Origin: Phycisphaerales bacterium
Lineage (GTDB): Bacteria > Planctomycetota > Phycisphaerae > Phycisphaerales > UBA1924
Direction of reading: 5' to 3'
NCBI GenBank assembly: GCA_035627955.1
Contig: DASPKU010000007.1
Coordinates: forward strand, 1 to 64,000
Length of the DNA stretch: 64,000 bases
The notes beneath the pieces were generated by a model. The model was not told the origin of the DNA, did not search any database, and saw only the letters and a list, made by a program, of their open reading frames with translations. The position numbers and the translations under genes were made by a program. Positions 1 through 64,000 of the stretch are shown here, one piece after another. The stretch's first letter is position 1, and every line of letters starts with the position of its first letter.

Positions 1-1
1 C

Positions 2-526
2 ACCTACCCGCTCCCCGAAGCCCAGCTCGACCGCTTCATCTTCAAGATCGTCGTCGGCTACTCACAGCTCGATGACCTCATGACCATCCTCGACCGCACC
101 ACCGCCACCCAGCAGCCCGAGAGCAGCAAGATCCTCGACGGCCCCACCATCCTCGCCATGCAGCAGCTGGCCCGCGGCGTCATCGTCGCCCCGCACGTCA
201 AGGAGTACGTCGCCCGCCTCGTCCTCGCCACGCACCCCATGGGCGTGATGGCCGCGGGCGGCGCGAGCGGCCCCACCAACAAGTACGTCCGCTGCGGCGC
301 CAGCCCCCGCGCCGCCCAGGCCCTGATGCTCGGCGGCAAGGTCCGGGCCCTGGTCGAAGGCCGCTACCACGTCAGCTTCGCCGACATCCGCAGCGTGGCC
401 GCCATGGCCCTCCGCCACCGCCTGATCCTCAACTTCGAAGCCGAAGCCGACCGCGTCGACCCCGACGCCCTGGTGAAGCAGATCGTCGACATGACCCCCA
501 CCGAGCCCGTGAAGGCGGGTGTGTAA
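2..526 (+). CDS. MoxR-family AAA+ ATPase (3' part, cut by window edge)
   Basis: This is the last ~174 residues of a MoxR/RavA-type AAA+ ATPase; the Walker motifs lie before the window. The visible part opens with the family segment LPEAQLDRF and continues into the lid domain with GASPRAAQAL and the closing DIRSVAAMALRHRL helix. MoxR ATPases act as chaperone-like partners of DUF58 and VWA proteins encoded beside them, and both partners follow here (1098 and 2134). The gene ends with TAA at 524-526. The usual tight spacing to the DUF58 gene is broken by a GxxExxY gene with inverted repeats, which looks like an insertion into an older operon. Confidence 0.93.
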   Translation, partial: TYPLPEAQLDRFIFKIVVGYSQLDDLMTILDRTTATQQPESSKILDGPTILAMQQLARGVIVAPHVKEYVARLVLATHPMGVMAAGGASGPTNKYVRCGASPRAAQALMLGGKVRALVEGRYHVSFADIRSVAAMALRHRLILNFEAEADRVDPDALVKQIVDMTPTEPVKAGV

Positions 527-537
527 GGCAAGGCACC

Positions 538-577
538 ACCGCGGAGTTTGCGGAGTAGGCGGAGTCGCGCGGAGTTT
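538..577 (+). repeat. Left inverted-repeat arm of GxxExxY element 1 (family A)
   Basis: A run of degenerate CGGAGT-containing units (core CCGCGGAGTTTGCGGAGT) that matches the reverse complement of 1032-1073 at nearly every position over about 40 bp. The two arms enclose the GxxExxY gene. Confidence 0.85.
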
Positions 578-585
578 GAATCAGG

Positions 586-1104
586 ATGAAGCAGAACGAG
601 CACAGGCCCGGACCGCGCGATGTTCCCGAAGAGTGGAATCGGGTGACCGACCAGATCCTCGCGGCCGCGTTCAAAGTGCATTCCGTCCTCGGACCCGGGT
701 TACTCGAGCGATTGTACGAGGAGGCCCTCGCCTACGAACTCACGAAGCGAGGAATCCCGTTCGAGCGGCAGAAGCGTCTCCGCGTCCGGTACGAGGAGAT
801 CGAGATCGGTGATCAGGTTGTTGACCTCCTTGTCGGCGGGCTCGTCATCGTTGAGCTCAAGTCAACGGAGAAAGTCAGCGACGGCCATATCGGCGTGATG
901 ATGAGCTACATGCGCTCGACAGGGATGCCCCTGGGCCTGCTGATCAACTTCAATACCCCGAGCCTCAAGTCCGGCATCTACCGCCGCGTCCTCACATCCA
1001 GGACCCCACTCCCCCGCTCATTCCTCTCAGAAGAAACTCCGCGCAACTCCGCTCACTCCGCAAACTCCGCGGTAGCGCCTTTCTCCGAGCCACACGAGTG
1101 CTGA
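586..1104 (+). CDS. GxxExxY protein (PD-(D/E)XK nuclease-like fold family)
   Basis: A GxxExxY-family protein of 172 residues. The naming motif is GLLERLYEEAL around residue 43; further family marks are the hydrophobic VVDLLVGGLVIVELKS strand with the acidic and ExK-type residues that resemble a PD-(D/E)XK nuclease core, and LGLLINF near residue 120. The biochemical function of the family is not established. The normal domain ends near residue 135; the last ~35 residues (rich in Ser, Asn, Pro) are encoded by the right inverted-repeat arm and run 7 nt into the DUF58 gene, so the stop codon seems to be borrowed from flanking DNA. Position between moxR and DUF58, and the matching arms on both sides, suggest it arrived as a unit. 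Confidence 0.88.
   Translation: MKQNEHRPGPRDVPEEWNRVTDQILAAAFKVHSVLGPGLLERLYEEALAYELTKRGIPFERQKRLRVRYEEIEIGDQVVDLLVGGLVIVELKSTEKVSDGHIGVMMSYMRSTGMPLGLLINFNTPSLKSGIYRRVLTSRTPLPRSFLSEETPRNSAHSANSAVAPFSEPHEC
1032..1073 (-). repeat. Right inverted-repeat arm of GxxExxY element 1 (family A)
   Basis: Inverted copy of 538-577. It lies within the 3' end of the GxxExxY reading frame and encodes its Ser/Asn-rich tail, directly upstream of the DUF58 start. The same family recurs at 36811 and 39739-39836 without a gene. Confidence 0.85.
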
Positions 1105-2021
1105 AGACACAAGCCCCATCCCGCCCCAAAGGCATCGAGGACCTCCTCTCGAACGAGCTCATCGCCAAGCTCGAGAACCTCGACCTCTCCTCCAAGCGCG
1201 TCTTCTTCGGCAAGCTCAAGGGCGAGCGCCGCTCCAAGAAACGCGGCCAGTCCGTCGAGTTCGCCGACCACCGCCAGTATGTCTCCGGCGACGACATCCG
1301 CCACATCGACTGGAACATCTACGCCCGCCTCGACCACCTCTTCTTGAAACTCTTCCTCGAAGAAGAAGACCTCTCCCTCTCCGTCGTCATCGACGCCTCC
1401 GCCTCTTCCGACTGCGGCGAGCCCAGCAAGTTCCTTTTCATGCAGAAGGCCGCCATGGCCATGGGCTACGTCGGCCTCGTCAACCTCAACCGCGTCTCCT
1501 GCACCGCCATGGGCGCCGCCGAGGGCTCCGTCGCCGGCGCGCTCCGCGACCTCCGCGGCCGCCGCCGCACCCACGACCTCGCCCGCTTCCTCTGCACCCT
1601 CGAGCCCGCCGGCAGCTTCTCCTTTAAGGAAGCTTGCGAACGCATCGCCCTCACCCGCCGCGGCAAGGGCGTCATGCTCGTCTTCTCCGACTTCTTCTTC
1701 AAAGAGGGCTACGAGGACGGCCTCCGCCGCCTGGTCGGCCACGGCTACGACGTCTTCTGCATCCAGGTGCTTTCACCGCAGGAGCTCGAGCCGCCCGTCA
1801 CCGGCGACCTCCGCCTCAAGGACGTCGAAGACGCCGATCTCGCTGAGGTCACGATCTCCGCCCCGCTGATGAAGCGCTACAAGGCCAACCTCGCCGCCTA
1901 CTGCCAGGAGATCAACGCTTTCTGCCTGCGGCGTGACATGCAGATGCTCACCGTCCGCAGCGACACGCCCATCGATGTGCTGATCCTGGACTACCTGCGC
2001 AAGAGGGGGGTGGTGAAGTGA
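1098..2021 (+). CDS. DUF58 domain-containing protein
   Basis: A 307-residue DUF58 protein, the usual partner of MoxR ATPases in BatA-type aerotolerance/stress operons. The diagnostic segment is at residues ~57-82: DHRQYVSGDDIRHIDW followed by YARLD and LFLKLF. The remaining part has a VWA-like fold with VVIDASASS near residue 97 in the place of a MIDAS DxSxS. The start is taken as GTG at 1098 because homology begins within 20 codons; it overlaps the upstream GxxExxY stop by 7 nt, and no clear Shine-Dalgarno is seen. No signal peptide or membrane span is evident, so it is probably cytoplasmic. Its exact biochemical role is unknown in the family. Confidence 0.92.
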   Translation: MLKTQAPSRPKGIEDLLSNELIAKLENLDLSSKRVFFGKLKGERRSKKRGQSVEFADHRQYVSGDDIRHIDWNIYARLDHLFLKLFLEEEDLSLSVVIDASASSDCGEPSKFLFMQKAAMAMGYVGLVNLNRVSCTAMGAAEGSVAGALRDLRGRRRTHDLARFLCTLEPAGSFSFKEACERIALTRRGKGVMLVFSDFFFKEGYEDGLRRLVGHGYDVFCIQVLSPQELEPPVTGDLRLKDVEDADLAEVTISAPLMKRYKANLAAYCQEINAFCLRRDMQMLTVRSDTPIDVLILDYLRKRGVVK

Positions 2022-2022
2022 T

Positions 2023-2117
2023 AGTGGCAAAGTGGCACAGTGGCGAAGTGGCAAAGTGGACCAGGAGTGATCGCTTGCGCACTTTGCCACTCTGCCACTT
2101 TGCCACTCTGCCACTTC
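2023..2117. repeat. 8-mer inverted-repeat hairpin (GTGGCAAA family, copy 1)
   Basis: Left arm 2023-2058 is four to five tandem 8-mers of GTGGCAAA type; right arm 2080-2117 is the reverse complement type (TTTGCCAC). A 21-nt spacer separates them. It occupies the whole DUF58-BatA intergenic space. A second copy lies at 47111-47232. Confidence 0.85.
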
Positions 2118-2133
2118 CTAAGGAGGTCGCGCC

Positions 2134-4407
2134 ATGACCTGGCTCACCCCCACCTACGCCATCATCGCCGCGAGCATCGCCGTGCCGACGCTCGTGATCC
2201 TCTACTTCCTCAAACTCCGCCGGCGCGACCTCGAGGTCTCCACCACCCTCCTCTGGAAGAAGTCCATCCAGGACCTCCAGGCCAACGCCCCTTTCCAAAA
2301 GCTCCGCAAGAACCTCCTGCTCTTCCTCCAGCTGCTCGCCCTCGCCGGCATCATCGGCGCCCTCGGCCAGCTCACGATGAAGGGCCAGAACGTCATCGGC
2401 AACAAGCACGTCATCCTCATCGACCGCTCCGGCTCCATGGCCGCGCTCGACGAGGACGACAACGGCAACCCGGTCTCCCGCCTCGACGCCGCCAAGAAGC
2501 AGGCCATCGCCCTGGTCGAATCCCTCGGCGAGGGCAACATGTTCAACCGCAGCACCGCCGACGAGGCCATGGTGATCTCGTTCGCCGGCGGCGGCGACGT
2601 CCGCCAACAGTTCACCAACGACAAGGCCGCGCTCAAGACCGCTATTGAGTCCATCACCATCTCAGAGGGCCCCACCTCGCTCGAAGAAGCCATGCGCCTC
2701 GCCATGGCCCACAAGCCCAAGCGCGTGGTCGAGGGCAACGCCGTCGAGGGCCTCACCGTCGGCGCCCCCGTCACCATGCACCTCTACACCGACGGCAAGC
2801 TCCCCGACGCCGACAAGGCCCGCCCCGACCCCGACGACACCGTGATGTACCACCACGTCGGGCGCGAGAACGCCACCAACCTCGGCATCACCGGCCTCCG
2901 CTCCGAGCGCAACTACGACGACCCCGCGAAGCTCTCCATCTTCGTCGCCGTGCAGAACGCCGATAGGCAGGACCGCGTGGTCGACATCGAGATGCTCATC
3001 GACGGCACCGTCGCGGGCATCCGCTCCACAACCATCCCCGGCGCGAGCAGCACCGAGCTCTCCGCCAGCGCCGCCGCCCAGGCCGAGGCCCGCGAGCGCG
3101 AAGCCGCGGCCGCCGCCGGCGCACCCGCCGCCACGCCCAGGCCCGACGACGAGAAGAAGGAAGCACCCGCTGCCAAGATCACCCCCGGCGTCGGCGGCGT
3201 GGTCTTCCAGCTCGAACGCGGCGGCGGCGCCCTCGTCCAGGTCCGCCTCCGCTCCTCCGGCACCGGCGAGCCCCTCGAGGGCGACGTCCTCTCCACCGAC
3301 GACCGCGCCTGGCTCGTCGTGCCCCCCGCCAAGAAGATGGCCGTCGCCATCGTCGGCCGCACCGACCTCTTTATCACCTCCGCGCTCGGCGGCCTGCCCC
3401 TCTCCCGCCTCGACCAGAAGACCCCCGCCGAGTTCGAAGAGCTCGTCCGCCAGAACCGCGTCGGCGAGTACGACGTCATCATCCTCAACGGCTGGGTGCC
3501 AACGACAGAGGTGGCATCAAACGTGCCACCAGCGTCGCCGCCAACAGGAACCACCCCAACACCAGCCACCGCCGACGCGGCGAAGCTGGTGCCCCCCGGA
3601 CCGCGGCTGACAACAGCCCTCCCCCCCGGCCGCTATCTCATGCTCGGCGTCGTCCCCCCCGGCCTCGGGATCACCGACAAAGGCCCCGGCCCCGCCGCGG
3701 CCGTCATCGACTGGAACCGCGACCACCCCGCCCTCCGCGTCGCCAACATCTCCTCCGTCAACATCGCCGCCTCGCGCCAGATCGAGGTCAGCCGCGAGCT
3801 CGGCGCCGAGTCCCTTGCCACCGCCGACAACGGCCCCATGATCGTCGAGGTCACCACCAACGATCTCCGCTCCATCGTCGTCCCCTTCGACCCCGCCGAG
3901 AGCGACTGGCCCTTCAAGCCCAGCTTCGTCCTCTTCCTCGCCTCCACCATCAACTATCTGGGCGAGGACGTCTTCAACACCGCCGGCCGCATGCTCCTCC
4001 CGGGACGCGAGCTCTCCGACCGCCTCCCCGTCGGCGCCAGGAACATCACCGTGAAACCGCCGGGCGACGACGCCCAACCACTCACCGCGGCCAGCGACGG
4101 CCGCATCGTCTTCGGCCCCATCGAAAAGACGGGCGTCTACGACGTCACCTGGGAAGGCCCCGCCGGCCCTACCGACCTCGAGGACGGCTCGGGCCGCGTG
4201 CTCCGCAGCTACGTGTGCAACATGCTCGACCCCAACGAGTCCGACCTCGCCGCCGCGAAGACCATCATGCTCGCCAACGACGAGGTCAAGCAGGAAACCA
4301 AGCGCTCCGCCGAGGCCGACAAGCGCCTCTGGCCCTGGTTCCTCCTTGCCGCCCTGGGCGTCGTCATGTTCGAGTGGTTCATCTACAACCGCAAGGTGTA
4401 CCTGTGA
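2134..4407 (+). CDS. BatA-like membrane protein with von Willebrand factor A domain
   Basis: A 757-residue membrane protein. Residues ~8-27 and ~60-80 are the two N-terminal membrane segments of the BatA domain (aerotolerance regulator N-terminal), separated by the typical RRRDLEVSTTLLWKK. The VWA domain begins at residue ~91 with an intact MIDAS DRSGS (97-101). A low-complexity Ala/Glu linker (around 305-350) precedes a second extracytoplasmic region, and a final membrane helix (WPWFLLAALGVVMFEWFIY) sits at the C-terminus. A strong ribosome binding site AAGGAGG lies 8 nt before the ATG, just after the 8-mer hairpin. It works with MoxR and DUF58 in an operon thought to act in envelope stress or complex assembly; the substrate is unknown. 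Confidence 0.9.
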   Translation: MTWLTPTYAIIAASIAVPTLVILYFLKLRRRDLEVSTTLLWKKSIQDLQANAPFQKLRKNLLLFLQLLALAGIIGALGQLTMKGQNVIGNKHVILIDRSGSMAALDEDDNGNPVSRLDAAKKQAIALVESLGEGNMFNRSTADEAMVISFAGGGDVRQQFTNDKAALKTAIESITISEGPTSLEEAMRLAMAHKPKRVVEGNAVEGLTVGAPVTMHLYTDGKLPDADKARPDPDDTVMYHHVGRENATNLGITGLRSERNYDDPAKLSIFVAVQNADRQDRVVDIEMLIDGTVAGIRSTTIPGASSTELSASAAAQAEAREREAAAAAGAPAATPRPDDEKKEAPAAKITPGVGGVVFQLERGGGALVQVRLRSSGTGEPLEGDVLSTDDRAWLVVPPAKKMAVAIVGRTDLFITSALGGLPLSRLDQKTPAEFEELVRQNRVGEYDVIILNGWVPTTEVASNVPPASPPTGTTPTPATADAAKLVPPGPRLTTALPPGRYLMLGVVPPGLGITDKGPGPAAAVIDWNRDHPALRVANISSVNIAASRQIEVSRELGAESLATADNGPMIVEVTTNDLRSIVVPFDPAESDWPFKPSFVLFLASTINYLGEDVFNTAGRMLLPGRELSDRLPVGARNITVKPPGDDAQPLTAASDGRIVFGPIEKTGVYDVTWEGPAGPTDLEDGSGRVLRSYVCNMLDPNESDLAAAKTIMLANDEVKQETKRSAEADKRLWPWFLLAALGVVMFEWFIYNRKVYL

Positions 4408-4508
4408 CGAGTCCGAGCATCGACACGCATACGAGACCGGAGCGCAAGCTCCGGACGAGTTCCCAGATCCTTTCACCCTCAGCAACAGCGAGGGCCCCGC
4501 ACATCGCC

Positions 4509-6733
4509 GTGCGCCACCGATTCGCCGCGCTGCTCTTCACGCTCCTCTTCTCCCTCCTCTTCACCTCCTCCACCCTCGCCCAAGACAAACCCAAGCGTCG
4601 CAAACCCCCACCCGTCGAGATCGTCAACGTCGACCTCGGCTGGGGCTCCGGCATGCTCTCCGGCGAACGCTGGCAGCCCGCCACCGTCTGGGTCACCAGC
4701 CAGGACAAGCCCTTCTCCGGCATCCTCACCCTCACCTGCCAGCAGGACGGCACGCAGAACGCCGTGATGTACGTGGGCCCTGTCGCAACAACGCCCGGCC
4801 AGATCACGCCCGTCGAGGTCATCTTCAGCCCCGCGTTCAACGCCAGGGAGCTGGTCTTCACCCTCGCGGGCCCCGGCTATAGCACCAAGCTCCGATACGC
4901 CCGCCAGCCGCAGGGCGACGACCTCCAGATGCCCCGGATCGGCCTCGCGCGCGCCGGCCACGCCGTGCTCGTCGGCGAGACCTCCGCCAAGAAGGCCCTC
5001 GAGATCAAGCAGATCAACGTCAACCAGGGCACCTCCGCGTACAACTTCGGCAACCCGCCCAACGCCAACGTCGACCCCGACCAGATCTGGGACAACATGT
5101 TCCCGGCCAACATCCAGCCCGGCCGCCTGCCGATGAGCTGGACCGCGTACGAGTCCGCCGACATGCTGGTGTGCGCCGCGGAGGACCTCGCCCGCGTCGA
5201 CCCGCGCATCAAAACTGCCATCAGCACCTGGGTGCAGGCCGGCGGCCGCCTCATCATCCGCGCCGACCAGATCGGCCCCGCCTGGCCCGACTTTCTCTCC
5301 GATCTCCCCGCCCCCATCAGCGGCACCGAGCAGCAGGTCTTCACCCTCGGCTCCGACATCAAAGACCTGATGCCCGGCATCGCCGCGACCACCCACCAGG
5401 CCCGCGCCCTCAACCTCACGCCTGAGGGCCAGCGCCTGGGCTGGAAGACCCTCTACCCCGCGCACCGCCCCAGTGATGACACCCCCGCCGGCTTCCTCGT
5501 CGCCCACGGCCCTGCCGGCCTGGGCATGGTCACCGTCATCGGCTTCGAGCCCCGCAACGCCGCGGCCCTCATGAACGACGAGGCCGTCAAGAAGGTCTGG
5601 CGTGCGATCATGACGCCCACCCTCACCCCACGCGCCAAGCTCGGGGGCCACCAGCAGCAGTACTACTGGGGCGGCTGGGGCGAGCTCAACGAGTCTGAGA
5701 CCGCCGGCGCCATCAACAGTTCCCTCGACACCATCGCCACCATCCCGCCCATCGGCACCGGCGTCTTCTGGGCCATCTGCACCTGCATGGTCGGCCTCGC
5801 CCTGCTCGTCGGCCCCATCGACGCCAAGGTCCTCAAGTGGCGCAAGCAGTCGCGCTACTCCTGGTTCACCGCCCTCATGTGGATCTGCCTCGCCGGCACC
5901 GCGGCCGTGCTCGTTCCGCGGGTCATGCGCTCCGGCGAGTCGATCGCCTCCCGCCTCACCTTCGCCGACACCATCTGCTCCGCCGAGGGCCAGCCCCTCA
6001 GGTCCGCGCACCTGGGCCTCACCGGCATCTTCGCCGGCAAACCCATCACCGTCGCCCTTGAGGGCGGCCGCCACGCGGCCTGGGCACGCGGCGTCTCCGC
6101 CAACTCCAACGCCTTCAACTCCGACACTTCCCTCATCTCCCTCCCCGACCTCCACCTCCCCATCCTCAGTGACGACAGCGGCGCCGCACTCCGCACCGCC
6201 TGGCCCGAGACCGTCGACGTCCCCCAGTGGAGCTTCCGCACCGTCTCCGACCTCGCGCCCCTCGCCGAGTGCACATCAAAGGACATCGGCGCGAAGGTCA
6301 AGGACGCCGGCGGCTACTACGAGGTCACGCTCACCAACCTCCCCGAGGGCGCCGTCGTCCGCGAGGCCTTCCTCGGCATCGGCGACCAGTGGCACGCCAT
6401 CGCACCGGAGACCGCCGTCACCGCCGCCAATGCGCGCGACCGTGTCTTCCGCGTCAGCACCGCCAGCCCCACACACCGCAGCACCGCCTGGAACCGCACC
6501 CCCCACACGAGCCCCGACTACTGGCGCCCCCCCACCGCCACCCCCGCCTCCCTCCCTTGGGTCCGCGAGCGGGGCGAAGCCGTGGACGCCATGCTCGCCG
6601 GCGGCCACTTCGCCTGCGTCTGCGTCCGCCTGACCGACCTCCCCATGGACCTCACCGTTCAGGGCGTCAAGAACCTGCAAACCAAGCAGACGACCATGCT
6701 GCGGCTGCTCACGCCGCTGGAGACTCAGCAGCC

Positions 6734-6737
<4 letters not shown>
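4509..6737 (+). CDS. Secreted/membrane protein of the MoxR-BatA operon, function unknown
   Basis: A ~742-residue protein whose best start is GTG 4509, because a clean signal peptide follows at once (FAALLFTLLFSLLFTSSTLAQ). An earlier in-frame GTG at 4404 overlaps the BatA stop (GTGA) but would add 35 residues encoded by a repeat-like stretch (GGAGCGCAAGCTCC palindrome). The N-terminal two thirds are extracytoplasmic with a beta-rich start and a region (residues ~200-330) that resembles a class-I glutamine-amidotransferase-like domain as in other BatA-operon proteins, though no catalytic triad is claimed. Two membrane helices lie near residues 415-475 (TGVFWAICTCMVGLALLVG and WFTALMWICLAGTAAVLV). 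It ends in ATGA overlap with the ABC ATPase. I do not recognise a named family. Confidence 0.82.
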
Positions 6738-7680
<943 letters not shown>

Positions 7681-7684
<4 letters not shown>

Positions 7685-9663
7685 CCATGGCGCCCGCCGC
7701 GCCGCCCTCACTCGACGCCCCGCCACCCGACGCCACCCCCGCGCCCCCGCGCGAGTCCCTCCTCACCCGCCTCAAGCTCCTGCTGCGCCCGAAGAACTTC
7801 ATCGCCGCCGTCCCCGGCCCCATCTTCCACCGCGACGTCTGGATCAGCGGCCGCAAGAGCGGCACCTATTGGATCCGCTGCATTTACGTGCTCCTGCTCG
7901 CCGGCGTCATCGCCCTTACCTTCGCCGGCGCGTCCGACGAACTCCGCTCCGCCGCCTCCCCCTCGCTCCGCCTTCAGTCCCTCCAGACGGTCGCCCCCAT
8001 CGCCACCAAGGTCATCCTCTGGTTCCAGCTCGGCGCCCTCGCCTTCGCGGGCGCAATCTTCGGCGCCCCCGCCATCTGCGAAGAGAAGCGCGCCGGCACC
8101 CTCGCCACGCTCCTCACCACGCCCCTCAAGGCCTGGCAGATCGTGATGGGCAAGACCTTCGCGTTCTTCGTCCAGCTCCTCATCCTCACCCTCGCCGCGG
8201 CCCCCCTCCTCCTCGCCGTCCGCGTCTTTGGCGGCGTCTCCGCCACCGAGATCGTCGCCGGCACCGTGCTCTCCCTCGCCACCGCGCTCTTCGCGGGCAT
8301 GTGCGCCCTGTGGCACTCGATCAAGGCCAAGCGCACCACCAACGCCATGAGCGCCGGCTTCACCCAGCTCCTTTTCGTCATGGGCATAGTGCCGCTCGGC
8401 TGGATCATCTACGCGTGGAAGTTTAACGTCCCCCCGCCCTTCGAGTTCCTCACCTACTGCTCCACCCCCGCGGCCATGGCCTGCGTCACCTTCGGCTTCG
8501 AGTTCGGCGCCGCCGACGCGGTGCGCAACGCCTGGATCTTCTCCACGCTCTACACCCTCGGCTGGTGCGCCCTCATGTTCGTCGCCTCCTCCATCCGCCT
8601 CCGCGCCGTCATGGCCCGCGAGGGTGCGGGCGGCTCGATCATCCCCAAGGGCAAGAAGGTGAAGAAGCCCAGGAAGGTCAAGGGCGCTCCACCCGTCGCC
8701 GACCAGCCTGCCGTCTACGCAGCCGCTGCGAGCGCCATCGCAGGCACGCCCACCCCCACGTCCGACGACACCTTCACGCCTCCCGACATCAAGCACAAGC
8801 GCCGCGCCTCCTCCGTCCAGGAAGGCGTCACACGAACCGTCAGCGACCACCCCGTCCTCTGGCGCGAAGTCCGCCAGGCCCACTTCCGCACCAGGTTCCG
8901 CATGTACGCCGCCCTCGCCATCGCCGCGGCCGCCATGTGCACCATCTACTACTACGCCGGCCTTGACGGCGAAGAACTCCACTTCCCCGTCGGCATCATC
9001 GGCATCCTGCTCGTCCTGCTCACGGGCGCGATCTCGCCCTCCGCCGTCATCAGCGGCGAGCGCGAAGCCCGCACATGGGAAGTACTGCTGACAACCCCCC
9101 TCTCCGCCTGGTCGATCATCATCGGCAAGGCCGCGGGCGCGCTCCGCCGCCAGTGGTACATCCCTCTCATCCTCGGCGTGCACTTCGTCCTCGCCGTGCT
9201 CGCCGGCTTCTACTACGACCACCGCACCATCAGCCCCGCCATCCTCCTCTGGGTCCCCCTCATCCTCCTCCCGCCGCTTATCTTCCTCACCGCCACGGGC
9301 GCGCTCCTCAGCATGGCCTGCAAGAAGTCCGCCACCGCCGCGGCGGCTAACTTCGGCGTTGCCCTCCTCCTCTGGGCCATCATCCCCGGCGTCACCGCCT
9401 TCACCCTCTTCGCCATCCTCAACGCCAACGACGCAGGCGAGGACTTCTTCAGCATCTTCATGGTCCTCAACCCCGTCGCCCTAATGGCCCTTGCCCTGGA
9501 GGGGGCAATGGACCGCAGCTACAGCCTCTTCGACATCGACGCTGGCCTCATCGGCTTCGTCGCCGCCGTCATCATCTACGCCGGCCTCTATCTCGGCGCC
9601 GCCTACCTCGTCCTCAAGGCTGCCGCCGGCATCCTCGCCGCCAAGACCCTCCGCCTGAAGTAA
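7681..9663 (+). CDS. ABC-2 type permease, tandem-duplicated (fused) form
   Basis: A 660-residue permease that is about twice the length of a single ABC-2 half. Each half carries the same signature stretch: EEKRAGTLATLLTTPL then IVMGK in the first (residue ~140) and GEREARTWEVLLTTPL then IIIGK in the second (residue ~460), each in a set of about six predicted membrane helices. A charged, Lys/Pro-rich cytoplasmic linker (KGKKVKKPRKVKG) joins them. The protein therefore looks like a head-to-tail fusion of two permease subunits that can form the whole channel with a dimer of the ATPase encoded just upstream. It ends the operon at TAA 9663. Confidence 0.9.
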
Positions 9664-9717
9664 CACAGGCCCGCCACCGCCAAAGCCCCCCCCCTCCCGC
9701 GGCCGATAAGTACCGGA

Positions 9718-12555
9718 ATGACCCGCGCTCCCGGGACCGCTATCCCCTGCCTCCTCGCCGCGGCCGCCGGGCTCGCGCTTTCAGCCGGCCTCGCACCCGC
9801 CCAGCAGCGCATTGAGATCATGCCGCCCGCGACCGCGCCTACGCCCGAGGAGGTCGCCCGCCCCGGCGCCAGCCGGCGCGTGGTGCGCGTCTTTGACTTT
9901 GAGGAACGCGACACCAACCCGCACGAGGTCCCCGAGCACTGGTTCCACGCCCACGATCGTCCCAAGGCCCCGCGCCCCGGCTTCCCTGCATGGAACCTCG
10001 CGACGCTGCGTTACACCAGCGAGGGCGGACTCGCCGCGGCTGGCGAGGGTGCGGTGCAGCTGCCCACCGCTGGCGGCAGCACCTCGCTCCTCCTGGGCGA
10101 CGGCGTCATCCCCGTCTTCCAGAACGCCGATTACCTCATCTCCGCCAAGGTCCGCACCGAGAACCTCACCCACGCCCGCGCCGCCCTCGTCGCCCGTTTC
10201 CTCGACGCCGCTGGCCGCACGATCCCCAACACCGAAGTGCGCACCGAGCTCGTGGTCTCCAACGGCGAGTGGAAGCCGGTCGCGACCGAGCTCGTCGGCG
10301 ACGCCGCCAACGCCGCTTACATCCAGCTCGAGCTCCAGCTCCTGCAGCCCCAACAGCACCACGCCGCACGCGCCGACGCTGGCACGGTGTGGCCGCAGGA
10401 CTTCGACGGCTCCGCGTGGTTCGATGACGTCGCCATCGTGCAGCTGCCCCGCATCGAGATCACCACTGCCTCGCCCACGAATATCACCGCGCAGCCCGGT
10501 GCGCCCGAGCTCAAGCTGCTCGTGCGGGACCTCACCGGCGAGCCGCTGGCGATCCGCATCATCGTGACCGATGCCGAGGGCCGCCCCGCCGACAGCCTCA
10601 ACAAGAGCATCGGCGCGGGCTTCACGCAGCTCGACTGGACGCCCCGCCTGCCGCGCCTCGGCTGGTACCGCGCGGCCATGACCGTCACCACCGACTCCGG
10701 CACACCCGTCGGCCAGTCCTTCGTCGACTTCCTCTGGACGGCCTCCAGCGTGGTCACCACCGATGCCGTGCTCGTGGCAGACCGGGCCAGGTTCGGCTTG
10801 AGCTTCTCGGAGATCCCCGCACAGGCGCTCCCGCATGCCGCAACGTTCGTACGGCAGATCGGCGCCGGCGCGCTGTCGATCCCTGTGTGGAATGAGCAGC
10901 TCACCACCGAGACCGCGCCCGCGCACACCGGAGCGCTCGCGCCGCTCATCGATGCGCTTCTCGCCGACCGGCGTGTTATCACGCTCACGCTCCCTCGCTT
11001 GCCCGCGCAGCTCGCCGCCCTCACCCAGCTCGACCCCGCGGACACCTGGACCCTGCTCGCGGGCCAGCAGCGCGCATGGCTCCCCTACCTCGCCCCCACG
11101 CTCGAGCGGTACGGCCAGCGCATCAACCGCTGGCAGCTCGGAGCGCCCGGCGACGACCGCGTCCTCTCTCGCGAGCACGCGTCCGCCGAAGCACAGTCGA
11201 TCTCGCAGGCCCTCGCAATGCTTGTCCCCGGCCCCACGATCGCCGTTCCCACGAGCGTGGGCGCGGGATGGCCGAGCGGCTCCAGCCCCCCGGCGCTTGT
11301 GAAAGCGGTCCCAGCCGACGCGCCGCCCCCGGTCGTCACCGCCGCGGTGCGTTCCGCGGCGCCGCTGCTCGAATCCGGTGACGGCGAGCTCTCCTTCGTC
11401 CTGCAGCCCACATCCGCCCACGCGGCCGGCGCAACACTGACCGCACGTCACGCGGTGCACTTCTGGGCCGCGCTCTCGCGGGCGGACGGCGCGATGATCC
11501 CGGGTGCGACGATGTCGCTCCAGGACCCGTGGGTGTGGGTCCAGCAGGGGCGTCGATCGCAGCTCGCCCCGCGCCCGGAGGCAGGCGTATGGCGCACCAT
11601 GACTGACCAGCTCGCAGGTCGGCGCGTGGTCGGCTCGGTGCCCGCCGGCGATGGAGTCACCTGCTTCATCCTCGCGCCCGCGCCCGGCCTGCGGCAGGCC
11701 CGCCCGGGTGCCCTGGTTGCGTGGAGCGAGTCCTCCCAACCAGCAACGCTGACCGGGGACTTTGGTCGCGGCCAGCTCCGCACCATCGACCTGTACGGCA
11801 ACTCGCTCCCGGTGCCCGCGAGCGGCGTCACCAGTGCAGAAGGTCGCCCGCGCACGTCCATCCCGCTGAGCGAGGCTCCGATTTTCATCGAAGGCGTCGA
11901 CGTCGACCTGATCCGCTTCACCGGCGCCCTCGCTATCAACCCGCCGACACTCGAATCCAGCACCGACCAGCACGAGCGCGAGCTGGTGATCCTCAACCCC
12001 TGGCCCGCGGCGGTCTCCGGGCAGGTCACCTTCCTCGAGCCCGGCGGCTTCGACACCGGCCACAAGAACCGCTCCTGGCAGATCTCGCCCCGCACCGTGC
12101 CGTTCAACATCGCGCCGGGCGACACCGCCCGCCTGCCTATCGCGATCTCCTTCAGCCCCGCCGAAGAAGTCGGCCCCAAGGACTTCGTCATGGCGGTGCA
12201 GCTCTCCGGCGACCAGCAGGCCTACGGCACCATCGAGGTCCGCCGCGCCGTCGAAGTCTCCGTGCAGAACCTCACCATCGACCTCACCGCCAAGGTTCAG
12301 GGAGGCGACGACCTGGTGATCGAGGCCACGCTCACCAACCGCGGCCCCACCGCCGTCACCCTGCAGCTCACCGCGTTCGCCGAGTCGCTGCCGCGCTCCA
12401 AGGCCACCATCACCGAGCTGCCCCCCGGCACCCAGACCACCCGCCGCTTCACCTACCCCAACGCCGCCACCAAACTCCGCGCCCAGCGCATCCTCGTCTC
12501 CGCCGAAGCCCCCGGCGCCAGCGTCCGCGTGAACAAGTCGGTCATCGCCCCGTGA
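9718..12555 (+). CDS. Large secreted beta-rich protein, function unknown
   Basis: A 945-residue protein with a signal peptide (CLLAAAAGLALSAGLAPAQ). Residues ~60-250 look like a carbohydrate-binding-type beta-sandwich: it begins VRVFDFEERDTNP, contains NADYLISAKVRTENL and closes with GSAWFDDVAIVQLP. The middle is a possible TIM-barrel-like segment with YGQRINRWQLGAPGDD, reminiscent of glycoside-hydrolase-like proteins, but no catalytic acid pair can be assigned. The C-terminal ~220 residues have Ig/NPCBM-like beta repeats. Spacing of 54 nt after the permease suggests it may belong to the same transcription unit or have its own short leader. Placement in an enzyme family would be a guess. Confidence 0.8.
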   Translation: MTRAPGTAIPCLLAAAAGLALSAGLAPAQQRIEIMPPATAPTPEEVARPGASRRVVRVFDFEERDTNPHEVPEHWFHAHDRPKAPRPGFPAWNLATLRYTSEGGLAAAGEGAVQLPTAGGSTSLLLGDGVIPVFQNADYLISAKVRTENLTHARAALVARFLDAAGRTIPNTEVRTELVVSNGEWKPVATELVGDAANAAYIQLELQLLQPQQHHAARADAGTVWPQDFDGSAWFDDVAIVQLPRIEITTASPTNITAQPGAPELKLLVRDLTGEPLAIRIIVTDAEGRPADSLNKSIGAGFTQLDWTPRLPRLGWYRAAMTVTTDSGTPVGQSFVDFLWTASSVVTTDAVLVADRARFGLSFSEIPAQALPHAATFVRQIGAGALSIPVWNEQLTTETAPAHTGALAPLIDALLADRRVITLTLPRLPAQLAALTQLDPADTWTLLAGQQRAWLPYLAPTLERYGQRINRWQLGAPGDDRVLSREHASAEAQSISQALAMLVPGPTIAVPTSVGAGWPSGSSPPALVKAVPADAPPPVVTAAVRSAAPLLESGDGELSFVLQPTSAHAAGATLTARHAVHFWAALSRADGAMIPGATMSLQDPWVWVQQGRRSQLAPRPEAGVWRTMTDQLAGRRVVGSVPAGDGVTCFILAPAPGLRQARPGALVAWSESSQPATLTGDFGRGQLRTIDLYGNSLPVPASGVTSAEGRPRTSIPLSEAPIFIEGVDVDLIRFTGALAINPPTLESSTDQHERELVILNPWPAAVSGQVTFLEPGGFDTGHKNRSWQISPRTVPFNIAPGDTARLPIAISFSPAEEVGPKDFVMAVQLSGDQQAYGTIEVRRAVEVSVQNLTIDLTAKVQGGDDLVIEATLTNRGPTAVTLQLTAFAESLPRSKATITELPPGTQTTRRFTYPNAATKLRAQRILVSAEAPGASVRVNKSVIAP

Positions 12556-12600
12556 CGGCCGCTCACCCGCGCTGCGGTGCTCCCTTCCAGTTCCTCGGCC

Positions 12601-12635
12601 TCATATGAGTCCCATGACTCCTATGAGTCCTATCC
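12601..12635. repeat. GAGTCC/GGACTC palindromic repeat (copy 1)
   Basis: Alternating ATGAGTCC and ATGACTCC units after the stop of the 9718 gene. Its reverse complement shares GGATAGGACTCAT and GGGACT with 42008-42032. Confidence 0.6.
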
Positions 12636-12703
12636 ACAACCCTGCACAACAGCATTCACTACAACCACTTACAACAATCTCCTAACAAAATCCAACAACA
12701 CCG

Positions 12704-12731
12704 TTGCAACCCCTTCCAAATCCCGTACACT
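12704..12731 (+). promoter_or_regulatory. Sigma-70-type promoter with leaderless start
   Basis: TTGCAA (12704-12709) and TACACT (12726-12731) are spaced by 16 nt. The surrounding ~100 bp is unusually AT/A-rich for this window. The predicted transcription start falls on the GTG at 12738, so the message would be leaderless. Confidence 0.55.
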
Positions 12732-12737
12732 CCCCGC

Positions 12738-12974
12738 GTGTCCACGCCCCTCGAAAACCTCGAGGCCCTCTCCGCTCAGTGGCAGCGCGCCAATGCCGAG
12801 CACGCGCGCCTCCAGCAGGCCCGCCGCGACTTCGACCACGAGATCGCCAACGCCCCCGATTCCCGCGCCCAGCTCCGCGCCTGCACGAAGCTGCTCAAAT
12901 CGCTCGAACCCGCCCTCCGCGCTCGGGGCTCACAATCTCGTGCTTCCCGCGCGTCCCATTGCTCACATGCCTCT
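12738..12974 (+). pseudogene. Probable 5' remnant of a small helical protein gene
   Basis: From GTG 12738 the frame encodes about 60 residues of helical, coiled-coil-like sequence (NLEALSAQWQRANAEHARLQ) with the high third-position GC of real genes. After about 12,920 the coding character is lost and the frame runs on, open, through the oppositely oriented methyltransferase (12975-13793) and beyond without a sensible stop. It sits exactly at a good promoter. I read it as a gene that lost its 3' end, perhaps when the methyltransferase arrived; a short genuine protein cannot be excluded. This entry and the promoter and repeat before it are all that is seen in 12556-12974. Confidence 0.4.
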
Positions 12975-13793
12975 TCACCGCCGCCGCAGCACGAACACGA
13001 AGTAGCCCGGCTCTCGCGCCGCCGCGTCCGCGCCGCTGCTGTCGACAACCCCCGCGATCTCCAGCGGCGACCGCTCGATCAGCGTGAGCCACTGCCGCAG
13101 GTTGTACGACCGCAGCGCGTACGTCGAGTCGAAGTGCGTCTCCTCATCGCCCCCGCGACGCCGCCGGCGAACCGTCACGTGGCTCACCACCCGCTCCTGC
13201 CGCTGGCCCTCCCCGCGTCGAGCATCCCCGCCCCCGCTCCCCGGCGGAAGGTACTGCACCACCTGCGTGACGCTGAGCCCTTTCGCGCGCCCGCTCCAGG
13301 TGTCCTCGGTCACGCTCTCCAGCCCATACGCCGCGAGCGAGAGCCCCACCGCGTACACGCCGTCGCGCCGCAGCACCCGCGCCACCTCGCCGAAGTGCGC
13401 CAGCATGGCCGCGTCGCTGCTCAGGTGCCGGATCGTGTTGATCAGGTTGAACGCGAAGTCCACGCTCCCCTCGCGCAGCCCGCACGCCTTGACGAACGAC
13501 TCCATCGACGCCACCCGCAGCCGCACGCGCCGACCCACCCCCGCCTCGCGTGCCCGCGACCGCGCGTACTCGACCATCGCCTCGCTCAGATCAAACCCGA
13601 CGCCACGAACACCGAACTTCGCGCCCCGGATCAGGTACCGCCCCGTCCCGCACGCGGGTTCCAGCCACAGGGGCGAGACCCGCCCCGCCGTGAACCGCCG
13701 TGCGACGCGCCGCAGCACCGCCACCTCCCCCGCCGTCCCCGGCGCGTGCAGCACGTCATATACCAGCGGGTCCGCATAGAAGTCGGTCGTCAT
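12975..13793 (-). CDS. Class I SAM-dependent methyltransferase
   Basis: A 272-residue methyltransferase. Motif I is LEPACGTGRYL near residues 44-54, followed by the acidic end of strand 2 (GVGFDLSEAMVEYARSR) and motif IV DFAFNLINTIRHL near 110. The C-terminal half carries an inserted basic, Gly-rich loop before a final beta strand. The substrate cannot be inferred. Start ATG 13793. The 3' end converges on the gene remnant described at 12738. Third codon positions favour G, unlike most minus-strand genes further on. Confidence 0.9.
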   Translation of the reverse strand: MTTDFYADPLVYDVLHAPGTAGEVAVLRRVARRFTAGRVSPLWLEPACGTGRYLIRGAKFGVRGVGFDLSEAMVEYARSRAREAGVGRRVRLRVASMESFVKACGLREGSVDFAFNLINTIRHLSSDAAMLAHFGEVARVLRRDGVYAVGLSLAAYGLESVTEDTWSGRAKGLSVTQVVQYLPPGSGGGDARRGEGQRQERVVSHVTVRRRRRGGDEETHFDSTYALRSYNLRQWLTLIERSPLEIAGVVDSSGADAAAREPGYFVFVLRRR

Positions 13794-13934
13794 CGGCCGC
13801 GGATGCTACACGCTCGCACTCTTCGCGTGCCATGGCGACGTCTTCGTCGCTATGACGAACCACCGTGCCACCCCGCACGCCTGGTCGCAGTGCGACCACA
13901 TTGCCTCTCGCCGCGGACGCGGCCCACGACCCTA

Positions 13935-13962
13935 GCCGGGGGTGGCGTCCTCGACACCCCCG
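13935..13962. repeat. Hairpin CCGGGGGT...ACCCCCGG
   Basis: Perfect 8-bp arms (13935-13942 and 13955-13962) around a 12-nt loop, in the gap between the methyltransferase start and the MscS stop. Confidence 0.6.
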
Positions 13963-13983
13963 GACGAAACGTCGCGATCACCG

Positions 13984-14000
13984 CCGCCCCAGCGGGGCGG
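13984..14000 (-). terminator. Terminator-like hairpin after the MscS gene
   Basis: CCGCCCC (13984-13990) pairs with GGGGCGG (13994-14000) around a 3-nt loop, 18 nt after the MscS stop codon on the minus strand. No U-tract follows. The GCCCC-GGGGC hairpin recurs near 42670 and 42775. Confidence 0.5.
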
Positions 14001-14018
14001 GTGATTCAACGCGCACTC

Positions 14019-14975
14019 TTAATTGTGCCCGTTCCGACCGAGCTCCGGCATCCCCGCCATCCGCCCCACGAACGCCGGCGTGTGCACCACCATCTGCGGG
14101 TACGGGATATCGATCCCCGCGCGCTCCAGCTCTTCCTTCACGCGCTTCACCAGCTGCTGCCGCACCGCGCCGTATGTGGCATTGGGCGCCCACACGGCCA
14201 CCGTCCAATCCACGGAGGACGCGGAGAGGTTCTGGATCACCGCATCCACCGGACGCCCCGGCGCCAGCCCCTCCAGCCCCGACGCGGCCCGCAGCAGCGT
14301 CGTCCGCGTCTGGTCCACATCCGCCGCGTACCCGACGCCGACGTTGACCTCGACCTTGCGCACCTCGTGGTGCGTCACGTTGATGATGATCGAACCGAAC
14401 ACCTGCGCGTTGGGGATGATCACACGCCGGTTGTCGCCCGTGTCCAGGCGCGTCGAGAAGAGCTCGATCTCGTCCACCACGCCGGCCTGGCCCGCGACGA
14501 CCACGGCGTCACCCACGCGGAAGGGGCGGAAGATCATGAGCATCACGCCCGCCGCGAGATGCGACAAGCTGCCCTGCACGCCCAGGCCAATCGCGAGGCC
14601 GACGGTGCCGAGGACCGTCACGAAGCTCGTCGCCGGAACGCCGAAGATGCCAAGGCACGCGATGACGACCAGCACAAGCAGCGCCCACCGCGCGAGGTTC
14701 GCGAGGAACTTGGAGAGGGTGACGTCGACCTTGGCCTTGGTCAGCCCCCGCACCATGGCGCGGACCAGCCACGCGGAGAGGATCCAGGCGCCGATGAGGA
14801 AGATGAGGGCGCCGACGACGCGCAGGCCATATTCGGTGAGCAGAGCGCCGGCCTTCTCGCCGATGACCTTCCAGTCGAAACCGCTCGTCGTGGTCGTGGT
14901 GGTCGTCGTCGTGGTCCCCTCGCCGGCGGCCTGCGCGAGCACCAGAACACTCAAGAGCTTGTCGAATACGAACAT
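14019..14975 (-). CDS. MscS-family mechanosensitive ion channel
   Basis: A 318-residue small-conductance mechanosensitive channel. An N-terminal signal-like helix (MFVFDKLLSVLVLAQ) is followed by a run of ten threonines, then three membrane helices with the pore helix GTVGLAIGLGVQGSLSHLAAGVML and the cytoplasmic MscS beta domain (FRVGDAVVVAGQAGVVDEIELFSTRL then VIIPNAQVFGSIIINVT). It would open on membrane tension to release solutes on hypo-osmotic shock. ATG 14975 is preferred over GTG 14981 because GGAGGAG lies 5 nt before it. The poly-Thr tract comes from a GTC/GTG-rich microsatellite and may vary in length. Confidence 0.94.
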   Translation of the reverse strand: MFVFDKLLSVLVLAQAAGEGTTTTTTTTTTSGFDWKVIGEKAGALLTEYGLRVVGALIFLIGAWILSAWLVRAMVRGLTKAKVDVTLSKFLANLARWALLVLVVIACLGIFGVPATSFVTVLGTVGLAIGLGVQGSLSHLAAGVMLMIFRPFRVGDAVVVAGQAGVVDEIELFSTRLDTGDNRRVIIPNAQVFGSIIINVTHHEVRKVEVNVGVGYAADVDQTRTTLLRAASGLEGLAPGRPVDAVIQNLSASSVDWTVAVWAPNATYGAVRQQLVKRVKEELERAGIDIPYPQMVVHTPAFVGRMAGMPELGRNGHN

Positions 14976-15183
14976 GTGCACTCCTCCCCAGGCCCTGTGG
15001 GCGCGATGTGGGCGGAACGGTATCCAGCTGGTGGAGAAACGGACACCCGGTGATCAACCCCGGTCGGGGCCGCCTGAACCGGATTTAGTCCCGCCTTTGC
15101 CGCTCGTTTGGGCGGCAGCTAAGCCCGCGTATTTGCTGGAGTTGGCGCATTAAGCCGGGCCCGGGCCAAGCACCGGCTGGCCA

Positions 15184-15206
15184 CGGGGTGAAAGAGAATC
15201 ACCCCG
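15184..15206 (+). promoter_or_regulatory. Leader hairpin upstream of the sigma factor gene
   Basis: Perfect 8-bp stem CGGGGTGA (15184-15191) / TCACCCCG (15199-15206) with a 7-nt AAGAGAA loop, 40 nt before the ATG. It could be a leader element or the end of an upstream transcript. Confidence 0.4.
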
Positions 15207-15245
15207 CGCTGCTGGCTCATTAATCCCACCCGCGATGATTCCGGC

Positions 15246-16241
15246 ATGACTCAACCCAAGCCCGTTTCGTTCAACCGCTGGCAGTCCACCTCAAGAGGAG
15301 CAGAGAGCCGCGCCCGGGTCCGCCGCGAGCCCGAGCCCCGCACCTACTCGGCCAACGCCGAGGTGCAGTCCGACCTCCAGATCTACCTCCGCGAGATCAA
15401 CCGCTACCCGCTGCTGACCGCCGAGGAGGAGCGGGAGCTGGGCTGGAAGATCATCAACGAGAACTGCGCCCAGGCGCGCGAGAAGATGATCCGGAGCAAC
15501 CTCCGGCTGGTGGTGTCGATCGCCAAGCGCTTCACCAAGCCGGGCGTCTCGATCACCGACCTGATCGAGGAGGGCAACATCGGCCTGCTCCGCGCGGTCG
15601 AGGGCTTCGACCCCGCCAAGGGCGCCCGCTTCAGCACCTACGCGAGCTGGTGGATCAAGCAGGCGATCATGAGGGCTCTGCTCAACGCCGGCCACCCCGT
15701 GCACATCCCCGCGTACATGGTCGAGCTGATCAGCAAGTGGAAGACCGCGTACCGCAAGCTGGAGAGTGAGAGCGGGACCCAGCCCTCGCCCCAGGACCTG
15801 GCCAAGGCCATGAACCTGCCGCTCAAGAAAGTCCGCATCATCCGGCGGGCGCTGCGGGCGTTCCAGTCGCCCACCGGCGACGTGCAGAACAGCGCTGGCG
15901 ACATGGTGAGCCTGTGCGACCTGGTCGCCGACCAGACCACCGGCACTCCCGAAGAACGGGCCCTGCACCGCGACGAGCTCAACACCCTCAAGATGCTGCT
16001 TGACACCATCGACGGTCGCGAGGCCGAGGTGCTCCGCCTCCGCTTCGGGCTCGACGGCTGCCAGCCGCTGACCCTCCAGGAAATCGCCGACGAGGTCGGC
16101 ATCAGCCGCGAGCGGGTGCGTCAGGTGCTGGATGATTCGCTCAACAAGCTCAACGCGCGCCTGAACGACGATCGCCCGTCGCGCTACTTCCACCGGCGTC
16201 CGACGCCGCCCTCGGTCTCCCGCGGTCGCTACGGCCGCTGA
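15246..16241 (+). CDS. RNA polymerase sigma-70 family factor, RpoD/SigA-like
   Basis: A 331-residue sigma factor with regions 1.2 (DLQIYLREINRYPLLTAEEE), 2.1-2.4 (NLRLVVSIAKRF, then FSTYASWWIKQAIMRA near residue 128), 3 and 4. The -35-binding helix-turn-helix is TLQEIADEVGISRERVRQ near residues 277-294. It lacks the long acidic region 1.1 of a classical housekeeping RpoD, so it may be a group-2 or short primary sigma factor of the type common in planctomycetes. A basic, Arg/Ser-rich tail ends the protein. A 12-bp terminator-like stem follows at 16284. Confidence 0.94.
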   Translation: MTQPKPVSFNRWQSTSRGAESRARVRREPEPRTYSANAEVQSDLQIYLREINRYPLLTAEEERELGWKIINENCAQAREKMIRSNLRLVVSIAKRFTKPGVSITDLIEEGNIGLLRAVEGFDPAKGARFSTYASWWIKQAIMRALLNAGHPVHIPAYMVELISKWKTAYRKLESESGTQPSPQDLAKAMNLPLKKVRIIRRALRAFQSPTGDVQNSAGDMVSLCDLVADQTTGTPEERALHRDELNTLKMLLDTIDGREAEVLRLRFGLDGCQPLTLQEIADEVGISRERVRQVLDDSLNKLNARLNDDRPSRYFHRRPTPPSVSRGRYGR

Positions 16242-16283
16242 TCCGGTTCTCTCTTTCCCCCGCGACCTGACACGTGACCCTGG

Positions 16284-16315
16284 GGCCGGCACGTCTACGG
16301 ACGGACGTGCCGGCC
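16284..16315 (+). terminator. Rho-independent-like terminator of the sigma factor gene
   Basis: Perfect 12-bp stem GGCCGGCACGTC (16284-16295) / GACGTGCCGGCC (16304-16315) with an 8-nt loop. No clear U-tract; a short A4 follows. Confidence 0.6.
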
Positions 16316-16336
16316 AGCCCAAAAGGGAGCGTCCGG

Positions 16337-16858
16337 GTGAATCGCACGAGCGGATCGCGCCGAAGTCACGGGGTGGACTACCTGCTTGAGCGCGTGCAGT
16401 TCCTGCCCTGTCCGGTGGACGAGGTGTTCGCGTTCTTTTCCGATCCGGCGAACCTCAACGACCTGACACCCCCGTCGCTGCACTTCCGGATCGTGACGGC
16501 ACGCCCGATCGAGATGCGGCCCGGCACGCTGATCGACTACCGGCTGCGGGTGCACGGACTGCCGATGCGGTGGAGGACGCGGATCACGGCCTACGACCCG
16601 CCGCGCTCGTTCGTCGACGAGCAGCTCCGCGGGCCGTACGCGAAGTGGGTGCACACGCACACGTTCGTGCCGCACGTTGAGAATGGCGTCGACGGCACGC
16701 TGATGACGGACCGCGTGGAGTACGCGCTGCCGCGGTGGTCGCCGGGGTTCGTGAACCGGCTGGTGCACCGGGCGTTCGTGGCGCCGGACCTCACGAAGAT
16801 CTTCGAATACCGGCGGGCGATGCTGGTGCAGCGGTTCCCGGCGGCGACTCACGTCTGA
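16337..16858 (+). CDS. SRPBCC-family ligand-binding protein
   Basis: A 173-residue START/SRPBCC (cyclase/dehydrase-like) protein. The family opening is at residue ~20: FLPCPVDEVFAFFSDPANLNDLTPPSLHF, followed by GTLIDYRLRVHGLPMRWRTRI and the C-terminal helix EYRRAMLVQRF. Such proteins bind hydrophobic ligands or act in polyketide cyclisation, but many are general; no substrate is suggested here. GTG 16337 is chosen because AGGGAG lies about 8 nt before it; the longer GTG 16274 start would be translated from the terminator stem. Third positions are strongly G-biased. Confidence 0.85.
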   Translation: MNRTSGSRRSHGVDYLLERVQFLPCPVDEVFAFFSDPANLNDLTPPSLHFRIVTARPIEMRPGTLIDYRLRVHGLPMRWRTRITAYDPPRSFVDEQLRGPYAKWVHTHTFVPHVENGVDGTLMTDRVEYALPRWSPGFVNRLVHRAFVAPDLTKIFEYRRAMLVQRFPAATHV

Positions 16859-16871
16859 GGCGCGGCCCATG

Positions 16872-16901
16872 GAAGAGCCGCCGCGGAGCGGCGGGGTACC
16901 C
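16872..16901 (-). repeat. KpnI-palindrome REP-like repeat (family E, copy 1)
   Basis: Contains GCCGCCGCGGAGCGGCGGGG and ends in GGTACCC, preceded by GAAGA. It lies between the SRPBCC stop and the end of the PEP-CTERM-like gene. Six other copies are listed. Confidence 0.85.
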
Positions 16902-16961
16902 AATGAAAAACGCCGCGGCGTTCCGGGCCAACGGCGTCAGTGGTGGGACGTGGTTGTGCGA

Positions 16962-17654
16962 TCAGCGGCGGCGGCGGCGGGTGGCAAGGAGGGCGGCGCC
17001 AGCGAGGGCCGCGGCGCCAGCGGGGGCGGGCACGGGGGTGATGCGGTACTGGAGGAGGATGTAGTTGGTGCCGTCGCCGATGGTGGCGAGGTAGTTGCCG
17101 TTGTCGCGACCGGCCATGAAGCTGCCGTTGAGGCCGGAGATGTTGCTGAAGCTGCTGAAGGACTGGCCGCCGTTGTCGGAGAAGAAGATGCGGGCGCTGG
17201 TGAGGCCGACGGACTCGACCCAAGGCATGTAGTTGACGGCCTCCGTGGTGCCGAACTGCCACTTCCAGAAGAAGGCGGGACTGCCGTTCACCGTGGCGGT
17301 GGGCGGCATGAACATGGAGCCGTCGGAGGTCTTGAAGATGGCGTTGATGTAGAGGTCGTTGCCCTGGACGACCTCGTCCCAGGAGCCGAGGATCTGGCCG
17401 CCGCCGTTGCGGTTGTTGCCCAGGCTGGTGAAGCTGGCGCCGCGGGTGACGTTGACGTGCCCGCCCATGTTAACGGCGATGGAGTTGTCGTTGGCGTCGA
17501 TCATGACCAGGCTCATGCTGGCGGCGTCGCCGGCGAGCACGGCCCGGCTGGCGGCGCGAGGGCCGTAGCCGCCCTCGTAGGGCGTGATGCCCGCGAGGGT
17601 GGGGGCAGCGGCGAGGGCGAGCCCGGCCGCGATGATGATGCTGCGAATGACCAT
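16962..17654 (-). CDS. Secreted protein with PEP-CTERM-like sorting tail
   Basis: A 230-residue exported protein. ATG 17654 starts the signal peptide (MVIRSIIIAAGLALAAAPTLAG) and has GGAG 8 nt upstream; the longer frame upstream has no coding character. The mature part is beta-rich and Asn/Gly-rich, with no cysteines noted. The tail reads VPAPAGAAALAGAALLATRRRRR: a proline motif, a hydrophobic helix and a terminal Arg cluster, the tripartite form of PEP-CTERM anchors cleaved by exosortases. No exosortase is encoded in the window. Function otherwise unknown. Confidence 0.85.
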   Translation of the reverse strand: MVIRSIIIAAGLALAAAPTLAGITPYEGGYGPRAASRAVLAGDAASMSLVMIDANDNSIAVNMGGHVNVTRGASFTSLGNNRNGGGQILGSWDEVVQGNDLYINAIFKTSDGSMFMPPTATVNGSPAFFWKWQFGTTEAVNYMPWVESVGLTSARIFFSDNGGQSFSSFSNISGLNGSFMAGRDNGNYLATIGDGTNYILLQYRITPVPAPAGAAALAGAALLATRRRRR

Positions 17655-17924
17655 GACACTCTCCACTCTCTTAGCCCGCAACTCCGGCCCGGTCATCGGG
17701 CGGAGCGCGCGTAGCCACAGCGGTCGGGTTGGGCGCACACACCAAACCCTGCGCGAGGCCAAGTCCCGGGTGGGAAGCCGCTCACTGGGAAACTAACCCG
17801 TTTTTTCGGGAAAACCACCAAAGGCGGCACTTTCCGCGCACGTGCTGCAATCGGCCGTTTTTCTCAACCACACCAGGGGAGCGTGCGACGTGTACATTGA
17901 CTGGAGGGGGAGCACGGGAGCCTC

Positions 17925-19208
17925 ATGGCGAGCACTCGCAGCGCGGCCATCACGGGCATGGGCGCGGTCACGCCGATCGGCGTTGGTCTGCCGGCCTTCG
18001 CGCAGGGGCTGCGCGAGTCCCGATCGGGCGTTCGGCTGCTGCGGTTCAGTGACGAACGGATCAAGAGCTCGGTGGCGGCGGAGTGCGCGGACTTTGATCC
18101 AGCGGCGGTGATGGCGGAGGCGGAGCTGGCGCGGGTGCCGCGGCTGGTGCCGATGGCCTTGGCGGCGGCGCGGGAGGCGGTGGCGCAGGCCCGCCTGCCG
18201 GTTGGGCACGGGGCGGACCCCGAGTTCTCGCGGACGGTGGGGCTGATCCTGGGGACGGGCGCGGGCGGGATCGACTTCACTCTGAACCAGGCGGAGGCGG
18301 GGCACCAGGGGAAACGCCCGAGCCTGTGGACGATCACCAACGCGACGCACGGGAACCTTGCGGGTGAGTTGTCGATCGCGCTGGGCCTGCGGGGACCGTC
18401 GCTGTGCTTGAGCACGGGGTGTGCGTCGTCGTCCGACGCCGTGGGGCTGGCGCTGGACCAGCTGCGGTCGGAGCGGCCGGGGACGCCGGACACGTGGATC
18501 GTGGTGGGCGCCGATGCGCACGTGCGGTGGGAGACCTTGTGGGGGATGGAACTGCTGCGGGTGATTTCGACGCGCGACTGGCGCGGCGAGCCTGCGCGCG
18601 CACACACGGCGTCGCGCCCGTTTGACCGCACGCGCGATGGGTTCGTGCTTGGCGAGGGCGCATGGGCGGTAGTGCTGGAGCGTCCGGGGACGGCGCGCCG
18701 GCGCGAGGTGCGGGCGCTGGGGCACGTGCACGGGTACGGGGCGACGTGCGACGCGTACCACCGCGTGCGGCCGGACCCCGAGATGGCGGAGAGCGTGCGA
18801 GCGATGCGGCTGGCGGTGGCCGACGCGGGGCTCGGGATGGATGACATCGAGGTCGTGCACTACCACGGCACGAGCACACAGATGAACGATGCGGTGGAGA
18901 CACAGGCGGTGAAGAGCGCGTTCGGCGACCACGCGCGACGGCTGGCGGGGCACAGCGTCAAGGGAGCGATCGGGCACCCGCAGGGGGCGTCGGGGCTGGC
19001 GGCGATGGTCGCGACGCTCGCGGGGTTGTGCGGCGCGGATGGGGGTGCGCCGTTCGTGGTGCCGACCATCAACCTGGAGGAGCGGGACCCGGAGTGTGAC
19101 CTGGAGTACACGGCGAATGTCTCGCGGGAGACTTCGGCAAGGGTGGCGCTGATCAACTGCCTGGCATTTGGGGCGAAGAACTCGGCGCTGGTTGTGGGTG
19201 CGGGGTAG
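17925..19208 (+). CDS. Beta-ketoacyl-ACP synthase, FabF-like
   Basis: A 427-residue condensing enzyme with a complete triad: Cys166 in STGCASS, His314 in HGTSTQ and His351 in GAIGHPQGASG. It would catalyse decarboxylative condensation of malonyl-ACP with an acyl-ACP. The gene stands alone, divergent from the minus-strand cluster that starts at 24 kb, and could serve fatty acid synthesis or supply extra condensation for the polyene-type cluster. GGGAG lies before ATG 17925. Third positions are very G-rich (33 G to 17 C in 18121-18180). Its 3' end has been copied into the tandem duplication that follows. Confidence 0.93.
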   Translation: MASTRSAAITGMGAVTPIGVGLPAFAQGLRESRSGVRLLRFSDERIKSSVAAECADFDPAAVMAEAELARVPRLVPMALAAAREAVAQARLPVGHGADPEFSRTVGLILGTGAGGIDFTLNQAEAGHQGKRPSLWTITNATHGNLAGELSIALGLRGPSLCLSTGCASSSDAVGLALDQLRSERPGTPDTWIVVGADAHVRWETLWGMELLRVISTRDWRGEPARAHTASRPFDRTRDGFVLGEGAWAVVLERPGTARRREVRALGHVHGYGATCDAYHRVRPDPEMAESVRAMRLAVADAGLGMDDIEVVHYHGTSTQMNDAVETQAVKSAFGDHARRLAGHSVKGAIGHPQGASGLAAMVATLAGLCGADGGAPFVVPTINLEERDPECDLEYTANVSRETSARVALINCLAFGAKNSALVVGAG

Positions 19209-19214
19209 CGAAGG

Positions 19215-19259
19215 CAAAGAGAGTTTCTCGCGGAGACGCGGAGACGCGGAGGGGAGACA
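19215..19259 (+). repeat. Inverted-repeat arm of GxxExxY element 2 (family B, left, copy 1)
   Basis: CAAAGAGAGTTTCTCGCGGA followed by ACGCGGAGACGCGGAGGGGAG-type units. It pairs with 19891-19938 on the other side of the GxxExxY gene. A second, diverged left copy is at 19398-19441. Confidence 0.8.
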
Positions 19260-19271
19260 GGATGCACCGGG

Positions 19272-19340
19272 GGGTCAGCGGCCTCCGAGTTGATTCGCAC
19301 TTCTGGTGAGACCGCCATTGAAGAGGTCCGGGGCGAAGTG
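19272..19340 (-). pseudogene. GxxExxY gene 3'-end fragment (decayed)
   Basis: This stretch aligns with the last ~70 nt of the intact GxxExxY gene (19452-19522) but carries many substitutions and an altered stop region. It is the downstream part of copy 1 of the tandem duplication. Confidence 0.65.
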
Positions 19341-19397
19341 GTACACTGCGGATGTCTCGCTGGAGACTGCGGCGCGAGTGGCTGGGGGTAGCGGTAA

Positions 19398-19441
19398 GGA
19401 AGAGAGTTGCTCGCGAAGACGGAGAGACGCGGAGGGGAGAC
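19398..19441 (+). repeat. Inverted-repeat arm of GxxExxY element 2 (family B, left, copy 2)
   Basis: Diverged copy of 19215-19259, immediately beyond the 3' end of the intact GxxExxY gene. Confidence 0.75.
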
Positions 19442-19457
19442 AAGATACCAGGTCTGG

Positions 19458-19862
19458 TCAGCGGCCTTCTAGTTGGTTGGCGATCCTGGTGAGACCGTCT
19501 TTGATGAGGTCGGCGCCGAAGTTGATCAGGAGACCGAGGCGGCAATCGAGCAGCTTCAAGTAGGTGAGCGTCTGCTTTTTGTGCACGGGCGCGATCGTCT
19601 CGACGCTCTTGAGCTCAATGAGCCCGGCGTCGTTGACGATAAGGTCCGCTCGGAAGCCCACTTCAAGACGGACATCATCCCATATGACAGGGACGGCAGT
19701 CTGCACCGCTACTTCGAAGCCGCGCTTGCGGAGTTCGTGCGCCAGGACCGCCTCGTACACCGACTCAAGCAGCCCGGGCCCGAGCCTGCGATGAACGTCG
19801 ACGGAAACTTCCAGTATGGCACCGCTGATCTGGTCATACTGCGCGCGAGTGAGCGTTTGCAT
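19458..19862 (-). CDS. GxxExxY protein
   Basis: A 134-residue member of the same family as the gene at 586. It shows the full domain: VDVHRRLGPGLLESVYEAVL (GxxExxY motif), LRKRGFEVAVQTAVPV, then FRADLIVNDAGLIELKSVE and the closing LLINFG. The Asp and Glu-x-Lys residues fit a PD-(D/E)XK-like core. ATG 19862 gives the family's normal length; a longer upstream frame crosses the right repeat arm and is not supported. It lies directly behind the ketoacyl synthase and is framed by family B inverted repeats. Function unproven. Confidence 0.9.
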   Translation of the reverse strand: MQTLTRAQYDQISGAILEVSVDVHRRLGPGLLESVYEAVLAHELRKRGFEVAVQTAVPVIWDDVRLEVGFRADLIVNDAGLIELKSVETIAPVHKKQTLTYLKLLDCRLGLLINFGADLIKDGLTRIANQLEGR

Positions 19863-19890
19863 GATCGCGAGTCTAACAGCACGATCGACC

Positions 19891-19938
19891 GGCTCTCTCC
19901 CTCCGCGTCTCCGCGTCTCCGCGAGAGATTCCTCTTTG
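19891..19938 (-). repeat. Inverted-repeat arm of GxxExxY element 2 (family B, right)
   Basis: CTCCGCGTCTCCGCGTCTCC followed by GCGAGAGATTCCTCTTTG; the reverse complement matches 19215-19259 over about 40 bp. Confidence 0.8.
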
Positions 19939-19942
19939 TTTG

Positions 19943-21040
19943 CTACAGGAAAATACCGAGCTTTCCGGCGATCCATGCACCGAGAGTGATGTAGAGGATG
20001 GCTCTGGTGCCGAAGGAGAGCACGGCGACGATCACGGCGTCGGGGAGTTCCATGTCGAGGTCTTCGTGGAGCATCCAGACGTAGGCGATCGACGCGAAGC
20101 CCATCGGGACGATCGGGACGGGCAGGAAGCTGAGCACCGTGTAGATGAGGTTCGCGACCGCGTACGCGCCCGAGATGCGCAGCGCAACGAGGTGCAGGGG
20201 CATGTCGAAGCCGATCCACGCGATTGCGCACGCGATGTACACGGCCATCATCGCTGGGATCGTCACGGCGAGGTCGATGATGCGGAAGAGCGGCCACTCC
20301 CAGCCGGGGTGGCGGAGGAGGTCGACGAGGAACACGCCGCCCAACCCGATCGCGAGCATGATCACAGGCTTGAGGTAGGCCCACTTCGTAACCTCGCGCG
20401 AGGTCGCGGCGTAGGCGCCCGAGCGGCGGGTGAGGCTCACCTTGGTGCCGCACTCGGGGCAGATCGGCTTCGTGAGGCCCGTGAGCTCATAGCCGCAGTT
20501 GCGGCACTTGGGGGCCTCGCCCTCCTGCTCGGTGAGCTTCTTGGGGATGCCGTTTCGGACGTCGTAGCCGCAGAAGGCGCAGATGGGCTCGTGCTTGTTC
20601 ACCGTCTGCGAGCAGTTAAGGCAAATGCGCTTCTCGAGCTTGACGGTGGGGTCGGGCGGTGAGACGGAAAGGTCGGGGACCAAGCCGGCGTTGGCCGGCG
20701 CGGGGGGCGGGACGGTGCGGACGCGGCCGGGGCCGTGGTCCTCGGTGACCAGCAAGGCGTCTTGTGCGAGGGGGATGGGCGGGGGCTCGTGGGCGCGGCG
20801 GACGGGGGCGCGCGGGGTGTCGTGGACGGGGGTGGGGTTCGGCGCGGCGGGCGCGGTGACCGGCGGGTCGGTCGGCTTGCGGAGGCGCTGCACGGCGGCG
20901 GTGAGGGCCGCGGCGCACTGGGAGCAGTAAAGGCTGTGGAAGGGGTCCTTGGCGGCGGTGTTGATGGGTTTGCGGCAGCGGGCGCAGGGCTTGGAGCCAG
21001 GGGGCTGGCCTTGCTGGGGCTGTATGGGCGGGGTTGGCAT
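19943..21040 (-). CDS. Zinc-ribbon membrane protein, function unknown
   Basis: About 365 residues. The cytoplasmic N-terminal part has three CxxC pairs-based zinc ribbons: CARCRK...YCSQC, CLNCSQ...CAFCGYD and CRNCGYELTG...CPECG. The last is the 'CGYDLxGL...CPECG' type frequent in planctomycetes. About five predicted membrane helices follow (for example KPVIMLAIGLGGVFLVDLL and PLFRIIDLAVTIPAMMAVYIACAIAWIGF), as in Yip1-like proteins. ATG 21040 is chosen by sequence style; an ATG at 21133 overlapping the upstream stop (TGATG) is possible and would add a Pro-rich extension. A Pro-rich linker separates the ribbons. Confidence 0.82.
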   Translation of the reverse strand: MPTPPIQPQQGQPPGSKPCARCRKPINTAAKDPFHSLYCSQCAAALTAAVQRLRKPTDPPVTAPAAPNPTPVHDTPRAPVRRAHEPPPIPLAQDALLVTEDHGPGRVRTVPPPAPANAGLVPDLSVSPPDPTVKLEKRICLNCSQTVNKHEPICAFCGYDVRNGIPKKLTEQEGEAPKCRNCGYELTGLTKPICPECGTKVSLTRRSGAYAATSREVTKWAYLKPVIMLAIGLGGVFLVDLLRHPGWEWPLFRIIDLAVTIPAMMAVYIACAIAWIGFDMPLHLVALRISGAYAVANLIYTVLSFLPVPIVPMGFASIAYVWMLHEDLDMELPDAVIVAVLSFGTRAILYITLGAWIAGKLGIFL

Positions 21041-21132
21041 GGGCGTGGGCAGACTAACAGCAGGACGCCGCGGGGGGTCAGTTGTGCGGATTAGAAGAGG
21101 GGGCGGGTGAGAAGGCATCCAGGCAAGAGGCA

Positions 21133-22047
21133 TCAGGGCATCGAGGCAGGGTCCTCGGCCTTCTCGGGCTTGTCGGCCTTCTTGCGCTTCTCGTACTTGG
21201 GGGCGCCGCCGCCCTTGAACTTGGCGGCGAGCTGCTGGCCCTGCTCCTTGGTGAGGATCTGCATGAGGTTGGCCAGCATCACGCCCTGGGCCTTCTTGTC
21301 CTTGTTGTCGATGCCGCCGACGGCGTAGCTGCTGCAGAGCTTGCGGAGCTGCTTCTCCTGCTCGGGGGTGACCTCGATGGAGTCGAAGAGGTAGTGGTAG
21401 AGCAGCGTGCCGCTGCGCTCACAGCGCCTGTACGCGGCCTCGATCTCGCGGCCCAGGCTCTTGAACTTCTCGTCGATTACCGCGCCCACGCGGCCCTTGG
21501 GCTTGCCCATGTCCCTGGGCGTCTGCTTGTCCTCCGCGGCGATCGCGTCCCAGTACTCCCTGAGCAGGCGGTCGAAGTGCTTGCGGTCTTTCTCGGGCAG
21601 GGCGGCGCGGACCTGCTGGTCGAGCGGGCCGTCCTCGCGGAGGGCCTTGCTCTTCTCGAGGGTCTCGGCGAACAGCGCAAACTTCTCGCGCCCGGTGGCG
21701 CTCTCGGCGGTGATGAGGCGAGACATGAGGTCGAGGTTCTCTTCGATGAACTTCTCGAGGGTGCGGGCGCGCTTGGCGAATACCGCATCGACCTTGGCGC
21801 GGGCGTCCTTGTCGAGGCTGAGGAGCTTGGCCGCGGCTTCTTCGGGGGAGGTCTCGGGGCGGCGGACCTTGCCGTCGAGGTCGCGGGCGGCGATGGTGGG
21901 GCGGGTGGTCTTGTCGGTGACCTTGGGGCCGCTGAGGGGGGCGGGGTTGCCGGGGCGGGTTTCCTGCGGTGCGGGCGATTGCGCGAGAGCGGCGGGAGCT
22001 GCGGCAAGGGCGACGGTGACGATCAGGCTCATGATGACGCGGTGCAT
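21133..22047 (-). CDS. Secreted/periplasmic helical protein, function unknown
   Basis: A 304-residue protein with signal peptide MHRVIMSLIVTVALAAAPAALAQ starting at ATG 22047. The mature part is charged and alpha-helical with repeated KxxL and ExxR heptad-like patterns (AVFAKRARTLEKFIEENLDLM; LDKDARAKVDAVFAK), and ends in a Lys/Glu/Pro-rich tail. Spacing and composition recall periplasmic Spy/CpxP-like or LTXXQ helical proteins, but no LTxxQ motif is clear beyond LTKEQGQQL near the end. I do not assign a function. It lies downstream of the FkbM gene on the same strand. Confidence 0.82.
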   Translation of the reverse strand: MHRVIMSLIVTVALAAAPAALAQSPAPQETRPGNPAPLSGPKVTDKTTRPTIAARDLDGKVRRPETSPEEAAAKLLSLDKDARAKVDAVFAKRARTLEKFIEENLDLMSRLITAESATGREKFALFAETLEKSKALREDGPLDQQVRAALPEKDRKHFDRLLREYWDAIAAEDKQTPRDMGKPKGRVGAVIDEKFKSLGREIEAAYRRCERSGTLLYHYLFDSIEVTPEQEKQLRKLCSSYAVGGIDNKDKKAQGVMLANLMQILTKEQGQQLAAKFKGGGAPKYEKRKKADKPEKAEDPASMP

Positions 22048-22099
22048 GGCGGCTCCCGGAGTGCTCAGTGTACTTGGTGGGTCAACGCACGCGCGGGTT

Positions 22100-23014
22100 T
22101 CAGGGGGCGTCGTCCAGCGGGGGGGGCGGGGGCGGCGCCTGGCCCAGAAGGCGGCGCATGAACAGGGGCCAGAGGCCCTTCCCGGTGCGGGCGTCGTAGT
22201 GCTGGAGCGCGTAGGCGGCAAGGTCGTGGGAGTGGTAGCAGTCGTTCACGATGACCGCGAGTTTCAGGAGCTGCTCGGGCGAGAGGTCACGGAATCGCAT
22301 GAAGTCTTTGATGTATACCGCGTCCGCCCACATGACCTGGTTGATGCGCCTGCCGGGATCGCCGGCCGGGGCGAGCGGTTTGAAGCAGCGGCCCTGCCCC
22401 TCGCCCATGATGTGGATGCAGAAGCCCTGGCGGCGCAGCTCGGCGTCAATGTCCGCGAACAGGGGCTGACTGATGTACATGGGGAGGAACTCGACCTCTG
22501 TCTGCACGACGACAGCGTTCTTGAGCAGCCGTTCGCCGCCCCTGAGGACATCGAGCTCGGCCCCCTGCACATCGATTTTGAGCAGGTCCATGCCAGTGAT
22601 CTCCGGGATGTCATCAAGGCGGCGGGTGTTGACGCTGGACCGCTTGATCGGAGTCGTGATCTCCTCCAGCTGATTGAAGCGGCGGAGCAGCGGAAGGTTG
22701 GGTTCGAGGAGGCTGGAGGTGAAAGGCGCGGTGCACTGCTTGAACTCGGCGCTGTTGCCGTCGCCGATGAAGTAGGGGAGGAACCGCTGGTTCTTGCCGC
22801 AGGTGCGGTTGAGCTTTTCGCACTCCTCGGGGATGGGCTCAAACCCAACAACATGCCCGACGCCCTGCTGCACCAGCGGCTGGTACTCGTTGGTCGCACC
22901 GGCGAGAATCATCGCGCCGACGTCGATGATGTCGATGGATGGCGCGGCAGAGCCGAGGAAGGTGGCCAGGTTGAGGTGGGGCATGGGACCATGATACTGG
23001 CCGGGGTGGGTCAT
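22100..23014 (-). CDS. FkbM-family methyltransferase
   Basis: A 304-residue FkbM-type (Methyltransf_21) O-methyltransferase. The SAM-binding start is IDIIDVGAMILAG near residues 27-39, then VVGFEPIPEECEKL, and the family hallmark LLKIDVQGAELDVLRGGERLL near residues 150-170. These enzymes usually methylate sugars or natural products. The start overlaps the glycosyltransferase stop (TGATG), so the two genes are coupled and probably act on the same glycan or glycosylated product. The Pro-rich C-terminus (APPPPPPLDD) is unusual. Confidence 0.9.
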   Translation of the reverse strand: MTHPGQYHGPMPHLNLATFLGSAAPSIDIIDVGAMILAGATNEYQPLVQQGVGHVVGFEPIPEECEKLNRTCGKNQRFLPYFIGDGNSAEFKQCTAPFTSSLLEPNLPLLRRFNQLEEITTPIKRSSVNTRRLDDIPEITGMDLLKIDVQGAELDVLRGGERLLKNAVVVQTEVEFLPMYISQPLFADIDAELRRQGFCIHIMGEGQGRCFKPLAPAGDPGRRINQVMWADAVYIKDFMRFRDLSPEQLLKLAVIVNDCYHSHDLAAYALQHYDARTGKGLWPLFMRRLLGQAPPPPPPLDDAP

Positions 23015-24255
23015 CAGGCGGAGGCACGCAGGTCGCCGGGGGGTTCGAGGCGGGTCATGCGGAGGGTGGCGGTGCGGGCGGCGGCCTGGCCGTAGAGCTC
23101 CTCGAAGCGGGCGATGAGGCGGTGCTCGTCGAACTGGCGGAGGGCCCAGGTGCGGGCCTTCTGGCCCATGCGGTCGAGGATGCGGGGCTGCTGGAGGAGG
23201 CTGGCGAGCTCACCGCAGAGGCCTTCGGCGGTGGGCTCGACGATGGCCGCGCCGCCGCTGCCCTGGATGTCGCGCCAGATGTCGACGCCTTTGGTGGTGA
23301 CGACGAGCGTGCCGCACGCCATGGACTCGATGAGCACCAGGCCGAGGTTTTCCTGGCTGGTGGGGAGCACGAAGAGGTCGCACGCCTGGTAGAGCGAGGT
23401 TTTCTCGACACCTCCCACGTGGCCGACGAAGTGCGTGCGTTTGGCGATGTTGAGCGACTCGGCTTTGCGGCGGAGGGAGTCGACGTACTCGGACTCACCG
23501 GTGCCGGCGATCGCGAGATTGAAGTCGTGGCCGCTGCGGGCGAGCATGGCCGCGGCTTCGAGGAGGGCTTCGGGGTTTTTCTTGTAGTGCAGGCGGGAGA
23601 GGAAGAGGATGGTGGGCTTGTCTTCGTTGAGGAAGGGGAACCGGGCGTGCGCGGCGTCGGGGCCGGGCAGCTCGCGGTAGAGCTCGAGGTCGATGAGGTA
23701 GGGGATGACGACGGTGCTGCCCATGGGGAGCCAGCGGCGGGCCTGCTCGGCCTCGGCGGTGGCGGTGCAGTGGATGCGCCAGGCCTTCTCGAGGAAGTAG
23801 CGGCCGCCGAGGGAGAGGTAGACGCGCTTCTTGAGGTAGCGCTGGGCCATGGACCAGTCGTCGAGCATGCCGTGGAGGCTGATGATGTAGGGCACGCCCA
23901 TGTCGCGGGCCTGTGCGGCGAGCTGCATGCAGGTGGTGGCCCAGAGGCAGTGCAGGTGCAGGACGTCGGCCTGGCTGAGCTCTTCGCGGACGCGGTCCAT
24001 CGCCTCGGGGGTGAAGAAGTGGTCGGCGATTCCGGGCTTGCCGAGGGAGATGACGCGGGGGAGGCGGTGGTCGTGCGGGGGTTCGCTGGGGCGTGTGTCG
24101 TCGACGAGCCAGGAGGCGGGGGTGTCCGTGGTGTCGTCGGCGAGGATGGTGGAGCAGTGCCCGTGGGCACTGAGAACGCGGGCGATGTCGAGGACGAAGC
24201 GGGGGACGCCGCCGTCGCGGAGGTCGGTGCGGGGGACGTAGTGCAGGATCTTCAC
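23014..24255 (-). CDS. Glycosyltransferase family 4 (GT-B fold)
   Basis: A 413-residue GT4-type retaining glycosyltransferase. It starts with MKILHYVPRTDLRDGGVPRF, the nucleotide-sugar loop GG near residue 15, and carries the C-terminal donor-site sequence FVLPTSQENLGLVLIESMACG with the E-x7-E pattern near residues 300-320. FLSRLHYKKN is the usual start of the second Rossmann domain. Acceptor and donor are unknown. It lies 86 nt beyond the MMPL exporter stop, same strand, and may decorate the cluster product or belong to surface-glycan synthesis together with the FkbM gene. Confidence 0.93.
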   Translation of the reverse strand: MKILHYVPRTDLRDGGVPRFVLDIARVLSAHGHCSTILADDTTDTPASWLVDDTRPSEPPHDHRLPRVISLGKPGIADHFFTPEAMDRVREELSQADVLHLHCLWATTCMQLAAQARDMGVPYIISLHGMLDDWSMAQRYLKKRVYLSLGGRYFLEKAWRIHCTATAEAEQARRWLPMGSTVVIPYLIDLELYRELPGPDAAHARFPFLNEDKPTILFLSRLHYKKNPEALLEAAAMLARSGHDFNLAIAGTGESEYVDSLRRKAESLNIAKRTHFVGHVGGVEKTSLYQACDLFVLPTSQENLGLVLIESMACGTLVVTTKGVDIWRDIQGSGGAAIVEPTAEGLCGELASLLQQPRILDRMGQKARTWALRQFDEHRLIARFEELYGQAAARTATLRMTRLEPPGDLRASA

Positions 24256-24341
24256 GCGTGGTCCCTCCGGCCGGGTTGTCGGTCGGCATGGAAGGGTGCA
24301 CGCTGAGACCAGCAGGGGATGACCCGCGCGTGAAGCTGGGG

Positions 24342-27008
24342 TCAGGTGTGCTGGTGAGGGGTGCTCACCGGGTGGTCAGCTGGTGCGGCGTGGTTGGGGA
24401 GCGGGTGATCGGGCGAGGCGGGGTGTTTGCTGCGCCGGCCGGCGAGGATGAGGAGCAGCGGCGCGAGGAGGAGGAACGCGCCCGCGAGGCACGCGGCGAC
24501 CCCGATCGCCACCACGCGCCCCAGCGACTGCACGGCGGGGGTGGTGGTGAGGATGAGCGTGCCGAAGCCGATGAACGAGGTGACGGCGGTGTGGGCGATG
24601 GCGTGGAAGCTGGCCTTGAAGCGGGTGACGAGCTGAGCGCGGGTCTCGTTAGCGTGCTCGCTTTTCTGCGCGAGGACGGCGAGGAAGATGCCGTAATCAA
24701 CGCCGATACCGAGCAGCAGCGGCACGGCCATGGCGTTGGCGAGGTTGAGGCGCTCGTCGGTCATGGCCATGACTGCGAGGAGGACGGCGCCGCCGAAGAG
24801 CAGGGGAATAAGGGAGAGCAGGGTGTACTTGAGGGAGCGCAGGCAGAGGAGGAGCAGAGCGACCACGGCGGCGGTGGCGGCGAGCATGAAGCGGGGGAGG
24901 TCGTGACGGACGGCGTGCTCGACGTCGTGGCCGACGACGGCCATGCCGGTGACGACGGCGCCGGGGATGTCGGCGATGGCGTCGCGGAGGGTGGCGGCCG
25001 CGGCGTCGCGGGTGCGGGCGTCGTTGGTGGGGTTGTGGATGGAGACGAGGGTGATGGCGGCGGGTTTTGTGCGCGGGTCGGAGTTGCGGGCGAGGACGAG
25101 GTCGCGGAGGTCGGGGTAGTTGTTGAGGGTGGCGATGGTGGGCGGGCTCTGCGGGGCGAGGAAGCGGCGGAGGAAGGTCTCGAAGTCGGCGAATGCCTCG
25201 GAGGTAAAGCTGGAAGAGGCGACGGCGGCGCGGAACGCGGCGATCGTCTGGTCGATGTCGAAGCTGGTTGAGGTCGCGGCACGCGCAGGGTCCGGGAGGA
25301 GCGATGCAAGCCCGGTGACGGCGGTGATGTGGCCCTGCTCGCGTGTTTCTGCAGGGGCGAGGGCGCGGTGCACGCGGTGGGTGGTGGAGACGAGTGTGTC
25401 GGGCGTGTCGGCCTCGGTGTAGATGATCATCGTGTCGCCGCCGCCGAAGCGGCGGGCGATCTCGTGCTCGGTCTCCAGCGGGCGGTTGGGCTGCGGGTGC
25501 ATGACGTTGAGGTTGGTCTCGAACGTCGGCAGGCCGCGGAGGATGGTGATGGTGAGGGCCGCGAGCATGAGGAGCGCGCAGGCCCAGAGCATGGGGCGGG
25601 CGCGGCGGTCGAGGGCGGTGACGAGGGGGGTGAGGTGGATGCGCGGGCCGGTGGCGCGGGGGCTGGACGTGCGCGAGGTGAGGCGGAGGAGGGCGGGGAG
25701 GATCCAGACGGTGGCGAAGAGGGAGAGAACCAGGCCGATGGAGCCGAGGATGGCGAAGTCGCGGAGGGCCTGGATGCTGGAGAAGGCGATGGCCGCGAAG
25801 CCGACCACGGTGGTGGTGCTGGCGGCGGTAAGGGGCATGGCCAGGTCGCGGACGGAGGCGAGCGCGGCGTCGGCGGGGGACATGCCGAGTTGGCGGCGCT
25901 CTTCGTAGAAGGAGATGAGGTAGACGGAGAGGTCGATGCCGCAGGCGATGAGGGTGGCGGCGACGGCGGCGGTGAGCGGGGTGAGGACGGGGCTGATGAG
26001 GGCGAAGAGGCCGAAGGCCAGGAGCAGGGCCGCGGCGTTGGGGAGGAAGGCGAGGGGGAAGCTGAAGAGGTTGCGGAAACCGATGAGGAAGACAATCTGG
26101 AGGAGGACGACGGACCAGATAACGTTGCTGGTGAGGTCGCGGCGGATGGCCTGCTCGCTGGCGGCGGCGATGGCGTAGGCGCCGGAGAGCTCGACGGTGA
26201 GGCCCTCGTGCGGGGTGGAGGCGAGGAGCTGGTTGGTTTCCGCGACGATGCGCTTGCAGAAGTCGAGGTCGCTGGGGGAGCGGGTGCCGGCGATGCGGAT
26301 CAGGATGCTGCGGGCGTCCTGCGAGATGAACTCGGGCTGGTTGCGCCAGGTGCGGAAGCCGGCGCGGGAGTGGGCGAGGCGGTCGCCGAGGAACTCGCGC
26401 AGGCGGAGGGGGTCCTTGATGAGCTGCTTGGCGAGGGCGCTGGCGGCGGGGCCGGGTGCCGAGAGCATGGCCTCGTTCTGCGCGAGCTGGGCCTGCATGG
26501 CGGGGAGCGTGAGGCGCTCACGGAGGGCGGCGAGCTCGGCGTCGCTGAGGTAGAGCAGGCCGGCGGGCACGGCCTCCTGCTGGATGAACTGCATGAACTG
26601 GGGGCTGGCGGCGTAGGTGACCTTGCCGAAGGTCTGGTCCCTGTTGCTGGTTTGAGTGTGCGCGGCGGTGTGGGCCTGGACTTTGGTCTCGAGCGCGCGG
26701 GCAAAGGTGAGGAGCTGGGCGGCCGCTTCGTCCTCGGTGCCGGGCGGGTGATCGAGTGTGGCGAGGACGAGGAGCTCGTCGGCGGTGGGGAAGTGATCAA
26801 GGACTTTCTGGAGGGCGACGACGGAGGGCTTGTCGGTGCCGAGGAGGTCGGCGGCGGAGCCGCTGGCGCGAACGCGGGTGATGGCCGCGGCGGCGAGGAG
26901 CATGAGGAGAACGGTGATCGCGAGCGTGGCGCGGGGGTGGTGGACGGGGGCGAGGAGCCAGCGCTCCCAGCGTGTGGCGGAGCGTGCGCCGCGCTGGCCG
27001 TGTATCAC
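24342..27008 (-). CDS. MMPL/RND-family exporter
   Basis: An 888-residue RND-superfamily transporter of the MMPL type. An N-terminal helix (ATLAITVLLMLLAAAAI) precedes a long periplasmic loop, then a block of five to six helices, a second loop and a second block, the two-fold repeat of the family. Family residues include GIGVDYGIFLAVLAQ and ACGIDLSVYLISFYEE in the two sterol-sensing-like helices 4, and both blocks keep the 'GFGTLI/GFAAIAF' helix. MMPL proteins move lipidic products outward; xanthomonadin and aryl-polyene clusters carry one. GTG 27008 overlaps the lipoprotein stop (GTGA). It is the last gene of the cluster. Confidence 0.93.
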   Translation of the reverse strand: MIHGQRGARSATRWERWLLAPVHHPRATLAITVLLMLLAAAAITRVRASGSAADLLGTDKPSVVALQKVLDHFPTADELLVLATLDHPPGTEDEAAAQLLTFARALETKVQAHTAAHTQTSNRDQTFGKVTYAASPQFMQFIQQEAVPAGLLYLSDAELAALRERLTLPAMQAQLAQNEAMLSAPGPAASALAKQLIKDPLRLREFLGDRLAHSRAGFRTWRNQPEFISQDARSILIRIAGTRSPSDLDFCKRIVAETNQLLASTPHEGLTVELSGAYAIAAASEQAIRRDLTSNVIWSVVLLQIVFLIGFRNLFSFPLAFLPNAAALLLAFGLFALISPVLTPLTAAVAATLIACGIDLSVYLISFYEERRQLGMSPADAALASVRDLAMPLTAASTTTVVGFAAIAFSSIQALRDFAILGSIGLVLSLFATVWILPALLRLTSRTSSPRATGPRIHLTPLVTALDRRARPMLWACALLMLAALTITILRGLPTFETNLNVMHPQPNRPLETEHEIARRFGGGDTMIIYTEADTPDTLVSTTHRVHRALAPAETREQGHITAVTGLASLLPDPARAATSTSFDIDQTIAAFRAAVASSSFTSEAFADFETFLRRFLAPQSPPTIATLNNYPDLRDLVLARNSDPRTKPAAITLVSIHNPTNDARTRDAAAATLRDAIADIPGAVVTGMAVVGHDVEHAVRHDLPRFMLAATAAVVALLLLCLRSLKYTLLSLIPLLFGGAVLLAVMAMTDERLNLANAMAVPLLLGIGVDYGIFLAVLAQKSEHANETRAQLVTRFKASFHAIAHTAVTSFIGFGTLILTTTPAVQSLGRVVAIGVAACLAGAFLLLAPLLLILAGRRSKHPASPDHPLPNHAAPADHPVSTPHQHT

Positions 27009-27760
27009 TGCTTCACCGCCCGGCGCGGGGGGGTGAAGGCCGCGGGTTGGATGGGGCCGTTGAGCTCGACGTCCTGGAGGCGGACCTCAGCGGAGCCGTG
27101 CTCGCCGACGGCGCGGATGCGGAGGGGGAAGGGTGTCGCGTTGGGGCCGAGCTCGCGGTAGGTGTCGAGATGGAGGGCCTGGCGCTCGCGGTTGTGCTCG
27201 TCGCGGATGGAGTACTTGATGACGGTGAGGGTGGCGCGGTCGATGGTGGCGACGATAGTGCCGGAGTCGATGGGGCGGGTGGCAGTGAGCTCGGGCGTGG
27301 TGGTGAGGACCAGGCGCGGGTCGCGGAAGAAGTCGCCGGTGAGCAGGGAGATGGCCTGGGCGATCTGCTCGGGGCGGGCGCGCTGAAGGCCGTCGGCGGG
27401 CATGCGCTGCGCGGCCTGCTCGGAGGTCATGAGCCAGACGCCGTCCTCGCGGACGGTGGCGTCGAACACGGCCTGGCCGAGCTTCCAGGTGCGGAGGCGC
27501 AGGCGCGGCTGGTTGTCCTTGAGCTCGAAGACGAGGGCGCCGTCGAAGTTGACGGTCTCGCCCCGGGGGTCAGTAAGGGTGAGTGCGCACGCGGCCTGGA
27601 TGCTGCGGATGGACTCGGCGCGGGCGGCCAGGGTCTCGACGGCGGCCTGCTCGCTGCGCCAGTCGTAGGGGCGGACGTAGGGTTTCGAGCACGCGGTGAG
27701 GGCGGCGAGCGCGATGGCCGCGAGCGTGGTGAGGGTGTGGCGCATAAGTGAGTGGGTCAC
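27005..27760 (-). CDS. Outer-membrane-type lipoprotein, LolB/LolA-fold-like
   Basis: About 250 residues. The N-terminus is a lipoprotein signal (LTTLAAIALAALTAC with the lipobox LTAC), then a beta-rich domain without further cysteines: FDGALVFELKDNQPRLRLRTW and VWLMTSEQAAQRM resemble the half-barrel of LolA/LolB-type proteins. A LolB-like lipoprotein next to an MMPL exporter and a LolA-like gene (35263) fits passage of a lipidic product to the outer membrane. GTG 27760 overlaps the AMP-ligase stop; ATG 27745 is an alternative start that also leaves a full signal peptide. Confidence 0.8.
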   Translation of the reverse strand: MTHSLMRHTLTTLAAIALAALTACSKPYVRPYDWRSEQAAVETLAARAESIRSIQAACALTLTDPRGETVNFDGALVFELKDNQPRLRLRTWKLGQAVFDATVREDGVWLMTSEQAAQRMPADGLQRARPEQIAQAISLLTGDFFRDPRLVLTTTPELTATRPIDSGTIVATIDRATLTVIKYSIRDEHNRERQALHLDTYRELGPNATPFPLRIRAVGEHGSAEVRLQDVELNGPIQPAAFTPPRRAVKQ

Positions 27761-29292
27761 GCCTCGGACTCCAGTTGGGCGCGGAGCACCTTGCCCGCCG
27801 GGGTGCGCGGCAGGGCTTCGCGCGTTTGGAAGAGGCGCGGGACCTTGTGGCCGGGCAGGCGCTCGCGGGCGAAGCGGCGGAGGTCGGCCTCGTCAAGGTT
27901 GCCGTTGACGGGGACGACGACGGCCTTCAGGCGCGAGACGGTGGGCGTGACGGGCACGCCGACGACGGCGCACTCTCGCACGCCGGGGTGGGCGCTGAGC
28001 ACGGCTTCGACCTCGGCGGGGTTGACCTTCATGCCGCCGATGTCGATGAGCTGCTTGAGGCGCCCGGTGATGGTGAGGTTGTTGTGCTCGTCGAGGCGGC
28101 CGAGGTCGCCGGTGAGGAAGTGGCCGTCGATAAAGGGGGGCTCTTCGCCGACGTAGGTGTGCATCATGGAGGGGGCTTTGATCGCCACGATGCCTTCCTG
28201 ACCTGACGCAACCGCGGAAGACTCCACCGAGATGAGGACATCTCGGTGGCACGTGTTGATTGCATCGGGGTCGAGGATGCGGATGCTCACGCCGTGCATG
28301 GGCTGGCCAACGCTGAGGGGGTCGGGGGCGGGGTGGTCGGGGTGGTTGAAGGTGACGGAGCCGAGTTCAGAAGCGCCGTAGAGCTGGCCGACGCGCCGGC
28401 CGAAGCGATGGGCGAAGGCCTCGGCGACGGCGGGTGGGAGCATGCCGCCGGCGGAATAGGCGAGGCGCAGCGCCGTTTCGGGCCGACCCTCAGTCTTGGC
28501 GAGCACCTCGAACATGAAGGGAACGCCCGGGAAAACGGTGCTGCCCTGCGGGTTGTCGGCGGCGAACTCGCGGAGGGCGACGGGGAGGTCCAGGCCGTCG
28601 CAGAGGTGGACGCACGCGCCGGCCCAGAGGGGCGCGAGGAAGCCGTTCTCGATGCCGTAGGCGTGGCAGATCGGCGCGGCGGCAAAGACACGGTCGTTGG
28701 GCGTGAGGCCGGTGGCGTCGGCGACGTTGCGGGCGACGGCGTCGATCGCTGAGGCGGGGCGGTGGACGATCTTGGGCAGGCCCGTGGTCCCGGAGCTTTG
28801 GAGCATGAGGCCGGCGAGTGCGCCCGCGTTCGCGCGAATGGGTGCTGGGGTGGTGGTCGAGAGGAAGGTGTAGAGGTCGAGCTCGTTGCACCTGCTGCTG
28901 CCCGTCGTAGGCGCATGGCCCGAGCACGGGGCCGGGCACCCGTTGAGGATGAGCTTTGCGTTGGTGCCGGCGGCGGCGGCGGGGACCTCTTTCGCAACCG
29001 ACGGGTGCATCGGGAAGGCGACGCACCCCGCGGCCCAGATGCCCAGGCAGGCGGTGAAGTACTCGACGCGGTTGCCGCAGATGAGGATGACGACGTCGCC
29101 CGGCTTGGTGCGCTGGCGGAGCGCGTGGGCCACACCGCCGACCTGCTGCGCGAGCTGCGCGTAGTTGGTGTTCGCGCTCGAGTTCAGGCCGACCTCGCGC
29201 GCGGCGATTGCGTCGGGGCGCTCGAGCGCGTGGCGGGCGAGGCGGGCGAAGAGCTCCATCGGGTGCGCGCCATCAGGACGCGGGGCGCTCAC
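27757..29292 (-). CDS. AMP-dependent acyl/aryl ligase
   Basis: A 511-residue ANL-superfamily adenylating enzyme. The P-loop is MLQSSGTTGLPKIV near residue 160, followed by GQLYGASE, FLTGDLGRLDE, GRLKQLIDIGGMKV and the terminal lysine segment TPAGKVLR. It should activate a carboxylic acid as acyl-AMP and load it on CoA or ACP. With a chorismatase beside it, a hydroxybenzoate starter is the natural candidate substrate. GTG 29292 overlaps the preceding stop by 4 nt (GTGA); ATG 29259 is an alternative that still covers the domain. Confidence 0.92.
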   Translation of the reverse strand: MSAPRPDGAHPMELFARLARHALERPDAIAAREVGLNSSANTNYAQLAQQVGGVAHALRQRTKPGDVVILICGNRVEYFTACLGIWAAGCVAFPMHPSVAKEVPAAAAGTNAKLILNGCPAPCSGHAPTTGSSRCNELDLYTFLSTTTPAPIRANAGALAGLMLQSSGTTGLPKIVHRPASAIDAVARNVADATGLTPNDRVFAAAPICHAYGIENGFLAPLWAGACVHLCDGLDLPVALREFAADNPQGSTVFPGVPFMFEVLAKTEGRPETALRLAYSAGGMLPPAVAEAFAHRFGRRVGQLYGASELGSVTFNHPDHPAPDPLSVGQPMHGVSIRILDPDAINTCHRDVLISVESSAVASGQEGIVAIKAPSMMHTYVGEEPPFIDGHFLTGDLGRLDEHNNLTITGRLKQLIDIGGMKVNPAEVEAVLSAHPGVRECAVVGVPVTPTVSRLKAVVVPVNGNLDEADLRRFARERLPGHKVPRLFQTREALPRTPAGKVLRAQLESEA

Positions 29293-30656
29293 ACCGCCCC
29301 CGCGGTTTCGCGGTGCGGCTTGACCTCTGCACGCGCGTGCATGCCCGGCAGGGGCCCGGGCTCGGGCGCATCGAAGATCGACCACGTGGGGCGCTTGGGC
29401 CCCAGGGCGACGTGCTTCTGGGCCCACACGCAAGCGCGGAAGTACCACATGCGCCAGCGGATGCTCCAGGGCGGGGCGGGCGGGAAGACGTTGCCCGCGA
29501 GCAGGCTGATCACGGCGCGGTGCACCTGGAGCGGCCCCTGCCCCTCCATGAACAGCTCGCGGAAGTTCTGGTGGTGGTACATGCGGATCATGTTGAAGAA
29601 GTACTTGCTGCTGTTGTGCACGTAGCCGCAGTAGCTCTTCTTGAGCTGGTCCACGTTCTTCGCGCCGCGGACCAGCTTGGCGACGGTCTGGCCGACGCGG
29701 ACGCCGCCCATCATGCCCATGCAGGCGCCGGTGGAGAAGATGGGGTCGACGAACACGGCCGCGTCGCCGACGAGGAAGTAGCCGTTGCCCGCGAAGGGCT
29801 CGCAGCGGTAGCTGAAGTCGGCGAGGATGTGGTTGTCTTTGGGCAGTTCGGCGTTCTTGAGCTGGTTGGCGATGTGGGGCACGCGGGCGACGGCCCAAAG
29901 AAGGGCCTGATCGTGCTTGACGGGCAGCTTCTTGGCCTCATCGGCGTCCATCACCATGCCGATGCTGACGACCTCCGAGTTGATCGGGATCATCCAGAAC
30001 CAGCCCTCTTTGTACATCACGATGGTCGGGTAGCCGCCCACCGGCATGGGCTTGCGGTCCACGTTTTTGAAGTGGCCGAAGAAGGCGATCTTGCGGTGGC
30101 CCTCGATGACCTTGCGGGTCTTGAGCAGCTTGCCCAGGAACGAGCCCTGGCCGCTGGCGTCGATGAGCCACCTGCCCTTGACGCGGCCGGCGCTGGTTTC
30201 TACCTCGACCTCGCCGTCGCGCATGACGGGGACGTCCTTGACCGTGACGTTCTCGCGGACGACCGCGCCCTCATCCTGCGCGGCCCGCAGCAGCATGTTG
30301 TCGAACACGGCGCGCTCGATGTTGAAGGCGTAGGTGCACCCCACGCCGGGGAGGCCGCCGTCGAAGCGGAAGTGCATGGACTTCTCGGGCTCCTCGGCCC
30401 ACGCGAACTCGGCCCCCCACTTTTCCACCTGCGGAAGCTTGCTGAGCCGCTCCTCGAGGCCGAGCTCCTTGAGCAGGGCCATCATGCGGGGGAGGAAGCT
30501 CTCGCCGATGTGGAAGCGCGGGTGCTGGGCGCGGTCGAGCACGAGGACGGTGAGGCCCTCGCGGCGCATCTGGAGCGCGGCGGTGGCGCCCGCGGGGCCG
30601 CCGCCGATGACGATGGCGTCGTAGATGGTGTCGGATGTGGAATGGGTGGTGGTCAT
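29289..30656 (-). CDS. FAD-dependent oxidoreductase, flavin-dependent halogenase-like
   Basis: A 455-residue flavoprotein. The dinucleotide fold is AIVIGGGPAGATAAL near residues 14-28 and the second FAD contact is FLVGDAAVFVDPIFSTG near 290. Two features are those of flavin-dependent halogenases: RFHIGESFLPRM near residue 48 and GWFWMIP (the WxWxIP motif) near residue 215. Geranylgeranyl-reductase-type enzymes share the fold, so oxidation rather than halogenation remains possible. Xanthomonadins are brominated aryl polyenes, which makes a halogenase in this cluster plausible. The partner flavin reductase is not seen. The stop overlaps the AMP-ligase start. Confidence 0.88.
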   Translation of the reverse strand: MTTTHSTSDTIYDAIVIGGGPAGATAALQMRREGLTVLVLDRAQHPRFHIGESFLPRMMALLKELGLEERLSKLPQVEKWGAEFAWAEEPEKSMHFRFDGGLPGVGCTYAFNIERAVFDNMLLRAAQDEGAVVRENVTVKDVPVMRDGEVEVETSAGRVKGRWLIDASGQGSFLGKLLKTRKVIEGHRKIAFFGHFKNVDRKPMPVGGYPTIVMYKEGWFWMIPINSEVVSIGMVMDADEAKKLPVKHDQALLWAVARVPHIANQLKNAELPKDNHILADFSYRCEPFAGNGYFLVGDAAVFVDPIFSTGACMGMMGGVRVGQTVAKLVRGAKNVDQLKKSYCGYVHNSSKYFFNMIRMYHHQNFRELFMEGQGPLQVHRAVISLLAGNVFPPAPPWSIRWRMWYFRACVWAQKHVALGPKRPTWSIFDAPEPGPLPGMHARAEVKPHRETAGAV

Positions 30657-30745
30657 GGGACTGCTCGCGTTGCGATGACGGGTGTGGGCGTCTGTGGTGT
30701 TGGCGGGATTGAAGCTGCGCGGTGAGCGGCCGCTTGGGATGGCCA

Positions 30746-30771
30746 GCCGCTCCCTTACGGTCGCGGTTCCT
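30746..30771 (-). repeat. CCGCTCCCTTACGGTCGCGG repeat (copy 1)
   Basis: Found 9 nt beyond the stop of the chorismatase gene. A close copy sits at 40702-40726, again at the end of a minus-strand gene, so it may help terminate transcripts. Confidence 0.7.
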
Positions 30772-30779
30772 ACTGGTTT

Positions 30780-31718
30780 CTACTGGACGGCGGCGACTCC
30801 CTCGACCTCCACCAGCAGCTCGGAGCGGCAGAGGTCGGCGCGGAGGACCTCGACCTTTGCCACGTGGCGGAACTCGCGGGCGCAGGCGTCGCGCATCAGG
30901 GCCTCGTCAACGGCGCGGGGGCAGTAGACGCGGACCTCGCGGAGGCGGTCGAGGGCCGCGGTTTCGGGGCAGCCGCAGCCGCGGGCGATGACGGCGCGGA
31001 GGTTGATGAGGGTTTCGTGGACCTGGGACTCGAGGTCGCCGATGTGGACGGACTCTTCGCCGCGGATGCTGGCGGTGCCGGCGACGAGGAGCACGCGCTC
31101 GCTGCGCAGCTCGGCGATCGTCGCGCGGGCGAAGCACGGGGGCGTGGGGCCGAAGCGGCGGGAGTAGAGGTACGCGGGCACCTGGCGCGGGTTCTCCACC
31201 GGCGTGCCGGGCTTGGTGGCGGCGAGGCAGTGGATCACGAGGTCGTCGCCGCTGTGGCCGATGCCGCTGGCGCAGGCGACGCAGCGGCGCACCTGGTCCA
31301 CGCCGCCGAACCACTCCTGCATCGCGGAGAAGCGGCCGGCGTTGAACGCCATGTAGCGGTCAAGGCCCGGCGCGACGCGGTCGTGCAGGCCGGGGATGTG
31401 GTTCCAGAAGCGCACCGGGTGGTGGGCGTGGCAGACTTTCAGTCGGGTGAACAGGGCGCGGTAGGCGGCGCTCACGTGCGCGGCCACCCCAGGCTCTTGC
31501 AGTTCGCGCAGGTTCGGCACGCGCACACTGACGAGCGCGATGCCATCGCGCTCGATGGCGACAGGCGCGCGGTCGTGCAGGTCGGCGTGCGGCAGCTCGC
31601 CGACGAGACGGGTCACCCACGCGGGCGGGGCGACGACGTCGGCTGCAAGCGCTTCATGAGGCACGGGTTGTGCGAGGGCCGCTGTCACTGGCCGCAAGCA
31701 TACCGCGGTGAGGGGCAC
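30780..31718 (-). CDS. Chorismatase family protein (FkbO/Hyg5/XanB2-like)
   Basis: A 312-residue protein with all the landmarks of the chorismatase family: VRFWNHIPGLHD with LDRYMAFNAGRFSAMQEW (residues ~100-140), KPGTPVENPRQVPAYLYSRR with FGPTPPCFARA (~190-220), LVAGTASIRGEESVHIGD (~232-250) and the close ADLCRSELLVEVEG. These enzymes hydrolyse chorismate to pyruvate plus a cyclohexadiene diol, 3-hydroxybenzoate or, in XanB2, 3- and 4-hydroxybenzoate. Which product forms here depends on active-site residues I cannot assign with certainty. The gene lies 15 nt after the KS fusion and would supply the aromatic starter of the cluster. Start GTG 31718. Confidence 0.92.
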   Translation of the reverse strand: MPLTAVCLRPVTAALAQPVPHEALAADVVAPPAWVTRLVGELPHADLHDRAPVAIERDGIALVSVRVPNLRELQEPGVAAHVSAAYRALFTRLKVCHAHHPVRFWNHIPGLHDRVAPGLDRYMAFNAGRFSAMQEWFGGVDQVRRCVACASGIGHSGDDLVIHCLAATKPGTPVENPRQVPAYLYSRRFGPTPPCFARATIAELRSERVLLVAGTASIRGEESVHIGDLESQVHETLINLRAVIARGCGCPETAALDRLREVRVYCPRAVDEALMRDACAREFRHVAKVEVLRADLCRSELLVEVEGVAAVQ

Positions 31719-31733
31719 TTCACACGCAAACGC

Positions 31734-34169
31734 CTAGCGATCCCCAATCGCGACCCGAACCGCGGCCGCGGCGCCGGCGAAGTCGGTGGCGAGCAGCCCG
31801 AAGCTGCGGACGGGCGCCGGGCCGGTCACTCCCCCGAACAGCCGGGGCGGGGCGTGCCTGGTGAGCAGCACACCCGCCAACGCGGCCAGCGGGCCGGCGC
31901 TGAGGAGCTCGGGCAGGTAGCCCTCGATGCTGCCCACGTGAGCGAAGCGGCGGCGGCCGCTGAGGCACGGGCGTGTGTGTGATTCTGGTGAAGGTGGTGG
32001 GCGGCGGGCGGCGCGCTCGATGGCCGCGTGCTCGACGCGGTCGAGCCAGGTGCCGCAGCTGGAGGTGATGAGGGCTTCGATCGAGCCCAGTGAGGACACC
32101 AGGCGCTCGCAGGCGGTGGTCATGGCCGCGACGGTGCGGGCGCAGGCGGCTCCGCCGGCGCGGGCATCGATCGTGGCGCGGGGCGTGACATTGCGGGCGA
32201 GGGCGGAGGGCTCGCTCTCGAGGATGATGGCGGCGGCGCCGCTGGCGGTGAAGAAGCCCCGCTCGGCGCGGGCGCTGCCGACGAAGCCGGGCCCGGCCTT
32301 GTAGCCCCACTGCCGCCAGATCTCGTTGGCGAGGGTGTGGTGCTCCTCGCCCGCGCTGACGATGGCGCGCTCCCACTCGCCGGTGGCGATGCGCACCGCG
32401 GCGAGCCAGAGGGCCTCGAGGCCGCTGGTGCGCGTGCCGATCACGGTCTGGCAGCCGCCCTTGACACCGAAGACCATGGAGAGCTGCGCGGCCGCGGCGT
32501 TGGGCACGCCCTCGGCGAAGAGCATGGGGTTGGCGGCGGCGATGCCTTCATTGACGATCTGGCGGTAGTAGCTCTCGCTGAAGCTGGTGGAGCCGAGCAT
32601 GGAGCCGAGGATGGCGCTGGCGGTCTCGCCGAACGCGGGCGTGTCGGTGATGGACGCGTCGCGGAAGGCCTCGGCGGTGGCGGCGAGGGTGATCTTCTCG
32701 TACTCGCTCATGCGGCGGACGCGCCGGGCGTTCAGGAGGTGGGCGAGGGCTTCGTCGGTGAGGTGGCCGGGATCGGCGGTGAGGGGTATCTGGGTCTCGT
32801 GGGTACCCCGCCGCTCCGCGGCGGCCTCTTCGTTGAGCGCGAGGCGGGCGGAAAGCGCATCGTTCCCGATGACACCGGGAGCGACGACGCCGACGCCGGT
32901 GATGAGCACTGGGCGGAGGTAGGGTTGCTGTGTGCGCGGATCGCTGGAAGAGCCGCCGCGGAGCGGCGGGGTACCCAAAGGCGGGGGACCCAGAGACGCG
33001 ATCATGCAGGTGTTCGCGCCGCCGAAGCCCAGCGACATGTTCATCGTCGCGGCGATGGCCGCCTCCCGCGCGGCTCCGCACTCAACGCGCACGGGGAACT
33101 CGAGGGCATCGGGCGTGACGGCCGCGGTGGGCGGGATGCGCTGCTCGCGCATGGCGGTGATGGAGAGGATGAGCTCGGTCGCGCCCGCGGCCCCGAGCGT
33201 GTGGCCCACGTGGCTCTTGAACGCGACGACGCCGGTAGTGCTGAGGTGGTCGCCGAGGACCCTCTGCATCGCGGCGAACTCGGCCGCGTCGTTGTTGGGG
33301 GTAGCGGTGGCGTGGGCGGAGCAGAGGCCGATGGCGCGGGCGTCGAGGTTGTTCGACACGCGGGCCATGGTGAGCGCGGCATTGGCGGCGCGGGCGGCGC
33401 CCTCGCCCTCGGGGTGCGGCTGAGTGAGGTGATGGGCGTCGCTGCTCTCGCCATAGCCCAGGAGCTCCGCGAGCGGCTCGGCGTGACGGGCGTGCGCGTC
33501 GTCGGCGCGCTCAAGCACGACGATGGAGTAGCCCTCGGCGAGCTTCATGCCGTCGCGCCCCTTGCAGAAGGGGCGGAGGTCGCCGCTGGCCACGAGGCGC
33601 AGGCTGTTGAAGCCGGCGTACACGTACTCGCTCACCGGGTCGTAGCCGCCGGCGATGACGACGTCGAGCAGGCCGGCGCGGAGCAGGGTCATGCCCATCG
33701 CGATGCTCGCAAGGCCCGAGGAGCATGCGGAGCAGGTGGTGAGCGCGGGGCCGCTGATCGGCAGACCCTCAAGCACGTCGGCGAGGATGCTGCCGCCCAG
33801 GAAGTGCCGCAGCGGGCGGTGGTCGCCGCTCCGGAGGTAGGCGCCCCCCTGGCGGATGCCGTGGAGCGTGGTGCCGAGGATGACGCCGGTGCGCGCCGGG
33901 GTGAGGCTGGCGGGGCTGATGCGCGAATGGCGCAGGGCGTCGTCGATGGCCCAGCGCAGGTAGCGCACCTCGCGGACGGCGCCTGGCATGAAGTCTGCCG
34001 GCAGGTCCACGGCCTGGCCGCCGGTCTGGCCAGCGGGGATCGGCTGCTCGAGCGCGGGCATCGAGTTGAAGGCGCGGCGTTTCTCCAGCACGCCCGACCA
34101 TGTCTCGGCGCAGGTGCGGCCCAGGCAGGTGACGAGACCCGCGCCCGTGATGACGATCCGCTTGCTCAC
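31734..34169 (-). CDS. Fused ketosynthase / chain-length-factor-like protein
   Basis: An 811-residue protein with two ketoacyl-synthase domains. Domain 1 (residues ~1-390) is a complete KS: nucleophile Cys149 in TTCSACSSG, His in CSAHATATPNND and the KSHVGHTLGAAG histidine. Domain 2 (~410-811) keeps the fold (ITGVGVVAPGVIGND) but has Thr581 where Cys should be (VIGTRTSGLEAL), no HGT histidine and HVGSIEGYL in place of the GH motif, so it cannot condense and resembles a chain-length factor. KS and CLF are separate genes in most aryl-polyene and type II systems. The joint at ~398-408 is encoded by a family E repeat in frame, and a second copy sits at ~447-456. GTG 34169 overlaps the acyltransferase stop. 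Confidence 0.92.
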   Translation of the reverse strand: MSKRIVITGAGLVTCLGRTCAETWSGVLEKRRAFNSMPALEQPIPAGQTGGQAVDLPADFMPGAVREVRYLRWAIDDALRHSRISPASLTPARTGVILGTTLHGIRQGGAYLRSGDHRPLRHFLGGSILADVLEGLPISGPALTTCSACSSGLASIAMGMTLLRAGLLDVVIAGGYDPVSEYVYAGFNSLRLVASGDLRPFCKGRDGMKLAEGYSIVVLERADDAHARHAEPLAELLGYGESSDAHHLTQPHPEGEGAARAANAALTMARVSNNLDARAIGLCSAHATATPNNDAAEFAAMQRVLGDHLSTTGVVAFKSHVGHTLGAAGATELILSITAMREQRIPPTAAVTPDALEFPVRVECGAAREAAIAATMNMSLGFGGANTCMIASLGPPPLGTPPLRGGSSSDPRTQQPYLRPVLITGVGVVAPGVIGNDALSARLALNEEAAAERRGTHETQIPLTADPGHLTDEALAHLLNARRVRRMSEYEKITLAATAEAFRDASITDTPAFGETASAILGSMLGSTSFSESYYRQIVNEGIAAANPMLFAEGVPNAAAAQLSMVFGVKGGCQTVIGTRTSGLEALWLAAVRIATGEWERAIVSAGEEHHTLANEIWRQWGYKAGPGFVGSARAERGFFTASGAAAIILESEPSALARNVTPRATIDARAGGAACARTVAAMTTACERLVSSLGSIEALITSSCGTWLDRVEHAAIERAARRPPPSPESHTRPCLSGRRRFAHVGSIEGYLPELLSAGPLAALAGVLLTRHAPPRLFGGVTGPAPVRSFGLLATDFAGAAAAVRVAIGDR
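32801..32831 (+). repeat. KpnI-palindrome REP-like repeat (family E, copy 2, in coding frame)
   Basis: GGGTACCCCGCCGCTCCGCG followed by GCGGCCTCTTC, inside domain 2 of the KS fusion, where the minus strand reads EEAAAERRGTH. It is inverted relative to copy 3, 115 nt away. Confidence 0.85.
32947..32976 (-). repeat. KpnI-palindrome REP-like repeat (family E, copy 3, at KS fusion joint)
   Basis: GAAGAGCCGCCGCGGAGCGG followed by CGGGGTACCC. On the coding strand it reads GTPPLRGGSS and forms the linker between the two KS domains. Confidence 0.85.
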
Positions 34170-35266
34170 GCACGCTCCTGCGTTTGCCCGGTGCGGGCGG
34201 CGGCCTGGTCCTCCACGAACGCGGGGCTGAGGAGCAGCCACTGGTCGGGGTGCTTCTCGACATAACGCGCAATGAGGTTGGTCAGTTCGACGAGCGCCGG
34301 GTGCGGCGGGGCGCCGGGCCCGGCCTCGCGCAGGCCGCCCTCTGCGATGATGGGGTCCTCGATGATGATGCGGACCTTGCGGCGGCCAACGCGGAGCGCG
34401 AAGACAGGAATGATCGGCGAGCCCGCGGCCATCGCGAGCTTGACGGGGCCGGTGGGGACCTCAAGCGTGCCGCCGAGGAAGGGGAGGCGCACGCCGCGCT
34501 GCCCGGGCATGACGCGGTCGGCCTGGATGAGGACGACGTCGTTGGCCTGGAGGCGGTTGCGCAGGTGGAACCAAATCCCCATGCCTTCGTCCACGGGCGT
34601 TTCGTTCACGCCCAGGCGGAGGTGGAGCTCCTGGCGGAGGCGCTCGTAGGCGCCGATGGGCTCGCGCTTGAAGACGACGTTGATGTGGGGCTCGTACTCC
34701 TTGAGGGCCGCGGCGGCGACCTCGTAGGAGCCCATGTGGGCGACGGCGATCACGGCGCCGCGCCCGGCGGCGCGGGCGGCGAGCAGCTTCTCGTGGCCGA
34801 TGATCGACTCGACCTCGACGAGCATCTCCTTCTGCGTGCGGCGGGAGTTGCGGCCGACCTCCGCGAAGAACTCGTAGAAGTTGGCGAGCACGGCCTTGCC
34901 GAGGCGCACGCGCTCGGGTCGCGAGGAGGATTCGCCGAGGATGCGGCGGGCATTAGCGGTGGTGCCGCGCCGGATGGAGATGGAGGCGAGCCAGGTGCCG
35001 TGCACGAAAATGGGCTTGACGAGGTCGACGAACCACGGGGCCCGGGCGGCGAAGTGGGCGAGGAGGCGGATCCAGAAGGCCGCGGCGGACTCGCGGAGGC
35101 GGAGGAGGGGCCCTGGGTGGCCCGCCGCTCCGCGGCGGGGCGTTGCGTCATCGCGAGTGCGCGGCGACTCCTGGGTGCTCCGCTCCTTCGATACGGGCAT
35201 GTGCTGGCGCGGAGCCTCCCGCGCAAGCGGGGCTGGATCATCCGCAATGCCGCCGGCGACCGTCAC
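34166..35266 (-). CDS. LpxL/HtrB-like lysophospholipid acyltransferase
   Basis: A 366-residue acyltransferase of the LpxL/HtrB type. The catalytic HX4E is H177-MGSY-E in VIAVAHMGSYEVA, followed by VFKREPIGAYERLR, LIQADRVMPGQRGVRLPFLGG and the hydrophobic VPTGPVKLAMAAGSPIIPVFALR. The family moves acyl chains from ACP to a lipid; the aryl-polyene and xanthomonadin clusters contain such enzymes to attach the polyene to a lipid or glycerol. The first ~55 residues are unconserved, and residues ~43-50 (TPRRGAAGHPGP) come from a diverged family E repeat. GTG 35266 overlaps the LolA stop (GTGA). Confidence 0.88.
   Translation of the reverse strand: MTVAGGIADDPAPLAREAPRQHMPVSKERSTQESPRTRDDATPRRGAAGHPGPLLRLRESAAAFWIRLLAHFAARAPWFVDLVKPIFVHGTWLASISIRRGTTANARRILGESSSRPERVRLGKAVLANFYEFFAEVGRNSRRTQKEMLVEVESIIGHEKLLAARAAGRGAVIAVAHMGSYEVAAAALKEYEPHINVVFKREPIGAYERLRQELHLRLGVNETPVDEGMGIWFHLRNRLQANDVVLIQADRVMPGQRGVRLPFLGGTLEVPTGPVKLAMAAGSPIIPVFALRVGRRKVRIIIEDPIIAEGGLREAGPGAPPHPALVELTNLIARYVEKHPDQWLLLSPAFVEDQAAARTGQTQERA
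35115..35141 (+). repeat. KpnI-palindrome REP-like repeat (family E, diverged copy 7, in coding frame)
   Basis: GGGTGGCCCGCCGCTCCGCG followed by GCGGGGC. The KpnI site is lost. It lies within the N-terminal coding part of the acyltransferase and encodes RRGAAGHP. Confidence 0.65.
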
Positions 35267-36078
35267 TTCTTCGGCTCCTTCTCGCGCTCCTGCGGCGGCT
35301 GCGTGGAAGGATCGGCGGGTTTGGGCGCTTCACCCTGGAGCGGGCGGGAGATGGTCGTTCGCTCAGGCGTCTTGAGCGTGACGTCCTCGTCTTTGAGGCC
35401 GGTGTTGGTCTTGACGTTGCTGAAACGCATGACGGTGACCTCGCCGTCGGCGTCGGTGATCTCGACCAGGCGCCCGATGCCGGTAGTGCCGTCGATGATC
35501 ACGCGGACCTGGGCCACGTGCTCCTTCAGCGTGTCCTTGATGGGCGTGAGCGCGAGGCCGAGCTCGCCGTCCTTTGCGTTCGCGTCGATGTCCTTCGCGG
35601 GAACTTCGGCGATGGTGAAGTGCTCGCGGACGGTCTTGTTGCGGGGCAGGGGCGAGGCCGCGAGTTCGGCCATGCCGCCGGCGACGGGGTAGACCTCGAC
35701 GGTCTTCTGCTCGGGGTAGTAGATCTTGAGCTCGCTGGCGTCGATGGTCATCGCGGTCGGACGCGGTTTCAACGTGTCCCAGCGGGTGGTGGAGCCCTTG
35801 ACCTTGACGGTGCCGCTGGAGACGAGCGGCTTTTTCAGCAGCGGCGTGCGCTTCTCCTGCTCGAAGTCGGCGGTGAGGTCCTCGATCTTGGTGACCGTGG
35901 CGTCGAGCTCTTCGAGCTTCTTGTCAAAGGAGCTAACGGGTGCCGTGCCGGGCTGAACCGGGTTGGTCCCCTGGGTCGGCCGGGTCGTAGTGGTCGGCTG
36001 CGGCTGCGACGGGGCCTGAGCGAGCGCGTGCGCGCCGAGGGCGACTGCGAGAACAGCTGCAGGCAAACGGCGGCTCAT
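35263..36078 (-). CDS. LolA-family outer membrane lipoprotein carrier-like protein
   Basis: A 271-residue periplasmic protein. Signal peptide MSRRLPAAVLAVALGAHALAQ; a Pro/Thr-rich linker; then a LolA domain from residue ~50: DLTADFEQEKRTPLLKKPLVSSGTV, IYYPEQKTVEVYPV and VRVIIDGTTGIGRLVEI. LolA proteins shuttle lipidated cargo across the periplasm. In polyene-type clusters LolA-like genes accompany MMPL exporters and are thought to carry the product to the outer membrane. ATG 36078 overlaps the dehydratase stop (ATGA). The C-terminus is a charged Pro/Glu/Lys tail. Confidence 0.87.
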   Translation of the reverse strand: MSRRLPAAVLAVALGAHALAQAPSQPQPTTTTRPTQGTNPVQPGTAPVSSFDKKLEELDATVTKIEDLTADFEQEKRTPLLKKPLVSSGTVKVKGSTTRWDTLKPRPTAMTIDASELKIYYPEQKTVEVYPVAGGMAELAASPLPRNKTVREHFTIAEVPAKDIDANAKDGELGLALTPIKDTLKEHVAQVRVIIDGTTGIGRLVEITDADGEVTVMRFSNVKTNTGLKDEDVTLKTPERTTISRPLQGEAPKPADPSTQPPQEREKEPKK

Positions 36079-36503
36079 GACGCCACCCCCGCGAGGGCGA
36101 GCGTGCCGCGGGCGATGCGGCTGTCGCCGACGTGCGCCGTTACGTCAAACTGGCGCAGCGGGCCCATGGTGCGGGTGAGCGCACTACGGAGCACGATCTC
36201 GGCGGGCGGGCGGGCGGTGCCGTCGTAGCGCATGTCCACGTGAACGAGGCGGCCGGCGGTCACGCCCGTGCCGTGCAGGCCGACGAGGCCGCTCAGCTGG
36301 GCGAGGGCCTCGCTGATGAGCACGCCGGGAACGATGGGATCATCGGGAAAGTGACCTGCGAAGAAGGGCTCGTCGCCGCGGAGCTGCCAGAGGGCTTCGC
36401 CACGCTCACCGGCGGAGAGGCTCACCACCCGCGTGAGGAAGCGGAAGGGCGGCCGGTGGGGCAGGCGTTCGAGCACGTCGTCCATGTCAGCCTGCCTCAT
36501 CAT
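36075..36503 (-). CDS. FabZ-like 3-hydroxyacyl-ACP dehydratase
   Basis: A 142-residue single hotdog-fold dehydratase. Catalytic His16 is in RLPHRPPFRFL and Glu65 in GHFPDDPIVPGVLISEALAQ, the FabZ arrangement. It should remove water from 3-hydroxyacyl-ACP to give the trans-2-enoyl chain; repeated without enoyl reduction this yields a conjugated polyene. Three bases separate it from the ACP stop. No ketoreductase is encoded in the cluster, so that step must be supplied elsewhere. Confidence 0.92.
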   Translation of the reverse strand: MMRQADMDDVLERLPHRPPFRFLTRVVSLSAGERGEALWQLRGDEPFFAGHFPDDPIVPGVLISEALAQLSGLVGLHGTGVTAGRLVHVDMRYDGTARPPAEIVLRSALTRTMGPLRQFDVTAHVGDSRIARGTLALAGVAS

Positions 36504-36506
36504 CCT

Positions 36507-36764
36507 TCACGAAGCCTTCGCGGCCTGCACGAACCCCGCGAGCGTCTGCACGTCCTTGAACGCCTCGCGACCGATCTGGCCGTCGGCGATCTTGATGCCG
36601 AACTCCTTCTCGATGCTGGTGACCAGCAACAGCACGTCGAGCGAGTCGAGGTCGAAGTCGCCGCCCACCAGGGGGGTGTCGGGCTGGATATCAACCCCGT
36701 CGCCGAGCTTGAGGTCCCGGCGCATGATCGTCTTGATTCGCTCCACAATTGCTGCGTCAGCCAT
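36507..36764 (-). CDS. Acyl carrier protein
   Basis: An 85-residue ACP with the phosphopantetheine serine Ser41 in FDLDSLDVLLL. Acidic helix 2 and the IEKEFGIKI segment are typical. It starts at ATG 36764; an extra 15 codons upstream lack coding character. It is the first gene of the ten-gene cluster and would carry the growing chain for the KS fusion, dehydratase and acyltransferase. Confidence 0.94.
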   Translation of the reverse strand: MADAAIVERIKTIMRRDLKLGDGVDIQPDTPLVGGDFDLDSLDVLLLVTSIEKEFGIKIADGQIGREAFKDVQTLAGFVQAAKAS

Positions 36765-36810
36765 TTGCGGGCATTGTACGCGAAAGCGGCGGGAACGCGG
36801 GAAAGGCATC

Positions 36811-36852
36811 TACCGCGGAGTTGGCGGAGGAGGCGGAGTTTCGCAGAGGAGG
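36811..36852 (+). repeat. Family A repeat arm, solitary
   Basis: TACCGCGGAGTTGGCGGAGG followed by AGGCGGAGTTTCGCAGAGGA: the same type as the arms of GxxExxY element 1 but with no gene or paired arm nearby. It fills the space before the ACP gene. Confidence 0.75.
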
Positions 36853-36868
36853 AAGGGGGAGAGCCAAG

Positions 36869-37471
36869 TCAGCTGCAGGCTTTTTCGGCCTCTGCGGCGA
36901 GACGGGCGGCTTCCGGGAGCAGCGTGCCCACGAGCTTGACCGAACGGGCCTTCTCGGCGTCGTCATTGAGGAACGCGAGGTTGACCTCGACATTCCAGCG
37001 GCTGCCGCGGGCCGTGGCTTCCGCCAGGATTGCGGCGATCGCGAGGTCGCTGCGGAGCTGGCGGTTGGTGATGGGGGCGAGGGTCACGAAGAGCCGCAGC
37101 AGGTCGACACACGCGGCCATGACCGCCAGCGGCACCTGCACGGACGCGGCGTTGGCGGCGGGGAGCTGGGCGCGCCGGGGGTCACCCTCGGGCAGCTTCT
37201 GCAGCTCGTTGACGAGGCCGTACGCGGCGGCGTCCTCCTCGGCAAGTTCGAGCAGCACCGCGCGAGCGCGCTCCAGAATGAGCGCGGCCTCGGTCAGGCG
37301 CGGCTGGTGGTCGGCGAGGTTCTTCTTGCCCAGCGAGTAGGAGACGACCATCTGCGCGAGGGCGGCGCTGAGGGCCCCCACCGCTGACGCCACCGCGCCG
37401 CCGCCGGGCGTGGGGGTCTTGGCGGCGGTCTGCTTCAGGAAGTCGGCGATGGTGGTGGAGGCGAAGGGCAT
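36869..37471 (-). CDS. Cyclodeaminase/cyclohydrolase family protein (FTCD_C)
   Basis: A 200-residue all-helical protein of the formiminotransferase-cyclodeaminase C-terminal family (FchA-like). It begins TTIADFLKQTAAKTPTPGGGAVASAVGALSAALAQMVVSYS with the characteristic PGGG loop near residue 24. Relatives act in one-carbon folate metabolism (formimino- or methenyl-THF). ATG 37471 gives the family start; a -10-like TAATCT (37482-37477) lies 5 nt before it, suggesting a leaderless message. It is transcribed separately from the upstream sulfurtransferase or as its follower 19 nt away. Confidence 0.9.
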   Translation of the reverse strand: MPFASTTIADFLKQTAAKTPTPGGGAVASAVGALSAALAQMVVSYSLGKKNLADHQPRLTEAALILERARAVLLELAEEDAAAYGLVNELQKLPEGDPRRAQLPAANAASVQVPLAVMAACVDLLRLFVTLAPITNRQLRSDLAIAAILAEATARGSRWNVEVNLAFLNDDAEKARSVKLVGTLLPEAARLAAEAEKACS

Positions 37472-37476
37472 GGGCA

Positions 37477-37482
37477 AGATTA
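37477..37482 (-). promoter_or_regulatory. -10-like element of the cyclodeaminase-like gene
   Basis: TAATCT on the minus strand, 5 nt before ATG 37471. A TTGAGA lies 19 nt upstream, a poor spacing. If used, the mRNA would be leaderless. Confidence 0.35.
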
Positions 37483-37490
37483 CGACGCTG

Positions 37491-38342
37491 TTACACACTC
37501 TTCTCAATCGGCACGCCCACCAGGTTGCCGTACTCGGTCCAGGAGCCGTCGTAGTTCTTGACGTCGGGGAGGCCCAGCAGATACTTGAGCACAAACCACG
37601 AGTGGCTGGAGCGTTCGCCGATGCGGCAGTAGGCGATGGTCGGCTTGCCCTCCTGCACGCCAGCCTCCTTGAGGTAGAGCTGCGCGAGCTCCTGGGCGCT
37701 CTTGAAAGTGCCGTCCTGGTTCACGGCCTTGCTCCATGGGACGCTCTTGGCGCCGGGGATGTGGCCGCCGCGCTGGGCGGTCTCGGTCATGCCGGGCGGG
37801 GCGATGACCTTGCCGGAGAACTCGTCGGGGGAGCGAACATCGATCAGATTGGCGGAACTGCCGTTGACGTTCTGGATGACCTCGGCGATACGGGCGCGGA
37901 CCTCGGGGTGGGTCTGCACGATCTTGTACGTGGTCTTCTTCGGCGTGGGCTTCTCGTTGGTGAAGGGCTTGTCCTCTTCTGCCAGCCACTTGCTGCGCCC
38001 GCCGTTCATCAGGCGGACGTCCTCGTGCCCGTAGTACTTGAGCAGCCAAAGGCCGTACGCGGCGAACCAGTTGTTGTTGTCGCCGTAGAGCACGACCGTG
38101 TCCTTCGGTTCGATCCCGCTCTCGGACATCAGCCGCTCGAAGGTGCTGGCGTCGATGATGTCGCGGCTGAGCTGGTCCTGCAGCTGCGTCTGCCAGTTCC
38201 AGCCGATAGCGCCGGGGATGTGGCCGACGTCGTACTGCTTGGTGTCAACGTCGATCTCGGCAAGCTTGACCTTGGGGTTGCTCAGGTTGTCACGCACCCA
38301 GCTGGTGCTGACGAGGACCTCGGGGTGGGCGTAGTCGTGCAT
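37491..38342 (-). CDS. Thiosulfate sulfurtransferase (two rhodanese domains)
   Basis: A 283-residue tandem rhodanese. The inactive N-terminal domain (LVSTSWVRDNLSNPKVKLAEIDVD, HIPGA) is followed by the catalytic domain with NLIDVRSPDEFSGKV, GHIPGAKSVPW and the active loop YCRIGERSSHSWF with Cys239. This loop is that of thiosulfate:cyanide sulfurtransferases such as SseA/CysA types. It would transfer sulfane sulfur from thiosulfate in the cytoplasm; no signal peptide. ATG 38342 begins MHDYAHPEVL, matching family starts; the longer upstream frame crosses repeat DNA. Confidence 0.94.
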   Translation of the reverse strand: MHDYAHPEVLVSTSWVRDNLSNPKVKLAEIDVDTKQYDVGHIPGAIGWNWQTQLQDQLSRDIIDASTFERLMSESGIEPKDTVVLYGDNNNWFAAYGLWLLKYYGHEDVRLMNGGRSKWLAEEDKPFTNEKPTPKKTTYKIVQTHPEVRARIAEVIQNVNGSSANLIDVRSPDEFSGKVIAPPGMTETAQRGGHIPGAKSVPWSKAVNQDGTFKSAQELAQLYLKEAGVQEGKPTIAYCRIGERSSHSWFVLKYLLGLPDVKNYDGSWTEYGNLVGVPIEKSV

Positions 38343-38370
38343 GCCGCAAGGGTACACCCACGCGTGCGGG

Positions 38371-38522
38371 GAGAAAGGCAGAACACGGAGGGGACGGAGG
38401 TGAGACGGAGCGCACAGAGAGGAGACTTGGTGTTGCAGTCGCAAACAGTTCGATTCCTTGATCCGGCTTTTTCACCCTCTGTTCCTCTGTTCTCCTTTGT
38501 GGCCTCTGTGTTCCTCCTCCTC
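38371..38522. repeat. Degenerate inverted repeat (ACAGAGGAG type)
   Basis: Left arm 38371-38423 (GAACACGGAGGGGACGGAGG...) and right arm 38475-38522 (CCTCTGTTCCTCTGTTCTCC...) are reverse-complement-like tracts of short GGAGAACA-type units. They fill the gap between the sulfurtransferase start and the radical SAM stop. Confidence 0.6.
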
Positions 38523-39698
38523 TTAGAACAGCTGCATCTGCCCGCCCTCGGCCACGTCTTTTCGGAAGGCGGTCGTGTTGAGTTTGGGGAGGTCCTTGTC
38601 GAGGCCGTAGCGTTTGGCGAAGACTTTGAAGGTCTGGCCGACCTGCTGGGCGAAGGGTCCGGTGCCGCGCTGGCGGTTGAACCAGGTGGAGGAGTAGAGC
38701 TCGCCGCCGTGCATCTGGCGCACGAGGCTCTCCACGTGCGCGGCCCTCTGCGGAAACTCTCTGCGTAGCCAGTCGAGGAACAGGTCCTTGATCTGGTAAG
38801 GGAGGCGGAGCATGACGTAGCCCGCGCCCTGTGCGCCGGCGTCGGCCGCGGCCTTGAGCAGGGCGGGCACCTCCCGGTCGTTGAGGCCCGGGAGCAGGGG
38901 CGCGGTCATGACGCGCACGGGGATGCCCGCGCTGGCGAGCTGCTCGACCGCCTCGAGGCGTGCCTTGGGGGAGCTGGCGCGGGGCTCCATCTTGTGGGCG
39001 AGGTCGTTGTCGAGGCTGGTGATGGAGATGGCCGCGTGCACGCCGCCCCACGCGTTCATCTCTTTGAGGATGTCGAGATCGCGGGTGATCAGCTTGTTCT
39101 TGGTGATGAGGCCTACGGGCTGGCGGAACTCGGCGCAGACCTTGAGGCACGCGCGGGTGATCTCGCGCTCGCGCTCCATGGGCTGGTAGCAGTCTGTCAC
39201 GCCCGACATTACGATGGGCTCGCCGGTCCACCTGGGGTGTTTCAGGGCCTTGCGGAGCAGCTCGGGGGCGCGGGGCTTGGCGAAGATCCTGGTCTCAAAG
39301 TCCAGGCCGCTGGAGAGGCCGAGGTACTCGTGGCCGGGGCGCGCGTAGCAGTAGATGCAGCCGTGCTCGCAGCCGCGGTAGGGGTTGACGGTCCACTTGA
39401 AGCAGATGTCGGGCGAGTCGACGGGGTTGATGATGGTGCGGGTGTCGTCGTCGAGGGGCGTGGTCTTGATCTGAATCCCACGCCCGCCGTCACCGGTTTC
39501 CTCCTCGCGCTCGCGCCACTGCTCGTCGAGGTGCTCGCCCAGCACGTGGAGGCGGACGGACTCGAAGCGGTTGCCTGGGTTGAGCTGAGCGCCACGCCCG
39601 CGGACTTTTCCCTGCGAGAGGGCGTCCTGGTAGAGCGGCTCCTCGCCCTCCAGGGGAGTTCGGGTGGCTTTCGGGTTGAACTCCGGTGGCGGGGGCAT
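38523..39698 (-). CDS. SPL-type radical SAM protein (PA0069 family)
   Basis: A 391-residue radical SAM enzyme of the spore-photoproduct-lyase-like PA0069 family. The cluster motif is CEHGCIYCYA (CxxxCxxC) near residue 114, followed by the family's VMSGVTDCYQPMER, RACLKVC and GLITKNKLITRDLDIL. Conserved closing segments include MLRLPYQIKDLFLDWL. The reaction is not established; DNA repair has been suggested for relatives. ATG 39698 is supported by a well-formed promoter that leaves almost no leader. Confidence 0.93.
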   Translation of the reverse strand: MPPPPEFNPKATRTPLEGEEPLYQDALSQGKVRGRGAQLNPGNRFESVRLHVLGEHLDEQWREREEETGDGGRGIQIKTTPLDDDTRTIINPVDSPDICFKWTVNPYRGCEHGCIYCYARPGHEYLGLSSGLDFETRIFAKPRAPELLRKALKHPRWTGEPIVMSGVTDCYQPMEREREITRACLKVCAEFRQPVGLITKNKLITRDLDILKEMNAWGGVHAAISITSLDNDLAHKMEPRASSPKARLEAVEQLASAGIPVRVMTAPLLPGLNDREVPALLKAAADAGAQGAGYVMLRLPYQIKDLFLDWLRREFPQRAAHVESLVRQMHGGELYSSTWFNRQRGTGPFAQQVGQTFKVFAKRYGLDKDLPKLNTTAFRKDVAEGGQMQLF

Positions 39699-39706
39699 CC
39701 AACCCT

Positions 39707-39735
39707 AGTATATACCAAACTGTGCCAAAATGGAA
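39707..39735 (-). promoter_or_regulatory. Promoter of the radical SAM gene
   Basis: On the minus strand TTCCAT (39735-39730), 17 nt, TATACT (39712-39707). The ATG lies 8 nt beyond the -10 element, so the transcript would have a leader of only one or two nucleotides. Confidence 0.55.
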
Positions 39736-39738
39736 GCC

Positions 39739-39836
39739 TACCGCGGAGTTGCGCGGAGGGGGCGGAGTTGCGCGGAGAAGAGACTTGGCTGTCTTCAACT
39801 CCGCGCGACTCCGTTTACTCCGCGGAACTCCGTGGT
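39739..39836. repeat. Family A hairpin without gene
   Basis: Left arm 39739-39779 (CCGCGGAGTTGCGCGGAGGG...) and inverted right arm 39797-39836 (CTCCGCGCGACTCCGTTTAC...) separated by 17 nt. The arms match those of GxxExxY element 1, as if the gene had been lost or never present. Confidence 0.8.
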
Positions 39837-39884
39837 GGGTTTGACTCCGGCGCGATTGCACCGGCGCACTAGGTGACCGAACCC

Positions 39885-39920
39885 GGGACTTCGCCCAGAG
39901 CGGCTCAGTCCCGGCGTCGT
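39885..39920 (+). repeat. 36-bp direct repeat, copy 1 (GGGACTTCGCCC...)
   Basis: A 36-bp unit that starts GGGACTTCGCCCAGAGCGGC and ends CCCGGCGTCGT; it can fold (GGGACT/AGTCCC). It matches 40638-40673 at 35 of 36 positions in the same orientation. The pair brackets the methyltransferase gene. Confidence 0.85.
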
Positions 39921-39924
39921 GACG

Positions 39925-40578
39925 CTACATGCGACGCAGCATGCGGACGCCGCCGAAGGTGAGCGGTCTCCCAGTCTCAACGCGGACGCCCTCGTTCCGG
40001 GTGGTGGCGAGCATGCCGCAGTTCATGAACGGCAGGCCCTCGGTGAGGGCGGCGTCGATGCCGCGCTGGACGGGCGCGTGGTATGCGTCGTGGAGGAGGA
40101 TGGTCGCACCGGGCGTTGTCGCGTCGGCGACGGCGCGGAGGTCCTGGTGCACGGCGTCCTGCGTGTGCAGGCCGTCGATGAAGACAAAGTCGAACGCGCC
40201 GCCCGCGGCCTGCACGCAGCGGGGGATGTCGTCGGGCGAGCGGCCCACGATGAGCGTGGCGCGGTCGGCGATCTCGGCCCAGTCGAACTCGAGGGCGGGC
40301 TCAGGGTCGATGGACACGAGGTGGCCGTGGGAGAGGTCGCTGAGCGCGGCGTGGATGATGCGGGATCCGCCGCCCCAGCGGACGCCGATCTCGAGGCAGC
40401 GCTGCGGGGCGAGCGCGAAGACCATGGCGTAGAGCAGCACGCGCTCGCGGGGTTTCTGGTCGGCGTGGGCGATGAGGGAAGTGGTGAGGCGCCAGGGCTG
40501 GGCGCGGAGGAGGGGGTCGGTGGAGGATTGGAAGGTGAAGGTGGTTGCAGCTGGCGCGGGAGTGGCGGTCGTAGGCAT
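39925..40578 (-). CDS. Class I SAM-dependent methyltransferase (Methyltransf_24 type)
   Basis: A 217-residue methyltransferase. Motif I is RCLEIGVRWGGGSRI near residue 59, followed by HGHLVSIDPEP and FDFVFIDGLHTQDAVHQDL near 127-145, the pattern of the Methyltransf_24/class-I O-methyltransferases that act on small molecules or glycans. ATG 40578 is chosen; an upstream extension would read the flanking repeats. The gene is bracketed by a 36-bp direct repeat, so it may be a transposed or captured unit. Substrate unknown. Confidence 0.88.
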   Translation of the reverse strand: MPTTATPAPAATTFTFQSSTDPLLRAQPWRLTTSLIAHADQKPRERVLLYAMVFALAPQRCLEIGVRWGGGSRIIHAALSDLSHGHLVSIDPEPALEFDWAEIADRATLIVGRSPDDIPRCVQAAGGAFDFVFIDGLHTQDAVHQDLRAVADATTPGATILLHDAYHAPVQRGIDAALTEGLPFMNCGMLATTRNEGVRVETGRPLTFGGVRMLRRM

Positions 40579-40637
40579 GGGGTGTGTATCGGCTGGTGCG
40601 CGGGGCGTGTTGCAGAACCGGTGTTGGCCGCCAATCG

Positions 40638-40673
40638 GGGACTTCGCCCTGAGCGGCTCAGTCCCGGCGTCGT
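40638..40673 (+). repeat. 36-bp direct repeat, copy 2 (GGGACTTCGCCC...)
   Basis: Same orientation as 39885-39920, with one mismatch. It lies upstream of the methyltransferase start. Confidence 0.85.
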
Positions 40674-40680
40674 CGGCAGG

Positions 40681-40701
40681 ACAGCCGCGAAGCGCGGCTG
40701 T
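40681..40701 (-). terminator. Hairpin downstream of the hydrolase-like gene
   Basis: ACAGCCGCG (40681-40689) pairs with CGCGGCTGT (40693-40701) around a 3-nt loop: a perfect 9-bp stem just beyond the stop at 40710 on the minus strand. Confidence 0.55.
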
Positions 40702-40726
40702 CCGCTCCCTTAGGGTTGCGGTTCCT
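40702..40726 (-). repeat. CCGCTCCCTTAGGGTTGCGG repeat (copy 2)
   Basis: Close copy of 30746-30771. It overlaps the last codons of the hydrolase-like gene, again at a minus-strand gene end. Confidence 0.7.
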
Positions 40727-41900
40727 GCTCGCGGGACTTTTTCGCGACCTCCTCGGCAAGCTCGTTGGGGACGAGCATGGTGAGGTTGTACTGCTTGACC
40801 TTCCACTCGCCGTTGACCTTGATGAGCACGCCGCTGCCGCGGCAGAGGCCGAGCTTGGCGTTGCTCAGCTTTTCGTCGAACCAGGCGACGTCGCGCTCCT
40901 TGCCCTCGATGGTGATGAATCGGCCGCCCTCAACCGGTGTGTAGGTCCACGCCTTGCCCCGTGCGAAGTAGGGGTGGGCGAAGGCGCGGAACTCTTCGAG
41001 GGTCCAGCGCTCCTTGGCGTCGGTGCCGAGGAAGACGGCGCCCTCGGCGTACAGAGAGAAGTAGCGGGCCTCGTCGGCCTTGGCCGCGGCGTCGTGGAGG
41101 TCGTCGAGAACCGCCGAGACCTTTTCTTTCTCCCCGTCGTCCGATTCCATCTGCACCAGCTTCGGGAGGAAGCCGAAGACGAGCTGCGAGCTGGCATTCG
41201 GGTGGTTGCCAAGGTCGCAGGGGTACACGCGGCGTGAGCCGGCCTTGCGGAGCGCCTCCATCGTGCGGTGCACCTCCTGCAGCACGCGCTGGTCGTCGTT
41301 GCGGTGGATGAACTTGACGGGCGTGTCCTTCAGGCCCAGCACCACGCCCATCATGGCGGGATCGGCGCCGGCGTTGATCGGTGCGACCGCGCGGACCTTC
41401 GACGGGATGAGCCCGCCCAGGTACAGCGCTGCCCGCCCGCCCTCACCCGTGCCCGCGAGGTAGTAGCCGTCGCCCTCCGCGGACAGGATGCGGCCGATCT
41501 CCTCGAGCACGCCCTGCCAGGAGTCCTGCGGCAGGGCCATCAGCGACGCCACGCCCAGGATGGGCTTGGCGATGCCGACGAGCACCCACTTGCGCTTCGC
41601 GGCCTCGGTCTCCCACTGCTCGAGCTGCTTGAGCACCGCGGCCCGGTCCTGCTCGCCGTCGCCGAAGTAGATGAGCACGGGGTAGGGGGGGCCGGGCTGG
41701 TAGTCGGGCGGGAAGGTGACGAGGTAGGGCACGTCGACGCCGCCGCGAACGCGGGTGATGTCGAAAACCTTGGGGTTGGGCGGGAGCGGCAGGATCTGGG
41801 GGGCGGGGCCTTGCGCTGGCGGCTGGTCGCCCTGGGCGTGGGCGAAAGGCGCGGTGAGCAGGAGCGCGGCGGCGAGAACGAGGGTGGTGAGCGTGCGCAT
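40710..41900 (-). CDS. Secreted alpha/beta-hydrolase-like protein with a SnoaL-like C-terminal domain
   Basis: A 396-residue exported protein with signal peptide MRTLTTLVLAAALLLTAPFAHAQ. Residues ~50-230 have an alpha/beta-hydrolase look (YPVLIYFGDGEQDRAAVLKQLEQWE, GYYLAGTGEGGRAALYLGGL, IHRNDDQRVLQEVHRTMEAL), but the nucleophile elbow reads GTGEGG instead of GxSxG, so it is probably not a serine hydrolase. Residues ~270-370 resemble a SnoaL/DUF4440-like domain (FAHPYFARGKAWTYTPVEGGRF). The role is unknown. Its C-terminus is encoded by a dispersed repeat. Confidence 0.8.
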   Translation of the reverse strand: MRTLTTLVLAAALLLTAPFAHAQGDQPPAQGPAPQILPLPPNPKVFDITRVRGGVDVPYLVTFPPDYQPGPPYPVLIYFGDGEQDRAAVLKQLEQWETEAAKRKWVLVGIAKPILGVASLMALPQDSWQGVLEEIGRILSAEGDGYYLAGTGEGGRAALYLGGLIPSKVRAVAPINAGADPAMMGVVLGLKDTPVKFIHRNDDQRVLQEVHRTMEALRKAGSRRVYPCDLGNHPNASSQLVFGFLPKLVQMESDDGEKEKVSAVLDDLHDAAAKADEARYFSLYAEGAVFLGTDAKERWTLEEFRAFAHPYFARGKAWTYTPVEGGRFITIEGKERDVAWFDEKLSNAKLGLCRGSGVLIKVNGEWKVKQYNLTMLVPNELAEEVAKKSREQEPQP

Positions 41901-42007
41901 GGGTGGGCCTCCGGAGAGGAATCATCCCACGCGGCGGCGCGGCCGCAAGGGGAGACGGGGTATGTCCACAAGTTTGCGCACAAACGTCGCCGATGGGGTG
42001 GTAGGTC

Positions 42008-42032
42008 GGATAGGACTCATGGGACTGATACG
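42008..42032. repeat. GAGTCC/GGACTC palindromic repeat (copy 2)
   Basis: GGATAGGACTCATGGGACTG, a shortened version of the repeat at 12601-12635, upstream of the DinB gene. Confidence 0.55.
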
Positions 42033-42045
42033 ACGGAATCGCGGG

Positions 42046-42051
42046 TAGACT
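42046..42051 (+). promoter_or_regulatory. -10-like element of the DinB-family gene
   Basis: TAGACT, 5 nt before the ATG at 42057; no convincing -35. It implies a leaderless message. Confidence 0.35.
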
Positions 42052-42056
42052 TGGTC

Positions 42057-42578
42057 ATGGACCGACGCACTGCGATTGCTGATGGTGTTCTTTCGACCAA
42101 GCCGCTGCTGGCGCGCTATCTCAAGGGGTTCAGCGACGCGAACCACACGGCGCAGGCGCCGGGGTTGCCGAACCATGTGGCGTGGCAGCTGGGGCATCTC
42201 GCGCTGGTGATGCAGACGATCGCCAAGCACTTTGACGGCGAGCCGCTGGCAGAGGCAGACTTCGTGCAGGGTGCGGCGGTGAACACGCCGGAGAAGTTCG
42301 GGACCGAGACGGTGTGCTTCGCGTCGCCGGCGCCGGTGGCGGGGCAGGTGTGGCCGCGGTTTGAGCGGTGCGTGCAGGCGTACGACGCGGCGGTGGAGCG
42401 GCTGGCGCGGTGCGTTCGCGAGAGCGAGGACGCGCGGCTGGACGTGATGATCCCGTGGGGGCCGACGCAGATCCCGCTGTACATGGCGGCGCAGCGGATG
42501 GTGTTCCACAACGGGATGCACACGGGGCAGCTGGCGGACCTGCGGCGGGGGCTGGGGATGGGGTCGATCTTCGCGTGA
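42057..42578 (+). CDS. DinB-family protein
   Basis: A 173-residue DinB/YfiT four-helix-bundle protein. The metal-binding histidines are visible in PNHVAWQLGHLALVMQTI (near residue 40) and in the C-terminal FHNGMHTGQLADLRRGLG. Such proteins are metal-dependent (thiol transfer or hydrolytic) enzymes of mostly unknown role, often damage- or stress-related. ATG 42057 follows a -10-like TAGACT by 5 nt. It converges with the SecA-like gene. Confidence 0.9.
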   Translation: MDRRTAIADGVLSTKPLLARYLKGFSDANHTAQAPGLPNHVAWQLGHLALVMQTIAKHFDGEPLAEADFVQGAAVNTPEKFGTETVCFASPAPVAGQVWPRFERCVQAYDAAVERLARCVRESEDARLDVMIPWGPTQIPLYMAAQRMVFHNGMHTGQLADLRRGLGMGSIFA

Positions 42579-42604
42579 GGGTGGGTGCGCGTCGCTCGGG
42601 CGGA

Positions 42605-42640
42605 TCCGGAAGATATTTCGGGTTTGGAATTTCGGATCGC
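42605..42640. repeat. ATTTCGGGTTTGGAATTTCGG-type repeat tract
   Basis: GGAAGATATTTCGGGTTTGG followed by AATTTCGGATCGCGG: short TTTCGG units of lower GC than the surroundings, in the space after the DinB gene. No paired arm is seen. Confidence 0.5.
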
Positions 42641-42721
42641 GGATGTTGAGTGAGTCACCCGTATCGCGTGGTGTGCGTTCGCTCCTCCGCCCCGTCGGGG
42701 CGGGTCGGCTCGCACCTTCAA

Positions 42722-42764
42722 CCACGGGCGGCGCGAGACCGAAGCGGTCTCGCTCTGCCCGTGG
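42722..42764. terminator. Nested double hairpin between convergent genes
   Basis: Outer stem CCACGGGC (42722-42729) / GCCCGTGG (42757-42764) and inner stem GCGAGACC (42733-42740) / GGTCTCGC (42746-42753). It lies between the DinB gene (+) and the end of the SecA-like gene (-) and could terminate both. Confidence 0.55.
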
Positions 42765-42812
42765 CAACACTCAGCGCCCCGTTGGGGCGAAGAAGAACGG
42801 TGAGCAGGGCCG

Positions 42813-44834
42813 TCAGCCCGCGCCGGGCAGGTACTTGTCGATCCAGTCGTCCTGCTTGAGGACCTGGGCGCGGTTGCGGCGGTCGCGGGCTTCGCTGCGG
42901 GATTGGGCGAGGCGGAAGACGCGTTTCGCGAGGCCGATGCTGGAGAGCTCGGGGGTGGGTGAGCGGTCGCGGAGCAGCTTGGCGAGCACCGGCGTGTGCT
43001 TGGCCACGAGGTCGTCCTCGCAGGAGACGAAGGTCTGTGCGGAGCCGGGGTCGCCCTGGCGGCCGGCGCGTCCGATGAACTGGCGGTCGATGCGGAGGGC
43101 GCCGTGCATCTCGGTGAGGATGACGTGCAGTCCTCCGGCCTGCTTCGCGGCGTCGTCGAGCTTGATGTCGGTGCCGCGCCCGGCCATGTTGGTGGCGACG
43201 GTGATGGCCGCCTCGGAGCCGTCGAGGCCTGACCCACGACCCTTGCCCGCGCGGGCGACGACCTCGGCCTCGTCCTTGTCGAAGTTGGCGTTGAGGACCT
43301 GGTGCTTGAGGCCGCGCTGGTTGAGCAGGTCGCTGAGCAGCTCGCTGGTGGTGATGCTGCGGGTGCCGACGAGGATGGGGCGGCCTTGCGCGTGGATCTC
43401 TTCGATGGACTGGGCGATGGCGGCGTACTTGTCCTTCTGCGTGCGGAAGGCGCGGAGGGGCCACTGCTTGCGGGCGATGGGGCGGTTGGTGGGGATGATC
43501 GTGACCGGGCGCGAATAGACGCCCTCGATCTCGATCGTCGCATCCGCGGCGGTGCCGGTCATGCCGCAGAGGAACGGGTAGGTGCGGAAGAACCGCTGGA
43601 ATGAGAGGCGGGCGAGCGTCTCGCGGTCGGCGGTGACTTCGAGGCCTTCCTTGGCTTCCACAGCCTGGTGCAGGCCGTGCTCCCATGAGCGGTCGGGGAG
43701 GAAGCGGCCGGTGTACTCGTCGACGATGATGACCTTGCCGTCGACGATCTCGTACTGCTGGCCGCGGAGGTAGCAGTGCTTGGCGACGAGGGCCTGGCGG
43801 ATGAGCTCTTCGCCGCGCCGGGTGGCCTTCCAGATGGGCTCGCCGCCGCGGGCGATCGTTTCCTGGAACATTTGCTCGCAGCGGTGCACGCCGCGGCGCT
43901 TGAGCTCGACGCGACGCTGCACGTGCAGGACTTCGTAGTCGGGGCCCTCGTCGAGCTTGGCGGCCATGAGCGAGGCCTCGCGGTAGACGCGGGACATCTC
44001 GTCCTCGCGGCGCGAGCGGGCGATGATGAGCGGGACGACGCCCTCATCAATGAGCACGGCGTCGGCCTCGTCGACCATGGCGGCGCGGAGGCCGGGGACG
44101 AGCGGGCCGTGCCCGCCGGTGCGCCCGAGCATCACGGCCTGGCGGGCGGCCCACGAGGTGTTAGCGCGGCCCAGGGCGATCTGGTCGCGGAGCCAGTCGG
44201 CGACGATCTGCTTGGGCGTGCCGTAGACGATGGCGCGCCGGTAGACGTCGGCCCGCTCGGGGGGCTCCATCTCCTGCGTGATGGCGCCGACGTCGAGGAA
44301 GCAGCGCTTGTAGATCTTCTCGCGCGAGGCGGCGTCGCGGGCGGCGAGGTAGTCGTTGACGGTGAAGATGTGCAGGCGGCGGTGCTGCCAGGCGATGAGC
44401 GGGGCGGCGATGGAGCCGGTGAGCGTCTTGCCCTCGCCGGTCACCATCTCGACCACGCGCCCGTGGTACATGGCGAGCGCGGCCATGAGCTGCACCTGGA
44501 AGGGCTCTTCGCCGGTCTCACGCCGCGCGACCTCGCGCACGCCGGCGAGGGCGCGTCGCACGGCGTCCTCGTCCTGGCGCTTGCGGAAGAAGACCTCGCG
44601 GAGGTCACTGAGGTGCTGGCTGAGCACGCCGTCGGACATCTGCCGCATCTGCGGGGAGAGCGCGGCCGTCTGCTCGGCCTGGGACCAGAGGTAGGCCTTG
44701 CCCGTACGGCGGTGGCGCACGGCGGTGCCGGCGCGGCTGGCGAGCATGTCCAGACCCTGCGGGATCTCCGGGCGCATGCGGCGGCTGCGGAGGGACTCGT
44801 ACAGGGAGTGGTATTGGGTGAGGGCCTGGGTCAT
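42813..44834 (-). CDS. SecA-like ATPase, shortened and divergent
   Basis: A 673-residue protein with the SecA motor but only ~75 residues after it (housekeeping SecA is ~850-950). Visible: Walker A MVTGEGKTLTG (~131), FTVNDYLAARDA, Walker B AAMVDEADAVLIDEG, EYTGRFLPDRSWEHGLHQAVEAKEG without its last part conserved, CGMTGTA, IIPTNRP, VATNMAGRGTDI and GRAGRQGDPG. The helical scaffold/wing and the C-terminal zinc finger are largely absent, as in some accessory SecA proteins. It is the last gene of a locus with M50-HlyD and HlyD proteins, so a dedicated export or membrane-insertion role is inferred. ATG 44834 is chosen because the upstream frame crosses a repeat hairpin. Confidence 0.9.
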   Translation of the reverse strand: MTQALTQYHSLYESLRSRRMRPEIPQGLDMLASRAGTAVRHRRTGKAYLWSQAEQTAALSPQMRQMSDGVLSQHLSDLREVFFRKRQDEDAVRRALAGVREVARRETGEEPFQVQLMAALAMYHGRVVEMVTGEGKTLTGSIAAPLIAWQHRRLHIFTVNDYLAARDAASREKIYKRCFLDVGAITQEMEPPERADVYRRAIVYGTPKQIVADWLRDQIALGRANTSWAARQAVMLGRTGGHGPLVPGLRAAMVDEADAVLIDEGVVPLIIARSRREDEMSRVYREASLMAAKLDEGPDYEVLHVQRRVELKRRGVHRCEQMFQETIARGGEPIWKATRRGEELIRQALVAKHCYLRGQQYEIVDGKVIIVDEYTGRFLPDRSWEHGLHQAVEAKEGLEVTADRETLARLSFQRFFRTYPFLCGMTGTAADATIEIEGVYSRPVTIIPTNRPIARKQWPLRAFRTQKDKYAAIAQSIEEIHAQGRPILVGTRSITTSELLSDLLNQRGLKHQVLNANFDKDEAEVVARAGKGRGSGLDGSEAAITVATNMAGRGTDIKLDDAAKQAGGLHVILTEMHGALRIDRQFIGRAGRQGDPGSAQTFVSCEDDLVAKHTPVLAKLLRDRSPTPELSSIGLAKRVFRLAQSRSEARDRRNRAQVLKQDDWIDKYLPGAG

Positions 44835-44840
44835 TTCAGA

Positions 44841-44932
44841 TCGCAAAGGGGCAAACGGCAAGGGCAAATAGGAACGTGAGGTCGGAAGTTCTAATTTGCC
44901 CTTTGCCATTTGCTCTTTGCCCTTTGGCTCGG
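44841..44932. repeat. 8-mer inverted-repeat hairpin (GGGCAAA family)
   Basis: Left arm 44841-44870 (GCAAAGGGGCAAACGGCAAG...) and right arm 44894-44928 (TTTGCCCTTTGCCATTTGCT...) separated by 23 nt. It occupies the whole gap between the SecA-like gene and the PqqD-M50-HlyD gene. Confidence 0.85.
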
Positions 44933-44933
44933 A

Positions 44934-47102
44934 TCACAGCTTCACCCGACCTTGGATCAGCTTCTCCAGGCGGTCCACCCACTGGCTGACCAGCGGCTTG
45001 CTGGGGAGCTCGAAGCGGAGGGCGACGCGCTCGCCGGGCTGGCCGGCGAAGGCGCCCTCCTCGAGCAGCGGCGTGAAGTAGGCGGTGAAGAGCGGGCGGG
45101 CGGCGGTGAGGCCGCTGCGGTCGCGCTCGTCGACCTCGATCGTGCCGCCCCCTTGGAAGCCCAGCGACTGGTGCGGCAGCTCGCGGGTGCCGCCGGCGAG
45201 CACCTTGTCGGTGCGGGCGTCGTACACGCGGTCCACCTCCGACAGGCGGCGGACCTCGACCTCATAGTCCTTGCTGTTGAGCTCGTACAGCCACGCGGCC
45301 TCGGGCTGGGTGAGCGTCGCGACCACGCGCACGCTGCCCAGGTCCACGATCTCGCAGAGCCCGTCGCCCTCGTTGACGTAACTGCCCACGAGGTTCTCGG
45401 GGTCCTGACCGACGAGCACGCCGTCGTGCGGGGCGCGGACGGTGAGCTTGTCCTTCTTGTCGAGCAGGTAGGTGAGCTTCTCGTTGAGCGTGACGATGTA
45501 ATCCTGCGCGGTCTTGGACGCGGCGATGTCCTTGGTGTGGGCCACGCCCTCCTTCACCTTCGCGCCGGCGATCTCGCCCCTGGTGCGCTCGATCACGGCC
45601 TCGAGCTCATCGCTCTCAAGGACCACCAGCGGCTCGCCCTGCTTGACGAAGTCGCCGGGGCGCTTCTTTGACTCGATCACGAACCCGGCGGTGCGGAAGT
45701 AGACGCCCGAGCGGTGCTCGCTCTCGACCACGCCAACGGCCCGCCGGCGGTCGGGCATGGGGATCACGCCCACCAGCAGCAGGCCGGCGACGATGAGCAC
45801 GAAGCTGGTGGCGATGGCACGCCCGCGGAACTCGTTGAGCTGGGTGTTGGTCGCCAGCCAGTGCACGAAGCCGCCCACGGGGGCGATGAACCACACGGCC
45901 GCGGTCCACAGGGCGAGGAAGAGGCCAATGGCGAACATCTGGCCCATGACGTAGAGCGTGATGGAGAAGAAGAGGAAGACCCGGTAGACCATGGCCAGCA
46001 CGCCGTAGGTCAGCAGGATCATGGCCTCGCCGGGGCTGCTGGTGGGCGGGGTCGCGCCCTTGATCTGGTAGATGAAGCGCTGGGCGAGGAACTTGAGCAT
46101 GTTCTGCGAGCGCTGCATGAGGTTGGGCACCTCAAGCAGGTCGGAGAGGATGTAGTAGCCGTCGAACTTCATCAGCGGGTTGGCGTTGAAGAGGACGGTG
46201 GAGATGCCCGCGGTGAACATCACGTTGTACGCGAGCTGGTGCACCATGCCGGGCGTGTGGCGGGTGGCGATCCACACGAACGCCGCGATGGAGGCCATGG
46301 TGAGCTCGAAGATCATGCCGCCGGCGCCCACGGCCATGCGCTGCCACTTGCTGCCGAAGCCCCACGCGGCGGAGGCGTCGACGTAGGGCGCGGGGATGAG
46401 CACGAGCATCATGGCGCCGAACTCGGGCACCTGGCCGCCGTAGCGCTTGCAGATCAGGCCGTGGCCCAGCTCGTGCCAGAGCTTGGTCACGACGAAGACG
46501 ACCATGATCCAGCCCCAGTTGGCGGGGGCGATGGCGGACTCGAAGCCGCCGCGGAGCTCATCCCAGTAGGGCAGGAGGTTGCCCAGGGCGATGATGACCA
46601 GCATCGCCCAGAGGATGAACCCGACGCGCCCGATGAGGGGGCGGAAGATGGGCTCGAGCCAGGTGAGGATGCGGTCGGGGTTGAAGAGCTTGATGCGGAA
46701 GTACATCAGGCCGATGGCCTGCTGCTTGACCTTCTGCCCCAGGCGCTGACGCCCGCGCGAGAGCAGCTGCTCGGTCTCGGGCGGCACGTCCGCGGAGAGC
46801 AGGTTGCTGGAGAAGAGTTGTGAGAGGAGCTGGATGACCTCGTTCTGTGTGAGCGCGGCGTCGCCGTGCTTCTGCAGGCTGGCCTGCCACACCGCCTCGA
46901 CCTCGCGGTGGCCGTCGAGCAGGCCGACGAACTCGTGGGCGACGGGGTTGAGGCGGTAGTACTGGTTGCTGGAGGGGTCGTGGACGACGTGCCACCGCTG
47001 GCCGCGGTAGTGCTGACGCGTGATCTGCACGTGGGGGCGCAGGCGCGGCTTCATCACGCGGACGCGGTGCCAGAAGGGGGAGAATGTGGAGCGTTCGCTC
47101 AT
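44934..47102 (-). CDS. PqqD-like / M50 site-2 protease / HlyD-like fusion
   Basis: A 722-residue membrane protein. Residues ~17-105 look like a PqqD (RRE-type) domain: HYRGQRWHVVHDPSSNQYYRLNP. Membrane helices then surround the M50 zinc site H210-ELG-H214 in KLWHELGHGLICKRYGG, with the second metal site near NANPLMKFDGYYILSDL. After the membrane part, residues ~470-640 form a HlyD-like lipoyl/beta-barrel adaptor (FVIESKKRPGDFVKQGEPLVVLES; TVRAPHDGVLVG) with a helical hairpin. Peptide recognition, intramembrane cleavage and periplasmic adaptor functions thus sit in one chain. Substrate unknown. ATG 47102 has GAGG just upstream. Confidence 0.92.
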   Translation of the reverse strand: MSERSTFSPFWHRVRVMKPRLRPHVQITRQHYRGQRWHVVHDPSSNQYYRLNPVAHEFVGLLDGHREVEAVWQASLQKHGDAALTQNEVIQLLSQLFSSNLLSADVPPETEQLLSRGRQRLGQKVKQQAIGLMYFRIKLFNPDRILTWLEPIFRPLIGRVGFILWAMLVIIALGNLLPYWDELRGGFESAIAPANWGWIMVVFVVTKLWHELGHGLICKRYGGQVPEFGAMMLVLIPAPYVDASAAWGFGSKWQRMAVGAGGMIFELTMASIAAFVWIATRHTPGMVHQLAYNVMFTAGISTVLFNANPLMKFDGYYILSDLLEVPNLMQRSQNMLKFLAQRFIYQIKGATPPTSSPGEAMILLTYGVLAMVYRVFLFFSITLYVMGQMFAIGLFLALWTAAVWFIAPVGGFVHWLATNTQLNEFRGRAIATSFVLIVAGLLLVGVIPMPDRRRAVGVVESEHRSGVYFRTAGFVIESKKRPGDFVKQGEPLVVLESDELEAVIERTRGEIAGAKVKEGVAHTKDIAASKTAQDYIVTLNEKLTYLLDKKDKLTVRAPHDGVLVGQDPENLVGSYVNEGDGLCEIVDLGSVRVVATLTQPEAAWLYELNSKDYEVEVRRLSEVDRVYDARTDKVLAGGTRELPHQSLGFQGGGTIEVDERDRSGLTAARPLFTAYFTPLLEEGAFAGQPGERVALRFELPSKPLVSQWVDRLEKLIQGRVKL

Positions 47103-47110
47103 GCAACCTC

Positions 47111-47232
47111 AAGTGGCAAAGTGGCCAAGTGGCAGAGTGGCAAAGTGCGCGGACACGTCGGCAGACCCGCAACGCGGCTGAACGAGGCTCTTCACTTTGC
47201 CACTTCGCCACTTTGCCACTCTGCCACTTCCT
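47111..47232. repeat. 8-mer inverted-repeat hairpin (GTGGCAAA family, copy 2)
   Basis: Left arm 47111-47148 and right arm 47191-47232 with a 42-nt spacer, same units as 2023-2117. It fills the gap between the two HlyD-type genes. Confidence 0.85.
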
Positions 47233-47236
47233 TCCA

Positions 47237-49273
47237 TCACCACCACAACCACACCTTCAAGGTGTCCACGATGCGCCTGCTGGCGATCCACGCGAGGCTG
47301 TGCTCCTCGGTGTTGAACTTGGCCTGACCCTCCATGCCGGGGCGGAACCAGCCGGGGGTGCGCTCGAGCCGGCCGCGGACCTCGAAGGCGTTGGTGCCCT
47401 CGGCGGTCTGGGCGAGGGGCACGATGGCTTCTACGACGAACGGCACGACGAACGAGGGGTTGGCCTTGGGGGCAATCTCCCCGGTCTGCTCGATCTGGAT
47501 GAGCGAGATGTCGCGGTCGTCGACCTTGGCCACGACCTGCATGTCGCTGAGGTCGGCGATCTCGAACATCTTGTCGCCGAGCTTCACGCCGGCGCCGACC
47601 TTGTCCTTGAGGTCGCCGGTGATGATCGTGCCGTCGATGGGCGCGACGATCGTGGCCCTGCCGATCTGGCTGGTCAGCAGGTCGCGCCGGGCGCGGATCT
47701 GGTCGGCCTGGGCACGCGCCGCCTCGTACTTGGCCAGTTCGCCCGCACGCAGGGCCTCGTTGGCCTCGGCCTCGTACTGCTGCAGTTCGTTGATGGACTG
47801 GAGGCGGGAGAGCTCCATCTCGTGTGTGTAGAACTTCACCAGCGGCTGGCCCTTGGTGACCTTCACGCCCGGCTCGATGCCCTTGTGCAGCTCGGCGATG
47901 ACGCCGTCGAAGGGCGCGGAGATCGTGCGGCGCTCGCGCGGCATCAGCTCCATAGGCGCGCCGACGCGGTACGTAACCGTCACGAAGAACAGCAGGAACG
48001 TCGCAACCATCACCAGCACGCCGACGATCTTCCACACCGTGTGCTTGGGCCCCACGGCCCACGCGCCGGCCTTCACGGCACTGTCCCACGCGCGGAGCGG
48101 CAGAGCGCGGTCGTCGCTGTGACGCACGGCGAGCACGGGGGCGATCAGGTCGAGCGTCGCCTGCACGAGCTCGATGGTGGTCAGCTCGATGTTGCCGTCG
48201 CCGGCGCTCTCGATGAGCACCACGCCGATGATCCGCTCGCCCTTGGCGTCGGTCAGCCGCAACGGGAAGCTGGCGACCTTGAGCTTGGCGTCGCTGGACG
48301 CGAGCTCGCGGTGGGCGTGCGTGATCGCCTGGCCGAGCACCGCGTCGCCCTGCACCGCCGGCGGCGGGTAGAGCACGGTCTGCTCCTGGTCGAGGCACTC
48401 CTCCATCGCGGCCTCGACCTTCTGGGCCATGGCCATGCGGCGGTCGAGGTTCTCGGTGTCGGAGAGGGCGGTGAGGCGCACGCCGGTGCGGCCCGCGCCT
48501 GGGACAGTGCCTTGGCGGCGGGCGTTGGCGCTCCCGCTCACCCAGCCGAGCGCGACGCGATCAACGCTGAGCTGGCGGCAGAGGTCGTTGACGAACTGGA
48601 GGGCGCAGCCCTTGAAGCCCGGGACCGTGTTGATTGCGGCGATGAGGCGGGCCGCGAGGTCAAGGGCGGCGGACGCCTGGCGGGTTTTCTTGAGCGCCTG
48701 GTTGGTCGCGTGGGTGAACACGTACCCCGCGAGCACCTCGACCAGGGCGAGCGTGGTCTGGATCGCCTGGCGCGACATGCTCTCGATCGAAAGCACGGCC
48801 ACGCCCAGCAGCGGCGCCTGGGCCGCCTGCTCGGGCAGGCCGGCGCTGATCGGCACCGCGATCAGGTAGGTGCCATTGTTGCTGGGGTCGTACATCAGCT
48901 CGTCACCGAGGCTGAAGACGGCGGCCTGGCGCGAGTTGCCGGCCGCGCGGGCCGCGTCGCGCGACTCGCGGGCGTTGACGATGTTGGACTCGTTGCAGCG
49001 CTCGCCGCCGAAGAGGGCGTCGGCGGGCACGGTCATGCGGCCTTGGGCGTCGGTCACCTCGCCGTAAGGCCACACGAGGATGGGGCGCGGGTCGGCCGGG
49101 TCATCCTTGAGGGGGACCTGGTAGAACACGGCCTGGCGCGCGCCGCTCACCTGCGCGAGCACGGAGAGCAGCCGCACCAGGAAGAGCTTGTCGTCGGGCG
49201 CGGGAGCGGTGAGCTCGGCCACGACGCGCGACCAGCCGGGCGCCCGCAGTTTGGACAGATCGTTCATCGGCAT
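47237..49273 (-). CDS. GAF-like / HlyD-family membrane adaptor
   Basis: A 678-residue protein. Residues ~20-180 and ~215-385 look like two GAF-type sensory domains (ARQAVFYQVPLKDDP, LGVAVLSIESMSRQAI; ALQFVNDLCRQLSVDRVALGWV, IIGVVLIESAGDGNIEL). One membrane helix (KIVGVLVMVATFLLFFVTVTY, near 420) leads to a HlyD periplasmic adaptor: RRTISAPFDGVIAELHKGIEPGVKVTKGQPLV, a coiled-coil hairpin and ATIVAPIDGTIITGDL. GAF domains on the cytoplasmic side could make the adaptor ligand-responsive. ATG 49273 follows directly on a family E repeat. It belongs with its neighbours to the SecA-like/M50 locus. Confidence 0.9.
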   Translation of the reverse strand: MPMNDLSKLRAPGWSRVVAELTAPAPDDKLFLVRLLSVLAQVSGARQAVFYQVPLKDDPADPRPILVWPYGEVTDAQGRMTVPADALFGGERCNESNIVNARESRDAARAAGNSRQAAVFSLGDELMYDPSNNGTYLIAVPISAGLPEQAAQAPLLGVAVLSIESMSRQAIQTTLALVEVLAGYVFTHATNQALKKTRQASAALDLAARLIAAINTVPGFKGCALQFVNDLCRQLSVDRVALGWVSGSANARRQGTVPGAGRTGVRLTALSDTENLDRRMAMAQKVEAAMEECLDQEQTVLYPPPAVQGDAVLGQAITHAHRELASSDAKLKVASFPLRLTDAKGERIIGVVLIESAGDGNIELTTIELVQATLDLIAPVLAVRHSDDRALPLRAWDSAVKAGAWAVGPKHTVWKIVGVLVMVATFLLFFVTVTYRVGAPMELMPRERRTISAPFDGVIAELHKGIEPGVKVTKGQPLVKFYTHEMELSRLQSINELQQYEAEANEALRAGELAKYEAARAQADQIRARRDLLTSQIGRATIVAPIDGTIITGDLKDKVGAGVKLGDKMFEIADLSDMQVVAKVDDRDISLIQIEQTGEIAPKANPSFVVPFVVEAIVPLAQTAEGTNAFEVRGRLERTPGWFRPGMEGQAKFNTEEHSLAWIASRRIVDTLKVWLWW

Positions 49274-49278
49274 CTCTT

Positions 49279-49308
49279 GGGTACCCCGCCGCTCCGCGGC
49301 GGCTCTTC
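49279..49308 (+). repeat. KpnI-palindrome REP-like repeat (family E, copy 4)
   Basis: GGGTACCCCGCCGCTCCGCG followed by GCGGCTCTTC, in the 57-nt gap between the two HlyD-type genes; it ends 5 nt before the start codon of the GAF-HlyD gene and will lie in its leader. Confidence 0.88.
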
Positions 49309-49330
49309 GTCGAGCCGCAGGTTCAACTTG

Positions 49331-50302
49331 TTACTTCGACGCCTGCACCGGCTGCTTCATGGCTTCGATGGCCGCGGTCACCTTGCTCATGACCTCAGCG
49401 GAGGGCTGGGTGAAGCGGACCCACGCGGGCTCACCGGCCAGGATGCGCTGCGGCCCCTTGGGGTTGGGCAGCTCGACACGGATACGGCGGCTGCGGCTGG
49501 CGAGGTCGGTGGTCGGGCTGACCTCGATGACCTTGCCCTCGGCGACGCGCGAGCCGGTCGCGATGTCGATCAGCACCCAGGCCTTGTCGCCGGGCTTGAG
49601 GGAGAGCGTGGCCGGGTCCTCGGTGGGGGCGGGCACGTCCATCCACAGTGGATCGACGTTGACCACGCGCACAACCTTCTCGTTCTCGGTGACGGACTGG
49701 CCGACGTCCACCATGACGCTGTCGATCTCGCCGTCGAAGGGGGCGCGGAGGCGCATCTTCTCGAGGCGGGCCTCCAAGCGCTCGACCTGTAGGACTTCCT
49801 GGGTCTGGTTCACTTTGGCGGTCTCGTGGTCGAGTACCGCGGCCTCGGAGGAGAGGCGTGCGCGATCAACCTCGAAGGCGCTGGAGCCGCGCTGGTCGAA
49901 GGCCGTCTTGGTCTTCTCGTACTCGACCTTGGCGAGGGCCGCGGCCTTCTCGGCCTTCTGCACCGGCCAATCCTTCTCGGCCTTGACCTTCTGGAGCTTG
50001 AGGATGGCGACGTCCTCGGCCTCGTCGCCGCGGACGATCATGTCGCCCTTCTTGACCTCCGCGCCGCCGCGGAGGAGGACCTCGGAGACCTGCGTGGGCA
50101 GGGAGAATCCCATGGTGGCGTCGCGGCTGGGGCGGGTCGCGGCCTTGGTGCCGCCGAACTCGCTGATAATGGATTGGTCGAGGCGCGTGAGGGCGCGGGG
50201 CTTGGCCCGGGGGGCCTCACCCTGACCAACCGCCACGCCGGACAGAGCGACGAGCAACGCCAGACCCGCAACGCGGGCCACGCCAGAACGAGGGAATCGC
50301 AT
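49331..50302 (-). CDS. HlyD/RND periplasmic adaptor protein
   Basis: A 323-residue membrane-fusion-protein-type adaptor with signal peptide MRFPRSGVARVAGLALLVALSGVAVGQ. The lipoyl half-motifs are VSEVLLRGGAEVKKGDMIVRG and KMRLRAPFDGEIDSVMVDVGQSV; between them a coiled-coil (AEKDWPVQKAEKAAALAKVEYEKTK). The beta-barrel domain follows (VVRVVNVDPLWMDVPAP, DKAWVLIDIATG). It would bridge an inner-membrane machine and the outer membrane. A TATAGT lies 5 nt before ATG 50302, so it probably leads the four-gene operon from a leaderless mRNA. Confidence 0.92.
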   Translation of the reverse strand: MRFPRSGVARVAGLALLVALSGVAVGQGEAPRAKPRALTRLDQSIISEFGGTKAATRPSRDATMGFSLPTQVSEVLLRGGAEVKKGDMIVRGDEAEDVAILKLQKVKAEKDWPVQKAEKAAALAKVEYEKTKTAFDQRGSSAFEVDRARLSSEAAVLDHETAKVNQTQEVLQVERLEARLEKMRLRAPFDGEIDSVMVDVGQSVTENEKVVRVVNVDPLWMDVPAPTEDPATLSLKPGDKAWVLIDIATGSRVAEGKVIEVSPTTDLASRSRRIRVELPNPKGPQRILAGEPAWVRFTQPSAEVMSKVTAAIEAMKQPVQASK

Positions 50303-50307
50303 GTGCG

Positions 50308-50313
50308 ACTATA
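50308..50313 (-). promoter_or_regulatory. -10-like element of the HlyD/M50/SecA-like operon
   Basis: TATAGT on the minus strand, 5 nt before ATG 50302; no good -35. A leaderless start is implied. Confidence 0.4.
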
Positions 50314-50409
50314 CGTCGATGGTGCGCACCCCTGTTGCCGCACACCCCCAAACCGGCGACGCCGGTCGGGGCTGGTTTGGGTGAATAGGGAAAGACGCTA
50401 CCCCTGCGT

Positions 50410-50519
50410 GGGTACCCCGCCGCTCCGCGGCGGATCTTCTTCATCACGGTTGGCAACGCGCCCTTGCAAGCATTGATCAACTGAAGAAAAGGCGGCCGCC
50501 GCGGAGCGGCGGGGTACCC
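50410..50519. repeat. Family E inverted pair (REPIN-like doublet, copies 5 and 6)
   Basis: Copy 5 (50410-50439, GGGTACCCCGCCGCTCCGCG...) and inverted copy 6 (50484-50519, ending GCGGGGTACCC) with a ~44-nt spacer; AAGA/TCTT edges also pair. The doublet lies between the divergent HlyD and DegT genes. Confidence 0.88.
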
Positions 50520-50577
50520 ACGGAGTGAGTGGATGCTATCCTCACGCTCTGTCAAACCGACCCTCAGGAGTTGCCGC

Positions 50578-51768
50578 TTGTCCACCGTGCTGACCCCCGC
50601 CGCCCCCGCCGACAGCAAGACCGCCTCCCTCGCCGTCAACGGCGGCACGCCGGTCAGCCCCAAACCCGTGCCCTTCATGTCCACGGGCCTGACCGATGGC
50701 GACGTCAACGCCGTGGTCGAGGTGCTGAGGAGCGGCATGCTGCGGGCGGCCGCCAAGTGCACGGCCCTGGAGGAGAAGTGGGCGAAGCTCACCGAGGCCA
50801 AGTACGCAATGACCTGCGCCAACGGCACTTGCGCCCTGCAGCTGGCCTACGAGCCGCTGATCAAGCCCGGCGATGAGGTGCTGGTCCCCGCCTGGTCGTA
50901 CATCGCGACAGTCTCCATGATCGTCGCCCGCGGCGCCACCCCCATCTTCGTGGACGCCCTGCCCGACACCTACCAGATGGACCCGCGGGACGCCGCCCGC
51001 AAGGTGACGAGCAACACGACCGCGATCGCCGCGACGCACCTCTACGGCTGCCCGGTGGACATCGACGCGTTCCAGAGCCTCGCCGAGAAGCACAACCTGA
51101 TGGTGATCTACGACGCCGCGCAGTCGCACCTGGCGACGTACAAGGGTCGCGGCATCGGCGCCTTCGGCGACGCGGTGACTTACTCGCTGTACGCGACCAA
51201 GAACTTCGCCACCGGCGAGGGCGGCTTCGTCACGTGCAACGACGAGGGGCTCGCCCGCGAGATCAAGCTGCTCCGCTCCCACGGCGAGACCGATAAGTAC
51301 CTGCACGAATCGGTGGGTTACAACTACCGCATGAACGACCTGACTGGCGCCCTGGGCCTCTCGCGCCTGGAGCGGCTGGAGGCGCAGACCAAGGCCCGCC
51401 AGACCGCGGCCGCGAAGTACGACAAGCTGATCGCCAAGATCCCTGGCATCAAGACTCCGGTAACGACGCCTGGCGCCGAGGCGGTGTACCACCTGTACAC
51501 CGTGCAGCTGGACCTTAGCAAGTTCCGCTGCACGCGCGACGAGTTCTGCAAGGCCCTCAACGCCGAGGGCGTGCCCACCGCCACGCACTACCCGCGCTCG
51601 CTGCCCAAGCAGCCGGCGCTCAAGGAGTGGGACCTGGCCAACTGCCCGGTGGCCGACTCGCTGTCGAGCAAGGTCTTCTGCCTGCCGATGCATCACGACC
51701 TGACAGATGATCACTTCCGCATCGTGGGCGAGGCGCTGAGCAAGGTGGCGGCGGCGTACAAGGCCTGA
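50578..51768 (+). CDS. DegT/DnrJ/EryC1/StrS-family PLP aminotransferase
   Basis: A 396-residue sugar-aminotransferase-type PLP enzyme. The Schiff-base lysine is K208 in SLYATKNFATGEGG; other family marks are CANGTCALQLAYEPLIKPGDEV, YDAAQSHLATYKGRGIG, and the C-terminal YPRSLPKQPAL. Members form amino sugars on nucleotide diphosphates for surface glycans or antibiotics. TTG 50578 is preferred because AGGAG lies 7 nt before it, and the -10-like TATCCT (50537-50542) would start transcription after the in-frame ATG at 50533. A 13-bp terminator-like stem follows. Confidence 0.92.
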   Translation: MSTVLTPAAPADSKTASLAVNGGTPVSPKPVPFMSTGLTDGDVNAVVEVLRSGMLRAAAKCTALEEKWAKLTEAKYAMTCANGTCALQLAYEPLIKPGDEVLVPAWSYIATVSMIVARGATPIFVDALPDTYQMDPRDAARKVTSNTTAIAATHLYGCPVDIDAFQSLAEKHNLMVIYDAAQSHLATYKGRGIGAFGDAVTYSLYATKNFATGEGGFVTCNDEGLAREIKLLRSHGETDKYLHESVGYNYRMNDLTGALGLSRLERLEAQTKARQTAAAKYDKLIAKIPGIKTPVTTPGAEAVYHLYTVQLDLSKFRCTRDEFCKALNAEGVPTATHYPRSLPKQPALKEWDLANCPVADSLSSKVFCLPMHHDLTDDHFRIVGEALSKVAAAYKA

Positions 51769-51785
51769 GCCGGTATTCGAGTGAC

Positions 51786-51826
51786 CACGTGAGGCGGCTT
51801 CCCTGAGCGGGCGGCCGCCTCATGTG
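51786..51826 (+). terminator. Terminator of the DegT gene
   Basis: CACGTGAGGCGGC (51786-51798) pairs with GCCGCCTCATGTG (51814-51826) with one mismatch, followed by CTTTTG. Confidence 0.7.
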
Positions 51827-51895
51827 CTTTTGGGCGTGAATGCAATTGCGTGCAGCGCGGCCTTTGGTAGCCTCGACGGCTTGGAGGTTCCCCGC

Positions 51896-54800
51896 ATGAG
51901 TCGTTCGCTCGTTACCGCTTGCCTGGTCCTCGCAGGTGCATCTTCGCTCGCAAGCGCGCAGTCCATTACGCCGATCTTCCCGCTGCCAGACTTCAACACC
52001 GTTGACGTGTATGCGATCAGCGCCGACGGCTCGACGGTGGTCGGCATGTTGCGCGACATCTTCTCGCCTGGGTACTACGCGGCGTTCCGGTGGACGAAGA
52101 GCGGCGGGACCGAGTTCATTGCGGCGCCGCCGGGGGGCACTCAGCCGTTTGCGCGGGATGTCAGCTTCAACGGCGAGACCGTATTGGGAGCATGCACTAT
52201 CAATGGGGTCTCGGTTCCCTTCCTCTCCCAGCCTGGTCAGGTCTCGGCGGTGCCCGTTATGAGAGAAGGTTTCGGGCTGAGCAGCGACGGGCGCTTCATC
52301 GCGGGGAACGCAGGGAACGGGAGTGTCGGACCCTCGGCGGTCTGGTCCCAGGCGGGCGGGCGGCAGTTCCTGCCGAGCCTGGGAGACCAGGGGTCCTTTG
52401 CGGTCGATGTGAATCACAACGGTGCTGTGGTGGTTGGCATCACCCAGTTCAGCTCGGCTGATGGCAATGGAAGGTTCAGAGCAACCAAGTGGGTCAATGG
52501 CACGCCGACCATCCTCTCGAACGTGGAGTTGTCTGAGGCGCAGGCGGTGAGCGGGGACGGGAGTGCGGTGGCGGGGGCTGTGCTGGCGCAGCTAAGCGGC
52601 GGCTTCTGGCAGGCAATGCGATGGGGCAGCGGTGGCGAGACCGACTTGGGCATCATGCCGAACGCGAGAAACCCGTTCCCGTCGTGCATCAGCACCGACG
52701 GGCGTGTGGTTGGCGGGCGCGCTGAGTGGATGGTGTCCGGCGAGCGTTCGAGCACCGGCTGGATCTGGACCTCTGCGACGGGAATGGTCGAGATCAATGA
52801 GTACGTGGCGGCCCGCGGAGTGGCCCTCACCGGGTGGGTGCTCGGACCCGTCAGAGACGTCTCCATCGACGGCATGGTGATCACTGGCGACGGTGCGTAC
52901 CTGGGCCAGTACCTCCCGTACGTGGTCGACCTCCGCAAGGACACCGACGGCGACGGGCTCTACGACGACTGGGAGATGAACGGGATCCCGTACCTCAGCC
53001 ATGATGGGCAGGTGCTGCGGTACGAACTGCCCGATGCGCACTACCTCCGCAAGGACCTGTACGTCGAAATCGATTCGATGCCGGGGCTGATGCCGCCGCA
53101 GGGGGCGATTGATCGCGTGGTGGCCGCGTTCGATACGGCGCCCGTGACGGTGGATGCGCCGGGCGGTCTGCCGGGGATTGCGCTGCATGTGCAGTTCGAC
53201 GACACCAACGTGCCGATGCGCGACTTCCTCAGCAGCCACGGCGCAACCGAGTTCTTCGACGAGAAGGCTGACTTCTTCGGCACCTTCGAGGACCAGAATC
53301 ATCCTGATCGCGACGCGCGCCTGAAGGCTCGCGCGCAGGCGTACCGGTACTGCATGTCGGTCCTCAGCCTGCCCGATGGGGTGCTCGGAGTCGGAGAGGT
53401 CCACAGCGCGCCCGCGGAGGGGCCCCGCATCGGCGGCAACGACCTGATCCTCGCGCTTGGCAACTACGTCCCGCCACCCAGCGTCAGCATCGAGGACATG
53501 TACGCGGCCGCGTTCATGCACGAGCTGGGCCACACGCTCGGCCTGTTTCACGGGGGCGGGAAGAAGGCACAGAACTACAACCCCAATCACTTCAGCGTGA
53601 TGAACTACTTCTGGTGCGGGGCGCGTGACTTTGCTCCACCGGGGCTGCGGGTCAACCTTGACTATCAGCGGCAGGCGCTGCCGATGCTGGACAAGGCCAA
53701 TCTCTACGAGTCGACCCCGATCGGCGGGCTGCTGACGGGGGTCGTCACTCCCTACTTCGTGCGTTCGCCCAATGGCGTGTCGCCGTGCCTCCCGACCGAC
53801 GCGCCCAACCCGCTGGGCAGCTGCACGGCCACCTTTGTCAACAACGTCTGCATCAACTACGTCCCCTTCTTCTCCGGCGTGGACTGGAACAACGATGGAG
53901 TGATCGCCCCCGCCGGTGAGCGCGTGTGCGCCAATCCGAACCAGGGCGGGATGGGGTCGGTCGATGAGCTTGAGCTCGTATCGGTGAACGAGTGGGCGCT
54001 GCTCGATTACAACTTCCGCGACGCGCCGAGCTTCCTGGATCGCGTGGTAGTGGAGGATGTGCACGTCTGCCACACCATCGCCGAAGAACTTTTCCTCTCG
54101 ACGCTCCCAGCGGCCCCGCCCGCTCCGCCCTGCAACCCGCCGGTGGCGGCGGCCCCGACACCGGCCAGCGCTCCCGCCTGCCAGGCGGGCGGAGCGTTCT
54201 TCGACATCAACCCGACCGGCGCCGGGCCATTCCACGTGCAGTGGCGGCGCTTCGACGCTGCTTCAAACGCCTGGGTTGACCTTGACAATGGCACGCTGGC
54301 AAACGGGAGCCAGATCAGCGGCGTGCACGGGCCGCGCTTGTTGTTCGAGAACGCCAAACAGGCCGACTTCGGGACGCCAACGGTGCGCCTCGCGTACCAC
54401 CTGACCGACGCGTGCTCGCAGGCGACGCAGAGCGGCGAGGCGACGCTCACGTTCCCGCAGGTGCAGGTGAGCGCGGCCTCCCCGACCGCTGTCGCGTCCT
54501 GCCCGGGAGCGAGCGCAAGCTTCAGTGTGAGCTTGGATCCTCCCGGGACCTACGACTTGAGGTGGCTGTGCTCAGGATTCCCGACGCTCGTGGACGGCGT
54601 GCTGCCGCACGGCACGGTCGTGTCAGGGTCGCGCGGCAGCACGCTGACGCTCTCGAACGTCAGCCCGGAGGACTTCCCCAATGGCGTGCACACGCTGTCC
54701 TGCTCCGTCGACGACTCGTGCACGCAGGGCTTGAGCGTGCAGTTTGCGTTCTCGCCCACGGGCGCACTGGTCGCCAGTCAGAGCGATCACGTCAACCTGC

Positions 54801-55807
54801 CGTGCAGCGGCGGCGATGCCACGCTTTCCGTCACTGCCGTGGGCCCAGGCCCAATCCAGTACCGCTGGCACCGGGACGGTCAGCCGCTGAGCAACGGGGG
54901 TCGCATCGCGGGAGCTCAGTCCGCCACGCTGACACTAACACCGGCGATACCCGTCGACGCGGGTTTCTACACGTGCGAAGTGATCACCGGTTGCGGCGAG
55001 GCCGCGTCGGGGCCCATCCATCTGCGGGCCGGCACGCCCGTGGCCTGGCCGTCGCCCAGCGGCTTCGCGTGCCCCGGACAGACGGGCGTGCTCCGCGCCG
55101 ATGTCGCCTCCATCCAGCCGTGCACCTTCCAGTGGATGCGCAACGGCGCGAGCCTTGCAGAGGGCGGCCACTTCACGGGCACGCAGACCGGCATGCTCAC
55201 CATCAACGGCGTCCAGGAGGCCGACTACGGAGACTACGAGCTGAACGTCGAGAACCGCTGCGGCACGGCGATCATCCCAGCTTCGTTCACCATGCCACCG
55301 CCGATCATGATCGTGCAGCAACCCCAGTGGCAGCGCGGGTGCGCCAACTCCGAGGTCAACCTGTCGGTCCGGTACGACTTCCCCGAACCGGTTTTCATCT
55401 GGTGGGAGCGCGAGCAGCCATGGGGCGGCTGGTGGGTGCTCTACAACAGCGACATCATCGAGGGCAACCGCTGGTGCGGCCGCTCGAGCGGCGTGAACAC
55501 CGAGAACCTGCGGATTCAGTGGCGGGATCAGGCCGGCTGCGAGACCCGGTTCCGCGTCCGCGTGGGTCTCTACACCAACTGCACCGAGATGTACTCCGAG
55601 CCCGTGTGGGTCGACCGCCTCGCCCCCTCCGACTTCAACGGCGACGGCGACATCGGCACCGACGCCGACATCGAGGCGTTCTTCGCCTGCCTGGGCGGCA
55701 ACTGCTGCCCTGCGTGCGGGAGCGTGGACTACAACAACGACGGCGACATCGGCACCGACGCGGACATCGAGTCGTTCTTCCGGGTGCTTGGCGGAGGGCC
55801 GTGCTGA
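51896..55807 (+). CDS. Giant secreted protein: HAF-like repeats, metzincin-type site, Ig-like domains, dockerin-like tail
   Basis: A 1303-residue exported protein (signal peptide MSRSLVTACLVLAGASSLASAQ; GGAGG 8 nt before ATG 51896). Residues ~25-350 carry HAF-type repeats (VYAISADGSTVVGML, AFRWT). A TSP3-like DTDGDGLYDDWE near 355 leads to a metalloprotease-like region with HELGHTLGLFH from His542 and a Met-turn candidate SVMNYFW, the metzincin HExxHxxGxxH plan. Residues ~740-1240 are Cys-containing Ig-like/PKD-like modules (for example GFYTCEV). The tail has two EF-hand-like units (DFNGDGDIGTDADIEAFFAC and DYNNDGDIGTDADIESFFRV) with conserved cysteines, typical of Phycisphaerae. It could be a surface or secreted protease; catalysis is not proven. 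Confidence 0.85.
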   Translation: MSRSLVTACLVLAGASSLASAQSITPIFPLPDFNTVDVYAISADGSTVVGMLRDIFSPGYYAAFRWTKSGGTEFIAAPPGGTQPFARDVSFNGETVLGACTINGVSVPFLSQPGQVSAVPVMREGFGLSSDGRFIAGNAGNGSVGPSAVWSQAGGRQFLPSLGDQGSFAVDVNHNGAVVVGITQFSSADGNGRFRATKWVNGTPTILSNVELSEAQAVSGDGSAVAGAVLAQLSGGFWQAMRWGSGGETDLGIMPNARNPFPSCISTDGRVVGGRAEWMVSGERSSTGWIWTSATGMVEINEYVAARGVALTGWVLGPVRDVSIDGMVITGDGAYLGQYLPYVVDLRKDTDGDGLYDDWEMNGIPYLSHDGQVLRYELPDAHYLRKDLYVEIDSMPGLMPPQGAIDRVVAAFDTAPVTVDAPGGLPGIALHVQFDDTNVPMRDFLSSHGATEFFDEKADFFGTFEDQNHPDRDARLKARAQAYRYCMSVLSLPDGVLGVGEVHSAPAEGPRIGGNDLILALGNYVPPPSVSIEDMYAAAFMHELGHTLGLFHGGGKKAQNYNPNHFSVMNYFWCGARDFAPPGLRVNLDYQRQALPMLDKANLYESTPIGGLLTGVVTPYFVRSPNGVSPCLPTDAPNPLGSCTATFVNNVCINYVPFFSGVDWNNDGVIAPAGERVCANPNQGGMGSVDELELVSVNEWALLDYNFRDAPSFLDRVVVEDVHVCHTIAEELFLSTLPAAPPAPPCNPPVAAAPTPASAPACQAGGAFFDINPTGAGPFHVQWRRFDAASNAWVDLDNGTLANGSQISGVHGPRLLFENAKQADFGTPTVRLAYHLTDACSQATQSGEATLTFPQVQVSAASPTAVASCPGASASFSVSLDPPGTYDLRWLCSGFPTLVDGVLPHGTVVSGSRGSTLTLSNVSPEDFPNGVHTLSCSVDDSCTQGLSVQFAFSPTGALVASQSDHVNLPCSGGDATLSVTAVGPGPIQYRWHRDGQPLSNGGRIAGAQSATLTLTPAIPVDAGFYTCEVITGCGEAASGPIHLRAGTPVAWPSPSGFACPGQTGVLRADVASIQPCTFQWMRNGASLAEGGHFTGTQTGMLTINGVQEADYGDYELNVENRCGTAIIPASFTMPPPIMIVQQPQWQRGCANSEVNLSVRYDFPEPVFIWWEREQPWGGWWVLYNSDIIEGNRWCGRSSGVNTENLRIQWRDQAGCETRFRVRVGLYTNCTEMYSEPVWVDRLAPSDFNGDGDIGTDADIEAFFACLGGNCCPACGSVDYNNDGDIGTDADIESFFRVLGGGPC

Positions 55808-55934
55808 CAGGCTCGCGGGAGCGGGCTTGTTCGCGCTCGGTGCGCCGAGACCGGACGCCTCACGCCGATTTGACGACAGTCCTATGTCCATGAAAGGTCC
55901 TTTCAGGTAGCTTCGTCTGCACGAAAGGGACCTG

Positions 55935-57500
55935 ATGCGTTGGATCGCCCGCAGGAGATTCGCCGCGGCTTTCGCGCTCGTTGCAGGTGCGCACACATCC
56001 GTCGCGCAGACCATCACCGCCGTTGACACGCCGCACCCGTGGCAGTTCGCCTCCGCGCCGCACGTGAGCGGGGACGGGGAGCATGTTGTCGGCACCCTCC
56101 TCGACTTCAGCGCCGGCGAGCACCGCGCGTTCCGCATGCGCGTGGGCGGACCGATGACGGTCATCGCCCCGCCGGCGCCGTACCTCTCGCATGTGTGCCT
56201 CGGCGTGAACCAGTTGGGAGACCGCGTGCTGCTGACGGCCGACAACGGCGCGGGTCCGACCTACATCTGGCGTACCGACGGGACGCTGACGCACCCCTTC
56301 GGGAACAGCACAGACAACCTGATGCGCGGCATCAGTGCCGATGGGCGCGTGCTGCTGGGCGGGAACATCACGGGCACGTTCACGTGGACCGCCGACACCG
56401 GCTACACCTATCTCACCCCGGCGTTCAACCGGCGGGCGCGCCCCAATGCGCTCAGCTCGGACGGGAGCATCGCTGTGGGCGACTGCCCGCGCACCTTCCC
56501 CGTGGGGGATCCGCCGGTGAACGCGAGCGAGGTGAGCGCCTGCCTGTGGCTCGACGGCGCCGTGACCCTCCTGCACACGCCAGACTCGACCGCTTTCGGC
56601 GTCAACAGCGACGGCACGGCGATCGTCGGTGAGGTGCGCCAGGGCGGAGCCCCTCCAATCGCGTACCGCTGGGGCGCTTCGAGCGGGGCCATCGCGTTCC
56701 CGCAGGGGCCGCAGGGGTCCGTGGCCGACCGTGTGAGCGGCGACGGCAGCGTGATCACCGGCTCGGGCCTGCGCACCACCCCCGGGGGCATTCCTTATAA
56801 CGGGCCGTGGATCTGGACGGAGCAGAGCGGGACGATGCCCTTTGAGGAGTACCTCTCAGCCCGCGGCGTGACACTCGGAGGCTGGGTGCTGAGCACCGTG
56901 CAATCGATCTCGATGGATGGGCTGGTCTTCGCCGGCACCGGCGCCCTTGACGGATTTGACCGTGTGTACGTCGTGGACCTGCGACCCCCCGTTCCGCCGA
57001 TCGTGATCACCACCCAGCCCGCTTGGCGGCGTACGTGCAACAACACGTCCGCGACGCTCACGATCAGAACCTCCGCGCCGCCCGCAGCGGTCCTCTGGCA
57101 GCTGGCCGACCCTGCCGACCTCTCAAGCTGGATGGACCTCTCTGACGGCCCGCTGGGGGCGGCGTGCGCGACCGTTTCTGGTGCTAACACCCTCACACTT
57201 CAAGTGGTGTGGGATCAGGACGGGAACTGCCCGCCTCAGCGCACCTTCCGCGCCCGGGCCAGCAACGCCGCGGGCGTCGCGAACTACAGCGATCCGGTGA
57301 CCGTCGACTCGCTGCAGCCGCACGACTTCAACGGAGACGGCGACATCGGCACCGACGCCGACATCGAGGCGTTCTTCGCGTGCCTGGGCGGCGACTGCTG
57401 CCCCACCTGCGGGAGCATCGACTACAACAACGACGGCGACATCGGAACCGACGCGGACATCGAGTCGTTCTTCAGGGTGCTTGGCGGAGGGCCCTGCTGA
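55935..57500 (+). CDS. Secreted HAF-repeat protein with dockerin-like tail
   Basis: A 521-residue exported protein with signal peptide MRWIARRRFAAAFALVAGAHTSVAQ. Residues ~30-360 carry HAF-type repeats (HVSGDGEHVVGTL, GISADGRVLLGGN, ALSSDGSIAVGD, GVNSDGTAIVGEV, RVSGDGSVITGS): a repeated [S]xDGxxxVG unit every ~45 residues, as in beta-propeller-like proteins. An Ig-like segment follows, then a double EF-hand tail almost identical to that of the preceding gene. No enzyme site is seen. It is likely surface-attached or secreted; the 127-nt gap before it holds a small palindrome (TGAAAGG/CCTTTCA) and AAGGGA 6 nt before the ATG. Confidence 0.88.
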   Translation: MRWIARRRFAAAFALVAGAHTSVAQTITAVDTPHPWQFASAPHVSGDGEHVVGTLLDFSAGEHRAFRMRVGGPMTVIAPPAPYLSHVCLGVNQLGDRVLLTADNGAGPTYIWRTDGTLTHPFGNSTDNLMRGISADGRVLLGGNITGTFTWTADTGYTYLTPAFNRRARPNALSSDGSIAVGDCPRTFPVGDPPVNASEVSACLWLDGAVTLLHTPDSTAFGVNSDGTAIVGEVRQGGAPPIAYRWGASSGAIAFPQGPQGSVADRVSGDGSVITGSGLRTTPGGIPYNGPWIWTEQSGTMPFEEYLSARGVTLGGWVLSTVQSISMDGLVFAGTGALDGFDRVYVVDLRPPVPPIVITTQPAWRRTCNNTSATLTIRTSAPPAAVLWQLADPADLSSWMDLSDGPLGAACATVSGANTLTLQVVWDQDGNCPPQRTFRARASNAAGVANYSDPVTVDSLQPHDFNGDGDIGTDADIEAFFACLGGDCCPTCGSIDYNNDGDIGTDADIESFFRVLGGGPC

Positions 57501-57518
57501 CAGGTCGTGGGATGATGC

Positions 57519-58244
57519 TCAGCCGCCGCGGACCTTTTTGATCACCCCCGCAATGGCCGCTACGACTACGCCGATCAGGGCGAACGCGACGATCCGGCCT
57601 GTCGCGTACCCCAGCCGCTCGGCCTTGTCGACCTCGGATCCGCCGCCGGGCGTGAACTGCTTGTCGGGCGCGAAACGGAAGGTCGCGAGCATCTCATCGA
57701 ACTTGGGCTGGTCGGCCCCCAGTTGCCCGGCGGACGAGTAGCAGTTGAACTGCACGATCTTGTCGGCGCCCAGGTAGCCGTACGTGGCACATTCGAGCGA
57801 CAGCCCGTTGGTGCTGATCGTGCCGGTGCGGACGAACCGGGCGTGCGATGGCTCAACCCTGATGGGGTCGAAGTGGAAGTTGCCCGCCATCCGCCGCTTG
57901 ACCCGCTCCTCGGCCTCGCGGGCAAGCTCCGAGTTGGCCGCGCGTTGGATGTTCTCGTAGCTCATGCCCTTGAAGTGGTTGTCCTGCAGTTGCACGAGGA
58001 TGTACGGCGTGCCGATGCCCGAGGGCGAGCGCGAGAAGCCGGCGACGTACTTGAAGCCGCTGCTGCCCACGGCGCCCTGGGCCGCGGCGTTCATGTCGGC
58101 GACCTGATCGAAAGGAATCAGGTGCCAGCCCTCGGGCGCCGTAAACGACCACGAGCGGGTCTCGGAGGCGTACTCCTGCTGGGCCACAGCGCCGCTGGTA
58201 AGGCTAACCACGAGAGCAAGACAGAGACACGCAATCAGGCGCAT
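57519..58244 (-). CDS. Secreted/membrane-anchored protein, paralogue of the next gene
   Basis: A 241-residue protein with signal peptide MRLIACLCLALVVSLTSGAVAQ and a G-rich ribosome site (AAAGGGGGG) before ATG 58244. The mature part begins QEYASETRSWSFTAPEGWHLIP, a beta-rich domain with a few conserved segments (YILVQLQDNHFKG, ATYGYLGADKIVQFNCY), and ends in one C-terminal membrane helix (IVAFALIGVVVAAIAGVI) plus KKVRGG. It matches the gene at 58313 in plan and opening motif, so the two arose by duplication. Function unknown. Confidence 0.82.
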   Translation of the reverse strand: MRLIACLCLALVVSLTSGAVAQQEYASETRSWSFTAPEGWHLIPFDQVADMNAAAQGAVGSSGFKYVAGFSRSPSGIGTPYILVQLQDNHFKGMSYENIQRAANSELAREAEERVKRRMAGNFHFDPIRVEPSHARFVRTGTISTNGLSLECATYGYLGADKIVQFNCYSSAGQLGADQPKFDEMLATFRFAPDKQFTPGGGSEVDKAERLGYATGRIVAFALIGVVVAAIAGVIKKVRGG

Positions 58245-58312
58245 ACCGCCCCCCTTTCTTTGCACACAGACTACCCGCACGCAGCACACCTTGTCCGGGA
58301 CCTCCGACGCCG

Positions 58313-59101
58313 TCAGTCGCGGAAGATCAGCTTGATGATCCCCGCGGCGATGATCGCTCCGAGAAGGCCCAGTCCACCAAAGCCGAAACGCCGGTACCGC
58401 CATCCGCCGCTGCTGCTCGAACTGCTCCTCGACTGCGACTTGTACGGCTCGTCCGAGTAGCCCTCGAAGGGCCCGCCCGCGCTGGAGGATGCGGGCACCA
58501 GCTTCGCCTCGGGGCTGAACGAGAACGTGTTCACGAACTCGTCGAACGACGCCTCGGCGCGGCTGCCGCTGCTCACCAGGTCCGCACACTCAAACCGCAC
58601 GATCTGGTTCTTGCCCAGGTAGGCGTAGATGCGGATGTTGACCGGCTCGCCCTTGTCGTTGTTCTTCTCGACGCTGGTGAAGGCCCGCATGCGGCTGGGG
58701 TCCAGCGTCGCCGGGCGGTTCAGGCCTGCGTCGATCATGAACAGCTTGCGGGCCTCGTCCAGGTCCGATGTCGGCGCGCCGTCGCTCAGCCCCGCGTCCA
58801 GGTCCTCCAGCGTGAGGCCGCTCATGTCCACGTTCGCGGTGGTGATCAGCACGCGCGGGTAGGCCATCGTGTTCATCGCGCCCCTGGTGAAGCCGATGAG
58901 GTACTTGGTGGGCGAGTTGGGGTACTGCTCGCGGAGCTTGGCGGTCTGGGCCCTCACGGCCTCGCTGCCGATCATGTTCCAGCCGTCGGGGGCCGTGAAC
59001 TTCCAGGTCTTGCTCTCGGATGCGAACTCCTGCTGGGCGTGCGCACGCGCGACGCCAAGCAGCAAGGCGAGACACAGCAGAATGCGGACGGCTGCCTGCA
59101 T
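58313..59101 (-). CDS. Secreted/membrane-anchored protein, paralogue of the previous gene
   Basis: A 262-residue protein with signal peptide MQAAVRILLCLALLLGVARAHAQ. It opens QEFASESKTWKFTAPDGWNMIG, nearly the same as the 57519 gene, continues with YPRVLITTANVDMSG and IYAYLGKNQIVRFECADL, and ends in a Ser-rich linker and a C-terminal helix (LGLLGAIIAAGIIKLIF). ATG 59101 is preferred to GTG 59119 because GGGGG lies 6 nt before it. Both genes probably act in the envelope as membrane-anchored extracytoplasmic domains; no catalytic residue can be named. Confidence 0.82.
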   Translation of the reverse strand: MQAAVRILLCLALLLGVARAHAQQEFASESKTWKFTAPDGWNMIGSEAVRAQTAKLREQYPNSPTKYLIGFTRGAMNTMAYPRVLITTANVDMSGLTLEDLDAGLSDGAPTSDLDEARKLFMIDAGLNRPATLDPSRMRAFTSVEKNNDKGEPVNIRIYAYLGKNQIVRFECADLVSSGSRAEASFDEFVNTFSFSPEAKLVPASSSAGGPFEGYSDEPYKSQSRSSSSSSGGWRYRRFGFGGLGLLGAIIAAGIIKLIFRD

Positions 59102-59197
59102 GGAGCACCCCCGATGCACGCCCGAACGGGCGGCTGACAGGTGCGCAGGCTACAGGGTGCCGCATGCTCATGCAACGGGATTTCGGATGACCTCTGT

Positions 59198-60169
59198 CTA
59201 GATTCGCGCGAAGAGGACACTGGCATCTGCGGCGGGGTGAAACTCGCAGCCGCCGGCCACGGCCGCGGGGATAAGCAGCGTGTCACCGGCGTTGACCGAT
59301 TGCGGCTGCCCACCGCCCGGCAAGGCGAGCCGTCCCGTGCCGCGGAGCACCATCAGAACCGTGCACCGTGCATCGCCCAGCCGCGCGGGCGTGCCGCCCT
59401 GTGGCTGCCACACCTCGAAAAACTCAGTTCTGAGCACCTCGCCCGCGTTCATCTGCACCGGCGTGGGCGCCGGGCCGAAGTCGATGCACGCGAGGCTCTG
59501 CTCGATGTGCAGCTCGCGCCCGGTTCGGCCCCAGTCGAACACGCGGAACGTCGTATCGCTGGGCGTCTGCACCTCCGCAACCAGCACGCCCGCGCCCAGC
59601 GCGTGCACCGTGCCGCTGGGCAGGTTGTGGCACTCCCCCACCACCGCCGGGACGCTCACCAGGTCATCCACGACGCTTCCGTCCCGGATGTGGCTCGCGA
59701 ACGCCTCGCGGGTGACGCCTGGCTTCACGCCCTTGTAGATCACGCTCCCCGGCTCGGCGTCGAGGATGTACCAGCACTCGGTCTTGAGCTTCGCGCCCGC
59801 GTGCTTCGCGGCGTACGCGGGGCTGGGGTGCACCTGCACCGACAGGTTCTCGCGCGCGTCGAGGAACTTCACCAGCAGCGGGAACGAGCCGTCCATGAGG
59901 CGCGCCGGCCCCAGCAGCTGCTCACCCCACAACGCCACCACATCGTGCAGCGTCTTCCCCGCCAGCGGCCCGTTGCGGATCACCGACCGCACGCTCCCCC
60001 CGCCTGCGCCCGAGGCCGATGTGGCCGCGAGGTCGGCGACCTCCCAGCTCTCCCCAATCTTCTCGCCAGCCTTCACCTGCTTACCAAACCGCGCGAGCCG
60101 ATCACCGCCCCACACCTTGGGCATTAGCACAGGCTCGAACAGCAGCGGGTAAGGCGCGGCATGGCTCAC
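59198..60169 (-). CDS. manA: Mannose-6-phosphate isomerase, type I
   Basis: A 323-residue class I phosphomannose isomerase (cupin fold) that interconverts fructose-6-phosphate and mannose-6-phosphate. The zinc ligands are visible in LSVQVHPSPAYA (Gln and His), KTECWYIL (Glu) and PSGTVHALGAGVLVAEVQTPSDTTFRVFDWGR (His, with the catalytic Arg). Length fits the short bacterial type. GTG 60169 is chosen because GAGGAG lies 7 nt before it; the longer frame upstream reads repeat DNA. It would feed GDP-mannose and surface-glycan synthesis. Confidence 0.93.
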   Translation of the reverse strand: MSHAAPYPLLFEPVLMPKVWGGDRLARFGKQVKAGEKIGESWEVADLAATSASGAGGGSVRSVIRNGPLAGKTLHDVVALWGEQLLGPARLMDGSFPLLVKFLDARENLSVQVHPSPAYAAKHAGAKLKTECWYILDAEPGSVIYKGVKPGVTREAFASHIRDGSVVDDLVSVPAVVGECHNLPSGTVHALGAGVLVAEVQTPSDTTFRVFDWGRTGRELHIEQSLACIDFGPAPTPVQMNAGEVLRTEFFEVWQPQGGTPARLGDARCTVLMVLRGTGRLALPGGGQPQSVNAGDTLLIPAAVAGGCEFHPAADASVLFARI

Positions 60170-60181
60170 AAAGGTTCTCCT

Positions 60182-60262
60182 CAAAGCGGAAAGCGGAAAC
60201 CGGAAGGCGGAACGTTTATCCGCCCTCCGATTTCCGCTTTCCGGTTTCCGACTTCCGCTTTC
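60182..60262. repeat. 8-mer inverted-repeat hairpin (GCGGAAA family)
   Basis: Left arm 60182-60212 (CAAAGCGGAAAGCGGAAACC...) and right arm 60220-60262 (CCGCCCTCCGATTTCCGCTT...) with a 7-nt loop, filling the gap between ManA and the dehydratase. It ends on the dehydratase stop. Confidence 0.85.
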
Positions 60263-60797
60263 AGTACGCCCGCTGCTCCGTCGACAGGCCGCTGATGCGT
60301 GCATCGAAGCACACGCGGTCGCCCACGATGCCCTGCACGTCGGAGATGAACCGCTTGCGCTGCGCCTTCACCTCGCGGGCCAGCACGATCAGCTCGTCCC
60401 CGGGCACCACCGGCGAGCGGAACGCCGCGTTCTCGATTCGCAGGAACGCCACCAGCGTGGGCGTGGGCTTGCGGGTGATGAACAGGTAGCAGCCCAGCTG
60501 CGCCGCCGTCTCGATCATCAGCACGCCGGGGAACATGGGCTTGCCGGGAAAGTGCCCCGGCACCCAGAACTCGTCGTGCTTGATGCGCCGGCGGGCGACG
60601 CCCTGCGTCTTGTCCTCGTTGCACCAGATGACCTCGTCGAGCATGGTCATGACGCCGCGGTGCGGGATCCACTGCTCGATCTGTTCGCGCGTGGCGTGCA
60701 CCGCGCTCAGGTCGATGGCGCTGACGTCAAACAGCAGCTTGGAGGGCGCTGACGTCTGCTCGCCAGAATCGCTCTCAGCTGGTCTTGTCAGGGACAT
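60261..60797 (-). CDS. FabZ-like 3-hydroxyacyl-ACP dehydratase
   Basis: A 178-residue hotdog protein. Catalytic His46 is in IPHRGVMTMLDEV and Glu96 in GHFPGKPMFPGVLMIETAAQ, the FabZ arrangement, after a ~35-residue N-terminal extension. It may be the housekeeping or lipid A-linked dehydratase of the organism, or another polyene-type one. Its start overlaps the Hc1-like gene by 23 nt. Confidence 0.9.
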   Translation of the reverse strand: MSLTRPAESDSGEQTSAPSKLLFDVSAIDLSAVHATREQIEQWIPHRGVMTMLDEVIWCNEDKTQGVARRRIKHDEFWVPGHFPGKPMFPGVLMIETAAQLGCYLFITRKPTPTLVAFLRIENAAFRSPVVPGDELIVLAREVKAQRKRFISDVQGIVGDRVCFDARISGLSTEQRAY

Positions 60798-60960
60798 TCC
60801 GCAACTCCAGGATCTTCTCGCGCACCATCTGGGCCGTGTTCTTCACATCCTGCATGGTCTGGCGCGCCCGGGTGCCCGCGGCCTTGTTGCCGCCCGCGGC
60901 CTTCTTGATGTCGTCCTCAGCCTCCAGCACCAGCTTCTTCAGCTTTTCATACTCTTCCAT
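60775..60960 (-). CDS. Hc1-like histone H1-related protein
   Basis: A 61-residue protein that matches the Hc1 (chlamydial histone H1-like) core: EYEKLKKLVLEAEDDIKKAA, GNKAAGTRARQTMQDVKNTA and MVREKILELRN, with the diagnostic GNKAAGTR. Bacteroidetes and planctomycetes carry such short versions without the long Lys-rich tail of chlamydial Hc1. It probably binds DNA or RNA non-specifically. ATG 60960 has AGGGA 6 nt upstream. It overlaps the FabZ-like gene by 23 nt, an unusual association of a nucleoid protein and fatty-acid enzyme. Confidence 0.82.
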   Translation of the reverse strand: MEEYEKLKKLVLEAEDDIKKAAGGNKAAGTRARQTMQDVKNTAQMVREKILELRNVPDKTS

Positions 60961-61116
60961 GGCGGTCCCTTTCCGGTGATGCTCCACAAGCTGGACTACT
61001 GACACACTGTCGCCCGAGATCGGCCCGCCTGCCACCCGAAACCGGCTGGCAGGCCTGCTGAACGATACGACACCGCCCGGCCCACTCTCCGGCATCCTAC
61101 CCGAAACTGCTGCAAT

Positions 61117-62172
61117 TCACCGGCTGGCCTGGGGCAGGAACCGCTCGATCACCTCGAGGGCCGCGTGTAAGTACTTGGGGTTTCCCTCTCTATCGACAAG
61201 CGCCGGGGCGCAGGCCGCCATTAGTACTCGGCGGACCACCGCCAGGTCGCCGTAGCTTTCATCCGTCGGCAACCCACGCTCTCGCCGGAACTTAGCGAGG
61301 CAAGACAACGGCTTCACCCCGTGCAGCAGCTCGGTATGCCCCCAGTACTGCCGCTCCAGGTACAGCGCGTCCTCGACCCAGTGGCCCGGGTGAACGAGCG
61401 CTAAGTCCACCAGCACGCAGCCGTTGCGCCCCTCCGGCCCCAGCCCGTCCGGCAGCCGGCGACGCAGCGCGTTGCCGGGGTGGAGGTCGCCGTGGCACCA
61501 GGCGTTCACGTTCCGCCCTTCCCACTTGGCGATCAGCGTGGGGAGGCACTTCTGCACCTTCTTGAGCACGTCGTTCCACTTTTGTGCATCGGCCAGGTGG
61601 CCCACCTTTGCCGCGGCCCGGGCGTGCTCGATGGTCACGTGCCAGGTGGGCGTGGGCGGGCGCGGGCCGAGGTTCTCGCACGCCATCGCGCACTTCTGGA
61701 AGTCCGCGGCCGCGGCGAGCAGATCGACCACCGCCTGCTCGGTGAAGTTCGTCGTCAGCGTCGGCCCGTGCAGGCGCTCGACAATGATCCAGCCCAGGTC
61801 GTACCCGTTGAGCTGCGTGCCCGAGGCAACCACGCGCGGCGTCGGCAGGCACAGCGCCCGCGCCTCGTTCCACTCGCCCTCGCCCACCCGCCCCAGGGCC
61901 GTGGTCCAGCGGTACTCAAGGGGGCCGACGGGGAGCTTCACCAGCACGCCGATGGTGGTGCCGTCCTCGAGGCGCCAGGTCGAGAAGCCGGTAGCCGCGC
62001 CGCCGCGCTGCCAGGGCGCGCTGAACCACTCGATGGGGCCGAGGCGGCCGTTGCACTGCTTGTGGAGGACCGGGTCAAGGGCGATGGCAAGGTCGTGGTT
62101 GTCGCCACCACTGGGCGGAGCGTTGTGCTCCGCGACGACGGGCTGCCCGGTGACGACACCGCCCTCGTTCAT
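61117..62172 (-). CDS. APH-family phosphotransferase
   Basis: A 351-residue aminoglycoside-phosphotransferase/choline-kinase-fold protein. The catalytic loop is NAWCHGDLHPGNALRR near residue 225, and CVLVDLALVHPGHWVEDAL follows where ID(F/W)xxA would sit, with Asp in VDLA. WIIVERLHGPTLTTNFTE is the hinge. Substrate unknown: small-molecule or antibiotic kinases and sugar kinases share the fold. ATG 62172. The 3' end lies 157 nt beyond the Hc1 start. Confidence 0.85.
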   Translation of the reverse strand: MNEGGVVTGQPVVAEHNAPPSGGDNHDLAIALDPVLHKQCNGRLGPIEWFSAPWQRGGAATGFSTWRLEDGTTIGVLVKLPVGPLEYRWTTALGRVGEGEWNEARALCLPTPRVVASGTQLNGYDLGWIIVERLHGPTLTTNFTEQAVVDLLAAAADFQKCAMACENLGPRPPTPTWHVTIEHARAAAKVGHLADAQKWNDVLKKVQKCLPTLIAKWEGRNVNAWCHGDLHPGNALRRRLPDGLGPEGRNGCVLVDLALVHPGHWVEDALYLERQYWGHTELLHGVKPLSCLAKFRRERGLPTDESYGDLAVVRRVLMAACAPALVDREGNPKYLHAALEVIERFLPQASR

Positions 62173-62313
62173 CTGCCAGAAGGATACATCAGGGCCGCCG
62201 GTGGCACGAACGTCTTCTGATCTGGTGTGCTGATTTTGGCGGTTCCCGGATCAGTTACCTGACCTGAGTTGGGCGGAGCCTGACCCAAGGTCGGGTCGTG
62301 CAACCCCCTGGCC

Positions 62314-63126
62314 TTAGGTGGTTCCCTTGTAAAGGGCTATGAGCTGCTCCAGGCTCAGCGACTCGGCCCGGTCGGTGGGCTGCACGCCCGCCGGCCACGC
62401 CCGCTCACGACCCAGCACCGCACCCAGCTGCTTCCGCCGCTTCTCGAACAGGGCCTGCACGAAGGTGCCCAGCCCCCGCGCGTCGTCGATCAGCGGGCGC
62501 TCTCGCCGCACCAGTGACACCATCGCGCTCGTGACATCCGGACGCGGCCAGAAGCACTCGGGCGGCAGCTTCGCCACCGTCTCCACGTGAGCGGTCACCT
62601 GGGCGATGATGCTGAGCGTGCCGTAGTCCTTGCTGCCGGGTTTGGCCGCGAGCCGATCGGCGACCTCGCGCTGGATGGTGACGAACAGGCCGCGGCAGTT
62701 GGGGTGATCGGTGAGCAGCACGCTCATCACGGGCGTCGCCGCGCCGTAGGGGAGGTTCGACACGAGCGTGAACGTGCCGGGGCCAAGCGCCTCGACGATG
62801 GCCGGCGCGAGCGTGCGCTTGTCGGCGAGGCAGTCGCCCTCGACCAACGTGAAGCCCGCGGCGTCCTTGAAGTGCTCCCGCAGGTGCGCGGCAAGCCCCC
62901 GATCGATCTCAGCCGCCACCACCCGGCAGCCCCGCGCGACCAGCTCCTCGGTGAGCGCCCCCGTCCCGGGGCCAACCTCCAGCACCGCATCCCCCGCCTT
63001 CACCCCCGCGGCGTCCACCAGCTTGCGAATGAGGTTGTGGTCCAGCAGGAAGTTCTGCCCGAACATCTTCTGCGGCGACAGCCCGCGCGTTTCGAGGATG
63101 CGCTTGATGTCGGCAAGGGTCTGCAC
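62314..63126 (-). CDS. rsmA: 16S rRNA (adenine1518-N6/adenine1519-N6)-dimethyltransferase
   Basis: A 270-residue KsgA/RsmA. It dimethylates two adenines in the 3'-terminal hairpin of 16S rRNA. Landmarks: KMFGQNFLLDHNLIRKLVDA, motif I EVGPGTGALTEEL near residue 51, DRGLAAHLRE and the catalytic NLPYGAATP (N-L-P-Y) near 121. GTG 63126 gives the standard start (QTLADIKRILETRG) and follows TACCCT by 6 nt, a leaderless arrangement; GTG 63168 is less likely. Confidence 0.94.
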   Translation of the reverse strand: MQTLADIKRILETRGLSPQKMFGQNFLLDHNLIRKLVDAAGVKAGDAVLEVGPGTGALTEELVARGCRVVAAEIDRGLAAHLREHFKDAAGFTLVEGDCLADKRTLAPAIVEALGPGTFTLVSNLPYGAATPVMSVLLTDHPNCRGLFVTIQREVADRLAAKPGSKDYGTLSIIAQVTAHVETVAKLPPECFWPRPDVTSAMVSLVRRERPLIDDARGLGTFVQALFEKRRKQLGAVLGRERAWPAGVQPTDRAESLSLEQLIALYKGTT

Positions 63127-63158
63127 GCCGACAGGGTACGGGTGAAGTCGCGACCACG

Positions 63159-63164
63159 TATCCT
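63159..63164 (+). promoter_or_regulatory. -10-like element before the zinc-ribbon gene
   Basis: TATCCT, 6 nt before ATG 63171. It shares a 45-nt divergent region with the rsmA start, where TACCCT sits on the other strand. Confidence 0.4.
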
Positions 63165-63170
63165 GCACCG

Positions 63171-63629
63171 ATGTCGAACGGGCGGATCTACCTCCTTGCC
63201 CTGCTGGTCTGGGCCGCTACCGGCGCGGCTTTCGCCATCCAGGAGAAGCGCTCCGTCGGCGAGTTCGCCGTCGCCATGATGGTGAACCTGGTAGCGCTGA
63301 CCCCGATGCTGCTGCTGGGCGGTGCTGTGCTTGGCGTCAAGGGCAGCCGCCCCGCCCTCGTCGCTACAACCCTGAGCGGTTGGATCGGCGGCACTACAGC
63401 CCTCGCCCTTGCCTCGCAGGGCGTCATCCCTGGTGTTGAGCTGGGCGGCTTCTACTGGATGACCGGTCTGCTTGCGATCTGGGTCATGGCCATGCTCGCC
63501 GGCGGCCTGGGCCTCCTCGTCGGCAGCCACATCGAGCCCAAGCCGCCCCCGTCCCACCTCTGCCTCAAGTGCGGCTACGACCGGCGCGGCCTTGCGAGCG
63601 ACGCGAAGTGCCCGGAGTGCGGCGCCTGA
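63171..63629 (+). CDS. Small membrane protein with C-terminal zinc ribbon
   Basis: A 152-residue protein with about four membrane helices (IYLLALLVWAATGAAFAI; VNLVALTPMLLLGGAVLG; TLSGWIGGTTALALA; WMTGLLAIWVMAMLAGGLGLLVG) and a C-terminal ribbon LCLKCGYDRRGLASDAKCPECGA. The CGYDxRGL ribbon is common at protein ends in planctomycetes and is likely cytoplasmic. Function unknown. It is divergent from rsmA. Confidence 0.85.
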   Translation: MSNGRIYLLALLVWAATGAAFAIQEKRSVGEFAVAMMVNLVALTPMLLLGGAVLGVKGSRPALVATTLSGWIGGTTALALASQGVIPGVELGGFYWMTGLLAIWVMAMLAGGLGLLVGSHIEPKPPPSHLCLKCGYDRRGLASDAKCPECGA

Positions 63630-63683
63630 CGCACCGCAGCCCACCCAAACAACCGGCGCTCTTTGTCCAGTAGACTTCGTGGC

Positions 63684-64000
63684 ATGGACCAGGCGCAGGT
63701 CGAGACATTGCTCCAGGTCGTCAGCGAGGCCCGGTCGCTCCCGCCGGCTGACTGGAAGTCGTTCGTGGCCTCGCGGTGCGGCAAGCAGCCGTCGGTGGTT
63801 GACGCCGCGCTGCGGCTGCTCGCGGGCGAACCGCCGGGTGAGTCGGTCAGCGTGTCCAGGCCGCTGCCCGAGCGTGTCAAACTCGGCGGGACCACGTACA
63901 CCATCGGCCCGCGCCTGGGCGGCGGCGGCAACGGCGTGGTCTACGAGGCGACGGCGGTCGATTCCGGTGAGACCGTCGCCATCAAGACCGTCCGCAACCT
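63684..64000 (+). CDS. Serine/threonine protein kinase (N-terminal part, cut by window edge)
   Basis: The first 105 residues of a planctomycete-type Ser/Thr kinase. After a ~60-residue N-terminal extension (QVETLLQVVSEARSLPPADWKSF) the kinase domain starts with the glycine loop GPRLGGGGNGVVYEA, then VAIKTV with the ATP-binding Lys. The rest lies outside the window. TAGACT lies 7 nt before the ATG. Confidence 0.9.
   Translation, partial: MDQAQVETLLQVVSEARSLPPADWKSFVASRCGKQPSVVDAALRLLAGEPPGESVSVSRPLPERVKLGGTTYTIGPRLGGGGNGVVYEATAVDSGETVAIKTVRN

Follow-up and report, generated by a model that had tools for sequence, protein, structure and literature searches.

Ten closely packed genes, all on the minus strand, occupy positions 24342-36764 of the window, by which we mean the whole 64,000-nucleotide stretch of Phycisphaerales DNA that was analysed. 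Third-position GC was strong in nine of the ten genes, the list covering those nine and the AMP-ligase ORF lying outside it. At five of the nine junctions (FabZ/LolA, LolA/LpxL, LpxL/KS-CLF, AMP ligase/LolB-like and LolB-like/MMPL) neighbouring genes overlap by 4 nt, and the other four gaps measure 3, 15, 123 and 29 nt, the last assuming that the ligase starts at ATG 29259. All ten components that a sequence-only reading of this DNA had named, on one strand with mostly 4-nt overlaps, were located.

The first gene encodes an 85-aa acyl carrier protein (ACP) with a DSL phosphopantetheine site (36507..36764; PF00550, PP-binding, 3e-9), and this motif was found in 27 of 27 family ACPs. It is followed by a FabZ-like dehydratase (36075..36503; PF07977, FabA-like, 1e-16; FabZ NCBIfam model at 1e-22, below cut-off), in which a His and a Glu, which we take to be the catalytic residues, are kept in 29/29 relatives. 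Next come a LolA-like periplasmic carrier (35263..36078; PF03548, 1e-10; TIGR00547 at 9e-18 and the flexirubin LolA2 model NF053544 at 6e-11, both below cut-off) and an LpxL-like membrane acyltransferase (34166..35266; PF03279, Lip_A_acyltrans, 2e-20). A single-chain ketosynthase-chain length factor (KS-CLF) of 811 aa (31734..34169; ketoacyl-synt, 4e-44, in two stretches) precedes a chorismatase of the FkbO/Hyg5 superfamily (30780..31718; PF21168 N-terminal domain, 8e-15; TIGR04444 at 9e-47, below cut-off) and a flavin-dependent halogenase-like protein (29289..30656; Trp_halogenase, 2e-28). The AMP-forming acyl ligase (27757..29259, with the proposed start) matched PF00501 at 4e-46 and PF13193 at 3e-17 when the longer frame was scanned, and the last gene encodes an MMPL-family RND exporter (24342..27008; PF03176, 7e-38; HAE3/HpnN subfamily matches below cut-off). 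Between these two lies the LolB-like lipoprotein (27005..27760), for which the Pfam scan returned zero matches. Its lipobox-type Cys24 is invariant in 7/7 alignment rows, and its AlphaFold model (mean pLDDT 83.9) matched LolA/LolB folds in the PDB (LolB 9tpm, TMq 0.59), so the LolB-like label stands as a fold assignment made from a predicted structure.

Conservation of the operon

We compared the operon across 34 distinct loci, window included, in which KS and CLF are fused; G479, one of 33 carriers, was left out, and L080, L167, L174 and L175 (frame cut or below 600 aa) as well as a CLF end in L086 were excluded. The ten-gene order is identical in ten complete loci, namely the window and nine other planctomycete loci, and since it is the same in 9/9 of the other loci that hold all components, chance is excluded. 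The ordered operon is conserved across five families of one planctomycete class. The LpxL-like acyltransferase gene is present in 34/34 fused loci, and FabZ and ACP form one ORF in 10 of them. Not every relative has all parts close to the KS-CLF: the halogenase gene of G356, which keeps the gene order, and that of G740 are found elsewhere, without operon neighbours.

Conservation did not extend to the genes beyond the operon. A glycosyltransferase (GT; 23014-24255) and an FkbM gene (22100-23014) had been proposed as tailoring enzymes, but the sequence retrieved around the remaining 33 fused KS-CLF genes holds no homologue of either at E <= 1e-6, and that role was rejected. Homologues of the GT do occur in three planctomycete clusters with an unfused or sister KS (G133, G214 and G092). 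The ketoacyl synthase at 17925, suggested as a helper, was likewise dismissed: its matches in the other fused loci were only the KS-CLF proteins and one other KS, and in the tree it falls, with a long branch, on the FabF side.

The fused ketosynthase and the absent ketoreductase

In all 34 loci KS and CLF form one polypeptide, with the KS portion spanning about residues 1-395 and the CLF portion about 420-811. The KS catalytic residues C149/H286/K318/H323 are present in 34/34 loci, while the corresponding Cys site of the CLF is never Cys (0/34) and is Arg in 29/34, the same residue as in the E. coli aryl-polyene (APE) CLF. AlphaFold modelled the protein as one confident unit (pTM 0.91). The KS sequence is nearest to FabF-type models; kinship with FabF was rejected on the basis of the KS tree, where the fused-family sequences cluster separately from it. 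In two trees, the best one included, they also stood apart from the KS of E. coli ApeO and Aquabacterium (chorismatase clusters), though an AU test of one clade gave no rejection (p 0.101). The fused protein is a single-chain form of a normally two-subunit enzyme.

Among the 50 PDB matches listed, the only full-length match to the KS-CLF was 6riw, the PfaC KS-CLF didomain of a PUFA synthase, which shares the arrangement of KS and CLF in one polypeptide at 15% identity. PfaC is part of a megasynthase. Membership of the operon in the PUFA synthases was rejected, as the PfaA model scored 73 bits against a cut-off of 1010 and the operon ACP is a discrete one-domain gene.

Pfam names neither a ketoreductase (KR) nor a thioesterase among the ten genes, in line with what the sequence-only reading had reported. 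A wider search at E up to 10, which detected its positive controls, found a KR in 0/34 fused loci, making the absence a constant trait of the fused family. The trait is not confined to that family: the 20 kb of L094 (= G092), a planctomycete cluster in which KS and CLF are separate, showed no KR, nor did the 13 kb of L078 (Acidobacteriota) or L074, L087 and L092, from which most or all of the other components are absent. The fusion, the family-wide absence of KR and the separate KS clade all go beyond the sequence-only reading. As a further search, short-chain dehydrogenase/reductases (SDRs) of 16 carrier genomes were examined for the short lid of ApeQ-type KRs, and none had it among 30 examined of 58 matches, these 30 being the ones given as loci and not strictly the best 30. 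A trans-encoded ApeQ-like KR is thereby disfavoured, within the limits of an imperfect lid rule: a short lid is missing from the in-cluster KRs of G133 and L085 too, and ApeQ of E. coli is shorter by just one letter in the lid alignment.

The search for a FabG homologue that had been suggested was successful, as the genome encodes, at 212755-213468 of contig C15, a FabG 50% identical to that of E. coli. That suggestion understates the anomaly, since a dedicated KR is required in the APE systems known. In A. baumannii, FabG was unable to replace ApeQ in vitro, and the cluster KR of L. enzymogenes, ORF13, is described as essential (PMC3691225).

Relation to known clusters and rival readings

By sequence, the operon holds a chorismatase and AMP ligase as a starter module for an aryl polyene, a KS with the catalytic Cys together with a CLF that lacks it (34/34, fused), a dehydratase with its catalytic residues, and genes for LolA, an acyltransferase and an MMPL-type exporter for putative delivery to the outer membrane; the dedicated in-cluster KR was found in 0/34 loci. 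The same parts occur in the arcuflavin (Azoarcus sp. BH72) and xanthomonadin (Xanthomonas) clusters, for which PMC3949708 gives a XanB2-type chorismatase, AMP ligase, ACP, dehydratase, LolA, acyltransferase, exporter and halogenase. The paper also lists a KR, together with DAR genes in the case of arcuflavin, none of which were found in the operon; the planctomycete operon differs further in its single-chain KS-CLF. The xanthomonadin-like cluster of Lysobacter enzymogenes (PMC3691225) shares a type II polyketide synthase (PKS) for an aryl polyene, a chorismatase-like ORF5 and outer-membrane carriers, whereas its CLF (ORF16) is a separate protein of half the size in which a Gln is essential, and it has the essential KR and no halogenase among the genes described. 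The E. coli CFT073 APE stretch is annotated with KS, KR, DH, DUF3261, MMPL, LolA, AT, CLF, ACPs and ligase. It has MMPL, LolA, AT, ligase, ACP, KS, CLF and DH in common with the operon, as well as Arg at the CLF Cys site, but it has a separate 240-aa CLF, a dedicated KR and two KS, and halogenase is absent from its annotation. The earlier assignment of a xanthomonadin/aryl-polyene cluster in a planctomycete holds for the gene set, with its hydroxybenzoate starter, halogenase and outer-membrane export module; the polyene chemistry itself is putative.

Among solved structures, the chorismatase matched Hyg5 (PDB 5ag3, 1e-33). Gly214, Cys297 and Glu304 are present in 26/26 family members and align with Hyg5, unlike FkbO, which has Ala at both the Gly and the Cys sites. 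Three CH-II residues, the third being Gly-164, and an active-site Glu are named in PMC7170507, and the spacing in the operon protein fits two of the three plus the Glu. The signature points to a hydroxybenzoate-forming enzyme of a kind that it does not separate into CH-II or CH-III (XanB2). Searching plasmids for the chorismatase yielded 9 records at 30-38% identity, all from Actinomycete, Caballeronia or Parabacteroides.

The absence of KR raises the question of whether the product is a polyene at all. A KR-free type II PKS, in which the KS-CLF extends hydroxybenzoate into a short aryl beta-keto chain, left unreduced or processed once, and FabZ serves as a hotdog enzyme with a cyclase or isomerase-like role, would yield a halogenated phenolic polyketide lipid. 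The KR-free loci, the lack of short-lid SDRs, the requirement for a dedicated KR in two known systems, and weak matches of FabZ and KS to cispentacin AmcE/AmcF, below cut-off, all fit this reading, but the conserved FabZ catalytic residues and the ACP-FabZ ORFs are hard to explain without hydroxyacyl substrates, and the other operon components match polyene clusters. We regard it as unlikely, though the most serious of the alternatives; with about the same low probability, the Phycisphaerae operons with their full-length single-chain KS-CLF would make chemically new, outer-membrane-exported lipids of this type in place of a xanthomonadin-kind polyene. A flexirubin/dialkylresorcinol-type or ladderane-type pathway is very improbable. 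The LolA2-flexirubin match and the adjacent KS pairs in the less GC-rich planctomycete loci L014-L018, three of which have a FabZ-like gene and which we would guess to be ladderane-like, speak for it; against it, no DarA/DarB resorcinol-forming enzyme appears among the Pfam/NCBIfam matches listed for the ten genes, with up to 25 NCBIfam models listed for three of them, and the operon has a chorismatase instead, and supported branches (98/99) separate the operon KS from the KS of L014-L017.

The halogenation could be doubted separately, as the flavoprotein's superfamily also holds the non-halogenating QhpG and geranylgeranyl reductases, and the Pro of WxWxIP is missing in 9/23 relatives; a monooxygenase or other oxidoreductase would give a hydroxylated, unhalogenated aryl polyene. 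This is improbable given that the best PDB matches are solved halogenases (1e-52), that the Lys and W.W are each invariant in 23/23 relatives, and that the full WxWxIP is present in 14/23, the window protein among them.

Proposed pathway and significance

Our favoured reading, which we hold as reasonably probable, is that the operon encodes a type II PKS for an aryl-polyene lipid that is exported and probably halogenated, and for it we infer the chemical steps, the FabG supply, the lipid acceptor and the function as follows. The chorismatase would convert chorismate to hydroxybenzoate, most likely 3-HBA, which the AMP ligase would activate and load onto the ACP, and the single-chain KS-CLF would elongate the bound starter with malonyl-ACP. 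A KR from outside the operon, most likely the housekeeping FabG, would reduce every beta-keto group, and dehydration by the operon's own FabZ would follow; as the operon has no enoyl reductase, double bonds are proposed to accumulate. The halogenase may chlorinate or brominate the phenol ring, the LpxL-like enzyme may transfer the polyene acyl chain to an inner-membrane lipid acceptor, and MMPL, LolA and the LolB-like lipoprotein would deliver the lipid to the outer membrane; its proposed role there is photo- and oxidative protection.

Aryl-polyene clusters studied so far come mostly from Proteobacteria and Bacteroidota. PMC9582728 describes aryl polyenes as one of the most prominent biosynthetic families in bacteria. 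In Phycisphaera mikurensis, antiSMASH is reported to find one arylpolyene cluster (PMC8882080). The missing KR poses a sharp, testable alternative: fatty acid and polyene synthesis share a housekeeping FabG, against the Acinetobacter precedent of failed FabG replacement, or the pathway yields something other than a reduced polyene. Judged from its genes, the planctomycete operon looks like the known bacterial sunscreen pigment clusters and departs from them in its KS-CLF fusion and its lack of a reducing enzyme, and the single-chain KS-CLF is useful for structure work and engineering.

Gene content, conservation, and distribution of the operon

The sequence-only reading had placed ten genes on one strand at 24342-36764 (ACP, FabZ, LolA, LpxL, KS-CLF, chorismatase, halogenase, AMP ligase, LolB-like lipoprotein, and MMPL). 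Open reading frames, third-position GC, and Pfam revealed all ten, densely packed on the minus strand, with a third-position GC of 0.85-0.96 in nine (the AMP-ligase frame is not among the nine). Their junctions had been described as mostly 4-nt overlaps, which holds for five of the nine but not for the other four. Pfam assigned a family to nine of the ten genes, the exception being 27005-27760, the proposed LolB-like lipoprotein. At the level of fold the label is nevertheless supported: Cys24 is conserved in 7/7 alignment rows, so that by its sequence the product looks like a lipoprotein, and its AlphaFold model (pLDDT 83.9) has LolA/LolB folds as structural matches (TMq 0.59 against Porphyromonas gingivalis LolB, TMt 0.67 against Vibrio cholerae LolB), the best E-values in the structure search going to LolA-type entries.

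To define the conserved set, we collected 34 distinct loci encoding the ketosynthase (KS) and chain length factor (CLF) in one frame of >600 aa, many of these stretches ending at contig ends. LpxL was found in all 34, FabZ in 29, ACP in 27, chorismatase in 26, halogenase and AMP ligase in 23 each, LolA in 22, LolB-like in 14, and MMPL in 13, while a ketoreductase (KR) was found in none. Ten loci, including the window, hold every component other than the KR, all in the window's gene order, and ACP and FabZ are joined as one ORF in 10/34. Similarity clusters delineated a second subtype (L090, L093, and L168-L173) with ABC-2 transport genes and, in most loci, genes for a UbiE-type methyltransferase, a class III aminotransferase, a PlsC-like protein, and DUF2141; the Pfam check of these families covered L170, L083, and the ligases. 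MMPL was not found in the fetched stretches of these subtype loci, and the ABC-2 genes are not exclusive to them, as they also flank some MMPL loci. In L090, L093, and L168 the methyltransferase and the AMP ligase are fused. In two carriers (G356 and G740; L183 and L184) an operon-type halogenase sits apart from the KS-CLF locus, with no further operon component found within 20 kb, and in G474 an extra, separate ACP-KS-CLF set (L161, 15351-17823) directly follows the fused operon.

A profile of 11 fused KS-CLFs, run against 397 genomes of the host's class, probably Phycisphaerae, matched 98 at E <= 1e-80. In 33 of these the match exceeds 400 bits, mostly with both halves in one frame, some being cut or split at contig ends; these carriers fall in five families (f1, f3, f4, f105, and f111). 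The other 65 score <=293 bits, essentially along one KS. Of 392 genomes drawn from across the phylum, 10 were matched by the KS-CLF query at 1e-60, and among these 10 the window's genome and G356 are in the fused operon family. The chorismatase family occurs in 48/392; among 19 of these 48, the window's genome and G356 aside, whose chorismatase surroundings were fetched, a comparable cluster was found in G092 only. Three cluster chorismatases searched against named genomes gave 24 loci, mostly titled Planctomycetota, Acidobacteria, and Proteobacteria. Since antiSMASH arylpolyene clusters are already listed in planctomycetes, including Phycisphaera mikurensis, in excerpts of three papers (PMC8882080, PMC11588811, PMC5383146), their occurrence is not new.

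The host genome comprises 4.26 Mb in 23 contigs (95.7% complete). Outside the operon, the window encodes, at 60261-60797, a hotdog protein similar to FabA with a weak ApeI-like match. At 42813-49273 it encodes a SecA-like protein adjoining a pair of HlyD-type proteins, of which one carries PqqD and M50 domains; this region resembles an unusual locus for secretion or export. Elsewhere in this genome (C2; L112, 12573-16044, and L113, 9578-10510), two KS genes lie side by side with an SDR (the KR/FabG superfamily) ~14 kb off, possibly a second type II FAS/PKS locus.

Catalytic residues and the fused KS-CLF

The KS Cys, His, Lys, and His are kept in 34/34 fused loci, while the CLF Cys site never holds Cys, but Arg in 29 loci, Val in 3, and Ser or Leu in one each; the Escherichia coli aryl polyene CLF also has Arg there. 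FabZ His and Glu are present in 29/29, the ACP DSL motif in 27/27, and the halogenase Lys and W.W in 23/23, with the final Pro in 14/23; the best PDB matches of the halogenase are halogenases. We take the halogenase Lys and WxWxIP and the FabZ His/Glu to be catalytic. Chorismatase Gly214, Cys297, and Glu304 occur in 26/26 and align with Hyg5 residues, whereas FkbO has Ala at the sites of Gly214 and Cys297. Of the three CH-II residues and the active-site Glu named in PMC7170507, all but Gly-164 were matched by alignment and spacing. From these Hyg5-like residues a hydroxybenzoate product would be expected, CH-III (XanB2) not being separable by them.

The 811-aa KS-CLF (31734-34169, minus strand) was modeled by AlphaFold with a pLDDT of 85.0 and a pTM of 0.91, the linker (396-415) being of low confidence. 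Among the 50 Foldseek matches listed, the sole full-length one was 6riw, the PfaC KS-CLF of a PUFA synthase (TMq 0.74, 15% identity), and the remainder were KS chains spanning half. The CLF half is full length, in contrast to the 240-aa CLF of the E. coli cluster and to Lysobacter ORF16, which PMC3691225 compares with just the N-terminal half of such a protein. In the portions of open-access literature covered (aryl polyene clusters, KS-CLF fusions, and planctomycete arylpolyenes or chorismatases), neither a fused KS-CLF in an aryl polyene cluster nor this operon architecture was found; the fusion papers there concern PUFA synthases or a PUFA producer.

In a midpoint-rooted KS tree of 33 rows, the fused operon KSs form one clade (support 100/100), which joins KSs of planctomycete loci from G133, G214, G118, and G191 (98/99), separate from FabF/FabB, the L014-L017 KSs, and E. 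coli ApeO with Aquabacterium. Joining the fused KSs to the last two was not rejected by the AU test (p 0.101). A second fused KS-CLF lineage, in G118 and G191 (L020, 6201-8111; L021, 1580-4186), had no other operon component in the fetched stretches. As it is nested with unfused relatives, the fusion arose twice or was split.

The ketoreductase and the relation to aryl polyene clusters

That no ketoreductase is visible was upheld well beyond the window: a profile built from SDRs of this genome was run over 671,595 bases, made up of the 34 fused loci and four other stretches, and found none even when the threshold was relaxed to E <= 10. The same profile recovered the E. coli aryl polyene KR (4e-57) and KRs in the sister clusters of G133 and G214. 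It also detected SDRs in comparator loci L085 (doubtful), L089, L091, L095, L096, and L097, and no KR in the stretches of comparators L094 and L078.

The reduction step must be served by FabG, served by an unrecognised KR, or absent. Excerpts of published work bear on these options: a Lysobacter KR mutant was pigment-deficient (PMC3691225), and Acinetobacter baumannii FabG could not replace ApeQ, the dedicated KR, in vitro (PMC8041823). According to the latter paper, one loop close to the active site is shorter in ApeQ, by two to three residues. In our alignment the length of this stretch is 23-25 letters for the G214 KR and for six cluster KRs from proteobacteria, 26 for G133, and 27 for L085. 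A short loop of this type was not found among the 30 SDRs examined (of 58 matches) in 16 carriers, all having at least 26 letters. In G600, G606, and G707, a single SDR passes 1e-25, and it adjoins a KS gene.

The sequence-only reading of an aryl-polyene-type cluster stands for the gene set, which matches the arcuflavin and xanthomonadin clusters (described in excerpts of PMC3949708), but not for the dedicated KR, a feature of that family. Judged by its genes, the operon would work like an aryl polyene cluster, with predicted chemistry. Because the dedicated KR is missing, it is not a plain member of the aryl polyene family but rather a variant of it.
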